Positions 1-49,044 of a stretch of 49,044 bases of DNA are shown piece by piece. The stretch is from Ruminococcus flavefaciens. Its GTDB lineage: Bacteria > Bacillota > Clostridia > Oscillospirales > Ruminococcaceae. The position numbers and the translations under genes were made by a program. A model generated the notes under the pieces. The model searched no databases. It saw nothing but the letters and a program-made list of their open reading frames with translations, and had not been told where the DNA came from. The stretch spans positions 1 through 49,044 of the forward strand of contig CACYSQ010000015.1 of assembly GCA_902777125.1 (NCBI GenBank), written 5' to 3'. Numbering within the stretch: the first letter of the stretch is position 1; each line of letters opens with the position of its first letter.

Positions 1-141
1 TGCTAATATGCAGATAAGACCGACTGCTTTCACAATCGGTCTCATCATATACTCTTTTATTGCACTATTTTTCGTTTACACAGAATTTGGGATTGACTCA
101 ATGCAGACGTTTTTTTATTTGTTACGGCGAAATCATATGAG

Positions 142-174
142 AAAAAGACTGAGTAACTGCAATGTTACCCAGCC
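142..174 (-). terminator. Intrinsic terminator after the WG-repeat lipase gene
   Basis: On the minus strand an 11-bp stem (GGCTGGGTAAC pairing with GTTACTCAGTC, two G-U pairs) with a 6-nt loop is followed by five U residues. It lies about 30 nt past the stop of the lipase gene. A T-run also follows on the plus strand (175-180), so it may also end whatever transcript enters from the left edge. Nothing else recognisable was seen in bases 1-140. Confidence 0.8.
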
Positions 175-206
175 TTTTTTAACCAAATAATTGCCTGCTC
201 GCCGCC

Positions 207-2963
207 TTATCGGAGAGCATTGTGTCTGTTCTTTTTTCGTTTCGCTATCACCAACAACAGTATTATCGTGGACAGCAATAACGCTAAAACTGCAATGAGA
301 ACTATCACGAGGACTTTCGGGATCCCCTTATTATCCGACTTGTCAGCGTTCTCTCCTACGACGCTTATCACGTTACCGCTTGCATCTATGATGTGTACTC
401 TTTGCTCAGAAACATCTTTCTTTGCGGCAACTGAAAACAGCTTCCCTTTTTCAAGGGGGATATCGTTGTATTCGTAGAGCTCACCCGCGGTCTCTCCGTT
501 CATTTTTACCTCTTGGAATTTCACGTTCATGCTGCCGCTGTCATATGCTGTGACTCTGACCTCAAAATCCTCATCTTTTGGCAGTGCAAAGGATTTCCCT
601 CCGTTTTCGTCAACGAACATCGGGATAAGGGTGTTCTCCTCATCTATTTCCTCATTACTTATCCTGCCGATAAGCTTATCCTTGTAGTAGACCTCCACAT
701 CAACAGGACATTCATATTCTTCCACCACCCAGTTTTCACCGCTCTCGCTGAATTCGCTCCTTTTAACGCCTTCAACATAGCGTCCAAAAGCATGATCATT
801 TAACAGGTTTCCGGTTTCTGTCACTATGCCATCGAAAATCCAGTAGCCATTATAATGCTCGTCCTCAACTTTAAACTGTCTGCAATTACCGAATTTGACG
901 TATCCGAAAGGTACAGATGTGACGAAATCGTCCTTGTTAAGCACATTAAAGATATTCCGGGCATAATTCAATGTGTCCTCGCTGTAATAGGTAACTACAT
1001 TAGGCGTAGCATAGGTGTAGGTGTAGATATCATCTTCCGTCACAAGATCGCCAAATGCTCCGCGATTCGCTGCATAGCCGCATATATTGGCACAGGCTGC
1101 ACCAAGACTGTGACCTGTGAAAAGGAATTTGACCTGCTTGCCTGTACCTTTTATGTAGTCTCCATATGTTTCCAAATAAAAATACCAGCACAAAAGCACT
1201 TTTTCGTAGAACGAACCAAAACCTTTATGAAGTGAAAGAGTTGTTATTTTATTACCGCTGCTGTCATAAATGTCAAATTCGCTTGAAATAAAATCTAAAT
1301 CTTTCCAAATATCATCTGAATGCCACATAGCGGTTCCTCTGATCGAAAATGCAACTAGAATAGTATCATCAAATTCCTTTGTCGCGATTGAAAATGCGTC
1401 TGTATCGTCTTCGTATTCGTGAAAATCCAGATTACCGAAAGGAATTAGATCTTGCATCTTTTTTTTCAGCTTTTCCTTATCATATTTATACTCTTCCGGG
1501 CAACCAGAATAGCTGAACAACATTTTATTATCAAAGCCGAGCGTATCATATGCGTCCATGATGTAGTAGCCTTTATGCACGCCGTTTGAGACCGGAATGC
1601 CGTTTTTGTCGTTCTTTGACTTCTCTCCGTGTCCGTCATCATCATAAGCCGCCATACTGAGGGCTACTGCAAGAGTTGATATATCCTTATGATAAACTGT
1701 ATTATCCTGTCCGAACATCTCCTCGGTACAGAGAACGTCCTCAACGATACCGCCGCTGTAATCTATCCTGCAAGGTTTTTTCTTTTGGTTTTCCGGAGCT
1801 TTATTCCCGCCCTTTTTGAGCAGCTCGATCACTCCCCATTTTCCGTTTCTCTTTACCCATGCAAGGCCGTTATGGACGGGACGGATATCTTCAAACTCGT
1901 CAAACTCCACCAGAACATTTCCGTTCAGGTCGATGTAGCCGCATGAGACGTTTTTCTTTGCCGCTATAACACCTTCTGTCGGAACGAACGGTGCGGGAAC
2001 AAAAAATTCCTTTTTAAAGCTTTCCCAGTCTTCTCCATAATACATTACAGATACCGGTTCCCACGCGTATGAATAGTAGTAATTATCTTCAAAAGCCTCA
2101 AGATCCTCCGCGACCTTATTGCCCTCATTGTCAAAGACTATCCACTTTTCATTATCCTTGGAAAATGCAAAATAAATATTATCGTAAGAAGCACCACCCT
2201 CACCATCGGGGGATTTATTAGAATATGCGTATTTATACTCCGGTTCCACAAGCAATCTGTCAGGATAAGCAAGTCCGAAATCAGACGAGACAAGCTCAGA
2301 ATCCCCTATGCCTGTGAAGTTTTTCATAGGCTCATGCGTTTCAAACCTTCTGCTGCTATATGCTTTCAGTGAATATGTGCTTGGCTGCACAATGTGTGCT
2401 TCATTTCCACTGTTTTCCTTATTAGACCACTCAGAATAAGACCAGTCCCCGCCAATATCAGAAATCACACGATAACCCTTGTTATCCACTGTACTCCATA
2501 AAAAACTATGAATATACGGTCCCCCTATCGGAGGATGTCCGCTGCCGCCCCAATTATAACCGTCAACGATCTTGTCTATACAATCAGTATCTCTCGAAAT
2601 AGGCACATCTTTGCCGCTTTTTGTATCATAAACTGCTCTGAAGCTATCCAGCCCATAACGATTTGCATTGCAGCCGTCATAGATCGGTTCAACAACTATA
2701 TTTCCGTCATGATCAATGAAGCCGTACTTTCCGTCCTTTTCGATATATACATAATTATGGAAAGATTCGTTATCGAAAGCATAGTCGCCGACAAGTATGT
2801 TATCCGCTTCGATCACCGGCTCTAAATGCCACTGATAGCCCATATCCTGCGGGACCCTTGCCGGCTTCGCATTTACTACCGCCGTATTCTGCAAAATACC
2901 GCTGCCCGATAACAGCACTCCGCTTAAAATGCTGCAAATAGTTCTGAGCATTCCATTTTTCAT
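207..2963 (-). CDS. Surface-anchored WG-repeat protein with class 3 lipase domain
   Basis: A 918-residue predicted cell-surface hydrolase. The start at 2963 was chosen because a GGGGTGG ribosome binding site precedes ATG; the open frame continues 29 codons upstream without a better site. A signal peptide occupies about residues 1-32. WG-type repeats follow (YGFIDHDGNIVVEPIYDG near residue 80; CGYIDLNGNVLVEF and KRNGKWGVIEL near 340-380). The C-terminal half carries a lipase-3 fold: the nucleophile elbow GHSLGA has Ser619, NKDDFVTSVP supplies a likely acid, and NDHAFGRY a likely His. A hydrophobic span followed by KRKKNRH at the C-terminus would anchor it with the bulk outside. It is monocistronic, with its own promoter and terminator. 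Lipase family membership is reasonably clear; substrate is unknown, and the WG repeats may bind the cell envelope or host material. Confidence 0.8.
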   Translation of the reverse strand: MKNGMLRTICSILSGVLLSGSGILQNTAVVNAKPARVPQDMGYQWHLEPVIEADNILVGDYAFDNESFHNYVYIEKDGKYGFIDHDGNIVVEPIYDGCNANRYGLDSFRAVYDTKSGKDVPISRDTDCIDKIVDGYNWGGSGHPPIGGPYIHSFLWSTVDNKGYRVISDIGGDWSYSEWSNKENSGNEAHIVQPSTYSLKAYSSRRFETHEPMKNFTGIGDSELVSSDFGLAYPDRLLVEPEYKYAYSNKSPDGEGGASYDNIYFAFSKDNEKWIVFDNEGNKVAEDLEAFEDNYYYSYAWEPVSVMYYGEDWESFKKEFFVPAPFVPTEGVIAAKKNVSCGYIDLNGNVLVEFDEFEDIRPVHNGLAWVKRNGKWGVIELLKKGGNKAPENQKKKPCRIDYSGGIVEDVLCTEEMFGQDNTVYHKDISTLAVALSMAAYDDDGHGEKSKNDKNGIPVSNGVHKGYYIMDAYDTLGFDNKMLFSYSGCPEEYKYDKEKLKKKMQDLIPFGNLDFHEYEDDTDAFSIATKEFDDTILVAFSIRGTAMWHSDDIWKDLDFISSEFDIYDSSGNKITTLSLHKGFGSFYEKVLLCWYFYLETYGDYIKGTGKQVKFLFTGHSLGAACANICGYAANRGAFGDLVTEDDIYTYTYATPNVVTYYSEDTLNYARNIFNVLNKDDFVTSVPFGYVKFGNCRQFKVEDEHYNGYWIFDGIVTETGNLLNDHAFGRYVEGVKRSEFSESGENWVVEEYECPVDVEVYYKDKLIGRISNEEIDEENTLIPMFVDENGGKSFALPKDEDFEVRVTAYDSGSMNVKFQEVKMNGETAGELYEYNDIPLEKGKLFSVAAKKDVSEQRVHIIDASGNVISVVGENADKSDNKGIPKVLVIVLIAVLALLLSTIILLLVIAKRKKNRHNALR

Positions 2964-3026
2964 ACTACCACCCCTGAGTTTGCTCTTGTTGCAGTATTGA
3001 ACGACTTCTGCAAAAATCTTTGTTAT

Positions 3027-3055
3027 ATTATACCATATTTTACAGTGCATTTCAA
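3027..3055 (-). promoter_or_regulatory. Sigma-A type promoter for the lipase gene
   Basis: Read on the minus strand: TTGAAA, 17-nt spacer, TATAAT. The leader to the chosen ATG is about 55 nt. It faces away from the promoter at 3128-3156, making a divergent promoter region of about 130 bp. Confidence 0.75.
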
Positions 3056-3127
3056 TGGTTTTGCAACATTTTCGACATAGGGTATCGCAGCGCCGCAGGC
3101 GGAATTGTTAACAATCCGCATTATTTC

Positions 3128-3156
3128 TTGACATATAGCGGCGGCTGTGCTAAAAT
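3128..3156 (+). promoter_or_regulatory. Sigma-A type promoter for the first sulfatase-fold gene
   Basis: TTGACA, 17-nt spacer, TAAAAT. The 13 bases ending at the -10 (GCTGTGCTAAAAT) are identical to those of the promoter at 6992-7020 in front of the third paralogue, which suggests that promoter and gene were duplicated together. Confidence 0.8.
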
Positions 3157-3194
3157 GTAATATGCAATGATTTTTGACTGAAAAGAGGGTAATA

Positions 3195-5045
3195 ATGGAA
3201 AATACTGAAAAAACAACCGTCCAGGAGGCTGCTGCCGCCGCTGAACCTGCAAAGGAGAAAAAAACTCCCGGAAAAGACGGAAAAAACAAGCCTTACAGCA
3301 GATTTAACAAGAAGAACGAGCTCTCGATAATACTGCTCAGTATCTCGGTGTGCTTCACGGTATTCTTCTTCTCGCCTGTGGACATTTTCCTCGGCAATCA
3401 GCGTGAATTCGTCGTTGATTTCAAGCATATCGCGATACCGCTCCTGCTCACGGCTCTTGCTGCATCAGCGGTCCTCATAGGCTTCCTCAACCTCCTGCTG
3501 CTCATCAAGGAATGGCTCTGTCAGGGCTTTTCGAGGCTTATCCTCGGCTTCCTGCTCGCGATATACATTCAATCGCTCTTCCTGAACAGCAAGATGACCT
3601 CGCTGACCGGTGACGATGCAAAGTACACCGACAATATGACCTCGGTGATGATAAACATTTTTGTCCTCAGCGTTATTTTCTTCCTTCCGCTTGCGCTGTA
3701 CATAATCGCAAAGGCAAGGCCCAAAAACAAGATCCTCAATGCCGGAAAGGGCGCTGTTCTGCCTTATCTCGCCGGACTCATCTTCGTTATGCAGTTCGTT
3801 GGCGTAGGCACCTCGATACTCCGTGCTGATTTCAAAAAGTACAACAGGAGCTATACACGCTACCTCTCCTATGAGCCATCGATGTCCCTTTCAAAGGAGG
3901 GCAACGTCGTCGTTTTCCTGACCGACCGTCTCGACAGCCTCTGGATGGACGAGGTCATTGACCGCTACCCCGATGTCAAGGACTATTTCGACGGCTTCAC
4001 GTTCTATCAGAACAACATCTCCCATAACACAAACACTTTCCCGTCCGTTCCGCAGATGCTCACGAATTACCGCTACAAGGGAACTGAGTGGGCTGACTAC
4101 ACGAGCAAGGCCTGGGAGGGCGAAACTGTTCCGAAGGTACTCACCGAGAACGGCTACAATGTAAACCTCCTCATCGACAGCCTCACGACCTACAGCACGG
4201 TCAACCAGCTCGAGGGACAGTGCTACAACATCAAGGACTGCGATTCTGACGATATCAAGTTCAACTACCTCGGCGACGGCGGTATTATCCCGACAATGAC
4301 GCAGATCTCACTCTCGAGACTTTCTCCCTATGCGATGAAGAGCTACTTCACGCTCGGTCTCGGTTCGAACCTCTCCTCGAAGTTCATCGAGTACAAGAAC
4401 GATTACCCGGACATAATGCCTATGGCTATAGGTGTTTCCTCCGATATCGACTACTACAACTACCTCCGCAGGAACAAGCTCAATGCGGACAGCGACGAAA
4501 AGACCTTTACCTTCGTTCACCTCAACTGCTCGCATGGTTCTTCCCCTGAGACAGTCAACCTCTACGACACACACGAAAAGGTCGATATCTATTCGACTAC
4601 TCGCGGCGGCTTCCAGATACTCTTTGAATACTTCAACCAGATGAAGAAGCTCGGCGTTTACGACAACACCACGATAATCGTTCTCGGCGACCACGGCAGA
4701 GCACCTGCTGAGATCGAGATAGACGATGAGCCCGGTCTCACAAGTGCTATCACTACAGCTCTCCTTGTAAAGCCTGCCGGCGAACGCGGTGAGCTGAAGC
4801 TCGACAGATATTCCGAGCTCTCCAATGACTTCTTCCCGGCGAGCGTCCTTGAATACGCCGGTATCGACCATTCCGCCTTCGGTCTTTCCTACAAGGACGT
4901 CATCGACGGCGACCTCCACCCCGACAGGTATATGCAGACCTTCGACTGGGGCGGCTACGGAAAGGTCATCTACAAGGCTTACTATAAGGTCACAGGCGAC
5001 GCAAGAGACTTCGACAACTGGGAGGAGCAGCCCTCTCACGAATAA
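3195..5045 (+). CDS. LTA synthase-like membrane sulfatase-fold protein 1
   Basis: A 616-residue membrane protein of the alkaline phosphatase/sulfatase superfamily, resembling lipoteichoic acid synthases and phosphoethanolamine transferases. The start is ATG at 3195 behind GAGGGT; a TTG 21 nt upstream is in frame but has no site. The N-terminus is hydrophilic and Ala/Lys-rich (about 40 residues), then about five membrane segments (residues 45-215), then an outside catalytic domain. Likely metal and catalytic residues are Asp244 in FLTDRLDS, nucleophile Thr281 in NTNTFPSVPQM, and Asp499-His500 in LGDHGRAP. The end carries GDARDFDNWE, shared by all three paralogues here. It is first in a cluster with a CDP-glycerol transferase fusion, so a role in making or modifying a glycerophosphate-type surface polymer is inferred. 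Hydrolase or transferase activity cannot be distinguished from sequence. Confidence 0.85.
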   Translation: MENTEKTTVQEAAAAAEPAKEKKTPGKDGKNKPYSRFNKKNELSIILLSISVCFTVFFFSPVDIFLGNQREFVVDFKHIAIPLLLTALAASAVLIGFLNLLLLIKEWLCQGFSRLILGFLLAIYIQSLFLNSKMTSLTGDDAKYTDNMTSVMINIFVLSVIFFLPLALYIIAKARPKNKILNAGKGAVLPYLAGLIFVMQFVGVGTSILRADFKKYNRSYTRYLSYEPSMSLSKEGNVVVFLTDRLDSLWMDEVIDRYPDVKDYFDGFTFYQNNISHNTNTFPSVPQMLTNYRYKGTEWADYTSKAWEGETVPKVLTENGYNVNLLIDSLTTYSTVNQLEGQCYNIKDCDSDDIKFNYLGDGGIIPTMTQISLSRLSPYAMKSYFTLGLGSNLSSKFIEYKNDYPDIMPMAIGVSSDIDYYNYLRRNKLNADSDEKTFTFVHLNCSHGSSPETVNLYDTHEKVDIYSTTRGGFQILFEYFNQMKKLGVYDNTTIIVLGDHGRAPAEIEIDDEPGLTSAITTALLVKPAGERGELKLDRYSELSNDFFPASVLEYAGIDHSAFGLSYKDVIDGDLHPDRYMQTFDWGGYGKVIYKAYYKVTGDARDFDNWEEQPSHE

Positions 5046-5058
5046 GGCGGTGCATTAA

Positions 5059-6816
5059 ATGAAACAGGTGAAAACAACGCAGAAAGCTATACTGGACGGG
5101 AAGCTTCCCTCCATAGCCGTACTCAGTGCGGCGCTGAGCTTTACTCTGCTGCTGTTTTCGCCTGTTCTTGTATATTTCGATGCCCCCGCCGCTTTCATGG
5201 TGGACCTGCGGCACATCTTTTTCCCCATGCTCGGTGCGGCGGCAATGGGTACGCTCATTTTCGGCGGACTTCTCTGCCTTGCACTCGTCATTCACAGGAA
5301 CGTCTACCTTGTGCTCTCGCGGTTTTTCCTCGGACTCCTCCTCGCTTTCACGGTACAGGGCTTCTTCCTGAACCGCGGAGAAGTCGTCCTGAAAGCAGAT
5401 GTTGACTACGGCAGCCACAGGACGGCGATAATGCTGGATACGGTGCTGTTCTGGACGATAGTTTTTCTTCCGCTGATACTTCTCGTGCTCGGACATTTCT
5501 TCCCCTCACGCAAACTCAGGACGGCTGCCGGGGAGGGGGCACTGATAGCGGCTTCGGCGGCGCTTTTCCTCATTCACGCCGGAACAGTTTCGGTCAGGAG
5601 CATGAGCACGGACGTCCGCAAATACAACGGCATTCAGAACTACTACCTCTCCTATGAGCCGACCATGTCCCTTGCGAAAAAGGGCAACGTCATAGTCTTC
5701 CTGACCGACCGTCTCGACAGCCTCTGGATGGACGATATGCTCGAAAAATACCCTGAGCTTTACGATGAATTCAGCGGCTTCACTTTCTATCAGAACACCC
5801 TCTCCACCGGCACGAGCACTTTCCCGACCGTTCCGCAGATGCTCACCAACAAGAACTATGACGGCGGCGAATGGTCTGACTACCTCACGGACGCATGGAA
5901 AGGGGACACTCTGCCCTCCATTCTCAAGGAAAACGGCTATGATGTGTACCTCCTGCCGGACAGGATAACCTGCCTGAGCAGTCCGGCACAGGTCATGGGA
6001 CAGTGCGACAATATCAGCCGCTACGAGGACGACACCAAGGTGAAGCGCCTCGGAAAGTACGGTATGTACCTCACGATGCTGCGGCTCTCGGCGGCGAGAA
6101 TGTCGCCCTACAGCCTCAAACACAGCCTCACCTACTGGCTGGGCGCGAATTTTTGCCGCGGCATGATAGCCGACCCCAAACGCGCGGAGGACTTCCTCCC
6201 GCAGCAGGCTTCCGTTGACCACGACCTCGGCTACTGCGACTACCTCCGGAAGCACGGTCTGAACGCGGATAATACCGCGCCGGTATTCAGCTTCGTCCAC
6301 CTCAACTGCGCCCACACGGTCTTTGACGGTATCGCGGAGCTCCACCACTATGAGGGCGATAACGACATCTACAAGACCATTCGCGGCGATCTCGAGATAC
6401 TCTCGGAGTATTTCCGGCAGATGAAGGAGCTCGGGATATACGACACATCGACCATAATCGTTCTCGGCGACCACGGCAGAGCACCGCGTGAGCTGAAAAA
6501 CAAGGGCGAGCTCGACAGCGCGATAACCTCCGCACTGCTGATAAAGCCTGCCGGTGCGGATAACGTGAAGCTTGGAAAGGACAGGGATTCGGAGCTTTCG
6601 CTTGCGTATTTCGCGGCAAGCATACTCGAATACGCCGGTATCGACCACAGTGGACTGGGACCTTCCTTCGCTGACGTTGTGAGGGACGATATCAGCGAGC
6701 CGAGGTATATCCGCGGCTGGGACTTCGCCGGCTACGGCTGCATGGTGAAGAAACGCGGCTACCGTGTCACCGGCGATGCGCGGGATTTCGGGAACTGGGA
6801 GCTGCTTGACGATTGA
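5059..6816 (+). CDS. LTA synthase-like membrane sulfatase-fold protein 2
   Basis: A 585-residue paralogue of the preceding protein, starting 13 nt after its stop behind a GGCGGT site and surely co-transcribed with it. About five membrane segments lie in residues 15-190, followed by the outside catalytic domain. The signature residues are kept: FLTDRLDSLWMDD, GTSTFPTVPQM with the candidate Thr nucleophile, and LGDHGRAP with Asp-His. The region after the FxHLN motif differs from copy 1 (CAHTVFDG against CSHGSSPE), so substrate handling may differ. The cytoplasmic N-terminal extension is shorter than in copies 1 and 3. Two terminator-like hairpins follow, separating it from the third copy. Superfamily assignment is firm; a role in surface polymer assembly is inferred from the neighbours. 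Confidence 0.85.
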   Translation: MKQVKTTQKAILDGKLPSIAVLSAALSFTLLLFSPVLVYFDAPAAFMVDLRHIFFPMLGAAAMGTLIFGGLLCLALVIHRNVYLVLSRFFLGLLLAFTVQGFFLNRGEVVLKADVDYGSHRTAIMLDTVLFWTIVFLPLILLVLGHFFPSRKLRTAAGEGALIAASAALFLIHAGTVSVRSMSTDVRKYNGIQNYYLSYEPTMSLAKKGNVIVFLTDRLDSLWMDDMLEKYPELYDEFSGFTFYQNTLSTGTSTFPTVPQMLTNKNYDGGEWSDYLTDAWKGDTLPSILKENGYDVYLLPDRITCLSSPAQVMGQCDNISRYEDDTKVKRLGKYGMYLTMLRLSAARMSPYSLKHSLTYWLGANFCRGMIADPKRAEDFLPQQASVDHDLGYCDYLRKHGLNADNTAPVFSFVHLNCAHTVFDGIAELHHYEGDNDIYKTIRGDLEILSEYFRQMKELGIYDTSTIIVLGDHGRAPRELKNKGELDSAITSALLIKPAGADNVKLGKDRDSELSLAYFAASILEYAGIDHSGLGPSFADVVRDDISEPRYIRGWDFAGYGCMVKKRGYRVTGDARDFGNWELLDD

Positions 6817-6824
6817 TACGTGCA

Positions 6825-6853
6825 GGAACGGCGCTCTCGCCGTTCCGATTTTT
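6825..6853 (+). terminator. Intrinsic terminator after sulfatase-fold gene 2
   Basis: Perfect 9-bp stem GGAACGGCG / CGCCGTTCC with a CTCT loop, followed by GATTTTT, starting 9 nt after the stop codon. Confidence 0.8.
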
Positions 6854-6931
6854 CGCACAGGAACTCCTGCAAACGAGGGACGCCGGGGGCGGTGTTCACT
6901 ACAGAGCAGTGCGGTTAATACTACTTTCTGC

Positions 6932-6960
6932 AAAAAGGCGCGATTTTACGCGCTTTTTTT
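6932..6960 (+). terminator. Second terminator hairpin before sulfatase-fold gene 3
   Basis: Stem GCGCG / CGCGC with an ATTTTA loop, extended by A-U pairs and followed by seven T residues. Together with the hairpin at 6825-6853 it makes a tandem terminator that insulates the downstream promoter. Confidence 0.65.
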
Positions 6961-6991
6961 GTTATAATTGCTCAATTTGCTCGTCCGTTCC

Positions 6992-7020
6992 TTGACATTG
7001 TGAAACTGCTGTGCTAAAAT
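6992..7020 (+). promoter_or_regulatory. Sigma-A type promoter for the third sulfatase-fold gene and the insertase fusion
   Basis: TTGACA, 17-nt spacer, TAAAAT. It shares GCTGTGCTAAAAT with the promoter at 3128-3156. It should drive the three genes down to the terminator at 11259-11291. Confidence 0.8.
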
Positions 7021-7075
7021 AATATAGTGTGCGGCAAATGCACACACCTGATATTTTTTTGTCAGGAGTGATAGG

Positions 7076-8914
7076 ATGGATACAGAAACTGCCAAAGTCA
7101 AAAAGGACGCCGGTCCTGCCGGAAAAACTAAGGAAAAACCGCTCAGGAAGCGTGAGCCCATGACACTCCGCAGCGTTATTGCGGCGGCTGTGCTGAGCTT
7201 TGCACTGAGCTTTGCGATATTCGTTCTGTCTCCGCTTTATGTGATAGGCGATAATCAGGAGCTTTTCCCCATGCCTGCCGGTGAGATACTTCTCCCGGTC
7301 ATGCTCGCAGGTCTTGCGAACGCGGTCCTGCTCGGCGGAGTGCTCCTCCTGCTCAGAAAATTCCTCCCACGCGTCTATTCCGTGATATCACGGCTCCTCG
7401 CAGGTCTGCTCATCGCCTTCTTCATGCAGGCGGTGTTCTTCAACCCGGACAGCACGGTCATGACGGGCTACAGAACGTCATACTCCGAGCTGAAAGCCGC
7501 AACGATTGCGGGTACCCTTGCCTATCTGGTGATAGTGCTTCTCCCGCTGATACTCCATATCATCGCGGTTAAGAAGCCTCTGAAAAAGCGTCTCGGCATT
7601 GCCGACAGGAACGCGGTGCTTTACATATCGGCTGCCGCCCTCGCAGTACAGCTCGGCTGGGCTGGCATAAAGGCGCTGAGGACTGACCTCAGCAAATACG
7701 ATGAAAGATACTACGGCTACCTTTCCTACAGTCAGGCGATGTCCCTTTCGGATAAGGGCAACATCGTGGTGTTCCTCTCGGACCGTCTCGACGGCGACTA
7801 CATGGACGCCATGCTCGAAAAATACCCCGAGCTAAACGATAAATTCAGCGGCTTTACCTATTATCAGAACAATGTCTCGCACAGCACCAATACCTTCCCC
7901 TCGGTCGCACAGATGCTCACGGGCGAACAGTACGACGGCGGCGAATGGTACGGCTACATGAAAAAGGCTTGGGACGGCGACAGCTTTCCGGAACAGCTCA
8001 AAGCGAACGGCTATGACATAAACCTTATCCCCGATACCATTACGACGGTCGAGATGCCGCGCATGATGAGCGGTTTCTGCGACAATATAGGCTTCTACGA
8101 CAGCTCGGAGGCTAAGCCCAATTACTTCGGGGAGTACGGCGTTATCCACGGGACCGCCAAGCTCTCGTTCGCAAGGCTCCTCCCCGGCATACTAAAGGGC
8201 TCGGCCGCCTGCGGTCTCGGAACTTATCCCGGAAGACAGTACCTTATCCCCGATGAGATGCCGGAGGACAAGATAGTCCCCAAGCTCAAGCCCTTCACCG
8301 ACCTGCGCTATTTCGATTACCTCAAAGCGCACGGTCTTGACGCTGACCATGAGAACAAGACCTTCTCGTTCATTCATCTCAGCGCTTCGCACAACCTTTC
8401 GTCCGACCTTGCAGAGCTCTATGAGCCTGTTGACGGCGAGGCTGACGTCTACGAGACCACTCGCGGCGATTTCGAGATACTTTTCTACTACTTCGACGAG
8501 ATGAAGCGTCTCGGCATCTGGGACAACTCCACGGTCATAATCCTCGGCGATCACGGCAGACCGCCAAATGAGACTGACGGCGTTTTCAACCTCAAGCTGA
8601 AAAGCGCTATCACCACAGCCCTGCTGATAAAGCCTGCCGGTTCGGGAAGCGAGCCCATTGCCTTTGACAGGTACTCGGAGCTTTCCAACGACTATTTCGG
8701 CGCAAGTGTGCTGGAATTTGCCGGCATCGACCACAGCGGCTGCGGTCTCTCTTACAATGACGTCATCGAAAATGACCTCCACCCCGAAAGATACCTGCAG
8801 TCAGTAAAATTCCTCAATTACGGCGCACTCAAATACACTGCGCGGTACAGGATAACCGGCGATGCCCGCGATTTCGACAACTGGGAGCTTCTGCCGGAGC
8901 ACGAAAACGAATGA
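7076..8914 (+). CDS. LTA synthase-like membrane sulfatase-fold protein 3
   Basis: A 612-residue third paralogue. The ATG follows AGGAGTGATAGG. A basic cytoplasmic tail (about 40 residues) is followed by about five membrane segments (45-215) and the outside sulfatase-fold domain. Active-site signatures: VVFLSDRLDGDYMD, where Ser replaces the Thr before the metal Asp and GDY replaces the SLW of the other copies; STNTFPSVAQM with the candidate Thr nucleophile; and LGDHGRPP with Asp-His. The C-terminal GDARDFDNWE motif is kept. It is the copy directly upstream of the small membrane protein and the YidC-glycerophosphotransferase fusion and shares their transcript. The exact polymer or lipid substrate is unknown. 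Confidence 0.85.
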   Translation: MDTETAKVKKDAGPAGKTKEKPLRKREPMTLRSVIAAAVLSFALSFAIFVLSPLYVIGDNQELFPMPAGEILLPVMLAGLANAVLLGGVLLLLRKFLPRVYSVISRLLAGLLIAFFMQAVFFNPDSTVMTGYRTSYSELKAATIAGTLAYLVIVLLPLILHIIAVKKPLKKRLGIADRNAVLYISAAALAVQLGWAGIKALRTDLSKYDERYYGYLSYSQAMSLSDKGNIVVFLSDRLDGDYMDAMLEKYPELNDKFSGFTYYQNNVSHSTNTFPSVAQMLTGEQYDGGEWYGYMKKAWDGDSFPEQLKANGYDINLIPDTITTVEMPRMMSGFCDNIGFYDSSEAKPNYFGEYGVIHGTAKLSFARLLPGILKGSAACGLGTYPGRQYLIPDEMPEDKIVPKLKPFTDLRYFDYLKAHGLDADHENKTFSFIHLSASHNLSSDLAELYEPVDGEADVYETTRGDFEILFYYFDEMKRLGIWDNSTVIILGDHGRPPNETDGVFNLKLKSAITTALLIKPAGSGSEPIAFDRYSELSNDYFGASVLEFAGIDHSGCGLSYNDVIENDLHPERYLQSVKFLNYGALKYTARYRITGDARDFDNWELLPEHENE

Positions 8915-8957
8915 TACCGGAAATACCGGTACGGATAGAAAAAAGGAGAATATGGAT

Positions 8958-9203
8958 ATGTTAACTTCAAATGCTGCTATGTACATCGACCCTGCGACCA
9001 CAAGCTATATCATCGAGATAGGTGCTGGTATACTCATCGCTCTCGGTACCTTCTTCGGTATTTTCTGGAGCAAGATCAGACGCGCCTTCAAGAAGAAGGA
9101 GGAAGAGGTCGAGGCTATCGACGCCGCTGAGATAAACGCTCTCCACGACGGAGAAAAGGACGTTATCACTGCCGATGACCTCCTCGAAGACGACAAGGAC
9201 TGA
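8958..9203 (+). CDS. Small single-span membrane protein of the envelope cluster
   Basis: An 81-residue protein. The ATG at 8958 lies 9 nt after GGAG, while an in-frame ATG at 8952 is only 3 nt away, so 8958 is preferred. It starts with a short outside segment containing MYIDPATTSYI, then one membrane span (about residues 15-38), a basic patch KIRRAFKKKEEE, and an acidic tail ending in DDLLEDDKD. Similar small proteins with an N-terminal YIDP motif occur, as far as I recall, beside surface polysaccharide and sulfatase-type genes in Firmicutes. It sits 14 nt before the insertase fusion and probably acts with it, perhaps as an assembly or localisation subunit. This role is inference from position only. 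Confidence 0.75.
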   Translation: MLTSNAAMYIDPATTSYIIEIGAGILIALGTFFGIFWSKIRRAFKKKEEEVEAIDAAEINALHDGEKDVITADDLLEDDKD

Positions 9204-9217
9204 TCGGGAGATAGCAT

Positions 9218-11254
9218 ATGTCAGTATTAGGTACAGCCCTCGGCTGGATAATGAGTCTTATCTATAATGTTATCCATAACTACGGACTAAGCATTATAGT
9301 ATTCACCCTTTTCACGAAATTCCTCCTCTTTCCGCTGAGCCTTCTCACGCAGAAGAACTCCATCAACATGGTTAAGATGATGCCGGAGGAGAATGCGCTG
9401 AAGATAAAGTACATCGACGACAAGGATAAGCTCGCCGATGAACGTCTCAAGCTCTACAAGAAGTACAAGTACCACCCCATTCTCGGTACTGTTCCGCTTC
9501 TGATACAGATACCGCTCGTTCTCGGTCTGGTATACGTCATCTACCGTCCGCTCTCCTATGTATTGCAGATAGATTCAAGCGCTATCGACGCTCTCAGGGA
9601 CTGGATGGTGCAGTTCGTCCCGGATTTCAAGTCCGAGGGCAATGTCTATCAGGTAAACATCATCAGGAACATCAAGGACGGCGTCCTTAACGGCAATATG
9701 CCTGCTGTGCTCAATGAGTACGGTCAGGAGGTCAAGGATATCAAGGATTTCGATATGCACTTCCTCGGTCTCGACCTCAGCGCAACGCCCTCGATCAAGC
9801 ACTTCGACAAGCTCCTGCTCATTCCGCTTTTCTCCGGTCTGAGTGCATGGCTGCTCTGTTGGGTGCAGAACAAGATAAACATTCTCCAGATGGCTCAGGG
9901 CAATGTCAACAAGGTTCTGACCACGCTTTTCATGGTGGCATTCTCGACCTACTTTGCATTCCTCGTTCCCACAGGCGTAGGTCTCTACTGGATATTCGGA
10001 AACCTCTTCGCTATCCCCATGATGATGCTCACAAACCTCTGTATGCCGCCCAAGAAGTACGTCGATTACGACTACCTCGAAAAGATGCGTACACAGAGGA
10101 TAGAGAAGGAAAAGATCTACAAAGCAAACAGTGCCCGCGAAAAGGAGGACTACCAGAAGTTCTTCGCGGTAAAGAATATGAAGCTCATGTTCTACTCTGA
10201 ACAGAACGGCTTCTATAAATACTACGCCGGCATGATAGACTATATCTGTGAGCACTCCGACCTCGATATCCACTACGTCACAAGCGACCCGGACGACAAG
10301 ATCTTCAAGGATCCCCGTCCGCAGATAAAGCCCTACTACATAGCCTCCAACAAGAGGCTTATCCCGCTCTTTATGAAGCTCGACTGCGATATGTGCGTCA
10401 TGACCATGCCCGACCTTGAAAAGTACCACATCAAGCGTTCGCGTGTAAGGAAGAACGTCCAGTACGTCTACACCTTCCACGGCATGGGAAGCACGGCTCT
10501 CACCCTCAGAAAGGGCGCTCTCGACTGGTACGACACGGTCTTCGCCGTAGGTCCCGACTGTATGAGCGAGCTCCGTGACGCGGAGGAGCTTTACAAGACA
10601 CCCAAGAAGCGTATCGTTGAGACCGGCTATCCTATCATCGACGAGATGATAGAAAAGTACGAAAGCACTGAGCATAAGGAGAACGAAGTCCCCAAGATAC
10701 TCATTGCTCCCTCGTGGCAGCCGGATAACATCATCGACTCCTGTATCGACGATATCCTCGGTGAGCTCGCAAAGACCGATTATCAGGTCATCGTCCGTCC
10801 TCACCCGCAGCAGGTACGCCATGAGCCCGAGAAGTTCGAGGTAATGGCTGAGAAGTTCAAGGAAAACAAGAACATCGAGATACAGACCGATTTCTCATCG
10901 AACAATCCCGTTATGGAATCCGATATCCTCATCACGGACTGGTCGGATATCTCCTGGGAGTTCGCATTCGTCACAAAGAGACCCGTTCTCTTTATCAATA
11001 CCCCCATGAAGGTTATGAATACCGAGTGGGAGAAGATCAAGACAAAGCCTATCAATATCACGCTCAGGAACGTTATCGGCGTATCGCTCGAAACTGACCA
11101 GATCAGCGGTATCAATAAGGCTGTAGGCGACCTCCTTGCGAACAGGGAGAAGTACCGCGAGACCATTGACAAGACTCTCCACGAGCACGTTTACAACGTC
11201 GGAAAGAGCCGTCAGCTCTGCGGAAAATACATCGTCAAGTCCCTTGGCAAATAA
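9218..11254 (+). CDS. Fusion of YidC/Oxa1-type insertase and CDP-glycerol glycerophosphotransferase
   Basis: A 678-residue two-domain protein. Residues 1 to about 290 are a YidC/Oxa1-like membrane insertase: TM1 begins near residue 22, a cytoplasmic hairpin with charged residues (about 50-85) follows, then HPILGTVPLLIQIPL and two C-terminal spans including GVGLYWIFGN. The Arg of the YidC hydrophilic groove is replaced by Lys34 in TLFTKFLLFPLS. Residues about 320-678 form a soluble glycosyltransferase-B type domain of the TagB/TagF CDP-glycerol:polyglycerophosphate family: HGMGS, GYPIIDEM, RPHPQ and the ITDWSDISWEFA signature with RPVLF. The open frame is continuous, with no sign of a sequencing frameshift, and one strong terminator follows. 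The expected role is glycerophosphate polymer synthesis at the membrane; what the insertase half does is unknown. It differs from housekeeping YidC, which lacks such a domain. Confidence 0.88.
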   Translation: MSVLGTALGWIMSLIYNVIHNYGLSIIVFTLFTKFLLFPLSLLTQKNSINMVKMMPEENALKIKYIDDKDKLADERLKLYKKYKYHPILGTVPLLIQIPLVLGLVYVIYRPLSYVLQIDSSAIDALRDWMVQFVPDFKSEGNVYQVNIIRNIKDGVLNGNMPAVLNEYGQEVKDIKDFDMHFLGLDLSATPSIKHFDKLLLIPLFSGLSAWLLCWVQNKINILQMAQGNVNKVLTTLFMVAFSTYFAFLVPTGVGLYWIFGNLFAIPMMMLTNLCMPPKKYVDYDYLEKMRTQRIEKEKIYKANSAREKEDYQKFFAVKNMKLMFYSEQNGFYKYYAGMIDYICEHSDLDIHYVTSDPDDKIFKDPRPQIKPYYIASNKRLIPLFMKLDCDMCVMTMPDLEKYHIKRSRVRKNVQYVYTFHGMGSTALTLRKGALDWYDTVFAVGPDCMSELRDAEELYKTPKKRIVETGYPIIDEMIEKYESTEHKENEVPKILIAPSWQPDNIIDSCIDDILGELAKTDYQVIVRPHPQQVRHEPEKFEVMAEKFKENKNIEIQTDFSSNNPVMESDILITDWSDISWEFAFVTKRPVLFINTPMKVMNTEWEKIKTKPINITLRNVIGVSLETDQISGINKAVGDLLANREKYRETIDKTLHEHVYNVGKSRQLCGKYIVKSLGK

Positions 11255-11258
11255 AACA

Positions 11259-11291
11259 AAACGGAGTGATCTTGTATCACTCCGTTTTTTT
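11259..11291. terminator. Bidirectional terminator between the envelope cluster and the sigma operon
   Basis: A 12-bp perfect stem AAACGGAGTGAT / ATCACTCCGTTT with a CTTGT loop and a long T-run, 5 nt after the fusion gene. The A-rich 5-prime side gives a U-rich tract on the minus strand, so it can also end the convergent operon whose stop is at 11327. Confidence 0.9.
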
Positions 11292-11326
11292 GCAGATCTG
11301 TGATTTGCGGGACGACGTTCCCGGTG

Positions 11327-12250
11327 CTACTTCCTTTTGTAGACGTACAGTTTCCAGTCGCTGTAGTCGCAGAAGAACAATGCGATGTAAAGGTCACGCG
11401 GACGTCCGCGGATACTGTAGACATAGGCGATCGTATAGACCGAGCTTCCGTTTTGCTCACCCCAGACGTAGGTGTTGTCGATGTATTCGTCAATGACAGA
11501 CGGATCGGTGAGGACCTCGGATGTTATGCCGTAGACGATACCGGTGTTGTAGTCGGTATATTCGCGGTATACTTCCTCCGGCGGCAGAGGCTCGTCAGTG
11601 GATATGATCGGTGTTGTAATCTGTGTGAATATCGCCGTGGTGGTCTGGGTTATGGTAGTTGTTGAATAGCCGATAGCAGTGGTGGTAGTGGTGTAGTGTA
11701 TACGGGTAGTCGTGGTATCAGGCGGAGAAGTCGTGCGGCGTGTGGTGGTAGTGACTGTGCACGAGGTCGTAGTGGAAGTCCTTGCTGTTGAGGAAGCCGC
11801 CGAAGTGGTGGTGCGGGACGGGGTCGTGGTTGAAGTCTTGCCGTTCTTTGTGGTCGAACCGGAAGCCGTTGCTGTAGTCTGCGAGACGGCGGTGGTACTG
11901 CTGCCGGGAGCCGTTGTGACGGTGCCGGACGTTGTCCCGGTCGTGGAGGCGGAGGTTCCTGTTTCAGTGACAGCAGGGGAGGTCGGTGTATCAGGGGCGG
12001 ACGAGGGCTGCGGAGGTTCAGTGAGCTCTGACGGTTCTGTAATGAAGGCACTGCTGAAGCTGCCGCTCTTCCGGAAGGCTGAACGTATGGAATCGTTGCC
12101 GAGAAGTCCTGCACCTATGAACACGACTATCATGAGGGAAGCCGCTGCTGCAATGCTTCGGCGAATGATGATGCCGCGTCTCTTTTTCTGCTCGAGGTAT
12201 TCGTCACGGCGCCGGAAAACGCTCTCGGAGATATCCTTATATGATCTCAT
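11327..12250 (-). CDS. Single-span Thr/Ser-rich membrane protein, probable sigma-factor partner
   Basis: A 307-residue protein. ATG at 12250 follows AAGGAGG with 9-nt spacing; an in-frame TTG at 12256 is too close to the site. A basic cytoplasmic N-terminus (residues 1-32, FRRRDEYLEQKKRRG) precedes one membrane span (about 33-52). Next comes a very Thr/Ser/Pro-rich outside linker (about 65-210) and a compact C-terminal domain (about 215-307) with aromatic residues. It overlaps the sigma gene by 14 nt and is translated with it, the usual arrangement for an anti-sigma factor. No zinc anti-sigma motif is visible, and the cytoplasmic part is short, so anti-sigma function is only inferred. The linker suggests a wall-spanning sensor stalk. 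Confidence 0.75.
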   Translation of the reverse strand: MRSYKDISESVFRRRDEYLEQKKRRGIIIRRSIAAAASLMIVVFIGAGLLGNDSIRSAFRKSGSFSSAFITEPSELTEPPQPSSAPDTPTSPAVTETGTSASTTGTTSGTVTTAPGSSTTAVSQTTATASGSTTKNGKTSTTTPSRTTTSAASSTARTSTTTSCTVTTTTRRTTSPPDTTTTRIHYTTTTTAIGYSTTTITQTTTAIFTQITTPIISTDEPLPPEEVYREYTDYNTGIVYGITSEVLTDPSVIDEYIDNTYVWGEQNGSSVYTIAYVYSIRGRPRDLYIALFFCDYSDWKLYVYKRK

Positions 12251-12782
12251 ACTCAAATCCCTCCTTTTCCAGAACTGATCTGAGCGAAGCCTTCGCTCGG
12301 TACAGAAGATTTTCTATCTGCCGTTTGGTCTTGTGCATGACATGGGCGGTTTCGGCATTGCTCAGCTCCTCGAAGAAGGAGAGAAAGAGTACCTGACGGT
12401 ATTCCGGACTGAGCTTGTTCATTGCCCTGTGGAGCTCTATGCGCTGTTCCTCACGGAGGTGGGATTCTTCAAGGGAATGCTCATCGGCAATATCGGTCTC
12501 GCCGAGCGGGACGCTGTGTCTGTGCTTGCGGAGGTAGTCCACGGCGGCGTTATGCGCGATAGAGTAGAGCCATGTCTTGAAGGAGCTTTTGCCTGAGAAA
12601 TTCGGCTTTTTGACGGCGATGCGGAAGAATGTCTCCTCCATTATCTCGTCAGCGAGGTGGAAGTTGTCCGTTATCCCGAGAAGGTAGAGCATGAGCCCGT
12701 CCTTATAGTCGCGGATAAGCTCGACCAGACCGCTGTCGTCACCGTCAAGATAACGGCGGTAGTATCCGGAACCGTTATCCAT
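12237..12782 (-). CDS. ECF-like RNA polymerase sigma factor
   Basis: A 181-residue sigma-70 family factor with regions 2 and 4 only. Region 2 (about residues 25-85) contains ADEIMEETFFRIAVKKP and SSFKTWLYSIAHNAAVDYLRK. Region 4 (about 120-175) contains LSPEYRQVLFLSFFEELS and a helix-turn-helix ending in QIENLLYRAKASLR. The start is the ATG at 12782, 7 nt after GGAGG; two upstream in-frame ATGs are at or before the ribosome site. The gene is first in a two-gene operon with the membrane protein overlapping its end. It probably directs an envelope or extracytoplasmic response. The target regulon is unknown; the divergent neighbour is the acyl carrier protein cluster, but that cluster has an ordinary sigma-A type promoter. 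Confidence 0.9.
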   Translation of the reverse strand: MDNGSGYYRRYLDGDDSGLVELIRDYKDGLMLYLLGITDNFHLADEIMEETFFRIAVKKPNFSGKSSFKTWLYSIAHNAAVDYLRKHRHSVPLGETDIADEHSLEESHLREEQRIELHRAMNKLSPEYRQVLFLSFFEELSNAETAHVMHKTKRQIENLLYRAKASLRSVLEKEGFEYEII

Positions 12783-12884
12783 GGGCATACCTCCTTCCAT
12801 AGAGCTCCGTATATTAGTCGTAACAGAACTCTGAAACTCTCATGATATTCCGGAAAAATTTCCGGCTGTTAAAATCCTATACAT

Positions 12885-12913
12885 ATTATAGCACATATGA
12901 AACGAAATGGCAA
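12885..12913 (-). promoter_or_regulatory. Sigma-A type promoter for the sigma factor operon
   Basis: Minus strand TTGCCA, 17-nt spacer, TATAAT. The transcript leader of about 95 nt contains a 7-bp hairpin at 12850-12865 (CCGGAAA / TTTCCGG). The remaining gap to 13133 shows no gene. Confidence 0.7.
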
Positions 12914-13133
12914 GGCTATCCGGAGGTGAAAACGCTGCAAAAGCAATTATTTTTATCATTTCAGCGACCGCAATAATTAGCCGGAAACCGCGTAAAACAG
13001 CAATATTTGAACGGTCACGGCTGCGTAACACGCTGCACGGCTGAATATACAAGACGTATAATATCAAAAATATATAAAATTCTGTTATATTTTCGGGTCT
13101 TTTCGTGAAAATATGCGAAATTTCGTGCATCTC

Positions 13134-13162
13134 TTGACATCACAATTATAAAATGTTAAGAT
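13134..13162 (+). promoter_or_regulatory. Sigma-A type promoter for the acyl carrier protein biosynthetic cluster
   Basis: TTGACA, 17-nt spacer, TAAGAT, about 30 nt before the acyltransferase ATG. It is the only clear promoter found ahead of the thirteen-gene run. Confidence 0.75.
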
Positions 13163-13192
13163 TGTATTATCAAAGTGTTAAGGAGTTTGCTG

Positions 13193-14086
13193 ATGTTTAA
13201 ACGCGCGTTCCTTTTCAACGGTATAGGCTCAAAGCCCGAAAAGCTGCTCGTGAACCTTCCGCCGCAGCTCATGGAAAAATATGAATGCTACCTCGACGAT
13301 GCCTTTACAAGGCTCGGTCTTTGCAAGGATATAGAAAAAAATTCCGCCTATAACGGCAGAGTCGCTGAATGGGTCATCTCCCTTATCTGCGACAGAGTCG
13401 TTTTTGAATACTACATAGAACAGGGCATTATCCCTGATATCGGTGCCGGCTACAGCTCCGGCATCGTCAGCATAAGTGCCTGCTTCGGTTCGGTCAGCCA
13501 TGAATTCGCCCACGATATCATCATGATGAACCGTTCCACTATGAAATGCCTCGAAGCAAACAATATGAAGCTCGATATGGGCGTTATCATAGGCATGGAC
13601 TATCAGGACGCCACTGAATACCTCGGAAGACGCTTCTCACCCGATGAGCTCATCGTCGGAAGCGGCAATTCCAGTTTCCACGTTATGATAAGCGGCAGGG
13701 CTGACAAGATCGAGGAGGCTCTCGGCTATGCCCTTGAGGGCGGTGCGCTGAAGGCTTTCAGCTTCGGTACCGGAGTCGCTTACCACCACCCCGTTATGGA
13801 GGCTTACACCAAGGAGTACAACGACTTCTGTGCCTCGATAGTCTACAAGGACCCGCTCTATCCCATGATATCCGGCTTCGACTGCCGCATGATAACCACC
13901 GGCGACGAGGTCATGAGAGAGAATATCATCAACTGCTACACCCCTATACGCTGGGACCTCACCCTCAAAAAGCTCGAGGAAATGGGCGTTACCGAGTTCT
14001 TCGACGTAAGTGCGAACGGCGCTGTCAAGAAGTTCTCGCGCGTAAACAGGAGAAAATGCAAAATTTATACCCTTGATGAGGTGTGA
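13193..14086 (+). CDS. FabD-like acyl carrier protein acyltransferase
   Basis: A 297-residue discrete acyltransferase of the malonyl-CoA:ACP transacylase fold. ATG at 13193 lies 7 nt after AAGGAG; six upstream codons in the open frame are not supported. The active-site serine is Ser88 in GAGYSSGI, in place of the usual GHSLGE, so the residue before Ser is Tyr instead of His. Arg114 in MMNRST matches the carboxylate-binding Arg of malonyl enzymes, and His198 in YHHPVM matches the catalytic His. Retained Arg suggests a malonyl or other dicarboxylic substrate, loaded on one of the two ACPs encoded downstream. First gene of the cluster. The divergent elbow indicates a specialised enzyme rather than housekeeping FabD. 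Confidence 0.8.
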   Translation: MFKRAFLFNGIGSKPEKLLVNLPPQLMEKYECYLDDAFTRLGLCKDIEKNSAYNGRVAEWVISLICDRVVFEYYIEQGIIPDIGAGYSSGIVSISACFGSVSHEFAHDIIMMNRSTMKCLEANNMKLDMGVIIGMDYQDATEYLGRRFSPDELIVGSGNSSFHVMISGRADKIEEALGYALEGGALKAFSFGTGVAYHHPVMEAYTKEYNDFCASIVYKDPLYPMISGFDCRMITTGDEVMRENIINCYTPIRWDLTLKKLEEMGVTEFFDVSANGAVKKFSRVNRRKCKIYTLDEV

Positions 14087-14122
14087 ATTTTTCATATATG
14101 CAATAATTCTTCATTGTTCCCC

Positions 14123-14152
14123 GGGCAGTGCCGCCGCAAGACTGCGCTGCCC
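14123..14152 (+). other. Intercistronic hairpin between acyltransferase and ACP genes
   Basis: A 9-bp stem GGGCAGTGC / GCGCTGCCC (one G-U) in the 108-nt gap. No T-run follows, so it is more likely an RNA stability or processing element, or a REP-like remnant, than a terminator. Confidence 0.5.
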
Positions 14153-14194
14153 CATATACCTAAGTTTACTATAATTTTTCAGGAGGATACAAAA

Positions 14195-14497
14195 ATGAGA
14201 GAGCTTACAGATCAGATCAGACAGGAGATCAAGGACATGATCTTCGATTACTACGCAGAGGAATGTGAAGTCGATAGAGACGAGATCACTATGGACACTA
14301 ATCCGCAGGAAGACCTCGGCAGCGATTCACTCATGTTCGTTGAGCTTATCGAGATGACCGCTGACAAGTATGACCTCGATATCAAGCTTCAGAGCATCGG
14401 CAAGTATATGCTCAAGTCGCCTATGGACACAATGAGCAATGTTGTTGATATGTTCTGCAAGATCTATCAGTACGGAAACGATATCGTCAATCAGTAA
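14195..14497 (+). CDS. Acyl carrier protein 1
   Basis: A 100-residue acyl carrier protein. ATG at 14195 follows AGGAGG with 8-nt spacing; the longer open frame upstream runs through the intergenic hairpin and is rejected. The phosphopantetheine site is Ser45 in EDLGSDSLMFVELIE, with the typical acidic helix 2. It is longer than housekeeping AcpP (about 77-80) because of an extended C-terminus (about residues 80-100). It should carry the growing acyl chain as a thioester for the ketosynthase, dehydrogenase and hydratases encoded next to it. A second ACP in the cluster differs in sequence, suggesting separate loading and elongation carriers. Confidence 0.92.
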   Translation: MRELTDQIRQEIKDMIFDYYAEECEVDRDEITMDTNPQEDLGSDSLMFVELIEMTADKYDLDIKLQSIGKYMLKSPMDTMSNVVDMFCKIYQYGNDIVNQ

Positions 14498-14508
14498 GGT
14501 GAATTTTA

Positions 14509-15222
14509 ATGAGGTCGAATTTATCAGAGCTTCGTGCCGAGGATAATATCGCCGTTCTTACTATTGACAACGGTCCGAAAAATCTGCTCACTGAGCCGGA
14601 ATTCATAGACCGAAAGGAGCTCCTCGGCTGGCTGGACGAAAATCCGCAGGTAGGGGCTCTTGTTATTGTAGGAAAGGGCAGACATTTCTCCCACGGTGCA
14701 GACGTTTCACTGTTCGGCAGCGAGGGCACTGATGTGCTCTCCGGAAAGCTCCGCGCTGCAAGGGAGCTTCTCCGTACCATTGAGAGCCTGCCGATAATAA
14801 CCGCTGCTGCAATAAACGGCGGCTGCTTCGGCGGAGGGCTTGAAATAGCCCTGAGCTGTCAGTTCAGAGTGGCTTCGCCCTCGGCATTCCTCGGGCTTCC
14901 CGAGATAATGCACGGCGTTGTTCCCGGAATGGGCGGCATGGAGAGACTTTACCGTCTCCTCGGCAGGGAAAAGGCTTTGCAGATGATACTCGCAGGCGAG
15001 ATGATCCCCGCTAAGGACGCGCTCGATATCGGTCTTGTCACAAGGCTCAGTCAGGAGAAGAACTCCCTCGATGAGACTGTCGCCTTCGTGAAGGAACTCC
15101 TCAGCGGAAAGTCCCTCGCACAGATACACGCCATTATCGAGACCTTCAACAATGCTGACAAGGGTCTGACTGATCCCTCGGACGGACAGTTCGAGAGAGC
15201 GCTGGAGGCGAGGGGAAAATGA
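14509..15222 (+). CDS. Enoyl-CoA hydratase/isomerase family protein 1
   Basis: A 237-residue crotonase-fold enzyme starting 12 nt after the ACP gene. The oxyanion hole motifs are GRHFSHGADVSLF (near residues 58-69) and GGCFGGGLEIAL (104-115). Two acidic residues, Glu112 and Glu132 (GLPEIMHG), are 20 residues apart, the same spacing as the two catalytic Glu of classical enoyl-CoA hydratase, so it should be able to hydrate or dehydrate, or isomerise. In this context dehydration of a 3-hydroxyacyl-ACP is likely. Its stop overlaps the next start by ATGA, indicating coupled translation. Decarboxylase or isomerase activity, as in polyketide beta-branching ECH enzymes, remains possible. Confidence 0.85.
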   Translation: MRSNLSELRAEDNIAVLTIDNGPKNLLTEPEFIDRKELLGWLDENPQVGALVIVGKGRHFSHGADVSLFGSEGTDVLSGKLRAARELLRTIESLPIITAAAINGGCFGGGLEIALSCQFRVASPSAFLGLPEIMHGVVPGMGGMERLYRLLGREKALQMILAGEMIPAKDALDIGLVTRLSQEKNSLDETVAFVKELLSGKSLAQIHAIIETFNNADKGLTDPSDGQFERALEARGK

Positions 15223-15629
15223 GACACAGCACCTACTCTCTGACGGTGCGCGGCTATGAGCTCGACTCATTCGGCCATGTCAACAACTCGGTTTATCTGC
15301 AATACGCCGAGACTGCCCTCTGGAATTTCTTCAAGGTCAACGGTCTGCTCGATATCATAGTGGACGAGGGACTATTCCCGGTCGTCCTCGAGAGCAGCCA
15401 GCGCTATATCCACGAACTGAAGCTCCTCGACGACGTCCGCATAGACACCGAGATGAGCTGTACCGGAGGCATAGTCAGCTACAAGCATAACATCATAAAC
15501 AAGAACACAGGTCTCGTTGCCTGCCGTGTTTCGGGAAAGCTCGCATACGTCAACAAGGAGAGAATGATCTGCGATATCCCGGAGGCGGTAAGGGAATGTC
15601 TGGAGAAGATGGAAAATGAAGATCAATAA
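15219..15629 (+). CDS. Hotdog-fold acyl thioesterase (4HBT, YbgC/FadM-like)
   Basis: A 136-residue single hotdog domain thioesterase. The signature is near residues 13-27: ELDSFGHVNNSVYLQYAE, the D-x-x-GHVNN-x-x-Y motif of 4-hydroxybenzoyl-CoA thioesterase relatives, with the Asp (here ELDS) acting in catalysis. The start overlaps the preceding stop (ATGA). It probably releases the finished acyl chain, or removes intermediates, from ACP or CoA. It is one of two thioesterases in the cluster, the other being an alpha/beta hydrolase, so one is probably for product release and one for proofreading. Confidence 0.85.
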   Translation: MRHSTYSLTVRGYELDSFGHVNNSVYLQYAETALWNFFKVNGLLDIIVDEGLFPVVLESSQRYIHELKLLDDVRIDTEMSCTGGIVSYKHNIINKNTGLVACRVSGKLAYVNKERMICDIPEAVRECLEKMENEDQ

Positions 15630-16035
15630 AAAGGAATTTGTGACAGAGGCTTCGGAAGTTATTGCGCTTTCGGAGCTTTGTGAGAATATCGGAGCCCTCG
15701 GTCAGCCGTGTCTGCTGATGATACGTCCGGCTGAGGTCATGTCGCTGGACGCGGAGTTTCCGGACGATACGCCGTTCATAACAGCGATAGTCCTGAAAAC
15801 GGACGAGGGCTTTTCCGAAGATATGTACAAGCACTTCGACCTCGTTGTCAATGAGGAGGAGGCCGACGAGTACGCGGATAAGCTCTTCAAGGACAAGTCC
15901 CGGAAGCAGATAGAGGAGATCAACCGCTGCTTCATCACGGCAAGAAAGAGCTCTCAGGAGGATATCCTCGAATGCGAGTCCAGAGCCTTCTACAGGCTCA
16001 TGGCTGATAAGAACGGAGGCGGCAGCAATGAGTGA
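15616..16035 (+). CDS. Small crotonase-like fragment protein of unknown function
   Basis: A 139-residue protein overlapping the thioesterase gene by 14 nt and the next hydratase gene by 8 nt. I do not recognise a firm family. Its second half (DLVVNEEEADEYADKLF ... QEDILECESRAFYRLMAD) resembles the C-terminal helical part of enoyl-CoA hydratases, where helices cap the neighbouring subunit. The first half lacks any oxyanion hole or catalytic Glu motif. It could therefore be a non-catalytic crotonase relative that pairs with the hydratases encoded on either side, or a degenerate gene. Tight overlaps on both sides and an intact frame argue that it is translated and kept. Confidence 0.6.
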   Translation: MKINKKEFVTEASEVIALSELCENIGALGQPCLLMIRPAEVMSLDAEFPDDTPFITAIVLKTDEGFSEDMYKHFDLVVNEEEADEYADKLFKDKSRKQIEEINRCFITARKSSQEDILECESRAFYRLMADKNGGGSNE

Positions 16036-16717
16036 TACCATGCTTCTTACCGAGGAAAACGGCATTCTCCGTCTTACTATGAATGCCCCCTCGAACAACC
16101 TCATGACCGCCGATTTCTTCCGCGATTACGAAGCCGTTATGGCTGAGGTCGAGGAGCGTGCAAAGTCCGGAAATATCAAGGGCTTTATCATCTGCGGCGG
16201 CGGACGCCATTTCAGCACCGGCGCTGATGTTGAAGCTCTCGCGGACCGTTCTGCGGACGAAAACTGTGACGGAACAGGCGAGCTCCCGGCGGGTCACATT
16301 AAGCAGAAGCACTTCTTCACGTTCCTCCGCGGACTGAATTTCCCGGTAGTCAGCGTAGTTACGGGCTTCTGTATCGGTTCCGGCAGCGAGATAGCGGTCA
16401 ACAGCCACTACAGGATAATCGAAAAGAACGCCCGCGTGGGTCAGCCAGAGTCCACATTCGGCATACTCCCGGCACTCGGCGGTGTCGCAAGAACTATCGA
16501 CATCTGCGGTATGCAGAACGCCTACGAGCTGGTGATGTCCGGCGAGCTGATACCTGCCGAGAGAGCGTATGAGATAGGCTGGGCGGATATTTTTGCCGAA
16601 AAGAAGCAGGGGATACCTGCTGCCGAAAGGCTCATCGGCTACATCGCCGAAAGAGGAGATTTCGTCCCGGAAAAGGCAAAGACGATAATGCGCGAATACA
16701 AGGAGACTGAGCTATGA
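16028..16717 (+). CDS. Enoyl-CoA hydratase/isomerase family protein 2
   Basis: A 229-residue second crotonase-fold enzyme, ATG preceded by GGAGG within the upstream gene. Oxyanion motifs are GRHFSTGADVEAL (near 59-71) and GFCIGSGSEIAV (113-124). Glu121 and Glu141 (GQPESTFG) keep the 20-residue spacing of classical hydratase acids. An insertion of charged residues (about 72-92) follows the first motif. It overlaps the dehydrogenase gene by ATGA, so both are made together, consistent with a reduction-dehydration module. Whether the two hydratases form a hetero-oligomer, or one acts as an isomerase that shifts the double bond, cannot be told from sequence. Confidence 0.85.
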   Translation: MSDTMLLTEENGILRLTMNAPSNNLMTADFFRDYEAVMAEVEERAKSGNIKGFIICGGGRHFSTGADVEALADRSADENCDGTGELPAGHIKQKHFFTFLRGLNFPVVSVVTGFCIGSGSEIAVNSHYRIIEKNARVGQPESTFGILPALGGVARTIDICGMQNAYELVMSGELIPAERAYEIGWADIFAEKKQGIPAAERLIGYIAERGDFVPEKAKTIMREYKETEL

Positions 16718-17838
16718 AAATAGGAATAGTCGGCTACGGAAAAATGGGCAGGGACATTTTCTCCCTGTTTTTCGATAAGATCAACGGTGCGGAGTTCGTG
16801 GTGCTCGATACCTTCGGCGCTGAGGAAAACACTGCCGCACTGATAAAGACCCTCGATAAGCAGCTCAGGAGGAAAAAGCTCACCGAGGAGCAGTATGAGG
16901 CTAAAAAGAACGCCTTCCTGTTCACCGACAGGGCTGAGGATATGGCTGGCTGCGACGTCGTTATCGAGGCTGTTTTCGAGAACATCGGCGTTAAAAAGGA
17001 GCTTTTCGGAAAGCTTTCCGGCATCGTCGGAAAGGACTGCCTGCTCCTCACGAACACCTCGTCCCTCGATATCGCGGAGGTTTTCGCTGATATCCCCGGC
17101 AGGGAACGCTGCTTCGGTATGCACTTCTTCTACCCCGTAAAGCTCACCGGCTTCGTTGAGCTGAACGTCCTCCCCGAAAATATCCGTGAGAACATTGACA
17201 GGGCGGCTGAAATGGTGGAGCAGACCGGCAAGAAGCCCATAGTTTTTGCCGGTGAGTACCACATCTACCTCAATCAGATACTCTCCTGCATGGTCGCTCA
17301 CGCTATCTACCTCCACGACAGCAAGGGCATATCCGTAAGGGAGACAAGACGCGGTATATCGGGACTTTACGCCGTTGCGGACGCCTTTGAGATACTCGAC
17401 AGCATCGGTCTCGGACTTATGGCGGGAAAGCCGGACGGCTTCCGCATCGAAAGGAACAAGAGCCTCCTCGGCTATAGCTGCGGACGCATGAGCGAATGGC
17501 TGGAGCAGGGCTGTCCGAAGGAGCCGCTGAGCTTCCTCGATTTCATCAGCGAGAAAGAGAACGAGACCGGCAATGATACGAGCGGACTTGACCTCAGCAT
17601 GGCTTCGCTGATACTCTGCGAGCTTGTGAATGCCCTCGAGGACAACAAGGACTGCGATACGGCACTGTTTATCGAGGCTGTTCAGGATACGCTCGGACTT
17701 GCCGAAACACCGGCTCATTACTATAAAAAGTACGGTCCGGAGGCTATCTTCGCCGAGCTCGAAAGGCTCAGCGCTGTTACCGGATTCGGCTCATACACCC
17801 ACGCGGACAAGACCGTCTGGGACGGATACTTAAAGTAG
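16714..17838 (+). CDS. 3-hydroxyacyl-CoA dehydrogenase family protein
   Basis: A 374-residue member of the FadB/HAD-type dehydrogenases. The Rossmann motif is GYGKMG (residues 7-12). The catalytic set is complete with family spacing: Ser116 (NTSSLDI), His137 (GMHFFYPV), Glu149 and Asn187 (YLNQIL), which matches Ser/His/Glu/Asn of human HAD exactly in spacing (21, 12, 38). In the cluster it takes the place of a ketoreductase: no short-chain FabG is present. It would reduce the beta-keto intermediate after each condensation. The C-terminal half keeps both helical domain segments and is of normal length or longer. Use of a beta-oxidation-type dehydrogenase with ACP enzymes is unusual; it may act on CoA thioesters instead. 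Confidence 0.88.
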   Translation: MKIGIVGYGKMGRDIFSLFFDKINGAEFVVLDTFGAEENTAALIKTLDKQLRRKKLTEEQYEAKKNAFLFTDRAEDMAGCDVVIEAVFENIGVKKELFGKLSGIVGKDCLLLTNTSSLDIAEVFADIPGRERCFGMHFFYPVKLTGFVELNVLPENIRENIDRAAEMVEQTGKKPIVFAGEYHIYLNQILSCMVAHAIYLHDSKGISVRETRRGISGLYAVADAFEILDSIGLGLMAGKPDGFRIERNKSLLGYSCGRMSEWLEQGCPKEPLSFLDFISEKENETGNDTSGLDLSMASLILCELVNALEDNKDCDTALFIEAVQDTLGLAETPAHYYKKYGPEAIFAELERLSAVTGFGSYTHADKTVWDGYLK

Positions 17839-17866
17839 TTTTTAGTTAAAGAAAAGGAAAGTGAAT

Positions 17867-19075
17867 ATGAAAAAGATTGTTGTTACAGGATTAGGCGCTG
17901 TTACCGCTATCGGAAATAACGTGAACGATTACTGGGAGGGTCTCCTCGCAGGAAAGTGCGGTATGCGTACATTCGACCGTATCCCGACTGAGGGTCACGA
18001 TACTACCGTTGCGGCTCAGGTCGATGATTCATTCGAGGCTGAGGCTTCAAAATACTGGAAAAAGCGTCAGCTCAACGCCACTACCACCACCACGAGAATG
18101 GGACTTGCTTCCGCAGGCGAGGCTGTTGCAGATGCAGGTCTCGACGAGGGCGAATTCGACCGCAGCAGAGTCGGCGTCATCTACGGCGTTATCGACAACT
18201 CCTACGAGGACTATGAGCTCGACAAGCCCCTCAACATCACGCTGAAAAAGATGCCGAATGAGCTTCCGGCTCTCGTTTCTATCAGGTATGGCTTCGGCGG
18301 TCCCGCTTTCAACCTCAGTACCGCCTGTGCTTCATCGGCTTACGCCCTCGCTATCGGCAAGCAGTTCATCGAGAACGGCACCTGCGATATGGTAGTATGC
18401 GGCGGTATCTCCAATACAGTAACTCACCTCGTTATCAGCGGCTTCAACCAGCTCCTTGCCATGTCGGTAAACCCTGACCCTGCAACGGCTGCGCGTCCCT
18501 TCACCAAGAACCGTGACGGATTCATCATGGGCGAGGGCGGCGGTACCGTGATTATTGAGTCCGAGGAGTCCGCAAAGGCAAGAGGCGCTAAGATATACTG
18601 TGAGCTTGCCGGTGCTGCAATGTGCAGCGAGGCGTTCAACCTCACTGCTCCCAAAACTGACGGAACAGGTATGTCCATATCCATGAGAATGGCTCTGGAG
18701 AACGCTTCTATGTCACCTGACGAGATCGACTACATCAACGCTCACGGCACTTCGACAGGTCTCAACGACCTCTACGAGACTATGGCTATCAAGGACGTTT
18801 TCGGTGAGAGAGCCTACGATATACCGGTATCCTCCGTCAAGGCTTCTATCGGTCATACTCTTGCTGCCGGCGGTGCGCTGGAGGCTATCGCCTGCGTAAA
18901 GGCTATCAATACCGGTATAGTTCCTCCCACGATACACTATGACGAGCCCGACCCGGAACTCGACCTCAACTACGTTCCCAACAAGCCGCAGGAGCATACC
19001 GTGAACGCTGCTATCTCCAATTCCTTCGGCTTCGGCGGTCACAACGCAACGCTGGTATTCAGAAAGTACGAATAA
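17867..19075 (+). CDS. Beta-ketoacyl-ACP synthase (FabF/KS-alpha-like)
   Basis: A 402-residue thiolase-fold ketosynthase. ATG at 17867 lies after AAAGGAA; an in-frame GTG at 17861 is too near. The catalytic triad is intact: Cys154 in LSTACASSAYA, His293 in NAHGTSTGLND and His330 in KASIGHTLAAGGALEA, with Lys325. It therefore should catalyse Claisen condensation and is not a chain-length factor, in which the Cys is lost. It is the only ketosynthase in the cluster, so it either acts alone or borrows a housekeeping partner. A Thr run (ATTTTTTRMG, near residues 71-79) is a minor oddity. Likely substrate is a starter from the AMP ligase with malonyl-ACP extender. Confidence 0.92.
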   Translation: MKKIVVTGLGAVTAIGNNVNDYWEGLLAGKCGMRTFDRIPTEGHDTTVAAQVDDSFEAEASKYWKKRQLNATTTTTRMGLASAGEAVADAGLDEGEFDRSRVGVIYGVIDNSYEDYELDKPLNITLKKMPNELPALVSIRYGFGGPAFNLSTACASSAYALAIGKQFIENGTCDMVVCGGISNTVTHLVISGFNQLLAMSVNPDPATAARPFTKNRDGFIMGEGGGTVIIESEESAKARGAKIYCELAGAAMCSEAFNLTAPKTDGTGMSISMRMALENASMSPDEIDYINAHGTSTGLNDLYETMAIKDVFGERAYDIPVSSVKASIGHTLAAGGALEAIACVKAINTGIVPPTIHYDEPDPELDLNYVPNKPQEHTVNAAISNSFGFGGHNATLVFRKYE

Positions 19076-19081
19076 TTGCAT

Positions 19082-19107
19082 GGGGCGATGTGGGCATCGC
19101 CCCCTAC
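19082..19107. repeat. REP-like palindrome between ketosynthase and tautomerase genes
   Basis: Imperfect palindrome: GGGGCGATG, short spacer, CATCGCCCCCTAC. It belongs to the same family as copies at 24956, 25014, 26074, 26268, 30155, 37295 and 38317. Confidence 0.7.
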
Positions 19108-19131
19108 AGATACATTGAAAGGATAAATAAA

Positions 19132-19488
19132 ATGCCGATCGCACAGATGAAGACAAATTATAAGTTTGCTGCTCCCGAGCTCCGCACAGCATTCCTTGAC
19201 GATGCCGTAAACGAGCTTGCGGATATCCTCAGAAAGCCCCTTCCGGCTATCATGGCAATGCTCGATGAGAGCCCGATGTATATGAACAAGTCAGAGGACA
19301 CCGTATTCTTCGCGGAGTTCAGGTACATTCTCCCGCCTGAATACGCCGACAGCAAGGCGGAATTCCTCAAGGAGCTCGCCGACCGTATGCTGGCACTCAT
19401 ACAGAAGCACACCCACGTTGACCCCTACCGCATTTATATGCAGTTCACCGAAATGACACGCGAGGGCGCGTGGAAATACACCCCCTAA
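19132..19488 (+). CDS. MIF/tautomerase superfamily protein
   Basis: A 118-residue protein starting Met-Pro, so Met removal exposes the N-terminal Pro used by tautomerases as catalytic base. Length and pattern follow the macrophage migration inhibitory factor branch: KPLPAIMAMLDES near 33-45, and the C-terminal DPYRIYMQFTEMTREGAWK, which matches the MIF end in layout. It would form a trimer and tautomerise or isomerise a keto/enol or unsaturated carbonyl compound. Its place inside an ACP cluster suggests action on a polyketide-like keto intermediate, which is inference. A REP-like repeat sits just upstream, so it may be a later addition to the cluster. Confidence 0.8.
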   Translation: MPIAQMKTNYKFAAPELRTAFLDDAVNELADILRKPLPAIMAMLDESPMYMNKSEDTVFFAEFRYILPPEYADSKAEFLKELADRMLALIQKHTHVDPYRIYMQFTEMTREGAWKYTP

Positions 19489-19491
19489 CAG

Positions 19492-19524
19492 GAATTGAGA
19501 ATTGAGAATGAAGAATTGAGAATT
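19492..19524 (+). repeat. Short direct repeat GAATTGAGAATT
   Basis: GAATTGAGAATT-type units overlap and recur three times in 33 bases between the tautomerase and hydrolase genes. It is AT-rich and purine-rich; no function assigned. Confidence 0.6.
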
Positions 19525-19603
19525 ATCGATCAGCTTTCATCTCTTAATCATATTGAATATACTTTTGGGGTATGAAACTTTTTCAAAGAGAGGAATTAAT
19601 AAT

Positions 19604-20728
19604 ATGAAATGGGCAATAAGAGACCTGCTTAACCCCGTAGTTACACGTTCGATGCTCTACGGCAGCGACCCCTTCGACATTGAGTCCATACTCAAAAAAG
19701 TGGACGCTATCAAGGCTATGAGCGGCAAAAAGATACAGGAGGTATGGCTCGGCGAGTGGAATGAGAAGATCCAGCGCTATACCGAGCTCCGCGACAAGGC
19801 TGAGGCTGCCGGAAACAAGATCTCCGCAAGAGAATACGCAAAAATGGTGACCGAGTGTCACTATGCCTGCTTTATGATAAACATTGAGGACGTCGAGAAC
19901 AAGAGAGCTATCTACTCCGGTCTCGAGGAGAGCTACCGTCACTACATAAAGCTCTGCAAGAACAAGGTCGAGTACGCTGAGATAGACACCAAATTCGGCA
20001 AGATACCGGCTTATATCCACTACCCGGATTCCGGCAGAAAGACCGGCTATCCCACTGTTATCACATATTCCGGCATCGGAAGCTGCAAGGAGGAGCTCGA
20101 AATGCTTGCGGCTCCCCTCAACGAGCGCGGCATTGCCGTAATAACTCCCGATATGCCCGGTGCAGGCGCTTCCATTATCCACAACAACATCAAGTGCGGC
20201 GGCAAGCAGATGGAGGCTGCATTTGACGGCATATACAAGTTCGTAAAGGCTCATAAGAAGCTCGACGAGAAGAACATGGCTAACTTCGGTCTCTGCATGG
20301 GCGGCGGCTACGCATTCCGCGCTACCGTCAAGAACCCGAAGGTCAAGGCTTGCGTAAGCCTTTTCCCGCTGCTCATGAACTTCGCCGACCAGGGCTCTAT
20401 CCCGGTGTGGATGAAGCGCGGCAAGTGGAGCAGCTACCAGTACTGCGAGGACTACCTCGAGAGTATGCGCGTTCTTGAGGAGGGCACCCACAAGGCGGAC
20501 TTCCTCATGGTCTACAGCAGCGACGACAACTGGATGACTCCCGAGGCTTCCCAGAAGCTCCTCGACAAGGCTCAGGGCTACAAGGAGTGCATTCACATCG
20601 AGGACAAGCCTGCCTACGTTTCGGAGGAGACTATCATGCACGCAATGCCGGTCGGTGAGCAGTACCACTGGGTAAAGCACATCGCCGCTGATTTCCTTGC
20701 AGAAAGACTTATTGGGGGTAAGAAGTAA
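19604..20728 (+). CDS. Alpha/beta hydrolase with Cys nucleophile (dienelactone hydrolase-like)
   Basis: A 374-residue alpha/beta hydrolase. ATG at 19604 is preceded by GAGAGG; 17 codons upstream in the open frame are not supported. The N-terminal cap (1 to about 145) is helical. The core has ITYSGIGSCKEELEML (oxyanion region near 153-168), the nucleophile elbow FGLCMGGGY with Cys231 instead of Ser, an acid in YSSDDNWMTP (Asp307/308) and candidate His346, 355 or 359. Cys in the elbow is typical of dienelactone hydrolases; layout with a long N-terminal cap also resembles FrsA/DUF1100 esterases. It may hydrolyse or form a lactone or ester of the pathway product. The next gene overlaps its stop by one base. 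Confidence 0.75.
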   Translation: MKWAIRDLLNPVVTRSMLYGSDPFDIESILKKVDAIKAMSGKKIQEVWLGEWNEKIQRYTELRDKAEAAGNKISAREYAKMVTECHYACFMINIEDVENKRAIYSGLEESYRHYIKLCKNKVEYAEIDTKFGKIPAYIHYPDSGRKTGYPTVITYSGIGSCKEELEMLAAPLNERGIAVITPDMPGAGASIIHNNIKCGGKQMEAAFDGIYKFVKAHKKLDEKNMANFGLCMGGGYAFRATVKNPKVKACVSLFPLLMNFADQGSIPVWMKRGKWSSYQYCEDYLESMRVLEEGTHKADFLMVYSSDDNWMTPEASQKLLDKAQGYKECIHIEDKPAYVSEETIMHAMPVGEQYHWVKHIAADFLAERLIGGKK

Positions 20729-22287
20729 TGTCCGCGAATTTTTTTGATTACTACGCAAAGTACGCTCAGGAAACTCCCGACAAGGTGCTCCTGAGAATAG
20801 ACGAGAATGAGCTCACATACAGCGATTTCATGAAGAAGACCGCAGTTCTCGCCTCCGGCATGAAGAAGCTCGGCATCGGTGAGGACGACAAGGTCGGCAT
20901 CTGTATGCCCAACAGCATCGAGTGGTACATCGTTTTCTGGTCGGCAGTAAGAATTGGCGCTCAGCCTGTTCCGATGGACCCGCAGAGCGGTTCGCTCGAG
21001 CTCTCACGCCTTATCCCGGCGACTACCTCGAAGGTAATGTTCATCTCCGAGAAGTACCGCACAAACAACATCATCAAGGCTGTAAGCGACCTCGTTCCCT
21101 CGAAGATACAGCTCGCAAAGGTAGTATGCTTTGCACCCGAGGAGGCTGTTCCGGCTGACGCTGCATACATTTCCGCTGACAAGTTCATCGCTGAATACTG
21201 CGGAACAGACTGCGATATCTACCAGCCCGACTACCTCCACACTATCTCCCTCGCCTGCACATCAGGCAGCACCGGCACTCCCAAGATACTGTCAGTTCCG
21301 TCCGGCGGCTTCCTCTCAACTCAGGAGGAAATGGGAACATACCTCGATTTCACAGCGGACGACGTTATGATGCTCGGCATGACCCTCTATCATCAGGGCG
21401 GCTTCGGCATGGGACTCCAGATGGCTCTCAAGGGCGGTACTGTTATGTACCAGCCGCAGTTCAATCCGATAGACTTCCTTGAAACTGTTCAGAAGTACAG
21501 GATAAACATTATCCAGCTCACCTCAACTCTTGCAAAGGTCCTGCTCTCAACTCCCGACTTTGACAAGTACGACCTTTCAAGCGTCCGCATCTGCTACTTC
21601 GCAGGAGAGGTGCTCCCCAAGGAGATAGCGGACATCTTCGTTGAAAAGCTCGGTATCCGCGTTATCAACGTCATCGGCTCCTCCGAGACCTGCACTATGG
21701 TCGTTTGGGACTCCGCAAGAGATGCCGGCACTGACCCCAGCGACTTCCGCAAGCTCAGCTTCACAGACGTCCGTGTTATCGACGAAAAGCACAATGACGT
21801 TCCCGAGGGCGAGACCGGTGAGCTCTGCGTCTATACTGACGGCGTTATCCTCAACTATTTCGGCAACCCTGAGCTCTCCGCAGAGAAGATACTCACCGAC
21901 GATCAGGGACGCCGCTGGTTCTGCACAGGCGACCTCGTGAACAAGCTTCCCGGCGGTATCGTAAGATTTGCCGGACGCAGCAAGCGTATCATCAAGCGCG
22001 GCGGAAACCTCGTTCACGCCGAGGAGGTAGAAGCCTGCCTGCTCACTCACCCGAAGATAGCTGCCGCAGCCGTTACCGACGAGCCGCACCCTGTTATCGG
22101 TCAGCAGATAGTTGCCTATATTCAGCCAAAGGGCGACGAAAAGGTGACTCGCGGCGAGCTCGCGAAGTATTTCGACGGCAAGCTCTCAGCCTACAAGGTG
22201 CCCGACAAGGTCATTCTCGTTGAGGAGATACCCAAGGACATCGGCAAGATACAGTTCAAATACCTCAGAAAAAAGGAGTATAAATAA
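20728..22287 (+). CDS. Acyl-CoA/acyl-ACP synthetase (AMP-binding)
   Basis: A 519-residue ANL-family adenylating enzyme. Motifs in order: phosphate loop TSGSTGTPK near 178-186, the ATP-binding region VINVIGSSETC near 313-323, WFCTGDLVNK near 402-411, FAGRSKRIIKRGGNLVHAEEVE near 417-438 (hinge and A8), and the C-terminal catalytic Lys in PKDIGKIQFKYLRKK. It should activate a carboxylic acid as acyl-adenylate and transfer it to CoA or, given the ACP gene that overlaps its stop (TAATG), to ACP 2. It thus likely provides the starter unit. The starter cannot be named from sequence. Start overlaps the hydrolase stop by one base. Confidence 0.92.
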   Translation: MSANFFDYYAKYAQETPDKVLLRIDENELTYSDFMKKTAVLASGMKKLGIGEDDKVGICMPNSIEWYIVFWSAVRIGAQPVPMDPQSGSLELSRLIPATTSKVMFISEKYRTNNIIKAVSDLVPSKIQLAKVVCFAPEEAVPADAAYISADKFIAEYCGTDCDIYQPDYLHTISLACTSGSTGTPKILSVPSGGFLSTQEEMGTYLDFTADDVMMLGMTLYHQGGFGMGLQMALKGGTVMYQPQFNPIDFLETVQKYRINIIQLTSTLAKVLLSTPDFDKYDLSSVRICYFAGEVLPKEIADIFVEKLGIRVINVIGSSETCTMVVWDSARDAGTDPSDFRKLSFTDVRVIDEKHNDVPEGETGELCVYTDGVILNYFGNPELSAEKILTDDQGRRWFCTGDLVNKLPGGIVRFAGRSKRIIKRGGNLVHAEEVEACLLTHPKIAAAAVTDEPHPVIGQQIVAYIQPKGDEKVTRGELAKYFDGKLSAYKVPDKVILVEEIPKDIGKIQFKYLRKKEYK

Positions 22288-22538
22288 TGAATAACCTCAA
22301 TTTTGATGAATTCGTTCAGACTATCGCGGACTACACAGGAGTTGACGCTTCCGAGATAAACCGCGATACCGACGTTTACGATGACCTCTACCTCGATTCC
22401 CTCGGACTTTTCGGTCTCGGCTCTCAGATAACCGAGAACTACAAGCTCAATATCCCGCTCTCACTTGTCGCTTCTATCAGCAAGGTAGGCGAGATATTCG
22501 ACCTCCTCAACGAAAAGGGAACTCCCGTAGAGGAATAA
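22287..22538 (+). CDS. Acyl carrier protein 2
   Basis: An 83-residue acyl carrier protein, stop/start overlapping the ligase gene. The phosphopantetheine site is Ser38 in DDLYLDSLGLFGL; Tyr-Leu replaces the usual Gly-Ala before Asp-Ser. Housekeeping length. Position directly after the AMP ligase suggests it takes the activated starter acid, while ACP 1, next to the acyltransferase, may carry malonate. This division of labour is inferred. Confidence 0.9.
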   Translation: MNNLNFDEFVQTIADYTGVDASEINRDTDVYDDLYLDSLGLFGLGSQITENYKLNIPLSLVASISKVGEIFDLLNEKGTPVEE

Positions 22539-22539
22539 T

Positions 22540-23238
22540 ATGGTATTGTTTTTTCTCCCTCATGCAGGCGGTTCCGCAAAGAGCTACAGCTCGTTCAAGC
22601 GCTTTCTCCCGAAGGAGCTGAACGTTGTCCCGATGGAGCTTTCCGGACGCTTCACGCGTTCCGGTGAGCCTTTGCTCGATACCGTTGAGGACTGCGTTTC
22701 CGACCTCATCGGAAAGCACCGTTCCCTCCTTGAGACTGAGGACTATGCTGTCTTCGGACACAGTATGGGCACGGTCCTCGCGTGTGAGCTTGTCCGTCAG
22801 GCTAAGGCGGAGGGACTGAAAATGCCGGTACACGTTTTCTTCTCCGGCAAGAACCCTCCCGATGAGGGCGTTCACTGCTTCGAGAATGTGGAGAACGCCT
22901 CCGATGATGAAATAGTCGCTTTCTTCAGCAAAAACTCCCTGTCCTCGAACGCTCCCGTTCCGGACGAGGAGCTTATGCGGACGCTCAACCGCATACTCTG
23001 CACTGATGTGCGTATGGCTGAACGCTGCAGCGTCTCACCGGAGCAGGTCGGACTTTCCTGCGGTATCACGGTGCTGTACGGCACTGAGGATATGCTCATG
23101 CAGGACGTTGATATGCGGAGCTGGCAGAGGTTCACGGCAGGGGAATGCAGAGTGTATCCGTTCTCGGGCGGACATTTCTACTACGCCCAGCACAAGGAAG
23201 AGGTCTGCCGCATCATTGCGGAAAGGCTCGGGATATAA
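22540..23238 (+). CDS. Type II (external) thioesterase, GrsT/RifR-like
   Basis: A 232-residue alpha/beta hydrolase typical of thioesterases found with NRPS and PKS systems. It opens with LFFLPHAGGSAKSY (oxyanion region, residues 3-16), MELSGRFTR near 32-40, the nucleophile elbow VFGHSMGTVL with Ser75, an acid in YGTEDMLM and the His in FSGGHFYYAQH. Such enzymes free misacylated carrier proteins and can also release products. The start lies one base after the ACP 2 stop, and the cluster ends at the terminator just after this gene. Its presence is the strongest local sign that this is a secondary-metabolite type pathway and not primary fatty acid metabolism. Confidence 0.9.
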   Translation: MVLFFLPHAGGSAKSYSSFKRFLPKELNVVPMELSGRFTRSGEPLLDTVEDCVSDLIGKHRSLLETEDYAVFGHSMGTVLACELVRQAKAEGLKMPVHVFFSGKNPPDEGVHCFENVENASDDEIVAFFSKNSLSSNAPVPDEELMRTLNRILCTDVRMAERCSVSPEQVGLSCGITVLYGTEDMLMQDVDMRSWQRFTAGECRVYPFSGGHFYYAQHKEEVCRIIAERLGI

Positions 23239-23254
23239 AATTCACATTACGAAA

Positions 23255-23289
23255 AATGCTCATACAAGAACTGTATGAGCATTATTTTT
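23255..23289. terminator. Bidirectional terminator after the ACP cluster and flippase gene
   Basis: Perfect 12-bp stem AATGCTCATACA / TGTATGAGCATT with an AGAAC loop, then ATTTTT on the plus strand; AATTTTT-like tract also on the minus strand side. It sits between two convergent genes. Confidence 0.88.
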
Positions 23290-23298
23290 GCGTCTGTA

Positions 23299-24732
23299 TT
23301 ACGCTCTGCGTCGGCAGAGCTTTTTTATGGTTGCGGAGAATTCCTTGCTGTAGAAGCTTATGACTGCGATTATCATGAAGGTCAGCCACAGTCCGTACAG
23401 TGCCGGCTTCGTGATGATGACCCAGCACATGATGAGGAGAAGTCCGGTATTAGCAAGCGATTTCACGGCATTGAACCTGAACGGAACATAGTACCTTGCG
23501 TCGATTATTCTTGCCCAGAAGCAGAGGTAATAGCTGAGGAAGGTCGCAATAGCGGCGCCGTGTATTCCCCATTCGGGTATGAGGAAGAAGTTGAGGACGA
23601 GGTTCGCCATGCTTGCGGCAAAGCTTGTCCAGAAGGAGTTTTTCGTGTGCTTTGTAGCTGTGTATATACTGCTCAGGAATTGGTCGAGGCACATGAAAAG
23701 CACTGCAACAACGAGCACAGGAGTGTACTTGTATACCTGACCGTATTCACCGAAGCGGGCAGTGCTGACGAATATCGGGGTGACTATCTGGACGCCTGCA
23801 ATTAGAAATGCCGAGAATATGAACAGGACCGCTTCGTAAGCGCCGTAGACCTTCTCATAGAACCGGCTTCGGTCCTCGGATTCGTTCTCCATGATAGCGG
23901 ACATATTCCACGCCTGGAAGAATATCGTCGAGACCATTGATATGAGGTTCGGGACCTTTGTTGCAAGTCCGTAGATACCGGCAGCGCTCTCACCGAGCTC
24001 GACCTTGCTGCTGTGCATATAGCGTATGAACAGTCTGTCCGAGAAGCCCGTGATGACCCACATCACGACCGTTGGTATCAGCGGTACCGCAAATCTCATC
24101 ATGCTCGTTGCGAGGCGCTTGTTATAGCATTCAAGGCTGAGATAGCGGTGAAGTCCCGCAATGATGAACAGGAAAACTGCCGAGCAGAAGTCCGAGAGTA
24201 TGACCGAGAGCATGAAGCCCTTTACGCCCCAGTGGAAGTTCGAGATGAAAAGTATGCTGAATATCAGCAGGGTTATCGTGGCGAGAATGCCGTCGAGGGA
24301 ATAGAGCTTGACCATTCCCCTTGCACGGACAAACTGCGAGCACAGCGCCCTGAACGCCGAGGTGCAGACGTAAACCAGCAGGAGTATCGTATAGCCGTCG
24401 ATGAAGTCGAGGAACGATATCAGCCGGAATATCGGCGAAAGTATCAGCATGAGGACAAGTCCCATTCCGTTGAGGACGGTCGCCGTGGTAAAGACCTCGG
24501 ATTTATCGTATTTGTTGTCGAGACCGAAGCGGATAATGGCTTCCGTCATCGAGAAGGTGAATATCGGCAGGAGGAAATTCGCTGTTATCTCAAGGAGCTC
24601 CTTTGTGCTGAGGTCGGCAGGGCTGATATTCTTTGTATACAGCCTCGTAAGGAGCATTACGAGTATCTTCGAGCCGAAGCTGCCTATGGCGAAAATTATT
24701 GTGTTGAATGCAAGCTTTTTATATTTGTTCAT
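23299..24732 (-). CDS. Polysaccharide/oligosaccharide flippase (Wzx/MATE-like)
   Basis: A 477-residue polytopic membrane protein with about 12-14 hydrophobic spans and little else, starting MNKYKKLAFNTIIFAIGSFG, a typical start of polysaccharide-biosynthesis flippases of the MOP superfamily. The ATG at 24732 follows GGAGAG; the ATG at 24747 has no site. It should move a lipid-linked saccharide or similar polyprenyl-linked unit across the membrane. It has its own promoter and stands alone, convergent with the ACP cluster. A link with the envelope cluster at 3195-11254 is possible but not shown by position. Confidence 0.85.
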   Translation of the reverse strand: MNKYKKLAFNTIIFAIGSFGSKILVMLLTRLYTKNISPADLSTKELLEITANFLLPIFTFSMTEAIIRFGLDNKYDKSEVFTTATVLNGMGLVLMLILSPIFRLISFLDFIDGYTILLLVYVCTSAFRALCSQFVRARGMVKLYSLDGILATITLLIFSILFISNFHWGVKGFMLSVILSDFCSAVFLFIIAGLHRYLSLECYNKRLATSMMRFAVPLIPTVVMWVITGFSDRLFIRYMHSSKVELGESAAGIYGLATKVPNLISMVSTIFFQAWNMSAIMENESEDRSRFYEKVYGAYEAVLFIFSAFLIAGVQIVTPIFVSTARFGEYGQVYKYTPVLVVAVLFMCLDQFLSSIYTATKHTKNSFWTSFAASMANLVLNFFLIPEWGIHGAAIATFLSYYLCFWARIIDARYYVPFRFNAVKSLANTGLLLIMCWVIITKPALYGLWLTFMIIAVISFYSKEFSATIKKLCRRRA

Positions 24733-24768
24733 TTGCCCACTCTCCATTGTTCTATATCTGTATCTTAC

Positions 24769-24797
24769 ATTATAACATATATTTCCGGAAATAGCAA
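24769..24797 (-). promoter_or_regulatory. Sigma-A type promoter for the flippase gene
   Basis: Minus strand TTGCTA, 17-nt spacer, TATAAT, about 35 nt before the chosen ATG. A small palindrome TTTCCGGAAA lies in the spacer and could be an operator. Confidence 0.75.
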
Positions 24798-24955
24798 CTA
24801 TTATTTAGAGCTAAGAGATCAGAAATCAGAGAGCAGCAGAGACGCCCATTGAGTATCCGTTCAATGAATAATTGTTGTGTTCGCTGACGCGGACAGATTT
24901 GAATTTATTTTAGGGACGATTTTTTATTTCGCTGCCATGGACGCCTGTAATTTGA

Positions 24956-24982
24956 CGGGCGGACGTGGGCGTCCGCCCCTAC
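24956..24982. repeat. REP-like palindrome
   Basis: CGGGCGGACGTGGGCGTCCGCCCCTAC-type element, a 27-nt imperfect palindrome of the window-wide family. It lies in the gap of about 740 nt between the flippase and the next gene, together with the copies at 25014 and 25104, both promoters and the T-box leader. Confidence 0.8.
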
Positions 24983-25013
24983 AAAACGTGGTGGGGAGTT
25001 GAAAGGTATGCCC

Positions 25014-25037
25014 CGGGCGCACAATGTGCGCCCCTAC
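25014..25037. repeat. REP-like palindrome
   Basis: CGGGCGCACAATGTGCG then CCCCTAC: 24 nt. It is nearly identical to the element at 26268-26291 inside the transposase gene, differing only in the loop. Confidence 0.85.
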
Positions 25038-25103
25038 GAATGGTTCCGGATTGTCGCAACACGCGACTCAGGTGACGGGTCTCGGTTGTTGCCCCGATCA
25101 GTG

Positions 25104-25129
25104 CTTCTGCTTCGCAGAGGTGTCCACCG
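25104..25129 (+). repeat. 26-nt repeat, exact inverted copy at 34118-34143
   Basis: CTTCTGCTTCGCAGAGG followed by TGTCCACCG. The reverse complement occurs without mismatch in the sugar operon at 34118-34143. It contains a hairpin CTGCTTCGCAG. It represents a second REP-like subfamily. Confidence 0.8.
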
Positions 25130-25183
25130 TACCACTACTTTCTACTCTCTATTTTCTGATTACTAAAAGGGGCGTATGCCCCC

Positions 25184-25212
25184 TTGACAAATGCGGAAAT
25201 GTGTGCTATCAT
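25184..25212 (+). promoter_or_regulatory. Sigma-A type promoter for the T-box/thrS unit
   Basis: TTGACA, 17-nt spacer, TATCAT. Transcription should start near 25219, just at the beginning of the T-box leader. A small palindrome AAGGGGCG...CCCCCTT overlaps its upstream side. Confidence 0.75.
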
Positions 25213-25218
25213 AAGAGT

Positions 25219-25449
25219 TAGTGAAAACGATGACGAGGAAGGTATCCTGCCGCTTAGCCATTCCAGAGAGCAGCCGTCCGGTGCGAGGCTGCATGGCATG
25301 ACACGATACAAACCGCCTCCGAGTGCGCCCAATAAGCGACGGTATGCTCCCGTTACAGAGCCAACGAGATACGGTCTTTCCGTATGAAAATAGGGTGGAA
25401 CCACGGCTATGACCGTCCCTTGTGCATTACCAGCGCAGGGGATTTTTTT
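25219..25449 (+). promoter_or_regulatory. T-box leader (tRNA-sensing riboswitch), probably tRNA-Thr
   Basis: The conserved T-box sequence AGGGTGGAACCACG lies at 25392-25405. It is followed by an intrinsic terminator: stem TCCCTTGTGC / GCGCAGGGGA (25416-25442) and seven T residues. Stem I elements include CAGAGAG near 25264 and GGTGCGAGG near 25280. A candidate specifier codon ACC (Thr) is at 25312-25314, followed by a purine, which fits the thrS gene two genes downstream. Uncharged tRNA-Thr would pair with the specifier and the T-box and allow read-through. The leader family is clear; the specifier choice is by eye and less certain. Confidence 0.92.
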
Positions 25450-25474
25450 GTTCCTGCGTTCAGGAGGTGAAATA

Positions 25475-25852
25475 TTGAGCAATATCGTCTATAACAAGCA
25501 GGAGGAGGCTTTCGAGCTCCCCTATAAGCTGTGGGATAAGGAGCAGACCGTCCGCTTCTATGTCGAGGAGGAAGCCGAGATAATGCAGAACCTCTCGGCT
25601 ATCGCGGCTAAACTCGCAAGGCTCGACTCCAGCCGCAAGCTAATCGCTAAGCTTATCACCGACGAGGGTTTGTACGAGGGCGGCGATGCGGAGTCACTTG
25701 CCGATAACCTCTCGCTCGAAAACGTTTACGTCGATATCGACGAGGACGAGATTATCGTCTGTATAGATACCGACAGCTTCGACGGATATATGCCTTCCGC
25801 ACTCCATATCGAGCTCTATGGCGATGATTTCGAGATCACCGGCGAGGCGTGA
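25475..25852 (+). CDS. Hypothetical acidic protein in the T-box unit
   Basis: A 125-residue protein of unknown family. The start is TTG at 25475, 6-7 nt after AGGAGGT; the longer open frame would begin inside the T-box terminator. It is acidic and soluble, with a helical middle (EEAEIMQNLSAIAAKLARLD) and a beta-rich C-terminal half (NVYVDIDEDEIIVCIDTDS). No signal peptide, membrane span or catalytic motif is visible. It is the first gene behind the T-box, so its synthesis should rise on threonine starvation. The next gene starts at its stop codon (TGATG). Confidence 0.75.
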   Translation: MSNIVYNKQEEAFELPYKLWDKEQTVRFYVEEEAEIMQNLSAIAAKLARLDSSRKLIAKLITDEGLYEGGDAESLADNLSLENVYVDIDEDEIIVCIDTDSFDGYMPSALHIELYGDDFEITGEA

Positions 25853-26472
25853 TGGAACGTCCGGTACGGAAAATGATCCGCCTCGAAAATTACGATTATT
25901 CAAGGTGCGGTGCGTATTTTATCACCGTCTGCACCAAGGATAAAATGTGCATTTTCTGGGATAATAACGACAAATACAGACCGTTGAAGGCGGATCATGA
26001 TGATATCCCGAAAATGCAGAATACCGCGTCAACAATCCCACACGATCCCTGCAATACCACCGGTTCCGATTGTGTAGGGGCGCATTCTGTGCGCCCGACC
26101 GCAAGACATAAAATCCATTTATCAGAATTCGGCTGGGCTGTAAAGCATTCTTTCAAAACCTTATCGGAATATTATCCAATGATATATTTTGATAAATATG
26201 TTATTATGCCTAATCATGTTCATGTAATAATTCGTATTTCAACAGATTACATACCGCATGATAAAGGCGGGCGCACGGAATGCGCCCCTACAATTTCGCA
26301 GGTGATAAAGAATTTTAAAGAAAATGTCACCCGTGAGATCGGTTTTCCGGTATGGCAGAAATCATTTTACGACCGCATAATCCGCAACAAAAACGAATAC
26401 GCGGCATATTGCGGGTACATCGAACGCAACCAATACGAATGGGAAAGCGATGAATTATTCAGCAAAGAATAA
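25852..26472 (+). CDS. REP-associated tyrosine transposase (RAYT, Y1_Tnp family)
   Basis: A 206-residue single-domain Y1 (HUH) transposase, IS200-like. The N-terminus YDYSRCGAYFITVCTKDKMCIF is the usual first strand region, VIMPNHVHVIIRI supplies the HUH metal site, and YDRIIRNKNEYAAYCGYIERN carries the Tyr region near the end. Two REP-like palindromes lie inside the frame (26074-26097 and 26268-26291) and are translated as VGAHSVRP and GGRTECAPT; the first adds an extra stretch between the first motif and SEFGWAVKHSF. RAYTs normally act on REP palindromes like those seen across this window. No terminal inverted repeats of a complete insertion sequence were found. It is transcribed from the thrS T-box leader, an odd setting for a transposase. 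ATG at 25852 is used with a weak site, probably by coupled translation. Confidence 0.88.
   Translation: MERPVRKMIRLENYDYSRCGAYFITVCTKDKMCIFWDNNDKYRPLKADHDDIPKMQNTASTIPHDPCNTTGSDCVGAHSVRPTARHKIHLSEFGWAVKHSFKTLSEYYPMIYFDKYVIMPNHVHVIIRISTDYIPHDKGGRTECAPTISQVIKNFKENVTREIGFPVWQKSFYDRIIRNKNEYAAYCGYIERNQYEWESDELFSKE
26074..26097. repeat. REP-like palindrome inside the RAYT gene, copy A
   Basis: GTAGGGGCGCATTCTG then TGCGCCCG, 24 nt. Its reverse complement matches 26268-26291 in 23 of 24 positions. Confidence 0.9.
26268..26291. repeat. REP-like palindrome inside the RAYT gene, copy B
   Basis: CGGGCGCACGGAATGC then GCCCCTAC, 24 nt, inverted with respect to copy A, with about 170 nt between them. Confidence 0.9.
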
Positions 26473-26493
26473 ATAATATAAGGAGAGATGATC

Positions 26494-28434
26494 ATGATAA
26501 AATTAACACTTCCGGACGGCAGCGTCCGCGAGATCGAGGCTGCACAGTCAGCGGCAGAGATCGTAAAGGGCATCGGTATGGGACTTTACAAGTCCGCCTG
26601 CTGTGTAAAGATCAACGGTGAGGTCAAGGACCTCCGCACTGTTATCGACAGCGATTGCCACTTCGAGGTATGTACCTTTGACGTTCTCGACGGCAAGAAG
26701 ACCTTCTGGCACACTGCCTCCCACATTCTTGCACAGGCAGTAAAGAGGCTCTACCCCTCGGCAAAGCTCGCCATAGGTCCTGCTATCGACACAGGCTTCT
26801 ACTATGACTTTGACGTTGAGAAGCCTTTCACTCCCGAGGAGCTTGAGGCTATCGAGGCTGAGATGAAGAAGATAGTCAAGGAGGAGCTGGAGCTTGAACA
26901 GTTCGAGCTTCCGCCGGCTGAGGCTATCGCTAAATTAAAGGAAATGGACGAGCCCTACAAGGTCGAGCTCTGTGAGGAACACGCTGACAAGGGCGAGCCT
27001 ATCTCGTTCTACAAGCAGGGCGAATTCACAGATCTCTGTGCGGGTCCCCACCTCATGACTACTGCTCCCGTAAAGGCATTCAAGCTCATGTCATGTACCG
27101 GTGCCTACTGGAGAGGCAACGAGAAGAACAAGATGCTCAACAGAGTATACGCAGTCGCCTTCCCCAAGGCTTCGATGCTCGAGGAGCATCTCAAAATGAT
27201 AGAGGAGGCAAAGCTCCGCGACCACAAGAAGCTCGGCAAGGAGCTCGGACTCTTCATGTTCGACCACACAGCTCCGGGTATGCCCTACTGGCTCCCGAGA
27301 GGCTGGAAGCTCTTCAACGCACTTCTCGAATACTGGAGAGGCGTTCATGAGGATCACGACTATACCGAGATCTCGGGACCTGTTCTCTCCAAGAAGGAGC
27401 TCTGGGTCACCTCCGGACACTGGGATCACTATCAGGACGGTATGTTCGTTATCCCTGCTGAGGACGACAACGAGGTATACTGTGCAAAGCCGATGAACTG
27501 TCCGAATGCTATCAAGGCTTACATGAACAAGCAGCGTTCCTATAAGGAGCTCCCGCTCAAGTTCAATCAGGTAGACGTTATCCACAGAAAGGAGAAGTCC
27601 GGCGAGCTCAACGGTCTTTTCCGCGTTCAGCAGTTCAGACAGGACGATGCTCATATCCTCGTAACAGAGGAACAGATAGCCTCCGAGATCAACGATATCA
27701 TGGATATCGCAACGGAGATATACAAGACCTTCGGTCTTGAGTACAAGGCTGAGCTCTCGACCCGTCCCGATGACTACATGGGCGATATCAACGTATGGAA
27801 CAAGGCTGAGGCTGACCTCAAGGCTATCCTCGAGGACAAGTACGGTCCGGACGGCTACGAGCTCAACGAGGGCGACGGTGCATTCTACGGTCCTAAGATC
27901 GACCTCAAGATGAAGGACGCTATCGGCCGTGAGTGGCAGATGGGTACTATCCAGCTCGACTTCCAGCTCCCGCTCAACTTCAAGATGAAGTACATCGCCT
28001 CCGACGGCTCAGAGAAGCAGCCTGTAATGATACACAGGGCTATATTCGGTTCATTCGAGCGTTTCATCGGTATCATCACCGAGAATTTCGCAGGCGCATT
28101 CCCGTTCTGGCTCTCGCCTATGCAGGTAGGCATCGTTCCTATCCGCACCGAGCACAACGACTACGCAAAGAAGGTCGCTGACCTCCTCAAGAAGAACCGC
28201 ATAAGGGCAGAGGTCGATTACACCGACGACAACATGAAGAACAAGATCAGAAAGTTCAAGGACTTCAAGGATCCGTATGTTGTTATCATCGGCGACAACG
28301 AGGCTGCAAACGACCTTGTTTCTATCAATATCCGCGGAAACAAGCAGCTCAAGAACGTTCCGCTCGATAAGTTCATTGATATGTGCCGTACCATGAACGA
28401 GGAGCATTCCCTCGAAGTTATCGACACTCTTTGA
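26494..28434 (+). CDS. thrS: Threonyl-tRNA synthetase
   Basis: A 646-residue class II synthetase attaching Thr to tRNA-Thr. ATG at 26494 lies 8 nt after AAGGAG; the ATG at 26488 is too close. Domains in order: TGS (about 1-60, IKLTLPDGSVREIEAA), the editing/SAD domain (about 62-225), catalytic core (about 240-535), anticodon-binding domain (about 540-640). The core has CAKPMNCPNAIKAY, with Asn-Ala in place of the more common Gly-His after MNCP, then RVQQFRQDDAHIL (motif 2) and MIHRAIFGSFERFIGI (motif 3). It is expressed from the T-box leader through two inserted genes, 21 nt after the transposase stop. Function is clear. Confidence 0.97.
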   Translation: MIKLTLPDGSVREIEAAQSAAEIVKGIGMGLYKSACCVKINGEVKDLRTVIDSDCHFEVCTFDVLDGKKTFWHTASHILAQAVKRLYPSAKLAIGPAIDTGFYYDFDVEKPFTPEELEAIEAEMKKIVKEELELEQFELPPAEAIAKLKEMDEPYKVELCEEHADKGEPISFYKQGEFTDLCAGPHLMTTAPVKAFKLMSCTGAYWRGNEKNKMLNRVYAVAFPKASMLEEHLKMIEEAKLRDHKKLGKELGLFMFDHTAPGMPYWLPRGWKLFNALLEYWRGVHEDHDYTEISGPVLSKKELWVTSGHWDHYQDGMFVIPAEDDNEVYCAKPMNCPNAIKAYMNKQRSYKELPLKFNQVDVIHRKEKSGELNGLFRVQQFRQDDAHILVTEEQIASEINDIMDIATEIYKTFGLEYKAELSTRPDDYMGDINVWNKAEADLKAILEDKYGPDGYELNEGDGAFYGPKIDLKMKDAIGREWQMGTIQLDFQLPLNFKMKYIASDGSEKQPVMIHRAIFGSFERFIGIITENFAGAFPFWLSPMQVGIVPIRTEHNDYAKKVADLLKKNRIRAEVDYTDDNMKNKIRKFKDFKDPYVVIIGDNEAANDLVSINIRGNKQLKNVPLDKFIDMCRTMNEEHSLEVIDTL

Positions 28435-28447
28435 TAAGCAATCAGGT

Positions 28448-28514
28448 GGCTGCCCGTTGGCAGCCCTTGCTTTATACAGAATTATCATGTACAGGGCGGA
28501 TTTTTTCCGCCTGT
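28448..28514 (+). other. Two hairpins after thrS (possible weak terminator)
   Basis: Stem GGCTGCC / GGCAGCC with CGTT loop at 28448-28465, followed by a weak T tract (CTTGCTTTA). A second hairpin at 28491-28514 has T residues in its loop and a bulged G. They may end the thrS transcript or be REP-type remnants. Confidence 0.5.
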
Positions 28515-28541
28515 AAATAAAAAACAAACGAAGGGATTTTT

Positions 28542-29066
28542 ATGAACGAGCTTTGCATGATAATCAAGGACATGGTAATACCGAACTTTATGAACATAAG
28601 GACTTCACTGCGAACTTACGACAGAAATGCTCTTTGCTGCGGAGCTCCCTGCTGGCGATGGGCATATCACGCTATACACTCAGCGGACAAGTGGTTCATA
28701 AATCCCTGCGTTTACGATGAACCGCCTTTCCACGAGGAGGGGCTGGACAATCCTGACAAGCCAGCTTCTGTCGTGCTTTCAGATGAGCAGCTTCTTGAAT
28801 ATCTCGACGCTGTTGAGAAGAAAACACTCGATTATCTCGATACTCTCACGGACGATATGCTCTATGAATGTCCGGAAAACTGTGAGCATACACGCATGGA
28901 GCTTGTGCTGAGACAGTTCAGGCATATCTCATTCCATACGGGAATGCTCAACGGTCAGACGGCTCTTGCTACAGGAAAGTTCCCGATGTGGGTATCACAG
29001 GCTGATAAATATGTCGATGACGGGATCTTCTTCGGAAGATACCGCAAGGGTCAGGTCAAACAATAA
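28542..29066 (+). CDS. DinB-like four-helix protein
   Basis: A 174-residue protein resembling the DinB/YfiT superfamily of metal-binding four-helix bundles. Candidate metal ligands are in WRWAYHAIHSADKWF (His near 46 and 49) and RQFRHISFHTGML (His near 129 and 133), the usual one-plus-two pattern with a spare. Start after AAGGG. DinB-like proteins are often thiol-dependent transferases or stress proteins; the substrate here is unknown. A clear terminator follows. No promoter was identified, so it may rely on read-through from thrS. Confidence 0.7.
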   Translation: MNELCMIIKDMVIPNFMNIRTSLRTYDRNALCCGAPCWRWAYHAIHSADKWFINPCVYDEPPFHEEGLDNPDKPASVVLSDEQLLEYLDAVEKKTLDYLDTLTDDMLYECPENCEHTRMELVLRQFRHISFHTGMLNGQTALATGKFPMWVSQADKYVDDGIFFGRYRKGQVKQ

Positions 29067-29073
29067 TATCCGT

Positions 29074-29103
29074 AAAAAAGGACACCTTAGGGTGTCCCTT
29101 TTT
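29074..29103. terminator. Bidirectional terminator between the DinB-like gene and the sugar operon
   Basis: Stem GGACACC / GGTGTCC with a TTAG loop, flanked by AAAAAA and CTTTTT, so a U-tract forms on both strands. Genes converge here. Confidence 0.88.
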
Positions 29104-29137
29104 CAGTTATATCCTCCACGGAAATACCGGGCTCAGG

Positions 29138-30118
29138 TCAGCCTACAAGTCCCGAGCGCTCGATGCCCTCGGTGAAGTGCTTTTGCAGGAAGGTATACAT
29201 TATCAGCAGCGGTGTAATGGATATAAGGCAGCTCGCCTGCTTCCACACTATCTGCTCGCGGGGATTCATTTTAATGGTGGCATCGCCGAAAAGTCTCAGC
29301 GATATCTCACTGTCGAGGTTGTAGAGCATGGTGGATATCGTCCGGGTGTTGTGGAAAAACATCGTGCTGACGTAGTAGTCGTTCCAGTACCACACTATCG
29401 AGAAAAGGAAGACCGTGAGGAATGCCGGCAGCGCATTCGGGACCATTACCCGGACGAAGGTCATGAACGGTCCGCAGCCATCGATGTAGGCAGCGTCCTC
29501 GAGCTCGCGTGGGAGTCCGCGGAAGAACTGGCGGAAAATGAGTATCATAAGTCCCGAACGTATGCCGTTCGCGGTCATAGCCGGGAGGTACATCGTCCAC
29601 ATGGTGTCGATGAGGTTTTTGCTGAAAACTCCGCGAATGCCGAAAAATCTGAACTGGAAAAAGAGCGGGAGGGTTATCACCTGAGTGGGGACGAGTATCA
29701 TGAGTATGACGATGCCGAAAAGCAGCTTCTTTCCGCGGAAGCTGAACCTCGCGAAGCCGTAGCCGGTTAGGGCGCACGATACCACCTGAACGAACGAGCA
29801 GCCGACATTGAGTATCAGCGTATTTTTCAGCGCTTCCCAGAAGTCCATAGCCTCAGTAGTCTCCCTGATGATGCTGAGGGTCGGGTGACGCGGCACCCAT
29901 AGAACGGTAGGGTCGGTCATATCGCCGCTCTCACGGAAGGTGCAGCTTATCATGTACAGCAGGGGATAGAGTATGACGAAGCCGATGCCGAATAGTATGA
30001 GGAACCGGAAGAGCTTCCACAGCCGTCTTTTGAGGGCAGTCCGCCGGACATAGCTGCGTTCAGCCCTTGACATCGCAGCCATGTGCTGCTTCTGTATTTC
30101 GCGTTTGCTTTCAGCCAT
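29138..30118 (-). CDS. Carbohydrate ABC transporter permease (MalG-like), second pair
   Basis: A 326-residue inner subunit of a sugar uptake ABC transporter, six predicted spans after a long basic N-terminus (about 45 residues, KREIQKQHMAAMSRAERSY). The EAA loop that contacts the ATPase is visible as LEDAAYIDGCGPFMTFVRVMVP. ATG is preceded by AAAGGAGG. It is the last gene of the minus-strand operon and pairs with the MalF-like permease upstream. No ATPase gene is present in the operon, so a shared MsmX-type ATPase encoded elsewhere is expected. Confidence 0.9.
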   Translation of the reverse strand: MAESKREIQKQHMAAMSRAERSYVRRTALKRRLWKLFRFLILFGIGFVILYPLLYMISCTFRESGDMTDPTVLWVPRHPTLSIIRETTEAMDFWEALKNTLILNVGCSFVQVVSCALTGYGFARFSFRGKKLLFGIVILMILVPTQVITLPLFFQFRFFGIRGVFSKNLIDTMWTMYLPAMTANGIRSGLMILIFRQFFRGLPRELEDAAYIDGCGPFMTFVRVMVPNALPAFLTVFLFSIVWYWNDYYVSTMFFHNTRTISTMLYNLDSEISLRLFGDATIKMNPREQIVWKQASCLISITPLLIMYTFLQKHFTEGIERSGLVG

Positions 30119-30154
30119 GCGGCGTACCTCCTTTCAAAACAGTTGAGAGTTGCT

Positions 30155-30280
30155 GTAGGGGCGGATATTATCCGCCCGGGAATAACGGGTAGATCAACGG
30201 TGATATAGTGTAGGGGCTGCCTTTGGCAGTCCGCATAATAAAACTGCTTTCGGCAGCGGACTCCAGAAGGACGTCCCTAC
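30155..30280. repeat. Cluster of three REP-like palindromes inside the sugar operon
   Basis: Copies at 30155-30178 (GTAGGGGCGGATATTATCCG), 30210-30234 (GTAGGGGCTGCC...GGCAG) and about 30256-30280 (ending GTCCCTAC in inverted sense). They fill most of the 177-nt gap between the second MalF-like and MalG-like genes. The first copy is identical over 22 nt to that at 38317-38338. Confidence 0.8.
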
Positions 30281-30295
30281 AGCTTAGCTTTCGGA

Positions 30296-31222
30296 TCAAG
30301 AATCAAATTCGTAGTAGATGAAGCGGTTGATGATCGCGGCGGCAGCACCTATGGCGATGAGCACAATGCCGAAATACAGCCATGTCATCGCGGAAGACAG
30401 TCCGTAGTTCATCTCCTCGGTCTGGAAGAGCATTATCCTCCGCATGACCCTGTTCATGGGGTTCGTGAACGAGTCTATGACCGTGAATATCAGGTTTGCG
30501 AGTATGAACGGGCTGACGCACGGGAAGGTTATCTTCCAGAAGTATTCCCATGCCGTTGCGCCCTCTATCTGAGCGGCTTCCCTTGCGGAGGGCGGTATGT
30601 TCTGCAATGCCGCAAGGAACAGGAGTATCTGTATCCCGGAACTCCATACGATGCCGAAGACGTTGTCCGCGACCGTTGCTATGAACGAGGTCATTCTCTC
30701 GCTCATACCGTAAAATCCAAGGTCACGCATGAGGTCACCCACGATGTCAGTCCTGAACATCGTTGAAAACTGTGCCGCGCCGGTATTGCCGGTGGACTTT
30801 ATGTCGCCGCTGATTATCTCGTAGACCGGTCCTGTCGCGATTATTACCGGGAGGAAGAATACTGCCCTTGCGAGTGCTCTCCCGCGGAATTTCTGATTGA
30901 GCACGACCGCGATGAACAGGGAGAATATCAGTATCAGCGGAGTTTTCCACAGCGTTTCGATGAGAGTTTCCTCGAGGAGGTCGGTGTACTGCGGATCCTT
31001 GTTAATAGCGTAGCTGTAGTTATCGAGCCCGACCCAGTCCATGTCGATCCTTCCGGGCTTTATCGAGACCTTGCTGAACGAGTAGGCAATGGACTTGCCG
31101 AGGGGTATGAGGAAGAAAAGGAGCGTTCCGATGAGCCACAGGCTTATGAAGCAGTAGCCGTACAGCGATTTTCTGCGCTGGTAGGAGAGCCGCGGACGCT
31201 TCCTTTGTTTTTCGCCTTTCAT
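30296..31222 (-). CDS. Carbohydrate ABC transporter permease (MalF-like), second pair
   Basis: A 308-residue permease with about six spans after a basic N-terminus. The EAA loop is SAREAAQIEGATAWEYFWKITFP. The start ATG overlaps the upstream stop by one base (TGATG), with GGAGG about 12 nt upstream, so translation is coupled to the DUF5696-like gene. A long outside loop (about residues 40-75 and 125-175) with GDIKSTGNTGAAQF is typical of the MalF side. With the MalG-like partner it forms the second membrane channel of this operon, possibly for a different oligosaccharide from the first pair. Confidence 0.9.
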   Translation of the reverse strand: MKGEKQRKRPRLSYQRRKSLYGYCFISLWLIGTLLFFLIPLGKSIAYSFSKVSIKPGRIDMDWVGLDNYSYAINKDPQYTDLLEETLIETLWKTPLILIFSLFIAVVLNQKFRGRALARAVFFLPVIIATGPVYEIISGDIKSTGNTGAAQFSTMFRTDIVGDLMRDLGFYGMSERMTSFIATVADNVFGIVWSSGIQILLFLAALQNIPPSAREAAQIEGATAWEYFWKITFPCVSPFILANLIFTVIDSFTNPMNRVMRRIMLFQTEEMNYGLSSAMTWLYFGIVLIAIGAAAAIINRFIYYEFDS

Positions 31223-34071
31223 CAGAAGACCATACCTCCTTCCTTTGCGACGTTTCCGAGGTCGATGACCTTTCCGTCATAGGTGACGGTCTTTCTGCCG
31301 AGATCAGTCACAACGACAGTTCCGTCCGAATATTCCGTGGTTATGAGCTGACCGTCCTTTTCCGTGCGGTAGCCGGTTATCGTGCAGGCGCTTACCCTGC
31401 TGAGCAGCGGACGCAGCATATCGTATTCTGCCGCGAGGGTGTCTATCCAGCCGGCAGCGTTTGCGTAGTAGTATATGTCAAATTCGGTGTCCTTGAGTTC
31501 GGGAGCCTCCTTACAGAGCAGGTCGCAGCTTATATCGCTGCCTGTTGCCGCCGCCATGAGCAGGAGCTTTTCCGCATCGGGCGAGGCGTTCACAGGTCTT
31601 GTCGAGCACGGGATAAGCCCGTGCATGACTATCTGGAAGAACGGGATATCCTCGTCGAAGATATCGAACCGGCTCGATGAGAGCGGCACATTCCTGATGC
31701 GGCTTACATAGGGAAGGGCGTAAGCGTTCGCATTGTCGGCAAGAATGCCGCCCCCGAGCCGTGAACTGATGTCCTCATAGGACGAAACGAGCTTGTTCAT
31801 CGCGTCATAGCGCGAGATATCCTTCTTTCCGTAGTCCCCGTAGAGGGAGGTAGTGAGGTTCGATATATTCACGCCGTAAAGTCCGGCACTTTCGTAGCTG
31901 GAGGCTGTCTTTCCGAGCACCTTTCCGTAGTACCCCGGCGAGAGCAGGGACATATTCTTCTTCATGCCGTCCGGTATACCGTAGGCACGGTCGTAGCTCA
32001 CCACGCGGGAGTATGAGCCGGAGATGCGGACAGCGGTGCTTGTAAAGGAGTAGTAGCCGTTTCCGGAGTAGAAATCGCGGTTGTCGGAGACCGGGTAGAG
32101 CTCGAAGCCGTTTTCCTCCGTGAACTTTTTCAGTGCCTTGAAGTCCTTTTTGCCTCCGAGAATGCCGGAGGGCTTGGCACCGGTATCGACCTTGTTCCTG
32201 ATACCGTCATTGGTCCAGTTTGCATAGGAGATGACCATGTCTGAAACTCCGCGGTCGCGCAGCCTTGTGAGGACGTCTACCGCCTCATCGAAGGTAGTGA
32301 CGGCGGTACGCATATTCACCGGTATGCCGAGTATCGAGTGCTTTTTCATCACGCCGCCGTAGAGACTGACGTAAAGGCTCGAACTGTTTGCCTCCGCCTT
32401 TGTGGAAACGCCCTTTTCCTCGGTCAGGTATTGCCTGTAACGCGCCGCGATATCGGTATAGTCGGCGTTTTTCTTTGAAATTGGGTAGTAGAGCAGCTCG
32501 ATATCGTCCGCATTGATGTCCCCGCGCTCAAAAACGGTGAGCTCCTGATTGCTGCCGGACATATAGTAGGTGTCCGTGCCGCGGACGATGAAATTGAAGC
32601 CGCAGAGGTTGTAATTAGTGTTGGACTGCTTCGAGACCTTTGCGGAGAGAAGTGCGTTGGAATCGCCCTTTGCGGCTACAGCAAGCATAGCGTTGTCCTT
32701 TTTGACGATGCCGTAGACCGGGAGGTATATCTGCTCACAGACCGCTCCCTTAGTGGTCGGGACCGCCGTAACATCGCCGCCGTATACGCGCTGGAGATAG
32801 GACGATGCGCCCATGCTCTTTCCGTTGTTGAAACGGACTAAAGCACCGCTGCCGTCCGGAATGACGAAGTAGCCCTCCTCCTTTGCGGAGGCTGCCCCGA
32901 AGCTGCCGAGGACGGATATCTGCGTGGCGATATTAGCCTTGTTGGACTCGGTAACGTCGTCCATTTTCAGATAAGCCCTCATGTGGTCGTCCTCGAGGGT
33001 GTACTCAACAGGGTAGCGGAAGCCTGCCCGGGAGTAGTCGTAGACGACCCTGATGCCGTTTTCGATGTCGGTGACGGTCATTTTGCAGTCAGCGGTGTGT
33101 CCCGAGCGCAGGAGATTGCTGTTGTTGCGCGTTTCGGGAATGCCGTAGTTGAGGGTGCTCGACGAACGCAGCTCGTCCACGAGGAGGTCGGTCGCGAAGG
33201 TGTCCTGAGTTGCGTCAAGCGGCGAGGACCACCATATATAGCCGGTATCCTTGTTCTCGATGCCGAATATCGCAGTTCTGCGGTCGGCTATCATGCGGAA
33301 GCTCTCGTTCTCTGCGGCACAGTAAAATGTGCCGTAATAGTGGGAGCTGTCCTCGGAAAGCCACGCGGTCTCGGTGCCGTCGGAGCTTTCGTAGTACCGG
33401 AAGCCGTTCTCAGTAAGGCTGAATTTATAGGTCGCATCGAGCTTTTTGTTGTCCGCGGTCATGATGTCGAGGTATCTGCCTTCCCCGCGGAGAAAGGCGT
33501 TTTTGCTGTCGAGGGTGGAAACGGCTCTGCGGACGGAGATGAGCCTGCCGGTGGTCTTCGAGACCGTTACGAGAAATCTTCCGCCGGTGCTGATATAGCT
33601 CTGCTCATCGCCGTTCAGGGCAAGCTTTTTGAAAACTGCGGCAGGTGCCTTGCTGTCCGTGAATACCGCGGCGGCAGTCCCGGCAGAGCGTATGCTCTCC
33701 GCCTTTTTTTCGGCAAGCTCAAACTTCCGCTTCTGAGTATCCGTGAGCTCGTCCGGGTCGGAGGGTCTGCCCTCGGGGAAGCCCAGCTCCTTCCAGAGCC
33801 TTTCCTCGGCACCCTCCGCTTCGAGGTAGAAGCTTATGCCCTCGGCTTTGCCGGCAAGCGTGTAGTATTTTTCGATGACTTCCGGGTCGATATCAGCCTT
33901 TTCCGAAGCCTCCGAACGCTTTTCGCGCTCAGTTTTTTCAGGCTGTTCGGTATCGGAGGATACCGACGTGAAATCGGTCATATTCTCCTCGTCCGCATAG
34001 GCAGCACCGCCTGCGGTCAGCATGAGTGCCGAGGCAATGCAGAGAAATGTCCGCTTGATATTGATGTGCAT
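31222..34071 (-). CDS. Large secreted DUF5696-like protein
   Basis: A 949-residue exported protein. ATG at 34071 is 8 nt after AAAGGAGG; a GTG 9 nt upstream overlaps the site. A signal peptide occupies residues 1-27 (ending GGAAYA). The mature part contains YFVIPDGSGALVRFNNGK, a motif I recall from DUF5696 proteins that accompany sugar ABC systems in Clostridia and Paenibacillus. Later regions (DVLTRLRDRGVSDMVISYANW, about residue 600; ILADNANAYALPY, about 770) suggest a glycosidase-type TIM barrel. The C-terminus ends in a small beta segment (TTEYSDGTVVVTDLG). Probably an extracellular glycan-handling enzyme feeding the transporter; the activity is not established. I see no cell-wall anchor. 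Confidence 0.75.
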   Translation of the reverse strand: MHINIKRTFLCIASALMLTAGGAAYADEENMTDFTSVSSDTEQPEKTEREKRSEASEKADIDPEVIEKYYTLAGKAEGISFYLEAEGAEERLWKELGFPEGRPSDPDELTDTQKRKFELAEKKAESIRSAGTAAAVFTDSKAPAAVFKKLALNGDEQSYISTGGRFLVTVSKTTGRLISVRRAVSTLDSKNAFLRGEGRYLDIMTADNKKLDATYKFSLTENGFRYYESSDGTETAWLSEDSSHYYGTFYCAAENESFRMIADRRTAIFGIENKDTGYIWWSSPLDATQDTFATDLLVDELRSSSTLNYGIPETRNNSNLLRSGHTADCKMTVTDIENGIRVVYDYSRAGFRYPVEYTLEDDHMRAYLKMDDVTESNKANIATQISVLGSFGAASAKEEGYFVIPDGSGALVRFNNGKSMGASSYLQRVYGGDVTAVPTTKGAVCEQIYLPVYGIVKKDNAMLAVAAKGDSNALLSAKVSKQSNTNYNLCGFNFIVRGTDTYYMSGSNQELTVFERGDINADDIELLYYPISKKNADYTDIAARYRQYLTEEKGVSTKAEANSSSLYVSLYGGVMKKHSILGIPVNMRTAVTTFDEAVDVLTRLRDRGVSDMVISYANWTNDGIRNKVDTGAKPSGILGGKKDFKALKKFTEENGFELYPVSDNRDFYSGNGYYSFTSTAVRISGSYSRVVSYDRAYGIPDGMKKNMSLLSPGYYGKVLGKTASSYESAGLYGVNISNLTTSLYGDYGKKDISRYDAMNKLVSSYEDISSRLGGGILADNANAYALPYVSRIRNVPLSSSRFDIFDEDIPFFQIVMHGLIPCSTRPVNASPDAEKLLLMAAATGSDISCDLLCKEAPELKDTEFDIYYYANAAGWIDTLAAEYDMLRPLLSRVSACTITGYRTEKDGQLITTEYSDGTVVVTDLGRKTVTYDGKVIDLGNVAKEGGMVF

Positions 34072-34117
34072 GAGCTTCACCTCCTTTTATAGAGCAGTTT
34101 GTTGGGGTGCGGGTGTT

Positions 34118-34143
34118 CGGTGGACACCTCTGCGAAGCAGAAG
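34118..34143 (-). repeat. 26-nt repeat, exact inverted copy of 25104-25129
   Basis: CGGTGGACACCTCTGCG followed by AAGCAGAAG. It lies in the 122-nt gap between the Yip1 gene and the DUF5696-like gene. A further palindrome of the same subfamily (AGGTGTCC...GGACACCT) occurs at 38401-38419. Confidence 0.8.
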
Positions 34144-34193
34144 TGTTTATGTGACGTCGAGGACGCCGTCCCATACAGCCTTAGTTCTGAAAG

Positions 34194-34823
34194 TTAAGTC
34201 CTTATCCTGTAGGTTATCTCGGTATAGACCGACGATATGAACACCCATATCTGCTGTATCAGCGAGAGGAAAAGCACCAGCAGGAACAGCATCACGAGCA
34301 TTGCCGCTATGGTCAGTGCTATCGCAAGGACGGTCTTTCCGGGCGTGTACTGGTGTACCGTTCTCACCGCCGAGAACATGAGTACCACGGACCAGCCCGT
34401 TCCTATCAGGCTGACCGCGTCCATGAATACCGCCTCGTCCTGAATGAGTATGTGCGAGAGGACGACGTTGATGTAGAGCTGCACGATGTACGGCACAAGC
34501 GCATAGGCACTGTAAATGCAGATATTCCGGGCTGTGCCCTCGCCGTCAAGGAGCGTGCAGACCGCCCAGTTCCCCGCGGTCCAAGCCGCGAATACCACAA
34601 CGCTCTTTACAAGATAGGGGACGACATTGAAGGTCTTCTCAGGCGGCATTCCGAACTGGAAACCGTAGAGCCTGCTGTGGAATATCTGCCCGAAAAATAG
34701 CAGTATCACGATGAGAAAGGCTATTTTCAGCGAGCCGGAACGCTTCCAGCGCATATCCTCGAAGCCCTCGACCGGGTGGGTGACAGCGTGCTTCACCCAC
34801 TGTCTCTCAGACAGATCCATCAT
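34194..34823 (-). CDS. Yip1-family membrane protein
   Basis: A 209-residue protein with about five membrane segments and a short N-terminal cytoplasmic part (WVKHAVTHPVEGFEDMRWKR). The spacing of spans and the conserved SLIGTGWSVVLMFSAVRTVHQY and the Pro-Gly of HQYTPGKTVL match bacterial Yip1 domain proteins. The start overlaps the upstream stop by ATGA and is preceded by GGAGGAGG. In this operon type it lies beside an NHL-repeat membrane protein and a DUF5696 protein, so it probably helps assemble or regulate the uptake machine. No biochemical role is known to me. Confidence 0.8.
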   Translation of the reverse strand: MMDLSERQWVKHAVTHPVEGFEDMRWKRSGSLKIAFLIVILLFFGQIFHSRLYGFQFGMPPEKTFNVVPYLVKSVVVFAAWTAGNWAVCTLLDGEGTARNICIYSAYALVPYIVQLYINVVLSHILIQDEAVFMDAVSLIGTGWSVVLMFSAVRTVHQYTPGKTVLAIALTIAAMLVMLFLLVLFLSLIQQIWVFISSVYTEITYRIRT

Positions 34824-36316
34824 GTGGGAGCCTCCTCCTTTCCGGTATCCTTTTCCGCTGCGGAAAGCCTCCTGCGGCGTCTTCGGCGGAATATCAGCAG
34901 TGCGGCGAGAGCTGTTATCCCGGCGGTGATATAGGCGAAATTCCGCTTTATGAACTCCCTCCGCCAGCCCTCGAACGCCTCGTTGTAGATGTCCGGCGAG
35001 CCGCCGCGCTTAGCGTACTTCATAGCGCCCTTGTAGTCGCCCTTTCTGAGGAGTGCCGAGGCTACGCCGATGTTTGCACGGCGATAGTTGCCGTCGCGCC
35101 GCAGCACCTCGTACCACGGCTCAAGGGCTTCCTCATAGCAGCCGTCATTGTAGAGGGACGTTGCCCTGTGGACGGCAGCCCCGAAGGAGGTCTCGCGGAA
35201 AACAGTGACGGTGTCCTTGACCGAATCCACGACATACAGCCTTTCGCCGCGGGACTCAACAGCCGCCGCCGAGGTGAAGCCGCCGAGCTGGTTCGACCTT
35301 GCGCCGGTTATGAACAGGAGATTGCACTCCTCATCGTACTGGAAGATGCGTCCGGTGGTGTAGTCGAGACAGTTTATGCAGCCGTCCTCCGAGATGTCGA
35401 TATCGGTTATGGACGGAGAAAAGGCGATATTCCGCGTAGAATCGTATACCGGAGTGTAGTCGCCGAAGGTCGCGGAATAGTATGCGAATATGTTCCTGCC
35501 GGCAGCGTTGAGCTTTTTCACGGTGTCGGTCTGCTGCGAGGAGGACGAGGTGCAGGTGAAAATGAAGTCGCCGTCGATATCGAAGCTCGTTATTCCTGTG
35601 GGAACGTTCCGAGCCTTCCGGGACTTTTTCTCCTCGGTCAGGAACAGGTTCTTGAAGAAGCTGCCTAACCTCTCAGAGGTCGGCTGAACTCTGTTCGCGC
35701 CGTAAAATCCGGCAAAGCTGCCGTCCGGAGCGAACATTGCCGCACCTGTTGTGATATTTCCGAGGACGACATAGACGTTGCCTGCCTTGTCCGCGAGTAT
35801 CTTCTGCGGCTTGAAGGTCGGGGCAGTGTAGAGCTCCGAATCCGGACGTCGTATCTCGCTGACGACCATGCCGTCCTTTTCCGCTATGAGAACGCGGTCG
35901 TTCTCGCTGTCGGCAATGTAGATATAGCCCGTATACTGCGAAACAAAGACGCCTCTCGGCTTGCTGAGAGCTGTTGCAGAGCCGTCCGGCATGGTGAAGG
36001 AGGTGTAGACCTTCCCGGCGGAAGTGAAGTCCGCATCGGCAGTGACTATGCGGTCGTTTTTGGTATCGGCGATGTAGAAGGTCTCGCCGTCGCAGAAGAT
36101 ATCGCTCGGCTCATCGAAGCCCTTTATGCCGAGGTCAGTCCCGGAAACGGAACGCTCGGCGATATAGCCTGCCTGCGAGGGAACAGCCTCGTCCCACAGG
36201 TCGTAGTTGTAGGTTTGGGCAGGGTCGTCCGCACCTGCCGTGAGGTTGAACGTCCCCGGACACAGGAGAGCTGCGGAGCATAATGCTGCCGTGAGCCTTC
36301 TGTAGCATTTTTTCAT
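34820..36316 (-). CDS. NHL-repeat and TPR-like exported membrane protein
   Basis: A 498-residue protein. ATG at 36316 follows GGGGAGG; the open frame reaches 104 codons further but overlaps the upstream permease gene and has no site. A signal peptide (about 1-28) is followed by several NHL-type beta-propeller blades (PSDIFCDGETFYIADTKNDR near 70-90, KPRGVFVSQYTGYIYIADSE near 125-145, and more to about 370). Two TPR-like helices follow (EEALEPWYEVLRRDGNYRRA near 405-425). One C-terminal span (about 462-478) ends in a run of Arg. The propeller would sit outside the membrane and bind sugar or a partner protein. The assignment as NHL protein is good; role inferred from the operon. Confidence 0.8.
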   Translation of the reverse strand: MKKCYRRLTAALCSAALLCPGTFNLTAGADDPAQTYNYDLWDEAVPSQAGYIAERSVSGTDLGIKGFDEPSDIFCDGETFYIADTKNDRIVTADADFTSAGKVYTSFTMPDGSATALSKPRGVFVSQYTGYIYIADSENDRVLIAEKDGMVVSEIRRPDSELYTAPTFKPQKILADKAGNVYVVLGNITTGAAMFAPDGSFAGFYGANRVQPTSERLGSFFKNLFLTEEKKSRKARNVPTGITSFDIDGDFIFTCTSSSSQQTDTVKKLNAAGRNIFAYYSATFGDYTPVYDSTRNIAFSPSITDIDISEDGCINCLDYTTGRIFQYDEECNLLFITGARSNQLGGFTSAAAVESRGERLYVVDSVKDTVTVFRETSFGAAVHRATSLYNDGCYEEALEPWYEVLRRDGNYRRANIGVASALLRKGDYKGAMKYAKRGGSPDIYNEAFEGWRREFIKRNFAYITAGITALAALLIFRRRRRRRLSAAEKDTGKEEAPT

Positions 36317-36348
36317 TTCCGCACCTCCCCTTTTCTTAAAATCCAGAA

Positions 36349-37227
36349 TTATTCCTTTATTCCCGAATGCGCCATGGTCTCGATAACGTGACGCTGCGCC
36401 AATATGAACACGATGACCGGCGGAACGAGTATGAATACCGAGACCGCGCTCGCAACTCCGGCTCTCGCCATTCCCGAGGTAGCGACCTGAGCTGCCGCCG
36501 TGGTGAGGGTCTTGTACTGCTCCTGAAATACCAGCGAGCCGGACTGTATGTTCCAAGATGCCTGAAACGCAAATATTATCAGCGTCATCAGTGCAGGCTT
36601 CTGATTGGGTATGACTATCTGCCAGCATATCCGGAAAAGCCCTGCGCCGTCGACCTTTGCCGCCTCGATTATGGAGTCCGGTATCTGGCTCATGGACTGC
36701 CGCATGAGGAAAAGTGCGAGCGGCGAGGCTACGGACGGCAGTATCAGCGCAAGCGGATCGTCTATCAGTCCCATTTTCGACATCACCACATACTGCATGA
36801 TGTAAATGACATTGCTCTGATAGAGCAGCGATATGACGATGATGCTGTTTATCAGCTTACTGCCGGGAAACCTGCACTTCGCAAGCACAAATGCCGCCAT
36901 AGAGGCGAAAACGCATTGCAGCACCGTCACTGATACCGTGACCATGACGCTGTTGAAGACGTACCTCGAAAACGGTACGCGGTTCTGGTGCATCGCGTCG
37001 AAAAGGTCGCGGTAGTTGTCGAGCGTGGGACGCAGAGCGTAGAGCTTCGGCGGAAAAATGAAGAGCTCCTCCACCGGCTTTACCGACATCATCACAGCAA
37101 GATATATGGGAAAGAGCATGAATATGCCCAGCACGGTCAGGAGAACGGCTATAGCGACTGTTCCGCGTATTTTCCTGCCGGCGCGTCTGTTGGAAGCCTT
37201 GAGCTTCCGGATATCGGTCTGAGCCAA
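36349..37227 (-). CDS. Carbohydrate ABC transporter permease (MalG-like), first pair
   Basis: A 292-residue permease starting with TTG at 37227, 8 nt after GGAGG; no ATG is better placed. A basic N-terminus (TDIRKLKASNRRAGRKIRG) precedes about six spans. The EAA loop is SIIEAAKVDGAGLFRICWQIVIP. It pairs with the MalF-like gene upstream. It belongs to the first permease pair, directly behind the solute-binding protein, and is followed 32 nt later by the NHL-repeat gene. Confidence 0.92.
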   Translation of the reverse strand: MAQTDIRKLKASNRRAGRKIRGTVAIAVLLTVLGIFMLFPIYLAVMMSVKPVEELFIFPPKLYALRPTLDNYRDLFDAMHQNRVPFSRYVFNSVMVTVSVTVLQCVFASMAAFVLAKCRFPGSKLINSIIVISLLYQSNVIYIMQYVVMSKMGLIDDPLALILPSVASPLALFLMRQSMSQIPDSIIEAAKVDGAGLFRICWQIVIPNQKPALMTLIIFAFQASWNIQSGSLVFQEQYKTLTTAAAQVATSGMARAGVASAVSVFILVPPVIVFILAQRHVIETMAHSGIKE

Positions 37228-37294
37228 CGGAGTGACCTCCCTTCTTTTTTATTTGTACGGACAGTGTTCCGCTGTCCATATAAACGAAATTGGC

Positions 37295-37320
37295 GGGGCG
37301 CTGAGGGCATCGCCCCCTAC
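37295..37320. repeat. REP-like palindrome between first-pair permease genes
   Basis: GCGGGGCG, spacer CTGAGGGCAT, CGCCCCCTAC. Same subtype as the copy at 19082-19107, which also has GGGCATCGCCCCCTAC. Confidence 0.75.
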
Positions 37321-37328
37321 AGATTCAA

Positions 37329-38252
37329 TTAATCATTGTATTTGCTGAGTCCGCGTGATATCAGACGGTTGCAGATATACATCGCGATGAACAGCAGAGT
37401 GCATATCGCCGAGGCGTAGCCCATTTCGTAGCGCACCCAGCCGTAATCGTAGGCGTGGGTCATTATCGTGTGCGCCCGGTAGTCGGTGCTCGGGAAGCCG
37501 ACGAGATTTTGTGCGACGGCTCCGGCTGTGAACGAGCCTACTATCTGCATTACCGCTGCAAACATGAGCTGCGGTCCCATTGAGGGGATAACGATGTAGA
37601 TGAGTTCCTGCCAGCGCGAATGAAGTCCCTCGATAGCGGCAGCCTCATAGAGTGAACGGTCGATGTTCTGAAAGCCTGCCCTCAGCGCAAGGAAGCCTGC
37701 TCCGAGGGATATCCAGAGCTGTACGACTATTGTCACGCCGAGGACGTACCGCGAATCCGTCAGCCATTGTATCGGCTCGGTCGTTATGCCGAGCTCCATG
37801 AGGAAGGAGTTGAGGTAGCCGTTCATATCGCCGCTGAAGATTATCTGCCATACGAAGTAGATGCTCGCCATTGACGGGATATAGAATATCAGCGTGAAAA
37901 GCGTCCGCAGCTTTCCGGGGAGCTCGTTTATGAGCCACGCGAGGAGAAAGCAGAGCGCGAAGCTTATCGGACCGGTCAGCAGGGCGAATATCAGCGTCAC
38001 TCTTATCGACCTGATGAAGACCTTGTCCGAGAGGAACAGGGTAGTGTAATTGGAGAGTCCGACGTATTTCGGCTTCTGTACCATGTCGAAGTCGGTGAAG
38101 CCCATAGGCAGGGACATCGCGACCGGTATTACCGTGAATACTATGAAGAACAGCATGAACGGCGCAAGCATGAGATAGCAAGCTCTGTTCTGCTTCACCG
38201 ACTTCCACAGACCGCGCTTTTTTCCCGCAGCGGACCGTATTTCCTTTGCCAA
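37329..38252 (-). CDS. Carbohydrate ABC transporter permease (MalF-like), first pair
   Basis: A 307-residue permease. The start is TTG at 38252, 8 nt after GGAGG; the GTG at 38261 is part of the ribosome site. A basic N-terminus precedes six spans. The EAA loop is SLYEAAAIEGLHSRWQELIYIVIP. The outside loop between spans (FSGDMNGYLNSFLMELGI) is typical of the family. It forms the translocation channel with the MalG-like protein and should receive sugar from the upstream solute-binding protein. Confidence 0.92.
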   Translation of the reverse strand: MAKEIRSAAGKKRGLWKSVKQNRACYLMLAPFMLFFIVFTVIPVAMSLPMGFTDFDMVQKPKYVGLSNYTTLFLSDKVFIRSIRVTLIFALLTGPISFALCFLLAWLINELPGKLRTLFTLIFYIPSMASIYFVWQIIFSGDMNGYLNSFLMELGITTEPIQWLTDSRYVLGVTIVVQLWISLGAGFLALRAGFQNIDRSLYEAAAIEGLHSRWQELIYIVIPSMGPQLMFAAVMQIVGSFTAGAVAQNLVGFPSTDYRAHTIMTHAYDYGWVRYEMGYASAICTLLFIAMYICNRLISRGLSKYND

Positions 38253-38316
38253 TGGCTTCACCTCCTTTTTAGCTGTTAGTTGTTAGTTCATAGTGCATAG
38301 AAATCAGAAAGTTGTG

Positions 38317-38463
38317 TAGGGGCGGATATTATCCGCCTTGAGACAAACCCAATATATTCTGTAGGGAACGCCGCCCTCGGCGTTCCTTCACATTCGGCAG
38401 AGGTGTCCGCCGGACACCTGCAACCATAAAAACTCCGTGGGCTGATGAGGGCATCAGCCCCAA
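38317..38463. repeat. Cluster of four REP-like palindromes after the solute-binding protein gene
   Basis: Copies at 38317-38338 (GTAGGGGCGGATATTATCCG), 38361-38386 (GTAGGGAACGCC...GGCGTTCC), 38401-38419 (AGGTGTCC...GGACACCT) and 38438-38463 (GGGCTGATG...CATCAGCCCCAAC). They occupy the 262-nt gap between the binding protein gene and the first permease gene. Confidence 0.8.
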
Positions 38464-38514
38464 CTGCCGGCAGCGAACCGTATAGGAAGCGCATTCGTTG
38501 ACCTGCGTAAATGC

Positions 38515-41454
38515 TCAGCCGAGATTTTTCCGTTTCCGCTCGATCTCGTCGTTGATATCACGGTCGTAACGCAGAAGCGTATCGCGCGGATTTTTCATTG
38601 AGTTGACCGTTTCGCGGAAGGCGTTCATGATATTCCTCGTAACCGCATAGGACGCGGGAAGTATCGGTATCTCTTCAAGCTCGTCCTGCTGTGCGCGGAG
38701 ACGTTTCAGCTCGCTGTCAGACCATGAGAGCTGTCCGAGAGCCTCGACATTTGCGGTGTCGAACCGTCCGAGACCGCCGAGAAGTCCTTCTATCTGCGTA
38801 CCGTACTGCACCTGTATCTCAGTGCCGGTGAACCACTTGATGAACTCCCAGCCGTTCTCCTTGCTACTTATCTTGTTGAATATCACGGCACCGGAACCGT
38901 TGGAATTGACCGCGTGGGAGACCGTGCCGTCAGCGCGGACGGTGCCGGGAACAGGACAGAAGTCCCACAGTCCCTTTATCTCCGGAGAGGCAGCATTGAG
39001 CTGGTTCGCAAAGGTGTAGTTCGCGATGAGCATGGGGTATTCGCCCGTCCGGAAGCGGTTGAAAGCGTCGTAGGTCTGCTCGAAGCTGTACTTCGTGTAG
39101 AAGTCGGTCCACTGCTCAAAGCACTGAACAGCCTCCGCACTGCCGAATGTCGTTGCGGAGAGGTCGCCGTTGTAGTAGCCGATGCCCTTTTGGAGAAGCA
39201 GCATCGCAAAGGTATGTCCGGCTTCCGTCGCAGGCGAGATATTCGCGGACGGAAGGATAAGTCCCGCGGACATATAGTTCCGCTGAATGGCAGGCAGCAT
39301 ATCCATGAAGTCCTGCCACGTTTCAGGCGGACGGTCAAAGCCAAGCTCCGACAGAACATCGGTCCTGTAGAAAAGCATCGGGAAGGTCTGACTTATCGGC
39401 AGACCGTATACCCCTCCGTTGTAGGAGTAGGGCGTCATCGCGTTTTTCTGGAAGCGTCCCGCGACCTCGTTATAGTCGCTGAACTGCGATATATCGGTGA
39501 GAAGTCCCCTCGCTGCGAGGTTAACCGGGAATTCGCCTCCCACGAACAGCGCAACGTCCGGACCCTTTCCGGCGAGCGAGGCTTCGATTATGCCTCCGGT
39601 AACGAGGTTGACCGCGACAGGTATGCCGCTCTCCTGAATGAACTGGTTCTGAGTGAGCTCCTTGACGACGAGAGCCTGATCCCTGCCGAGGGACACCCAT
39701 ACGTCGATGGCGTCCTTGCCGGAAACATCGGAAATGGTGGTGTAGTCGTCGAGGAACGAGCCGATGAAGGCGCTGAAGCCGTACTTCACGCTCTTTGTGA
39801 ACTTCTTCTTGCAGCTCGGGAAGTTTTCGTCCTGCGAGGCGAATTCGATGAAGTCCACCTCGAGCGGCTGACCGCGGTATTCGAGCATCCAAGCCGATAT
39901 CGAGGTCAGGTTCTCCTTTATCTGAGGGAGGTAATCCGGTATTTTCAGCGGTTTTTTCACGCATTTCCGGAGTATCACAGCCATACGTCCGAGTGCGGCA
40001 GCCTCCGAGCCGGCAGTTCCGGAGAGGTCCTCGATGCCGTCCTGAATGTCCTCGAGCTCGTCCGCAAGACGGTCGAATTCGTCAACGAGCTCCGGTATCC
40101 TCTCATGGACGTAGTAATCGGTGTACTTGTCCGGCGCAGGTCCGGTTATCATGAGAATGCGGCGGTAGTAGGTGTTGAGGTCAGCGATGACCGGGTCGAG
40201 CCGGCGCATGGAATTGCCTATCTCACCGGGAACAGCCTCCATAGTGAAGGTATGGTCGCGGGAAGCATCAAGGTAGACGTAAAGCTCCTCGCCGCCGTCA
40301 GTTTCGAGCTCTTTCAGCTTCCAGTCCCTCCCGTAGGAGAAGCTGACGCTGTCAAGATCGGCGCAGGGGACTTTCCCGTCGATATAGATGCGTCTGTTCG
40401 AGAAAAGACCGCGCATCTGATCCTGACGGTACTTTATACCGATGCGGTACCAGCCGGAATTGCCTATCGTTTCGCGAGGGATCACCCATGTCACGCTCTG
40501 GAGGGCGTTTTTCCAGTTGGCGCCGCCGAGACTGTTGTAGACGACCTTTCGAGGATCGGAGGGCGACATGAGATAGGTAGTGTTATCGTAGGTCGGATAG
40601 AGCGTCGGGTCGGACTTGAAGTCCGCATTTTCAGCCTCTATCCGGAATTTTCTGTCGGGAGTTCCCTCTATCGAAGCGGAGGCTTTCACCGATGCTGCAT
40701 ACTCGCTGTAGGTCGGAAGTTCCTCCGGTGCATAGAACCGGAAGCTCGCTATTGCAAGGCGGGCTCTCTCGGAGGTAAAGGTGATATCGTGCCTGCCGTT
40801 TTCGAGGTAGAAGAAGAGCGGCTCGCTGAAAATACCGTCGGTATCGCCGAAGCTTACGGTCTGCCACATCTCCTTCTGCACCTGTGCGGGACGTATCTGA
40901 TCGCCGCGAGAATCCTTGTAAATAGCGCGTTCGTTGACCCATACCCTGCCGAGGGTTATGCGCGAGGCGGTATCGTAAGGCGTTTCGCCGTCTATTTTTA
41001 CGTCAAGCTCCACCGCGGCACTGGAGGACTTCATCGCACAGTAGGTCATTTCCACGCAGTATAGCCCTGTTTCGGGTATATCGAAGCTGTAGGTGACGCT
41101 CCCGCCCTCGCTTTCCCATACAAGGGAATTGCTGTGCGAAACGCCGTCGGCGGTGTAGGTGCCGACCGTTATATCGCCGTCAGCGGAGAGGTAGCTGCTG
41201 CCCGGAACGGTGACTGAGCCGTGCGGACGTCCCATTCCGCTGTAGAGGTCGTAGTAGTCGCTGTAGGTGAGGAGGTCAGGGTCAGCCGGCTCAAAGGAGA
41301 AGTAATCGTCCTCCATAGCGGCAAGGGTGAGCTCGGAAACGCCGTCCTCACCGTCCGCGGCAAGGGATGTGAAGATGCCGCCGCAGTTTCCGGCAGCGAG
41401 CATGAGCGAGAGCAGACCTGCACATACAGAGCCGAAAAAACGTCCGTGTTTCAT
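38515..41454 (-). CDS. Very large extracellular solute-binding protein with extra N-terminal domain
   Basis: A 979-residue sugar-binding component, more than twice the family's usual 400-450. A signal peptide spans about 1-33; the Cys in AAGNCGG does not make a proper lipobox, so lipid anchoring is doubtful. Residues about 75-250 look like a beta-sandwich carbohydrate-binding module (SVTYSFDIPETGLYCVEMTY), with a second similar unit (about 265-430). A helical linker follows (about 435-530). The family 1 solute-binding domain covers about 540-950 (NEVAGRFQKNAMTPYSYNG, GVYGLPISQTFPMLFYRTD, WEFIKWFTGTEIQVQYG). First gene of the operon; ATG follows AAGGAGG. It probably captures a large glycan at the surface. 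Lack of a visible anchor is odd. Confidence 0.88.
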   Translation of the reverse strand: MKHGRFFGSVCAGLLSLMLAAGNCGGIFTSLAADGEDGVSELTLAAMEDDYFSFEPADPDLLTYSDYYDLYSGMGRPHGSVTVPGSSYLSADGDITVGTYTADGVSHSNSLVWESEGGSVTYSFDIPETGLYCVEMTYCAMKSSSAAVELDVKIDGETPYDTASRITLGRVWVNERAIYKDSRGDQIRPAQVQKEMWQTVSFGDTDGIFSEPLFFYLENGRHDITFTSERARLAIASFRFYAPEELPTYSEYAASVKASASIEGTPDRKFRIEAENADFKSDPTLYPTYDNTTYLMSPSDPRKVVYNSLGGANWKNALQSVTWVIPRETIGNSGWYRIGIKYRQDQMRGLFSNRRIYIDGKVPCADLDSVSFSYGRDWKLKELETDGGEELYVYLDASRDHTFTMEAVPGEIGNSMRRLDPVIADLNTYYRRILMITGPAPDKYTDYYVHERIPELVDEFDRLADELEDIQDGIEDLSGTAGSEAAALGRMAVILRKCVKKPLKIPDYLPQIKENLTSISAWMLEYRGQPLEVDFIEFASQDENFPSCKKKFTKSVKYGFSAFIGSFLDDYTTISDVSGKDAIDVWVSLGRDQALVVKELTQNQFIQESGIPVAVNLVTGGIIEASLAGKGPDVALFVGGEFPVNLAARGLLTDISQFSDYNEVAGRFQKNAMTPYSYNGGVYGLPISQTFPMLFYRTDVLSELGFDRPPETWQDFMDMLPAIQRNYMSAGLILPSANISPATEAGHTFAMLLLQKGIGYYNGDLSATTFGSAEAVQCFEQWTDFYTKYSFEQTYDAFNRFRTGEYPMLIANYTFANQLNAASPEIKGLWDFCPVPGTVRADGTVSHAVNSNGSGAVIFNKISSKENGWEFIKWFTGTEIQVQYGTQIEGLLGGLGRFDTANVEALGQLSWSDSELKRLRAQQDELEEIPILPASYAVTRNIMNAFRETVNSMKNPRDTLLRYDRDINDEIERKRKNLG

Positions 41455-41502
41455 GGTGAGAGAGCCTCCTTCCTTTACTAATTTGCATAAATAGCCATGA
41501 TA

Positions 41503-41531
41503 ATTATATCAAATTTCTGTCATAATGTCAA
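41503..41531 (-). promoter_or_regulatory. Perfect consensus promoter for the sugar uptake operon
   Basis: Minus strand TTGACA, 17-nt spacer, TATAAT: full sigma-A consensus. Such strength suggests control by a repressor or attenuation; no operator was recognised. It is divergent from the promoter at 41621-41649. Confidence 0.85.
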
Positions 41532-41620
41532 GGTTTTTAGTTCGGAGTGCTGAGGGAGCAGATAGCTGCGGACAGCAGGGGACCCGCAGCTAAGAACTGC
41601 AAGCAAAGAGCCGGAGCCAG

Positions 41621-41649
41621 TTGACAAAAGGCTGGCGATGTGGTAAAAT
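41621..41649 (+). promoter_or_regulatory. Sigma-A type promoter for the NatAB-like exporter genes
   Basis: TTGACA, 17-nt spacer, TAAAAT. An inverted repeat GCCAG / CTGGC (41616-41620 and 41632-41636) brackets the -35 box and may be an operator. Confidence 0.78.
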
Positions 41650-41711
41650 TAAATCATAAAATTATAGCAGAGCCCTATACTATTATAATACAAAAGGAGC
41701 TGATAGCTGAA

Positions 41712-42452
41712 ATGTCAAACGTACTCGAAGTAAAGGAGCTTACCAAGCAGTATTCAAAGGTGCTTGCTGCTGATAAGGTCAGCTTCACGATAGGCGAGGG
41801 GGAGATATTCGCCCTCATCGGTCCTAACGGTGCAGGCAAGACCACTACTATCCGCATGATATCCACCCTTCTCACCCCGACGGACGGCGATGCCGTGGTC
41901 GCAGGTCACAGTATCATCAAGGAGCCGGCAAAGGTCAGGGAGTGCATAACCTACCTTCCCGATGAAGCCGGTGCGTACAAGAACATGACGGGACTGAAAT
42001 ACCTCCGCTTCATGGCGGGACTTTTCCTCTCGGACATAGACGCGCTCAATGCTGCAGTTGACCGTGCGAAGGAGATCTGCGGTCTGGGAGACCGTCTCGA
42101 GGATAAGATAGGCAGCTACAGCCGCGGTATGATAAGGAAGCTCCTCCTCGCGAGGGCGGTAATGACCAAGCCCAAGCTCGCGATACTCGACGAGCCTACC
42201 AGCGGTCTGGACGTCATCAACGCCATTGAGATAAGAAAGACCATAAAGACGCTTGCTGAAAAGGAGAAGATGTCCTTCCTGCTGTCGTCGCACAATATGC
42301 TCGAGATAGAGTTCGTCTCCGACCGCGTAGGCATTATCACAGGCGGACACCTCATGGTGACGGGCAGTGCGGACGAGCTCAAGGAACGCTACAATGCCAA
42401 GAACCTTGAGGAAGTATTTGAAAGGGTGGTGATCGAGAATGAAGTTCATTAA
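41712..42452 (+). CDS. ABC exporter ATP-binding protein (NatA-like)
   Basis: A 246-residue ATPase. ATG at 41712 follows AAGGAGC at a rather long spacing (about 12 nt); 24 upstream codons in the open frame begin at a GTG overlapping the promoter and are rejected. Walker A is GPNGAGKTT (residues about 37-45), the signature is SYSRGMIRKLLLARA, Walker B is LAILDEPTSGLD, followed by SSHNMLEIE with the switch His. It ends in the FERVV segment common to NatA-type ATPases. It overlaps the permease gene by 14 nt. Substrate may be Na+, a drug or a peptide; sequence does not decide. Confidence 0.92.
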   Translation: MSNVLEVKELTKQYSKVLAADKVSFTIGEGEIFALIGPNGAGKTTTIRMISTLLTPTDGDAVVAGHSIIKEPAKVRECITYLPDEAGAYKNMTGLKYLRFMAGLFLSDIDALNAAVDRAKEICGLGDRLEDKIGSYSRGMIRKLLLARAVMTKPKLAILDEPTSGLDVINAIEIRKTIKTLAEKEKMSFLLSSHNMLEIEFVSDRVGIITGGHLMVTGSADELKERYNAKNLEEVFERVVIENEVH

Positions 42453-43791
42453 CCTCCTGAAAAAGGAGCTTTCCGAGCTTATAAACCTCCAGATGATACT
42501 CGGTCTCGTGGTAGCGATGGGCATATTCATGATACTCGGCAGCATCATGGACACCACTATCGACGAGGCTAAGGAGGAGACCACCAACGTTACGATACGT
42601 CTCTGTGACCGCGATGATACTGAGTACACGCAGGAGCTTATAAAGTCGATAAAGGAGGACGGCAACAACGTCCGCTTGTTCGATACCGACGGCGATGACT
42701 ACGCCGCTATCCTCAAGGACAACGACATCAAGGACCTCATTATTATCCCGGAGGGTTTCACAGCGGCGCTCGAAAGCAGCAAGAGACCGGAGCTTATAAC
42801 CGTTTCGAGAATGACCTCGGCTGCGACCCTTTCCAACCTCAATGTCGGTACTTCAAGCGGACTTGCCCTTATAAAGGACAGGATAGCCGCTGATGTTGCT
42901 CAGAAGAACGGCATGAGCGAACAGGATTACGCGATCGTGGAAAATCCTGTTGTTGTCAGGGACAATACCGTTGTTGACGACAAGTCCGCGGAGATATCCC
43001 CGAGCGATATCATGAGCAAGATCGCAATTCAGAACGCTGTTATGCCTATCGTGGTATTCGTGCTCATCATCATGACCTCACAGATGCTCATGAGTGCGGT
43101 CGCCAACGAAAAAACGGACAAGACCCTTGAAACACTGCTCTCCGCACCTGTTTCGAGAGGTGCTGTCATAGGCGCAAAGATGCTTGCTGCCGCGATAATC
43201 GCGCTCATAAACGCCGGAGTGTATATGTTCGGCTTCTCGTTCTTTGTCAGCGGTGCGACCGATACGGTCACTGAGGCTGCGGAGAACCTCATCGCGAGCA
43301 CGATGTCCGTTGACGAGGCTATAAACAAGCTCGGACTCTCACTCGGCGGCTTCGATTACTTCCTCATCGGCTTGCAGTTGTTCTTCACTATCATGATATG
43401 CCTGTCGGTTTCACTCATACTCGGTGCTCTTGTGAACGACACAAAGAACACTCAGAGCATGATAATGCCGATAATGATGCTGGCAATGGTGCCCTATATG
43501 ATATCCATACTTGCCGATATCAATGCGCTTCCCGGCGTACTCAGGTATGCGGTATACGCGATACCCTTCACCCACACCTTCATGGCGATACCGAACCTGA
43601 TGTTCGGCAACAGGCTGATATTCTTTGCGGGACTCATCTATCAGATAATAGTATTTATTGTGTGCATATTCTTTGCGCTGAGGATATTCATGTCCGACAA
43701 GATATTCACCATAAGGCTCAACTTCGGTCAGAAGTCGAAGTACAAGGCGAGAAAGCGCCGTCAGCAGAAGGCTGAGGAGCAGAAAAAATAA
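42439..43791 (+). CDS. ABC-2 type exporter permease (NatB-like)
   Basis: A 450-residue permease. One N-terminal span (about 18-38) is followed by a large outside domain (about 40-200) and then five or six spans (about 200-425) with a basic C-terminal tail (KSKYKARKRRQQKAEEQKK). This layout is that of NatB/ABC-2 permeases. QMLMSAVANEKTDKTLETLLS is the conserved coupling helix that docks to the ATPase. The start lies within the natA-like gene, so the two are coupled. Export substrate unknown. Confidence 0.9.
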   Translation: MKFINLLKKELSELINLQMILGLVVAMGIFMILGSIMDTTIDEAKEETTNVTIRLCDRDDTEYTQELIKSIKEDGNNVRLFDTDGDDYAAILKDNDIKDLIIIPEGFTAALESSKRPELITVSRMTSAATLSNLNVGTSSGLALIKDRIAADVAQKNGMSEQDYAIVENPVVVRDNTVVDDKSAEISPSDIMSKIAIQNAVMPIVVFVLIIMTSQMLMSAVANEKTDKTLETLLSAPVSRGAVIGAKMLAAAIIALINAGVYMFGFSFFVSGATDTVTEAAENLIASTMSVDEAINKLGLSLGGFDYFLIGLQLFFTIMICLSVSLILGALVNDTKNTQSMIMPIMMLAMVPYMISILADINALPGVLRYAVYAIPFTHTFMAIPNLMFGNRLIFFAGLIYQIIVFIVCIFFALRIFMSDKIFTIRLNFGQKSKYKARKRRQQKAEEQKK

Positions 43792-43838
43792 GCAGGGCAG
43801 AACTAAGGGCTCTGACCACAAAAAAGGAGGTATTATTT

Positions 43839-44552
43839 ATGTCAACACCCCATAACAATGCGAAAAAAGGCGATATTGCCAAGACCGTTCTCATGCCGGG
43901 CGACCCGCTGAGAGCTAAGTTCATCGCGGAGAATTATCTCGAAAACCCCGTCTGCTACAACGAGGTACGTGGTATGCTCGGCTATACCGGTACCTACAAG
44001 GGCGTACCGGTATCAGTTCAGGGCAGCGGCATGGGTATGCCTTCCATAGGCATCTACTCATGGGAGCTCTACAATGAGTATGACGTCGAGAACATCATAA
44101 GAGTAGGAACAGCCGGTGCGGTCGCGGACGATGTTCAGCTCAGAGATATTATAATAGGTATGAGTGCGAGCACTAATTCTGCTTACGCGAGCCAGTACAG
44201 GCTTCCGGGAACTTATGCGCCGACTGCTTCGTGGAAGCTTCTGAGTGCGGCGGCTGAGGCTGCCGGAAAGAGCGGAAAGAGCTTCCGGGTAGGCAATATC
44301 CTTTCGAGCGACACCTTCTACGATGATGCGGACAGCCTTGCGGAATGGCAGAAAATGGGTGTTCTCGCTATCGAAATGGAAGCGGCGGCACTCTACATGA
44401 ACGCTGCCCGTGCCGGAAAGAACGCTCTGTGCGTACTGACGGTCTCGGACTGTCCGCTGAGAGGACTTTCCACGACTGCGGAGGAGAGACAGACGACCTT
44501 CCGCGATATGATGGAGATAGCACTCGATACAGCAGTGCTCGCGGCAGGTTAA
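43839..44552 (+). CDS. deoD: Purine nucleoside phosphorylase, DeoD type
   Basis: A 237-residue member of the hexameric trimer-of-dimers phosphorylases, which split purine nucleosides with phosphate to base and ribose-1-phosphate. Motifs: MPGDPLRAKFIAENYL (phosphate-binding Gly and Arg, near residues 22-37), GSGMGMPSIGIYSWEL (near 66-81), RVGTAGAV (near 90-97), AIEMEAAALY (near 180-189), SDCPLRG where most enzymes have SDH (Asp kept, near 205), and TTAEERQTTF. Start after AAAAGGAGG. It lies 47 nt after the exporter genes with no terminator between, so it may be co-transcribed with them. Confidence 0.93.
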   Translation: MSTPHNNAKKGDIAKTVLMPGDPLRAKFIAENYLENPVCYNEVRGMLGYTGTYKGVPVSVQGSGMGMPSIGIYSWELYNEYDVENIIRVGTAGAVADDVQLRDIIIGMSASTNSAYASQYRLPGTYAPTASWKLLSAAAEAAGKSGKSFRVGNILSSDTFYDDADSLAEWQKMGVLAIEMEAAALYMNAARAGKNALCVLTVSDCPLRGLSTTAEERQTTFRDMMEIALDTAVLAAG

Positions 44553-44618
44553 GTTAAAACAAAATTATCGTTCACGAAAAATTTACAAATTTTTTCGCAG
44601 TCTTTGTCCCGATATCTA

Positions 44619-44647
44619 TTGCAATCTGACGAGAAATATGGTAAAAT
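44619..44647 (+). promoter_or_regulatory. Promoter of the S10 ribosomal protein operon
   Basis: TTGCAA, 17-nt spacer, TAAAAT. Transcription should begin near 44654, giving a leader of about 310 nt before rpsJ. Confidence 0.75.
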
Positions 44648-44653
44648 TATACC

Positions 44654-44966
44654 TGTTGAGCGCACTGAAAGTGTGCTGACTGCAAAAGATATGCGTTGAA
44701 ACGGAAGGTTGCTGCCGGTATGGCAGGTAATTTCCGCGGAGTATGTCCGATTTTAAACCGGGCGAATGGGATAGTGAACACAGTTTGTGGTTTGTAACGC
44801 GCAGCTTGCGTATGCGCTGTTGCACTGTATCTGTGTCTCAAAAAGTCTGCCAGCGTCCGGAAAACCTACGGTTCTCCGGACTTTTTTATAAGTAAGGCAG
44901 GGAACACGCGGAAGCGTGTGAAGTCCCAGAAAGCGTCCCCGTAAATTTATCAAGGAGGCGAAAATC
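44654..44966 (+). promoter_or_regulatory. Structured leader of the S10 operon with internal terminator
   Basis: About 310 untranslated bases with several hairpins: AGCGCACT / AGTGTGCT near 44658-44676, GCTGCC / GGCAG near 44710-44730, and GCGCA / TGCGC-type pairing near 44800-44820. These are followed by an intrinsic terminator at 44856-44888 and a further hairpin ACACGC-GGAA-GCGTGT near 44902-44917 before the rpsJ ribosome site. The layout fits an attenuation-type control by a ribosomal protein; L4 does this for the E. coli S10 operon, but the ligand here is not known. No open frame of note lies inside. Confidence 0.7.
44856..44888 (+). terminator. Attenuator terminator in the S10 leader
   Basis: 12-bp stem GTCCGGAAAACC / GGTTCTCCGGAC with one mismatch, a 3-nt TAC loop and six T residues. 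It lies upstream of rpsJ on the same strand, so read-through must be controlled for the operon to be expressed. Confidence 0.85.
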
Positions 44967-45281
44967 ATGGCAGTCAACGAAAAGATCAGATTCAAGATCA
45001 AGGGTTACGATCACGCTACTGTGGATATCGCAGCAGCTAAGATCGTTGAAGCAGCTAAGAGAAGCGGTGCGAGAGTTTCAGGTCCTATCCCGCTCCCGAC
45101 CGACAAGGAGGTAGTTACTATCCTCCGTGCTGTACACAAGTACAAGGACAGCCGCGAGCAGTTCGAGATGAGAACTCACAAGAGACTCGTAGACGTTATC
45201 CGTCCTACAGAAAAGACAACTGCTGCTCTTGACAAGCTTGAGATCCCCGCAGGCGTAGACGTTGTTATGGAAGTCAAGTAA
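44967..45281 (+). CDS. rpsJ: 30S ribosomal protein S10
   Basis: 104 residues, starting [20 protein letters not shown]. The family signature [20 protein letters not shown] (near residues 35-54) and [15 protein letters not shown] are intact. S10 binds 16S rRNA in the head of the small subunit and also serves as NusE in antitermination complexes. First gene of the operon behind the attenuated leader; AAGGAGG site 9 nt upstream. Length normal. Confidence 0.98.
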
Positions 45282-45306
45282 TTGGCTGAAATTACGCTTA
45301 AAACCA

Positions 45307-45363
45307 CCGTTTGGGAAACGGAATGGCGGTAGTCCGCCGGTCATGTTGACGACCTTCGTCAAC
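45307..45363 (+). other. Three tandem hairpins between rpsJ and rplC
   Basis: CCGTTT / AAACGG (45307-45321), GGCGG / CCGCC (45325-45338) and a perfect 8-bp GTTGACGA / TCGTCAAC (45345-45363) in a 109-nt gap that is large for this operon. No T-run follows. They may be a ribosomal protein binding site or processing site. Confidence 0.6.
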
Positions 45364-45390
45364 CAATAACCTAACAGGAGGAAATACGAT

Positions 45391-46023
45391 ATGCAGAAAG
45401 GTATTATCGGCAAGAAGATCGGTATGACACAGATCTTCGACGAGGCAGGAAAGGTTGTTCCTGTAACAGTAGTAGAAGCCGGTCCGTGCGTTGTTGTACA
45501 GAAGAAAACTGTTGAGAACGACGGATATGCAGCTCTTCAGCTCGGCTACGGCGATGTCAAGATCCAGAGAATGAACAAGCCCCTCAAGGGTCACTTCGAC
45601 AAGGCAGACGTTGCCTGCAAGTCAACCCTCAAGGAGTTCAGACTCGATGACTGCGACACTCTCAACGTAGGCGACATCGTAAAGGCTGACACCTTTGCAG
45701 TAGGCGACGCTATCGACGTTGTCGGCACAAGCAAGGGTAAGGGCTACGCTGGTCCTATCAAGCGCAATAATCAGCACAGACTCAAGGAGACCCACGGTAC
45801 AGGCCCTGTTCACAGACAGGCTGGTTCAATGGGCGCTTGTTCTTCCCCTTCAAGAATCTTCAAGGGCAAGATCCTCGCTGGTCACATGGGCGCTGAGCAG
45901 GTAACAGTTCAGAACCTCGAAATAGTAAAAATAGACGCAGAGAACAATCTCATCGCTATCAAGGGCGCTATCCCCGGTCCTAAGGGCGGTATCGTTTATA
46001 TCGTTGACAGCGTTAAGGCTTAA
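45391..46023 (+). CDS. rplC: 50S ribosomal protein L3
   Basis: 210 residues, starting [20 protein letters not shown]. The conserved [20 protein letters not shown] and [23 protein letters not shown] regions (about 115-165) contain the loop reaching the peptidyl transferase centre. Site AGGAGG precedes the ATG. The sequence motif has Gly-Pro-Ile-Lys-Arg-Asn in place of the common FQG stretch, but overall length and layout are normal. Confidence 0.97.
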
Positions 46024-46040
46024 GGAAGGAGGAAGCGTAA

Positions 46041-46664
46041 ATGTCTAAAATTTCAGTATTTGATATGACAGGTAAGCAGGTTTCCGAAACAGAGCTCAAT
46101 GACGCGGTTTTCGGAATTGCTCCCAACGAAGCTGTTATGCACGCTATGGTAGTTAATTACCTCGCTAACCAGAGACAGGGCACACAGTCCACCCTTACAA
46201 GAACAGAAGTAAGCGGCGGCGGCAGAAAGCCCTGGAGACAGAAGGGTACAGGCCATGCAAGACAGGGTTCCACCCGTGCTCCTCAGTGGGTTCACGGCGG
46301 TATCGCTCTCGGCCCCAAGCCCAGAGATTACAGATACGCACTCAACAAGAAGGTAAGAAGACTCGCTATGAAGTCTGCTCTTTCCACTAAGGTGCTCGAT
46401 AACAACATGATCGTTCTTGATGCTCTCACACTTGATGACTACAAGACAAAGACTGTTGTTGAAATGCTCAAGGCTCTCGGCGTTGAGGGCAAGGCTCTCA
46501 TCGTTACAGCAGAGGCTGATGCAAAGGTAATCAAGAGCGCAGCTAACATCCCCGGTGTTAAGACTGCTGCTGTAAATACACTCAATGTTTACGACATACT
46601 CAACCACGATAAGTTCATCGTCGTTAAGAATGCCGTAGGTAAGATCGAGGAGGTATACGCATGA
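46041..46664 (+). CDS. rplD: 50S ribosomal protein L4
   Basis: 207 residues. [20 protein letters not shown] (about residues 54-73) is the hallmark basic loop that lines the exit tunnel, followed by [15 protein letters not shown]. Normal length. The last four bases overlap the rplW start (ATGA). L4 is the regulator of the S10 operon in E. coli; whether it acts on the leader seen here is unknown. Confidence 0.98.
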
Positions 46665-46957
46665 TAAAGACTGCTCAGGATATCATCCTCAAGCCTGTTA
46701 TCACAGAGAAATCCATGGACGATCTTCAGGCTGGAAAGTACACCTTCAAGGTTGCTACAGACGCTAACAAGACAGAGATCAAGAAGGCTGTCGAGCAGCT
46801 TTTCGACGTTAAGGTCGCTAAGGTGAACACCCTCAACGTTAACGGCAAGGCTAAGAGAGTCGGCAGATATGCCGGCAAGACTTCCGATTGGAAGAAGGCT
46901 GTCGTTACTCTTACTGCTGATTCAAAGGCAATCGAGTTCTTCGAGGGTATGGTTTGA
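46661..46957 (+). CDS. rplW: 50S ribosomal protein L23
   Basis: 98 residues. [20 protein letters not shown] at the N-terminus and [21 protein letters not shown] in the middle are typical. L23 lies at the exit tunnel and is the docking site for trigger factor and SRP. Start overlaps the L4 stop. Confidence 0.98.
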
Positions 46958-47021
46958 TAACACATCAAGCCCGTTAAGGGAGTAATGCTCCCGCAAAAAA
47001 CGCATTAAAGGAGAAATTATC

Positions 47022-47855
47022 ATGGCTATAAAGACTTATAAGCCTACGACACCTTCGAGACGTCAGATGACTGTTACTGATTACTCGATCCTGTCTAAGG
47101 TTGAGCCGGAGAAGAGCCTTCTCGAACCCATGAAGAAGAAGTCGGGAAGAAACAGCTACGGCAGAATAACAGTTCGCCACAGAGGCGGCGGAAACAGAAG
47201 AAAGTACCGCGTAATCGACTTCAAGAGAGATAAGGACAACATGATCGCTGTTGTCAAGACCCTTGAGTATGATCCTAACAGATCAGCTTTCATTGCCCTC
47301 GTTGAGTATGAGGACGGCGAGAAGAGATATATCCTCGCTCCTAACGGCCTCAAGGTAGGCGACAAGATCGAGTCCGGTTCCGAGGCTGATATCAAGCCCG
47401 GCAACGCTCTCAAGCTCGAGGATATCCCCGTTGGTACATTTATCCACGCTATCGAGCTCTATCCCGGAAAGGGCGCTCAGCTCGTAAGAAGTGCCGGCAA
47501 CCAGGCTCAGCTCATGGGCAAGGAGAACGGCTACGCTCTTATCAGACTTCCCTCCGGCGAAATGAGAAAGGTTCCGATCGGCTGTAAGGCTGCTATCGGT
47601 CAGGTTTCCAACATCGACCACGAGAACGTTAACTACGGTAAGGCTGGTCGTGTAAGAAATATGGGCTGGAGACCTACAGTTCGCGGTTCTGTTATGAACC
47701 CCTGCGATCACCCCCACGGCGGTGGTGAAGGTAAGTCACCTGTAGGACGTCCCGGACCTGTTACCCCCTGGGGCAAGCCTGCTCTTGGTTACAAGACCCG
47801 CAAGAAGCACCACAGAACTGATAAGTTCATCGTAAAGCGCCGCAACGGCAAGTAA
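47022..47855 (+). CDS. rplB: 50S ribosomal protein L2
   Basis: 277 residues. Starts [38 protein letters not shown] (about 50-69) and the C-terminal [20 protein letters not shown] (about 226-245) with the conserved His are intact. L2 is needed for subunit joining and peptidyl transfer. AAAGGAG site precedes. A 64-nt gap follows rplW without a clear terminator. Confidence 0.98.
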
Positions 47856-47876
47856 TCTGAAAGGAGGAACTGTTAA

Positions 47877-48161
47877 ATGAGCAGAAGCATCAAAAAGGGA
47901 CCTTATGTCCAGGAAGTTCTCCTGAAGAGGGTCGTTGCAATGAACGAAGCAGGCGAGAAGAAGGTTCTCAAGACATGGAGCCGTTCTTCAACAATATTCC
48001 CTGATTTCGTTGGTCATACATTCGCTGTTCACGACGGACGCAAGCACGTTCCGGTATATGTTACAGAGGATATGGTAGGTCACAAGCTCGGTGAGTTCGC
48101 ACCTACAAGAACCTATAAGGGCCACGCCGGCTCCAAGACATCCAATAACGGTAAGAAATAA
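47877..48161 (+). CDS. rpsS: 30S ribosomal protein S19
   Basis: 94 residues. [19 protein letters not shown] at the start and the signature [20 protein letters not shown] near residues 49-68 are typical. S19 sits at the head of the small subunit with S13. AAAGGAGG site. Confidence 0.98.
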
Positions 48162-48179
48162 GCAGAAGGAGGAGCTGAA

Positions 48180-48515
48180 ATGGAAGCAAGAGCTTATTTG
48201 AGAAATGCTCGTATATCACCCAGAAAGGTGCAGATCGTTCTCGATCTCATCAGAAACAAGCCTGTTGACATCGCTTTGGCTACTTTAGATCTTACTCCTA
48301 AGGCTGCAAGTCCTGTCGTTGCAAAGCTTGTGAAGTCCGCTCAGGCAAACGCTGAGAACAATTTCAGCATGAACAGGGACGACCTTTACGTTGCAGAGTG
48401 CTTCGTAACTCCCGGACCTATTATGAAGAGGATCATGCCGAGAGCACAGGGCAGAGCATACAGAATTTTAAAGAGAACTTCACATATCACTGTTGTTCTC
48501 AAAGAAAAAGAATAA
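48180..48515 (+). CDS. rplV: 50S ribosomal protein L22
   Basis: 111 residues. [20 protein letters not shown] at the start and the C-terminal hairpin region [20 protein letters not shown] (about 88-107) are typical; this hairpin lines the exit tunnel. GAAGGAGG site. Gap of 19 nt on both sides. Confidence 0.98.
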
Positions 48516-48534
48516 TCCCAAGGAGGTTTGAGTA

Positions 48535-49044
48535 ATGGGCCAGAAAGTTAATCCGCACGGTCTCCGTGTCGGCGTTATAAAGGATTGGGATTCACGCTGG
48601 TATGCCAATAAGGCAGATTTCGGCAACACCCTCGTTGAGGATTATAACGTTCGTAATTTTATCAAGAAGAGCTTATATGCCGCTGGTGTTCCCAGAATTG
48701 AGATCGAGCGTTTCGCCGATAAGGTGAGAATCCACATACACTGCGCTAAGCCCGGTATCGTTATCGGAAGACAGGGCGCAGAGATCGAGAAGCTCAGACA
48801 GCAGCTCGAGAAGATGATGGGCAAGCAGGTCTTCGTAAACATCATCGAAGTTAAGCAGCCCGATATGGACAGCCAGCTCGTTGCTGAGAAGATCGCTCTC
48901 GACCTCGAGAACAGAGTATCTTTCAGACGTGCAATGAAGCAGTCCATCGGCAGAACAATGCGTCTCGGCGCAAAGGGTATCAAGGTCAAGGTTTCCGGTC
49001 GTCTTGCCGGTGCTGAGATCGCAAGAAGCGAGAGCTACCACGAG
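48535..49044 (+). CDS. rpsC: 30S ribosomal protein S3 (partial, cut by window edge)
   Basis: The first 170 residues are present, starting [20 protein letters not shown]; the rest lies past the right edge. The KH domain segment [20 protein letters not shown] (about residues 77-96) with the GxxG loop is intact. S3 forms part of the mRNA entry site. AAGGAGG site. Confidence 0.97.

Follow-up and report, generated by a model that had tools for sequence, protein, structure and literature searches.

We find that positions 13193-23238 of the window (the whole 49,044-nucleotide stretch of Ruminococcus flavefaciens DNA analysed here) form a single operon of 13 genes on the + strand (Table 1). We read it as an operon for biosynthesis on acyl carrier protein (ACP), with a coloured polyene as its likeliest product, best identified with the yellow pigment of R. 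flavefaciens, and we give this reading a probability of about 0.5. A preliminary description of this DNA had placed an acyltransferase (AT), two ACPs, a ketosynthase (KS), a dehydrogenase, two crotonases, a ligase and two thioesterases in one cluster. All ten are present, and the operon with ACPs and beta-oxidation-type enzymes is confirmed as real. It is larger than first described, because three more conserved genes had been missed, namely those for a crotonase-like protein (U139), a MIF-type tautomerase and a hydrolase related to AntI and Ayg1. These three probably also take part in the pathway.

Table 1. Features of the operon and its flanks (positions in the window).
Feature	Position	Strand	Basis
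Likely operon promoter: TTGACA, 17 nt, extended -10 TGtTAAGAT	13134..13162	+	promoter-like site search and alignment
Acyltransferase, FabD/MdcH-like, divergent	13193..14086	+	start ATG 13193; Ser94/His204 (303-aa numbering)
Acyl carrier protein 1, GSDSLM	14195..14497	+	PF00550; Ser in 33/33 rows
Crotonase ECHa, predicted catalytic E112 + E132	14509..15222	+	PF00378 1.5e-34
Hotdog (4HBT) thioesterase, Asp16	15219..15629	+	PF13279 2.2e-17; residue alignment
U139, shrunken crotonase-like protein without active-site motifs	15616..16035	+	weak fold matches, fusions to ECHb
Crotonase ECHb, predicted catalytic E121 + E141, short C-terminus	16028..16717	+	PF00378 2.7e-25
3-hydroxyacyl-CoA dehydrogenase-type reductase (HAD), C-terminal half as in FadB/FadJ	16714..17838	+	PF02737 1.2e-37
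FabF-type ketosynthase, C156/H295/K327/H332	17861..19075	+	TIGR03150; residue alignment
MIF/tautomerase family protein, Pro after Met, conserved Lys	19132..19488	+	family profile
Alpha/beta-hydrolase, GLCMGG, Cys nucleophile + Asp + His	19604..20728	+	relation to DHPON hydrolase, AntI, Ayg1
AMP-forming acyl/aryl ligase	20728..22287	+	PF00501 4.3e-61
Acyl carrier protein 2, YLDSLG	22287..22538	+	PF00550 3.8e-8; Ser in 30/30 rows
Type II thioesterase, GHSMG	22540..23238	+	PF00975 4.4e-31; Ser/His in 30/30 rows
Terminator-like hairpin after last gene	23255..23283	+	12-bp stem, then T-rich tail

A scan of one genome per species recovered 66 loci, 45 of them with all 13 genes, and the order of the genes present is kept in 64. 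Every operon gene is under purifying selection (dN/dS <0.34, with values of 0.016-0.33 in two comparisons). Since the 13 genes recur in order and under such selection, a chance assembly is rejected. The catalytic residues of the operon enzymes are invariant across 30-35 aligned family members, a few gaps aside. Individual genes are missing from some relative loci: the AT gene from L055 (on the same contig as L076), though the contig continues, the 4HBT thioesterase from L118, and U139 with almost all of ECHb from one locus (L034/L064).

The two ACPs, together with the AT, the KS and the ligase, point to synthesis on ACP. The AT keeps its catalytic Ser and His in all 32 aligned rows. Its N119 aligns with what we take to be the malonate-binding Arg of FabD, and position 120 is Arg in 26 of the 32 rows, so that malonyl specificity appears likely rather than firm. 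The KS scores 428 bits against TIGR03150, short of the cut-off of 494, and is 41% identical to the one other KS of its own genome, presumably FabF, which lies on another contig. Both sit in ORFs of 409-440 aa, unlike the iterative type I PKS of celluxanthene (cex) clusters. The solved relatives of the ligase profile are mixed, comprising salicylate, feruloyl, DHB and coumarate ligases, fatty acyl-CoA synthetases and peptide synthetases.

The reducing and dehydrating steps would fall to a module of the FadB/FadJ kind. In the HAD, Ser116, His137, Glu149 and Asn187 are found in 35 of 35 aligned rows, and its AF2 model (mean pLDDT 94) has best fold matches that are mostly alpha chains of beta-oxidation trifunctional enzymes, aligned over its length (best TMq 0.76-0.77). 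The nearest solved relatives of ECHa are enoyl-CoA hydratases. U139 gave no family match above cut-off, and no Pfam ECH match was seen in 31 members. The 50 Foldseek matches listed for its AF2 model (mean pLDDT 87) belong to the crotonase superfamily, by title or by known family, with weak E-values of 0.02-0.35, and its hhalign match to the ECHa C-terminus is likewise weak. Natural fusions join U139 to ECHb at three loci and ECHb to HAD at one (L112). These fusions and the dehydrogenase fold argue for a FadB/FadJ-like module, which is accompanied here by the FabF-type KS and ACPs. Catalytic residues and fold resemble those of FadB/FadJ and other trifunctional enzymes; unlike in those, the activities lie on separate proteins, apart from the fusion in L112, and KS and ACPs take the place of thiolase and CoA. 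The active KS, the dehydrogenase with family catalytic spacing and the two competent crotonases of the preliminary description agree with the alignments, in which Cys/His/Lys/His, Ser/His/Glu/Asn and paired Glu residues are conserved, and these enzymes are predicted to be functional.

The ligase, both hydratases and the 3-hydroxyacyl-CoA dehydrogenase are also what classical beta-oxidation uses, and on that count the operon could serve to break down an aryl or fatty acid. But the window operon holds no thiolase or acyl-CoA dehydrogenase, 99 of 100 fetched cassettes contain no extra ORF of at least 120 aa, and the AT, the pair of ACPs and the KS with its Cys-His-Lys-His residues belong to anabolism, which leaves catabolism with only a very slight chance. 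The same absences bear on the earlier proposal of a reversed beta-oxidation working on ACP. Reduction and dehydration on ACP agree with the sequence, the more so given the fusions and the FadB/trifunctional-alpha fold, but the term reversed beta-oxidation holds only in part: with neither thiolase nor acyl-CoA dehydrogenase, and with growth via a decarboxylating FabF-type KS, the cycle would go no further than the enoyl intermediate. An unsaturated product formed by beta-oxidation-type reduction and dehydration on ACP would fit this gene set; that it is a polyene we infer. The 13 genes include no FabG-type ketoreductase, FabZ-type dehydratase, enoyl reductase, second KS or chain length factor, as had been noted.

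Gene content and distribution, conservation, residues and fusions are observed; the substrates, the number of rounds, the product and its colour we infer, in a pathway that could run as follows. A starter acid, which may be an aryl acid, would be activated by the ligase and passed to ACP2 or CoA, and the AT would load an extender, probably malonyl, on ACP1, after which the KS would condense the two. The HAD, ECHb and U139 would reduce the beta-ketone to the (S)-alcohol, probably with NADH, and dehydrate it, while ECHa may dehydrate once more or move a double bond. Because there is no enoyl reductase, each round would leave a double bond, and a polyene would build up over repeated rounds. The chain end may then be isomerised, trimmed or cyclised by the tautomerase and the Cys hydrolase, and the thioesterases would release or proofread the chain. 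The only hotdog protein among the 13 genes matches 4HBT thioesterases.

The tautomerase and hydrolase could also speak for a different product. The tautomerase shares with the MIF superfamily an N-terminal Pro, freed by Met removal, and a conserved Lys, both in 34 of 34 rows. Its Pfam MIF match (0.013; 16.2 bits) falls below the curated cut-off of 22, and its family profile matches MIF/L-dopachrome isomerase chains (best 1.2e-8). The hydrolase profile matches 2jbw (2.3e-14), AntI (4.9e-13) and an Ayg1-like protein (9e-11), and "pigment" is part of the PDB molecule name of an Ayg1 match. AntI (Photorhabdus), Ayg1 and DHPON hydrolase are homologous to it over the alpha/beta-hydrolase and part of the N-terminal domain. 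Its Cys/Asp/His triad is kept in 34 of 34 rows, the nucleophile being Cys in every operon hydrolase versus Ser in two aligned relatives. AntI and Ayg1 act in polyketide trimming, by cyclisation or retro-Claisen cleavage. A short, partly reduced chain might accordingly be enolised by the tautomerase and cyclised or retro-Claisen-cut by the Cys hydrolase to a small cyclic or aromatic metabolite, which would suit the presence of tautomerase, hydrolase, ligase and ACPs among the best conserved proteins (median identity to the window 79-89%). We regard such a product as unlikely: what appear to be two active-type dehydratase crotonases plus a reductase exceed the need of a short aromatic chain, and none of the 13 genes matches an aromatase/cyclase family.

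Known systems resemble the operon in part. Aryl polyene (APE) clusters of Gram-negative bacteria combine a KS-CLF pair with a FabG-type ketoreductase and a hotdog dehydratase. Discrete KS, ACPs, ligase, thioesterase and the lack of an enoyl reductase are common to both, but the operon has no KS-CLF pair, FabG-type ketoreductase or hotdog dehydratase, and HAD and crotonases would do these steps. Type II fatty acid synthase likewise works with a FabF-type KS, ACP and acyltransferase, whereas FabG, FabZ and enoyl reductase are absent from the operon itself. The gene set differs from both, as first proposed. HAD-type enzymes occur in polyketide pathways or on ACP, as in ActVI-ORF1 and the hydroxymalonyl-ACP dehydrogenases. 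Those tailor one intermediate or make an extender, whereas in the operon, linked with crotonases, the HAD would act as ketoreductase of the growing chain. The cex/faf (celluxanthene/flavoaffinin) cluster of Clostridium thermocellum is reported to encode an iterative type I PKS that includes KR and DH domains, along with two KASIII and a PPTase (PMC12144888, PMC11839114). It shares with the operon a cellulolytic anaerobe as host and the kinds of gene represented by CexD, CexB and CexE, namely an AMP ligase, a stand-alone ACP and an alpha/beta-hydrolase, and its product is a yellow polyene, which here would be the predicted one. The type I PKS, KR/DH domains, two KASIII and PPTase are absent from the operon, which has a discrete FabF-type KS, HAD and crotonases instead.

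Upstream of the AT gene, the likely promoter (TTGACa ... gTG.TAA.AT) ranks with the best conserved stretches in 32 aligned sequences. Promoter-like sites across the region number 13, against 8.1 (sd 3.0) in shuffles, and terminator-like sites 14, against 9.8 (sd 3.4), not clearly in excess. An upstream gene is common to 22 of 34 neighbourhoods, and much of the synteny thus reflects one common chromosomal setting, not independent insertions. The FabF-type KS, ACPs and thioesterases, and some genes next to the operon, could speak for the making or remodelling of a cell-envelope lipid, its acyl chain being unusual in its unsaturation or hydroxylation, and for no secreted specialised metabolite. 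A YidC-glycerophosphotransferase gene lies near the operon in the window and four relatives, and a large divergent ORF, with SpaA/Cna_B surface-protein domains in L028, in 19 of 34 neighbourhoods. However, the YidC neighbour is limited to 5 of 35 neighbourhoods, some incomplete, and the dehydrogenase was found in just 36 of 90 Ruminococcus genomes. An ABC-2 transporter-type gene (one member tested) lies downstream on the opposite strand in 16 of 34, making export possible. To our knowledge, lipid synthesis does not usually involve a ligase-ACP2-type II thioesterase set or a hydrolase of the AntI kind. An envelope role is in our view distinctly improbable.

The species name flavefaciens alludes to a yellow pigment, a described trait of R. 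flavefaciens, particularly on cellulose. We found in the literature neither genes for this pigment nor a record of pigmentation for individual operon-bearing isolates. The operon is a testable candidate for the unexplained pigment genes: it is a single short locus, present in 11 isolates whose genomes are named (R. flavefaciens ATCC 19208, FD-1, 007c, MA2007, ND2009, Y1, YAD2003, YL228 and SAb67; R. albus AR67 and KH2T6). In 8 of 12 operon-bearing genomes examined (its own and those of the 11 isolates), namely its own and seven isolates, the presumed FabF and the operon KS are the only KS matches, and 4 carry further KS genes that could make a pigment. Squalene/phytoene synthase gave no match in any of the 12, with 7 of 14 controls positive. 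A single KASIII above cut-off was found in 11 of the 12, on the contig of the presumed FabF, and none in the operon. A colourless polyunsaturated signal or antibiotic would involve identical enzymology, and the patchy distribution resembles that of many specialised metabolites; yet the R. flavefaciens pigment needs genes, and those 8 genomes offer no further KS, so we give a colourless product a slim chance.

For the yellow pigment, a more specific scenario is possible though somewhat doubtful. A FabF-type synthase may have recruited the half of a FadB/FadJ beta-oxidation complex that reduces and dehydrates, shifted from CoA to ACP, making a yellow cellulose-associated pigment unrelated chemically and genetically to celluxanthenes, with a new head group formed by the Cys hydrolase and the tautomerase. 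If so, yellow polyene pigments evolved at least twice among cellulolytic anaerobes. Beta-oxidation-type enzymes would also supply the reducing half when chains are built on ACP, in bacteria on which ruminant fibre digestion largely depends. Two operon carriers belong to R. albus, "white" by name, and one review sets unpigmented, albus-like isolates against R. flavefaciens. The 2025 celluxanthene paper reports R. flavefaciens DSM 25089, elsewhere called strain 17, to be without a cex-like cluster and without celluxanthenes; that statement concerns this one strain, and operon carriage is known from other named isolates. A Δcex mutant of C. thermocellum is reported to match the wild type in growth on cellulose, so that cellulose use need not depend on a pigment. 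Nor does the operon follow the distribution of GH48, which is found in 32 of 36 genomes with it and 47 of 54 without.

The 13 genes at 13193-23238 on the forward strand constitute a real and conserved ACP-dependent pathway, in which the β-oxidation-type reducing half is unusual. All the genes named in the preliminary description were found there. They encode, in order, an acyltransferase (AT), ACP1, a crotonase (ECHa), a 4HBT thioesterase (TE), a shrunken crotonase-like protein (U139), a second crotonase (ECHb), a 3-hydroxyacyl-CoA dehydrogenase-type reductase (HAD), a FabF-type ketosynthase (KS), a tautomerase, a hydrolase, a ligase, ACP2 and a second thioesterase (TE2). A family match or profile relationship was obtained for 12 of the 13 ORFs, with AT and the tautomerase among those below the curated cut-off; U139 was the only one of the 13 for which neither was found. 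The genes overlap or lie at most 57 nt apart, wider spacings (about 110 nt) preceding only ACP1 and the hydrolase gene, and all 13 have dN/dS values of 0.016-0.33 against two relatives (L023 and L024), U139 having the highest. Upstream lies a promoter-like sequence, TTGACA-17-TGnTAAnAT, which is conserved in an alignment of 32, and an Rfam search of positions 11000-26600 of the window detected no RNA element. The genome holding the window (2.62 Mb, 46 contigs, completeness 97.5%) has its closest named relatives in Ruminococcus, the first being the sheep-rumen MAG RGIG6695, followed by R. flavefaciens MAGs and isolates.

Coordinates of features of the operon and its surroundings
Feature	Locus	Position	Strand	Basis or remark
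AT, refined start	window	13193	+	sequence and conservation
ACP1, refined start	window	14195	+	sequence and conservation
Tautomerase, refined start	window	19132	+	sequence and conservation
Hydrolase, refined start	window	19604	+	sequence and conservation
U139	window	15616-16035	+	
Promoter-like sequence	window	13134-13162		
YidC/Oxa1 insertase domain (22-273) and CDP-glycerol glycerophosphotransferase-like domain (456-593) in a single 678-aa ORF	window	9218-11254	+	
ECF sigma factor, then Thr/Ser/Pro-rich protein	window	11327-12800	-	divergent from operon
MATE/polysaccharide-flippase-like protein	window	23299-24747	-	directly after operon
IS200-like transposase-related ORF	window	25849-26472	+	weak Pfam match under cut-off
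Flanking-ORF example	L028	3309-4496		
Flanking-ORF example	L028	15003-16181		

A search of 149 genomes, including the one that holds the window, with HAD returned matches in 47, of which 36 belong to the genus; the remaining 11 were weak matches outside it (38-89 bits, identity at most 35%). We fetched 34 neighbourhoods, that is, every genus match other than the window itself and one genome (G040) in which the match is broken by a contig end. The gene order of the operon is repeated in these neighbourhoods, and all 13 genes are present in 26 of the 34. Incomplete cassettes are explained by contig-end breaks, plus two real gaps: L034 is without U139 and has almost lost ECHb, and L055 (on the same contig as L076) lacks AT although its contig runs on upstream. 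A scan of a one-genome-per-species collection, overlapping with the first set, gave 66 loci with titles of Ruminococcus, Oscillospiraceae, Clostridiales or Bacillota. All 13 genes occur in 45 of them and the order of the genes present is kept in 64, the exceptions being L115 and L116, where the hydrolase gene is placed ahead of KS. The 4HBT thioesterase is missing from L118; this absence and that of AT in L055 may be either real losses or assembly faults. When the 100 fetched loci were searched with profiles, 74 were complete with 13 genes, and an extra ORF of at least 120 aa within the cassette was seen only in L109. One MAG from yak omasum, RGIG9739, carries two different copies of the cassette, L064 (U139 absent and ECHb nearly all absent) and L081 (only part of the genes called). 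The hydrolase also had matches in 23 other genomes among 391 searched; in the seven of their neighbourhoods that were fetched, the cassette hydrolase alone or nothing matched at 1e-3, and these distant relatives in other Clostridia were rejected as cassettes.

The surroundings of the cassette are common to a group of the loci. A related co-directional ORF lies upstream in 22 of the 34 neighbourhoods, mostly within 750 nt; five members were tested, and all gave a match to PF12822 (ECF transporter S component). A large divergent ORF recurs in 19 of the 34 (the member in L028 has SpaA and Cna_B domains) and an opposite-strand ORF follows downstream in 16 (an ABC-2 transporter in L028). The transporters that recur in this way are possible uptake or export partners of the cassette, but need not serve it. 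None of the three recurrent ORFs was matched in the window at 1e-3. The cassette there is preceded instead by genes for the YidC-glycerophosphotransferase and the sigma factor, and followed by the flippase-like gene. The 678-aa YidC ORF has homologues close to the cassette in four neighbourhoods, L023, L031, L043 and L050 (81-89% identity over 677-678 residues). The sigma factor has a 78% identical counterpart downstream of the cassette in L023 and none matched in the other 33 neighbourhoods, and a relative of the flippase-like protein was found among the 34 only in L053, upstream. Because the cassette is the common element of these differing settings, its borders are fixed. A shared chromosomal setting has no bearing on what the enzymes do or on the counts of KS matches discussed below.

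The catalytic residues are strictly conserved. In family alignments, KS retains Cys156, His295, Lys327 and His332 in 35/35 sequences, HAD retains Ser116, His137, Glu149 and Asn187 in 35/35, ECHb retains Glu121 and Glu141 in 35/35, and ECHa retains Glu132 in 35/35 and Glu112 in 34/34 with one gap; in both crotonase alignments the paralogue stands in for a single locus, and the ECHa alignment includes one truncated sequence. The serines of ACP1 (33/33) and ACP2 (30/30), the Pro and Lys of the tautomerase (34/34), the Cys, Asp and His of the hydrolase (34/34) and the Ser and His of AT (32/32) are likewise invariant. In AT, the positions that we take to correspond to the oxyanion Gln and malonate Arg of FabD are out of register, so the extender is not certain. 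The ligase shows resemblance to aryl and to fatty acid ligases alike, so the sequence does not fix the starter.

The presence of an AT, two ACPs, a decarboxylating-type KS and a ligase, with neither thiolase nor acyl-CoA dehydrogenase, makes a synthetic role far likelier than a degradative one, and on this gene content the biosynthetic rather than catabolic reading of the preliminary description is favored. Reduction by HAD followed by dehydration by a crotonase would yield an (S)-alcohol and then a trans double bond, as is the chemistry of these enzyme families. Since an enoyl reductase is lacking, the double bonds would stay in the product; Fab enzymes of the housekeeping set might contribute in trans. 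The membership tests made place the operon outside both the aryl polyene clusters, from which it had been said to differ, and the celluxanthene (cex) clusters. It belongs in kind with the type II fatty-acid/polyketide systems, as a variation on them. None of the titles listed by the literature searches describes it.

The reducing half appears to be a FadB-like module, with the activities of that β-oxidation protein on separate chains. For HAD as modelled with AF2 (mean pLDDT 94), the best folds among the 50 matches listed were mostly α chains of β-oxidation trifunctional enzymes (TMq 0.70-0.77, about 400 columns), compared with 0.56-0.57 for the single-domain 3-hydroxybutyryl-CoA dehydrogenases listed. 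The C-terminal half of HAD is not recognized by Pfam, and these fold matches suggest that it resembles the C-terminal part of the trifunctional α family. Among the 100 loci from the two overlapping sets, ECHb and HAD form a single 601-aa ORF in L112, and U139 and ECHb form a single 389-aa ORF in L088, L097 and L119. The 50 Foldseek matches listed for the model of U139 (pLDDT 87) are crotonases, all weak (E 0.02-0.35, TMq 0.41-0.56). Its only well conserved part is akin to the segment at the ECHa C-terminus (27% probability in hhalign, against 1% for ECHb), and a Pfam scan of its relatives gave scattered weak matches only. U139 is probably what remains of a crotonase, without catalytic function, and would complete ECHb, which has a short C-terminus of its own.

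By profile the tautomerase falls in the MIF family, with a Pfam score below the cut-off. The best solved relatives of the hydrolase by profile are DHPON hydrolase, AntI and Ayg1, families that cleave C-C bonds adjacent to a ketone. At the position of the nucleophile every aligned member of the present family has Cys, a possible sign of acyl transfer or cyclization rather than plain hydrolysis.

A candidate product is the yellow pigment of R. flavefaciens. Published accounts list this pigment as a special feature of the species (PMC8865330), formed particularly on cellulose (PMC9653558), and describe for cellulolytic ruminococci a rough correlation of pigment intensity with cellulolytic ability (PMC9785684). 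The pigment cluster of C. thermocellum contains a type I PKS, according to two papers (PMC12144888, PMC11839114). For R. flavefaciens DSM 25089, the former paper reports no cex-like cluster and no celluxanthenes detected in cultures (PMC12144888); this strain is called strain 17 elsewhere (PMC6456569).

No sign of a carotenoid origin was seen: matches to the carotenoid synthase family SQS_PSY occur in 0/12 cluster-bearing genomes, namely that of the window and those of 11 named isolates. In eight of these 12, the only KS matches are the operon KS and one other (416-445 aa): the genome of the window, 007c, YL228, YAD2003, Y1, MA2007, AR67 and KH2T6 have two each. A KASIII gene on its contig led us to take the second for FabF. 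Supposing that the pigment is a polyketide and that a KS of this family makes it, the operon would be the sole candidate in those eight genomes. Counting against the link, the operon is present in two isolates of R. albus, the species named "white". Absence of yellow pigment serves as a pointer to R. albus in a review (PMC8865330), although another paper describes isolates of both species that are yellow on cellulose (PMC11055587). From sequence, the operon is a candidate for the pigment pathway. Also counting against the link, GH48, a marker of cellulose degradation, failed as a discriminator: it occurs in 32/36 genomes with the operon versus 47/54 without, the genus set being mostly GH48-positive (79 of 90, with 11 lacking it). 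In C. thermocellum, moreover, growth on cellulose was not markedly affected by loss of the pigment.

The other four cluster-bearing genomes have more KS matches: ATCC 19208 (L104) three, ND2009 (L066) six, FD-1 (L077) seven including fragments, and SAb67 (L069) 21. Most of those in SAb67 lie on one contig, in ORFs of up to 3096 aa, and further long KS ORFs are found in the remaining three genomes, an internal TAG interrupting one of those in FD-1.
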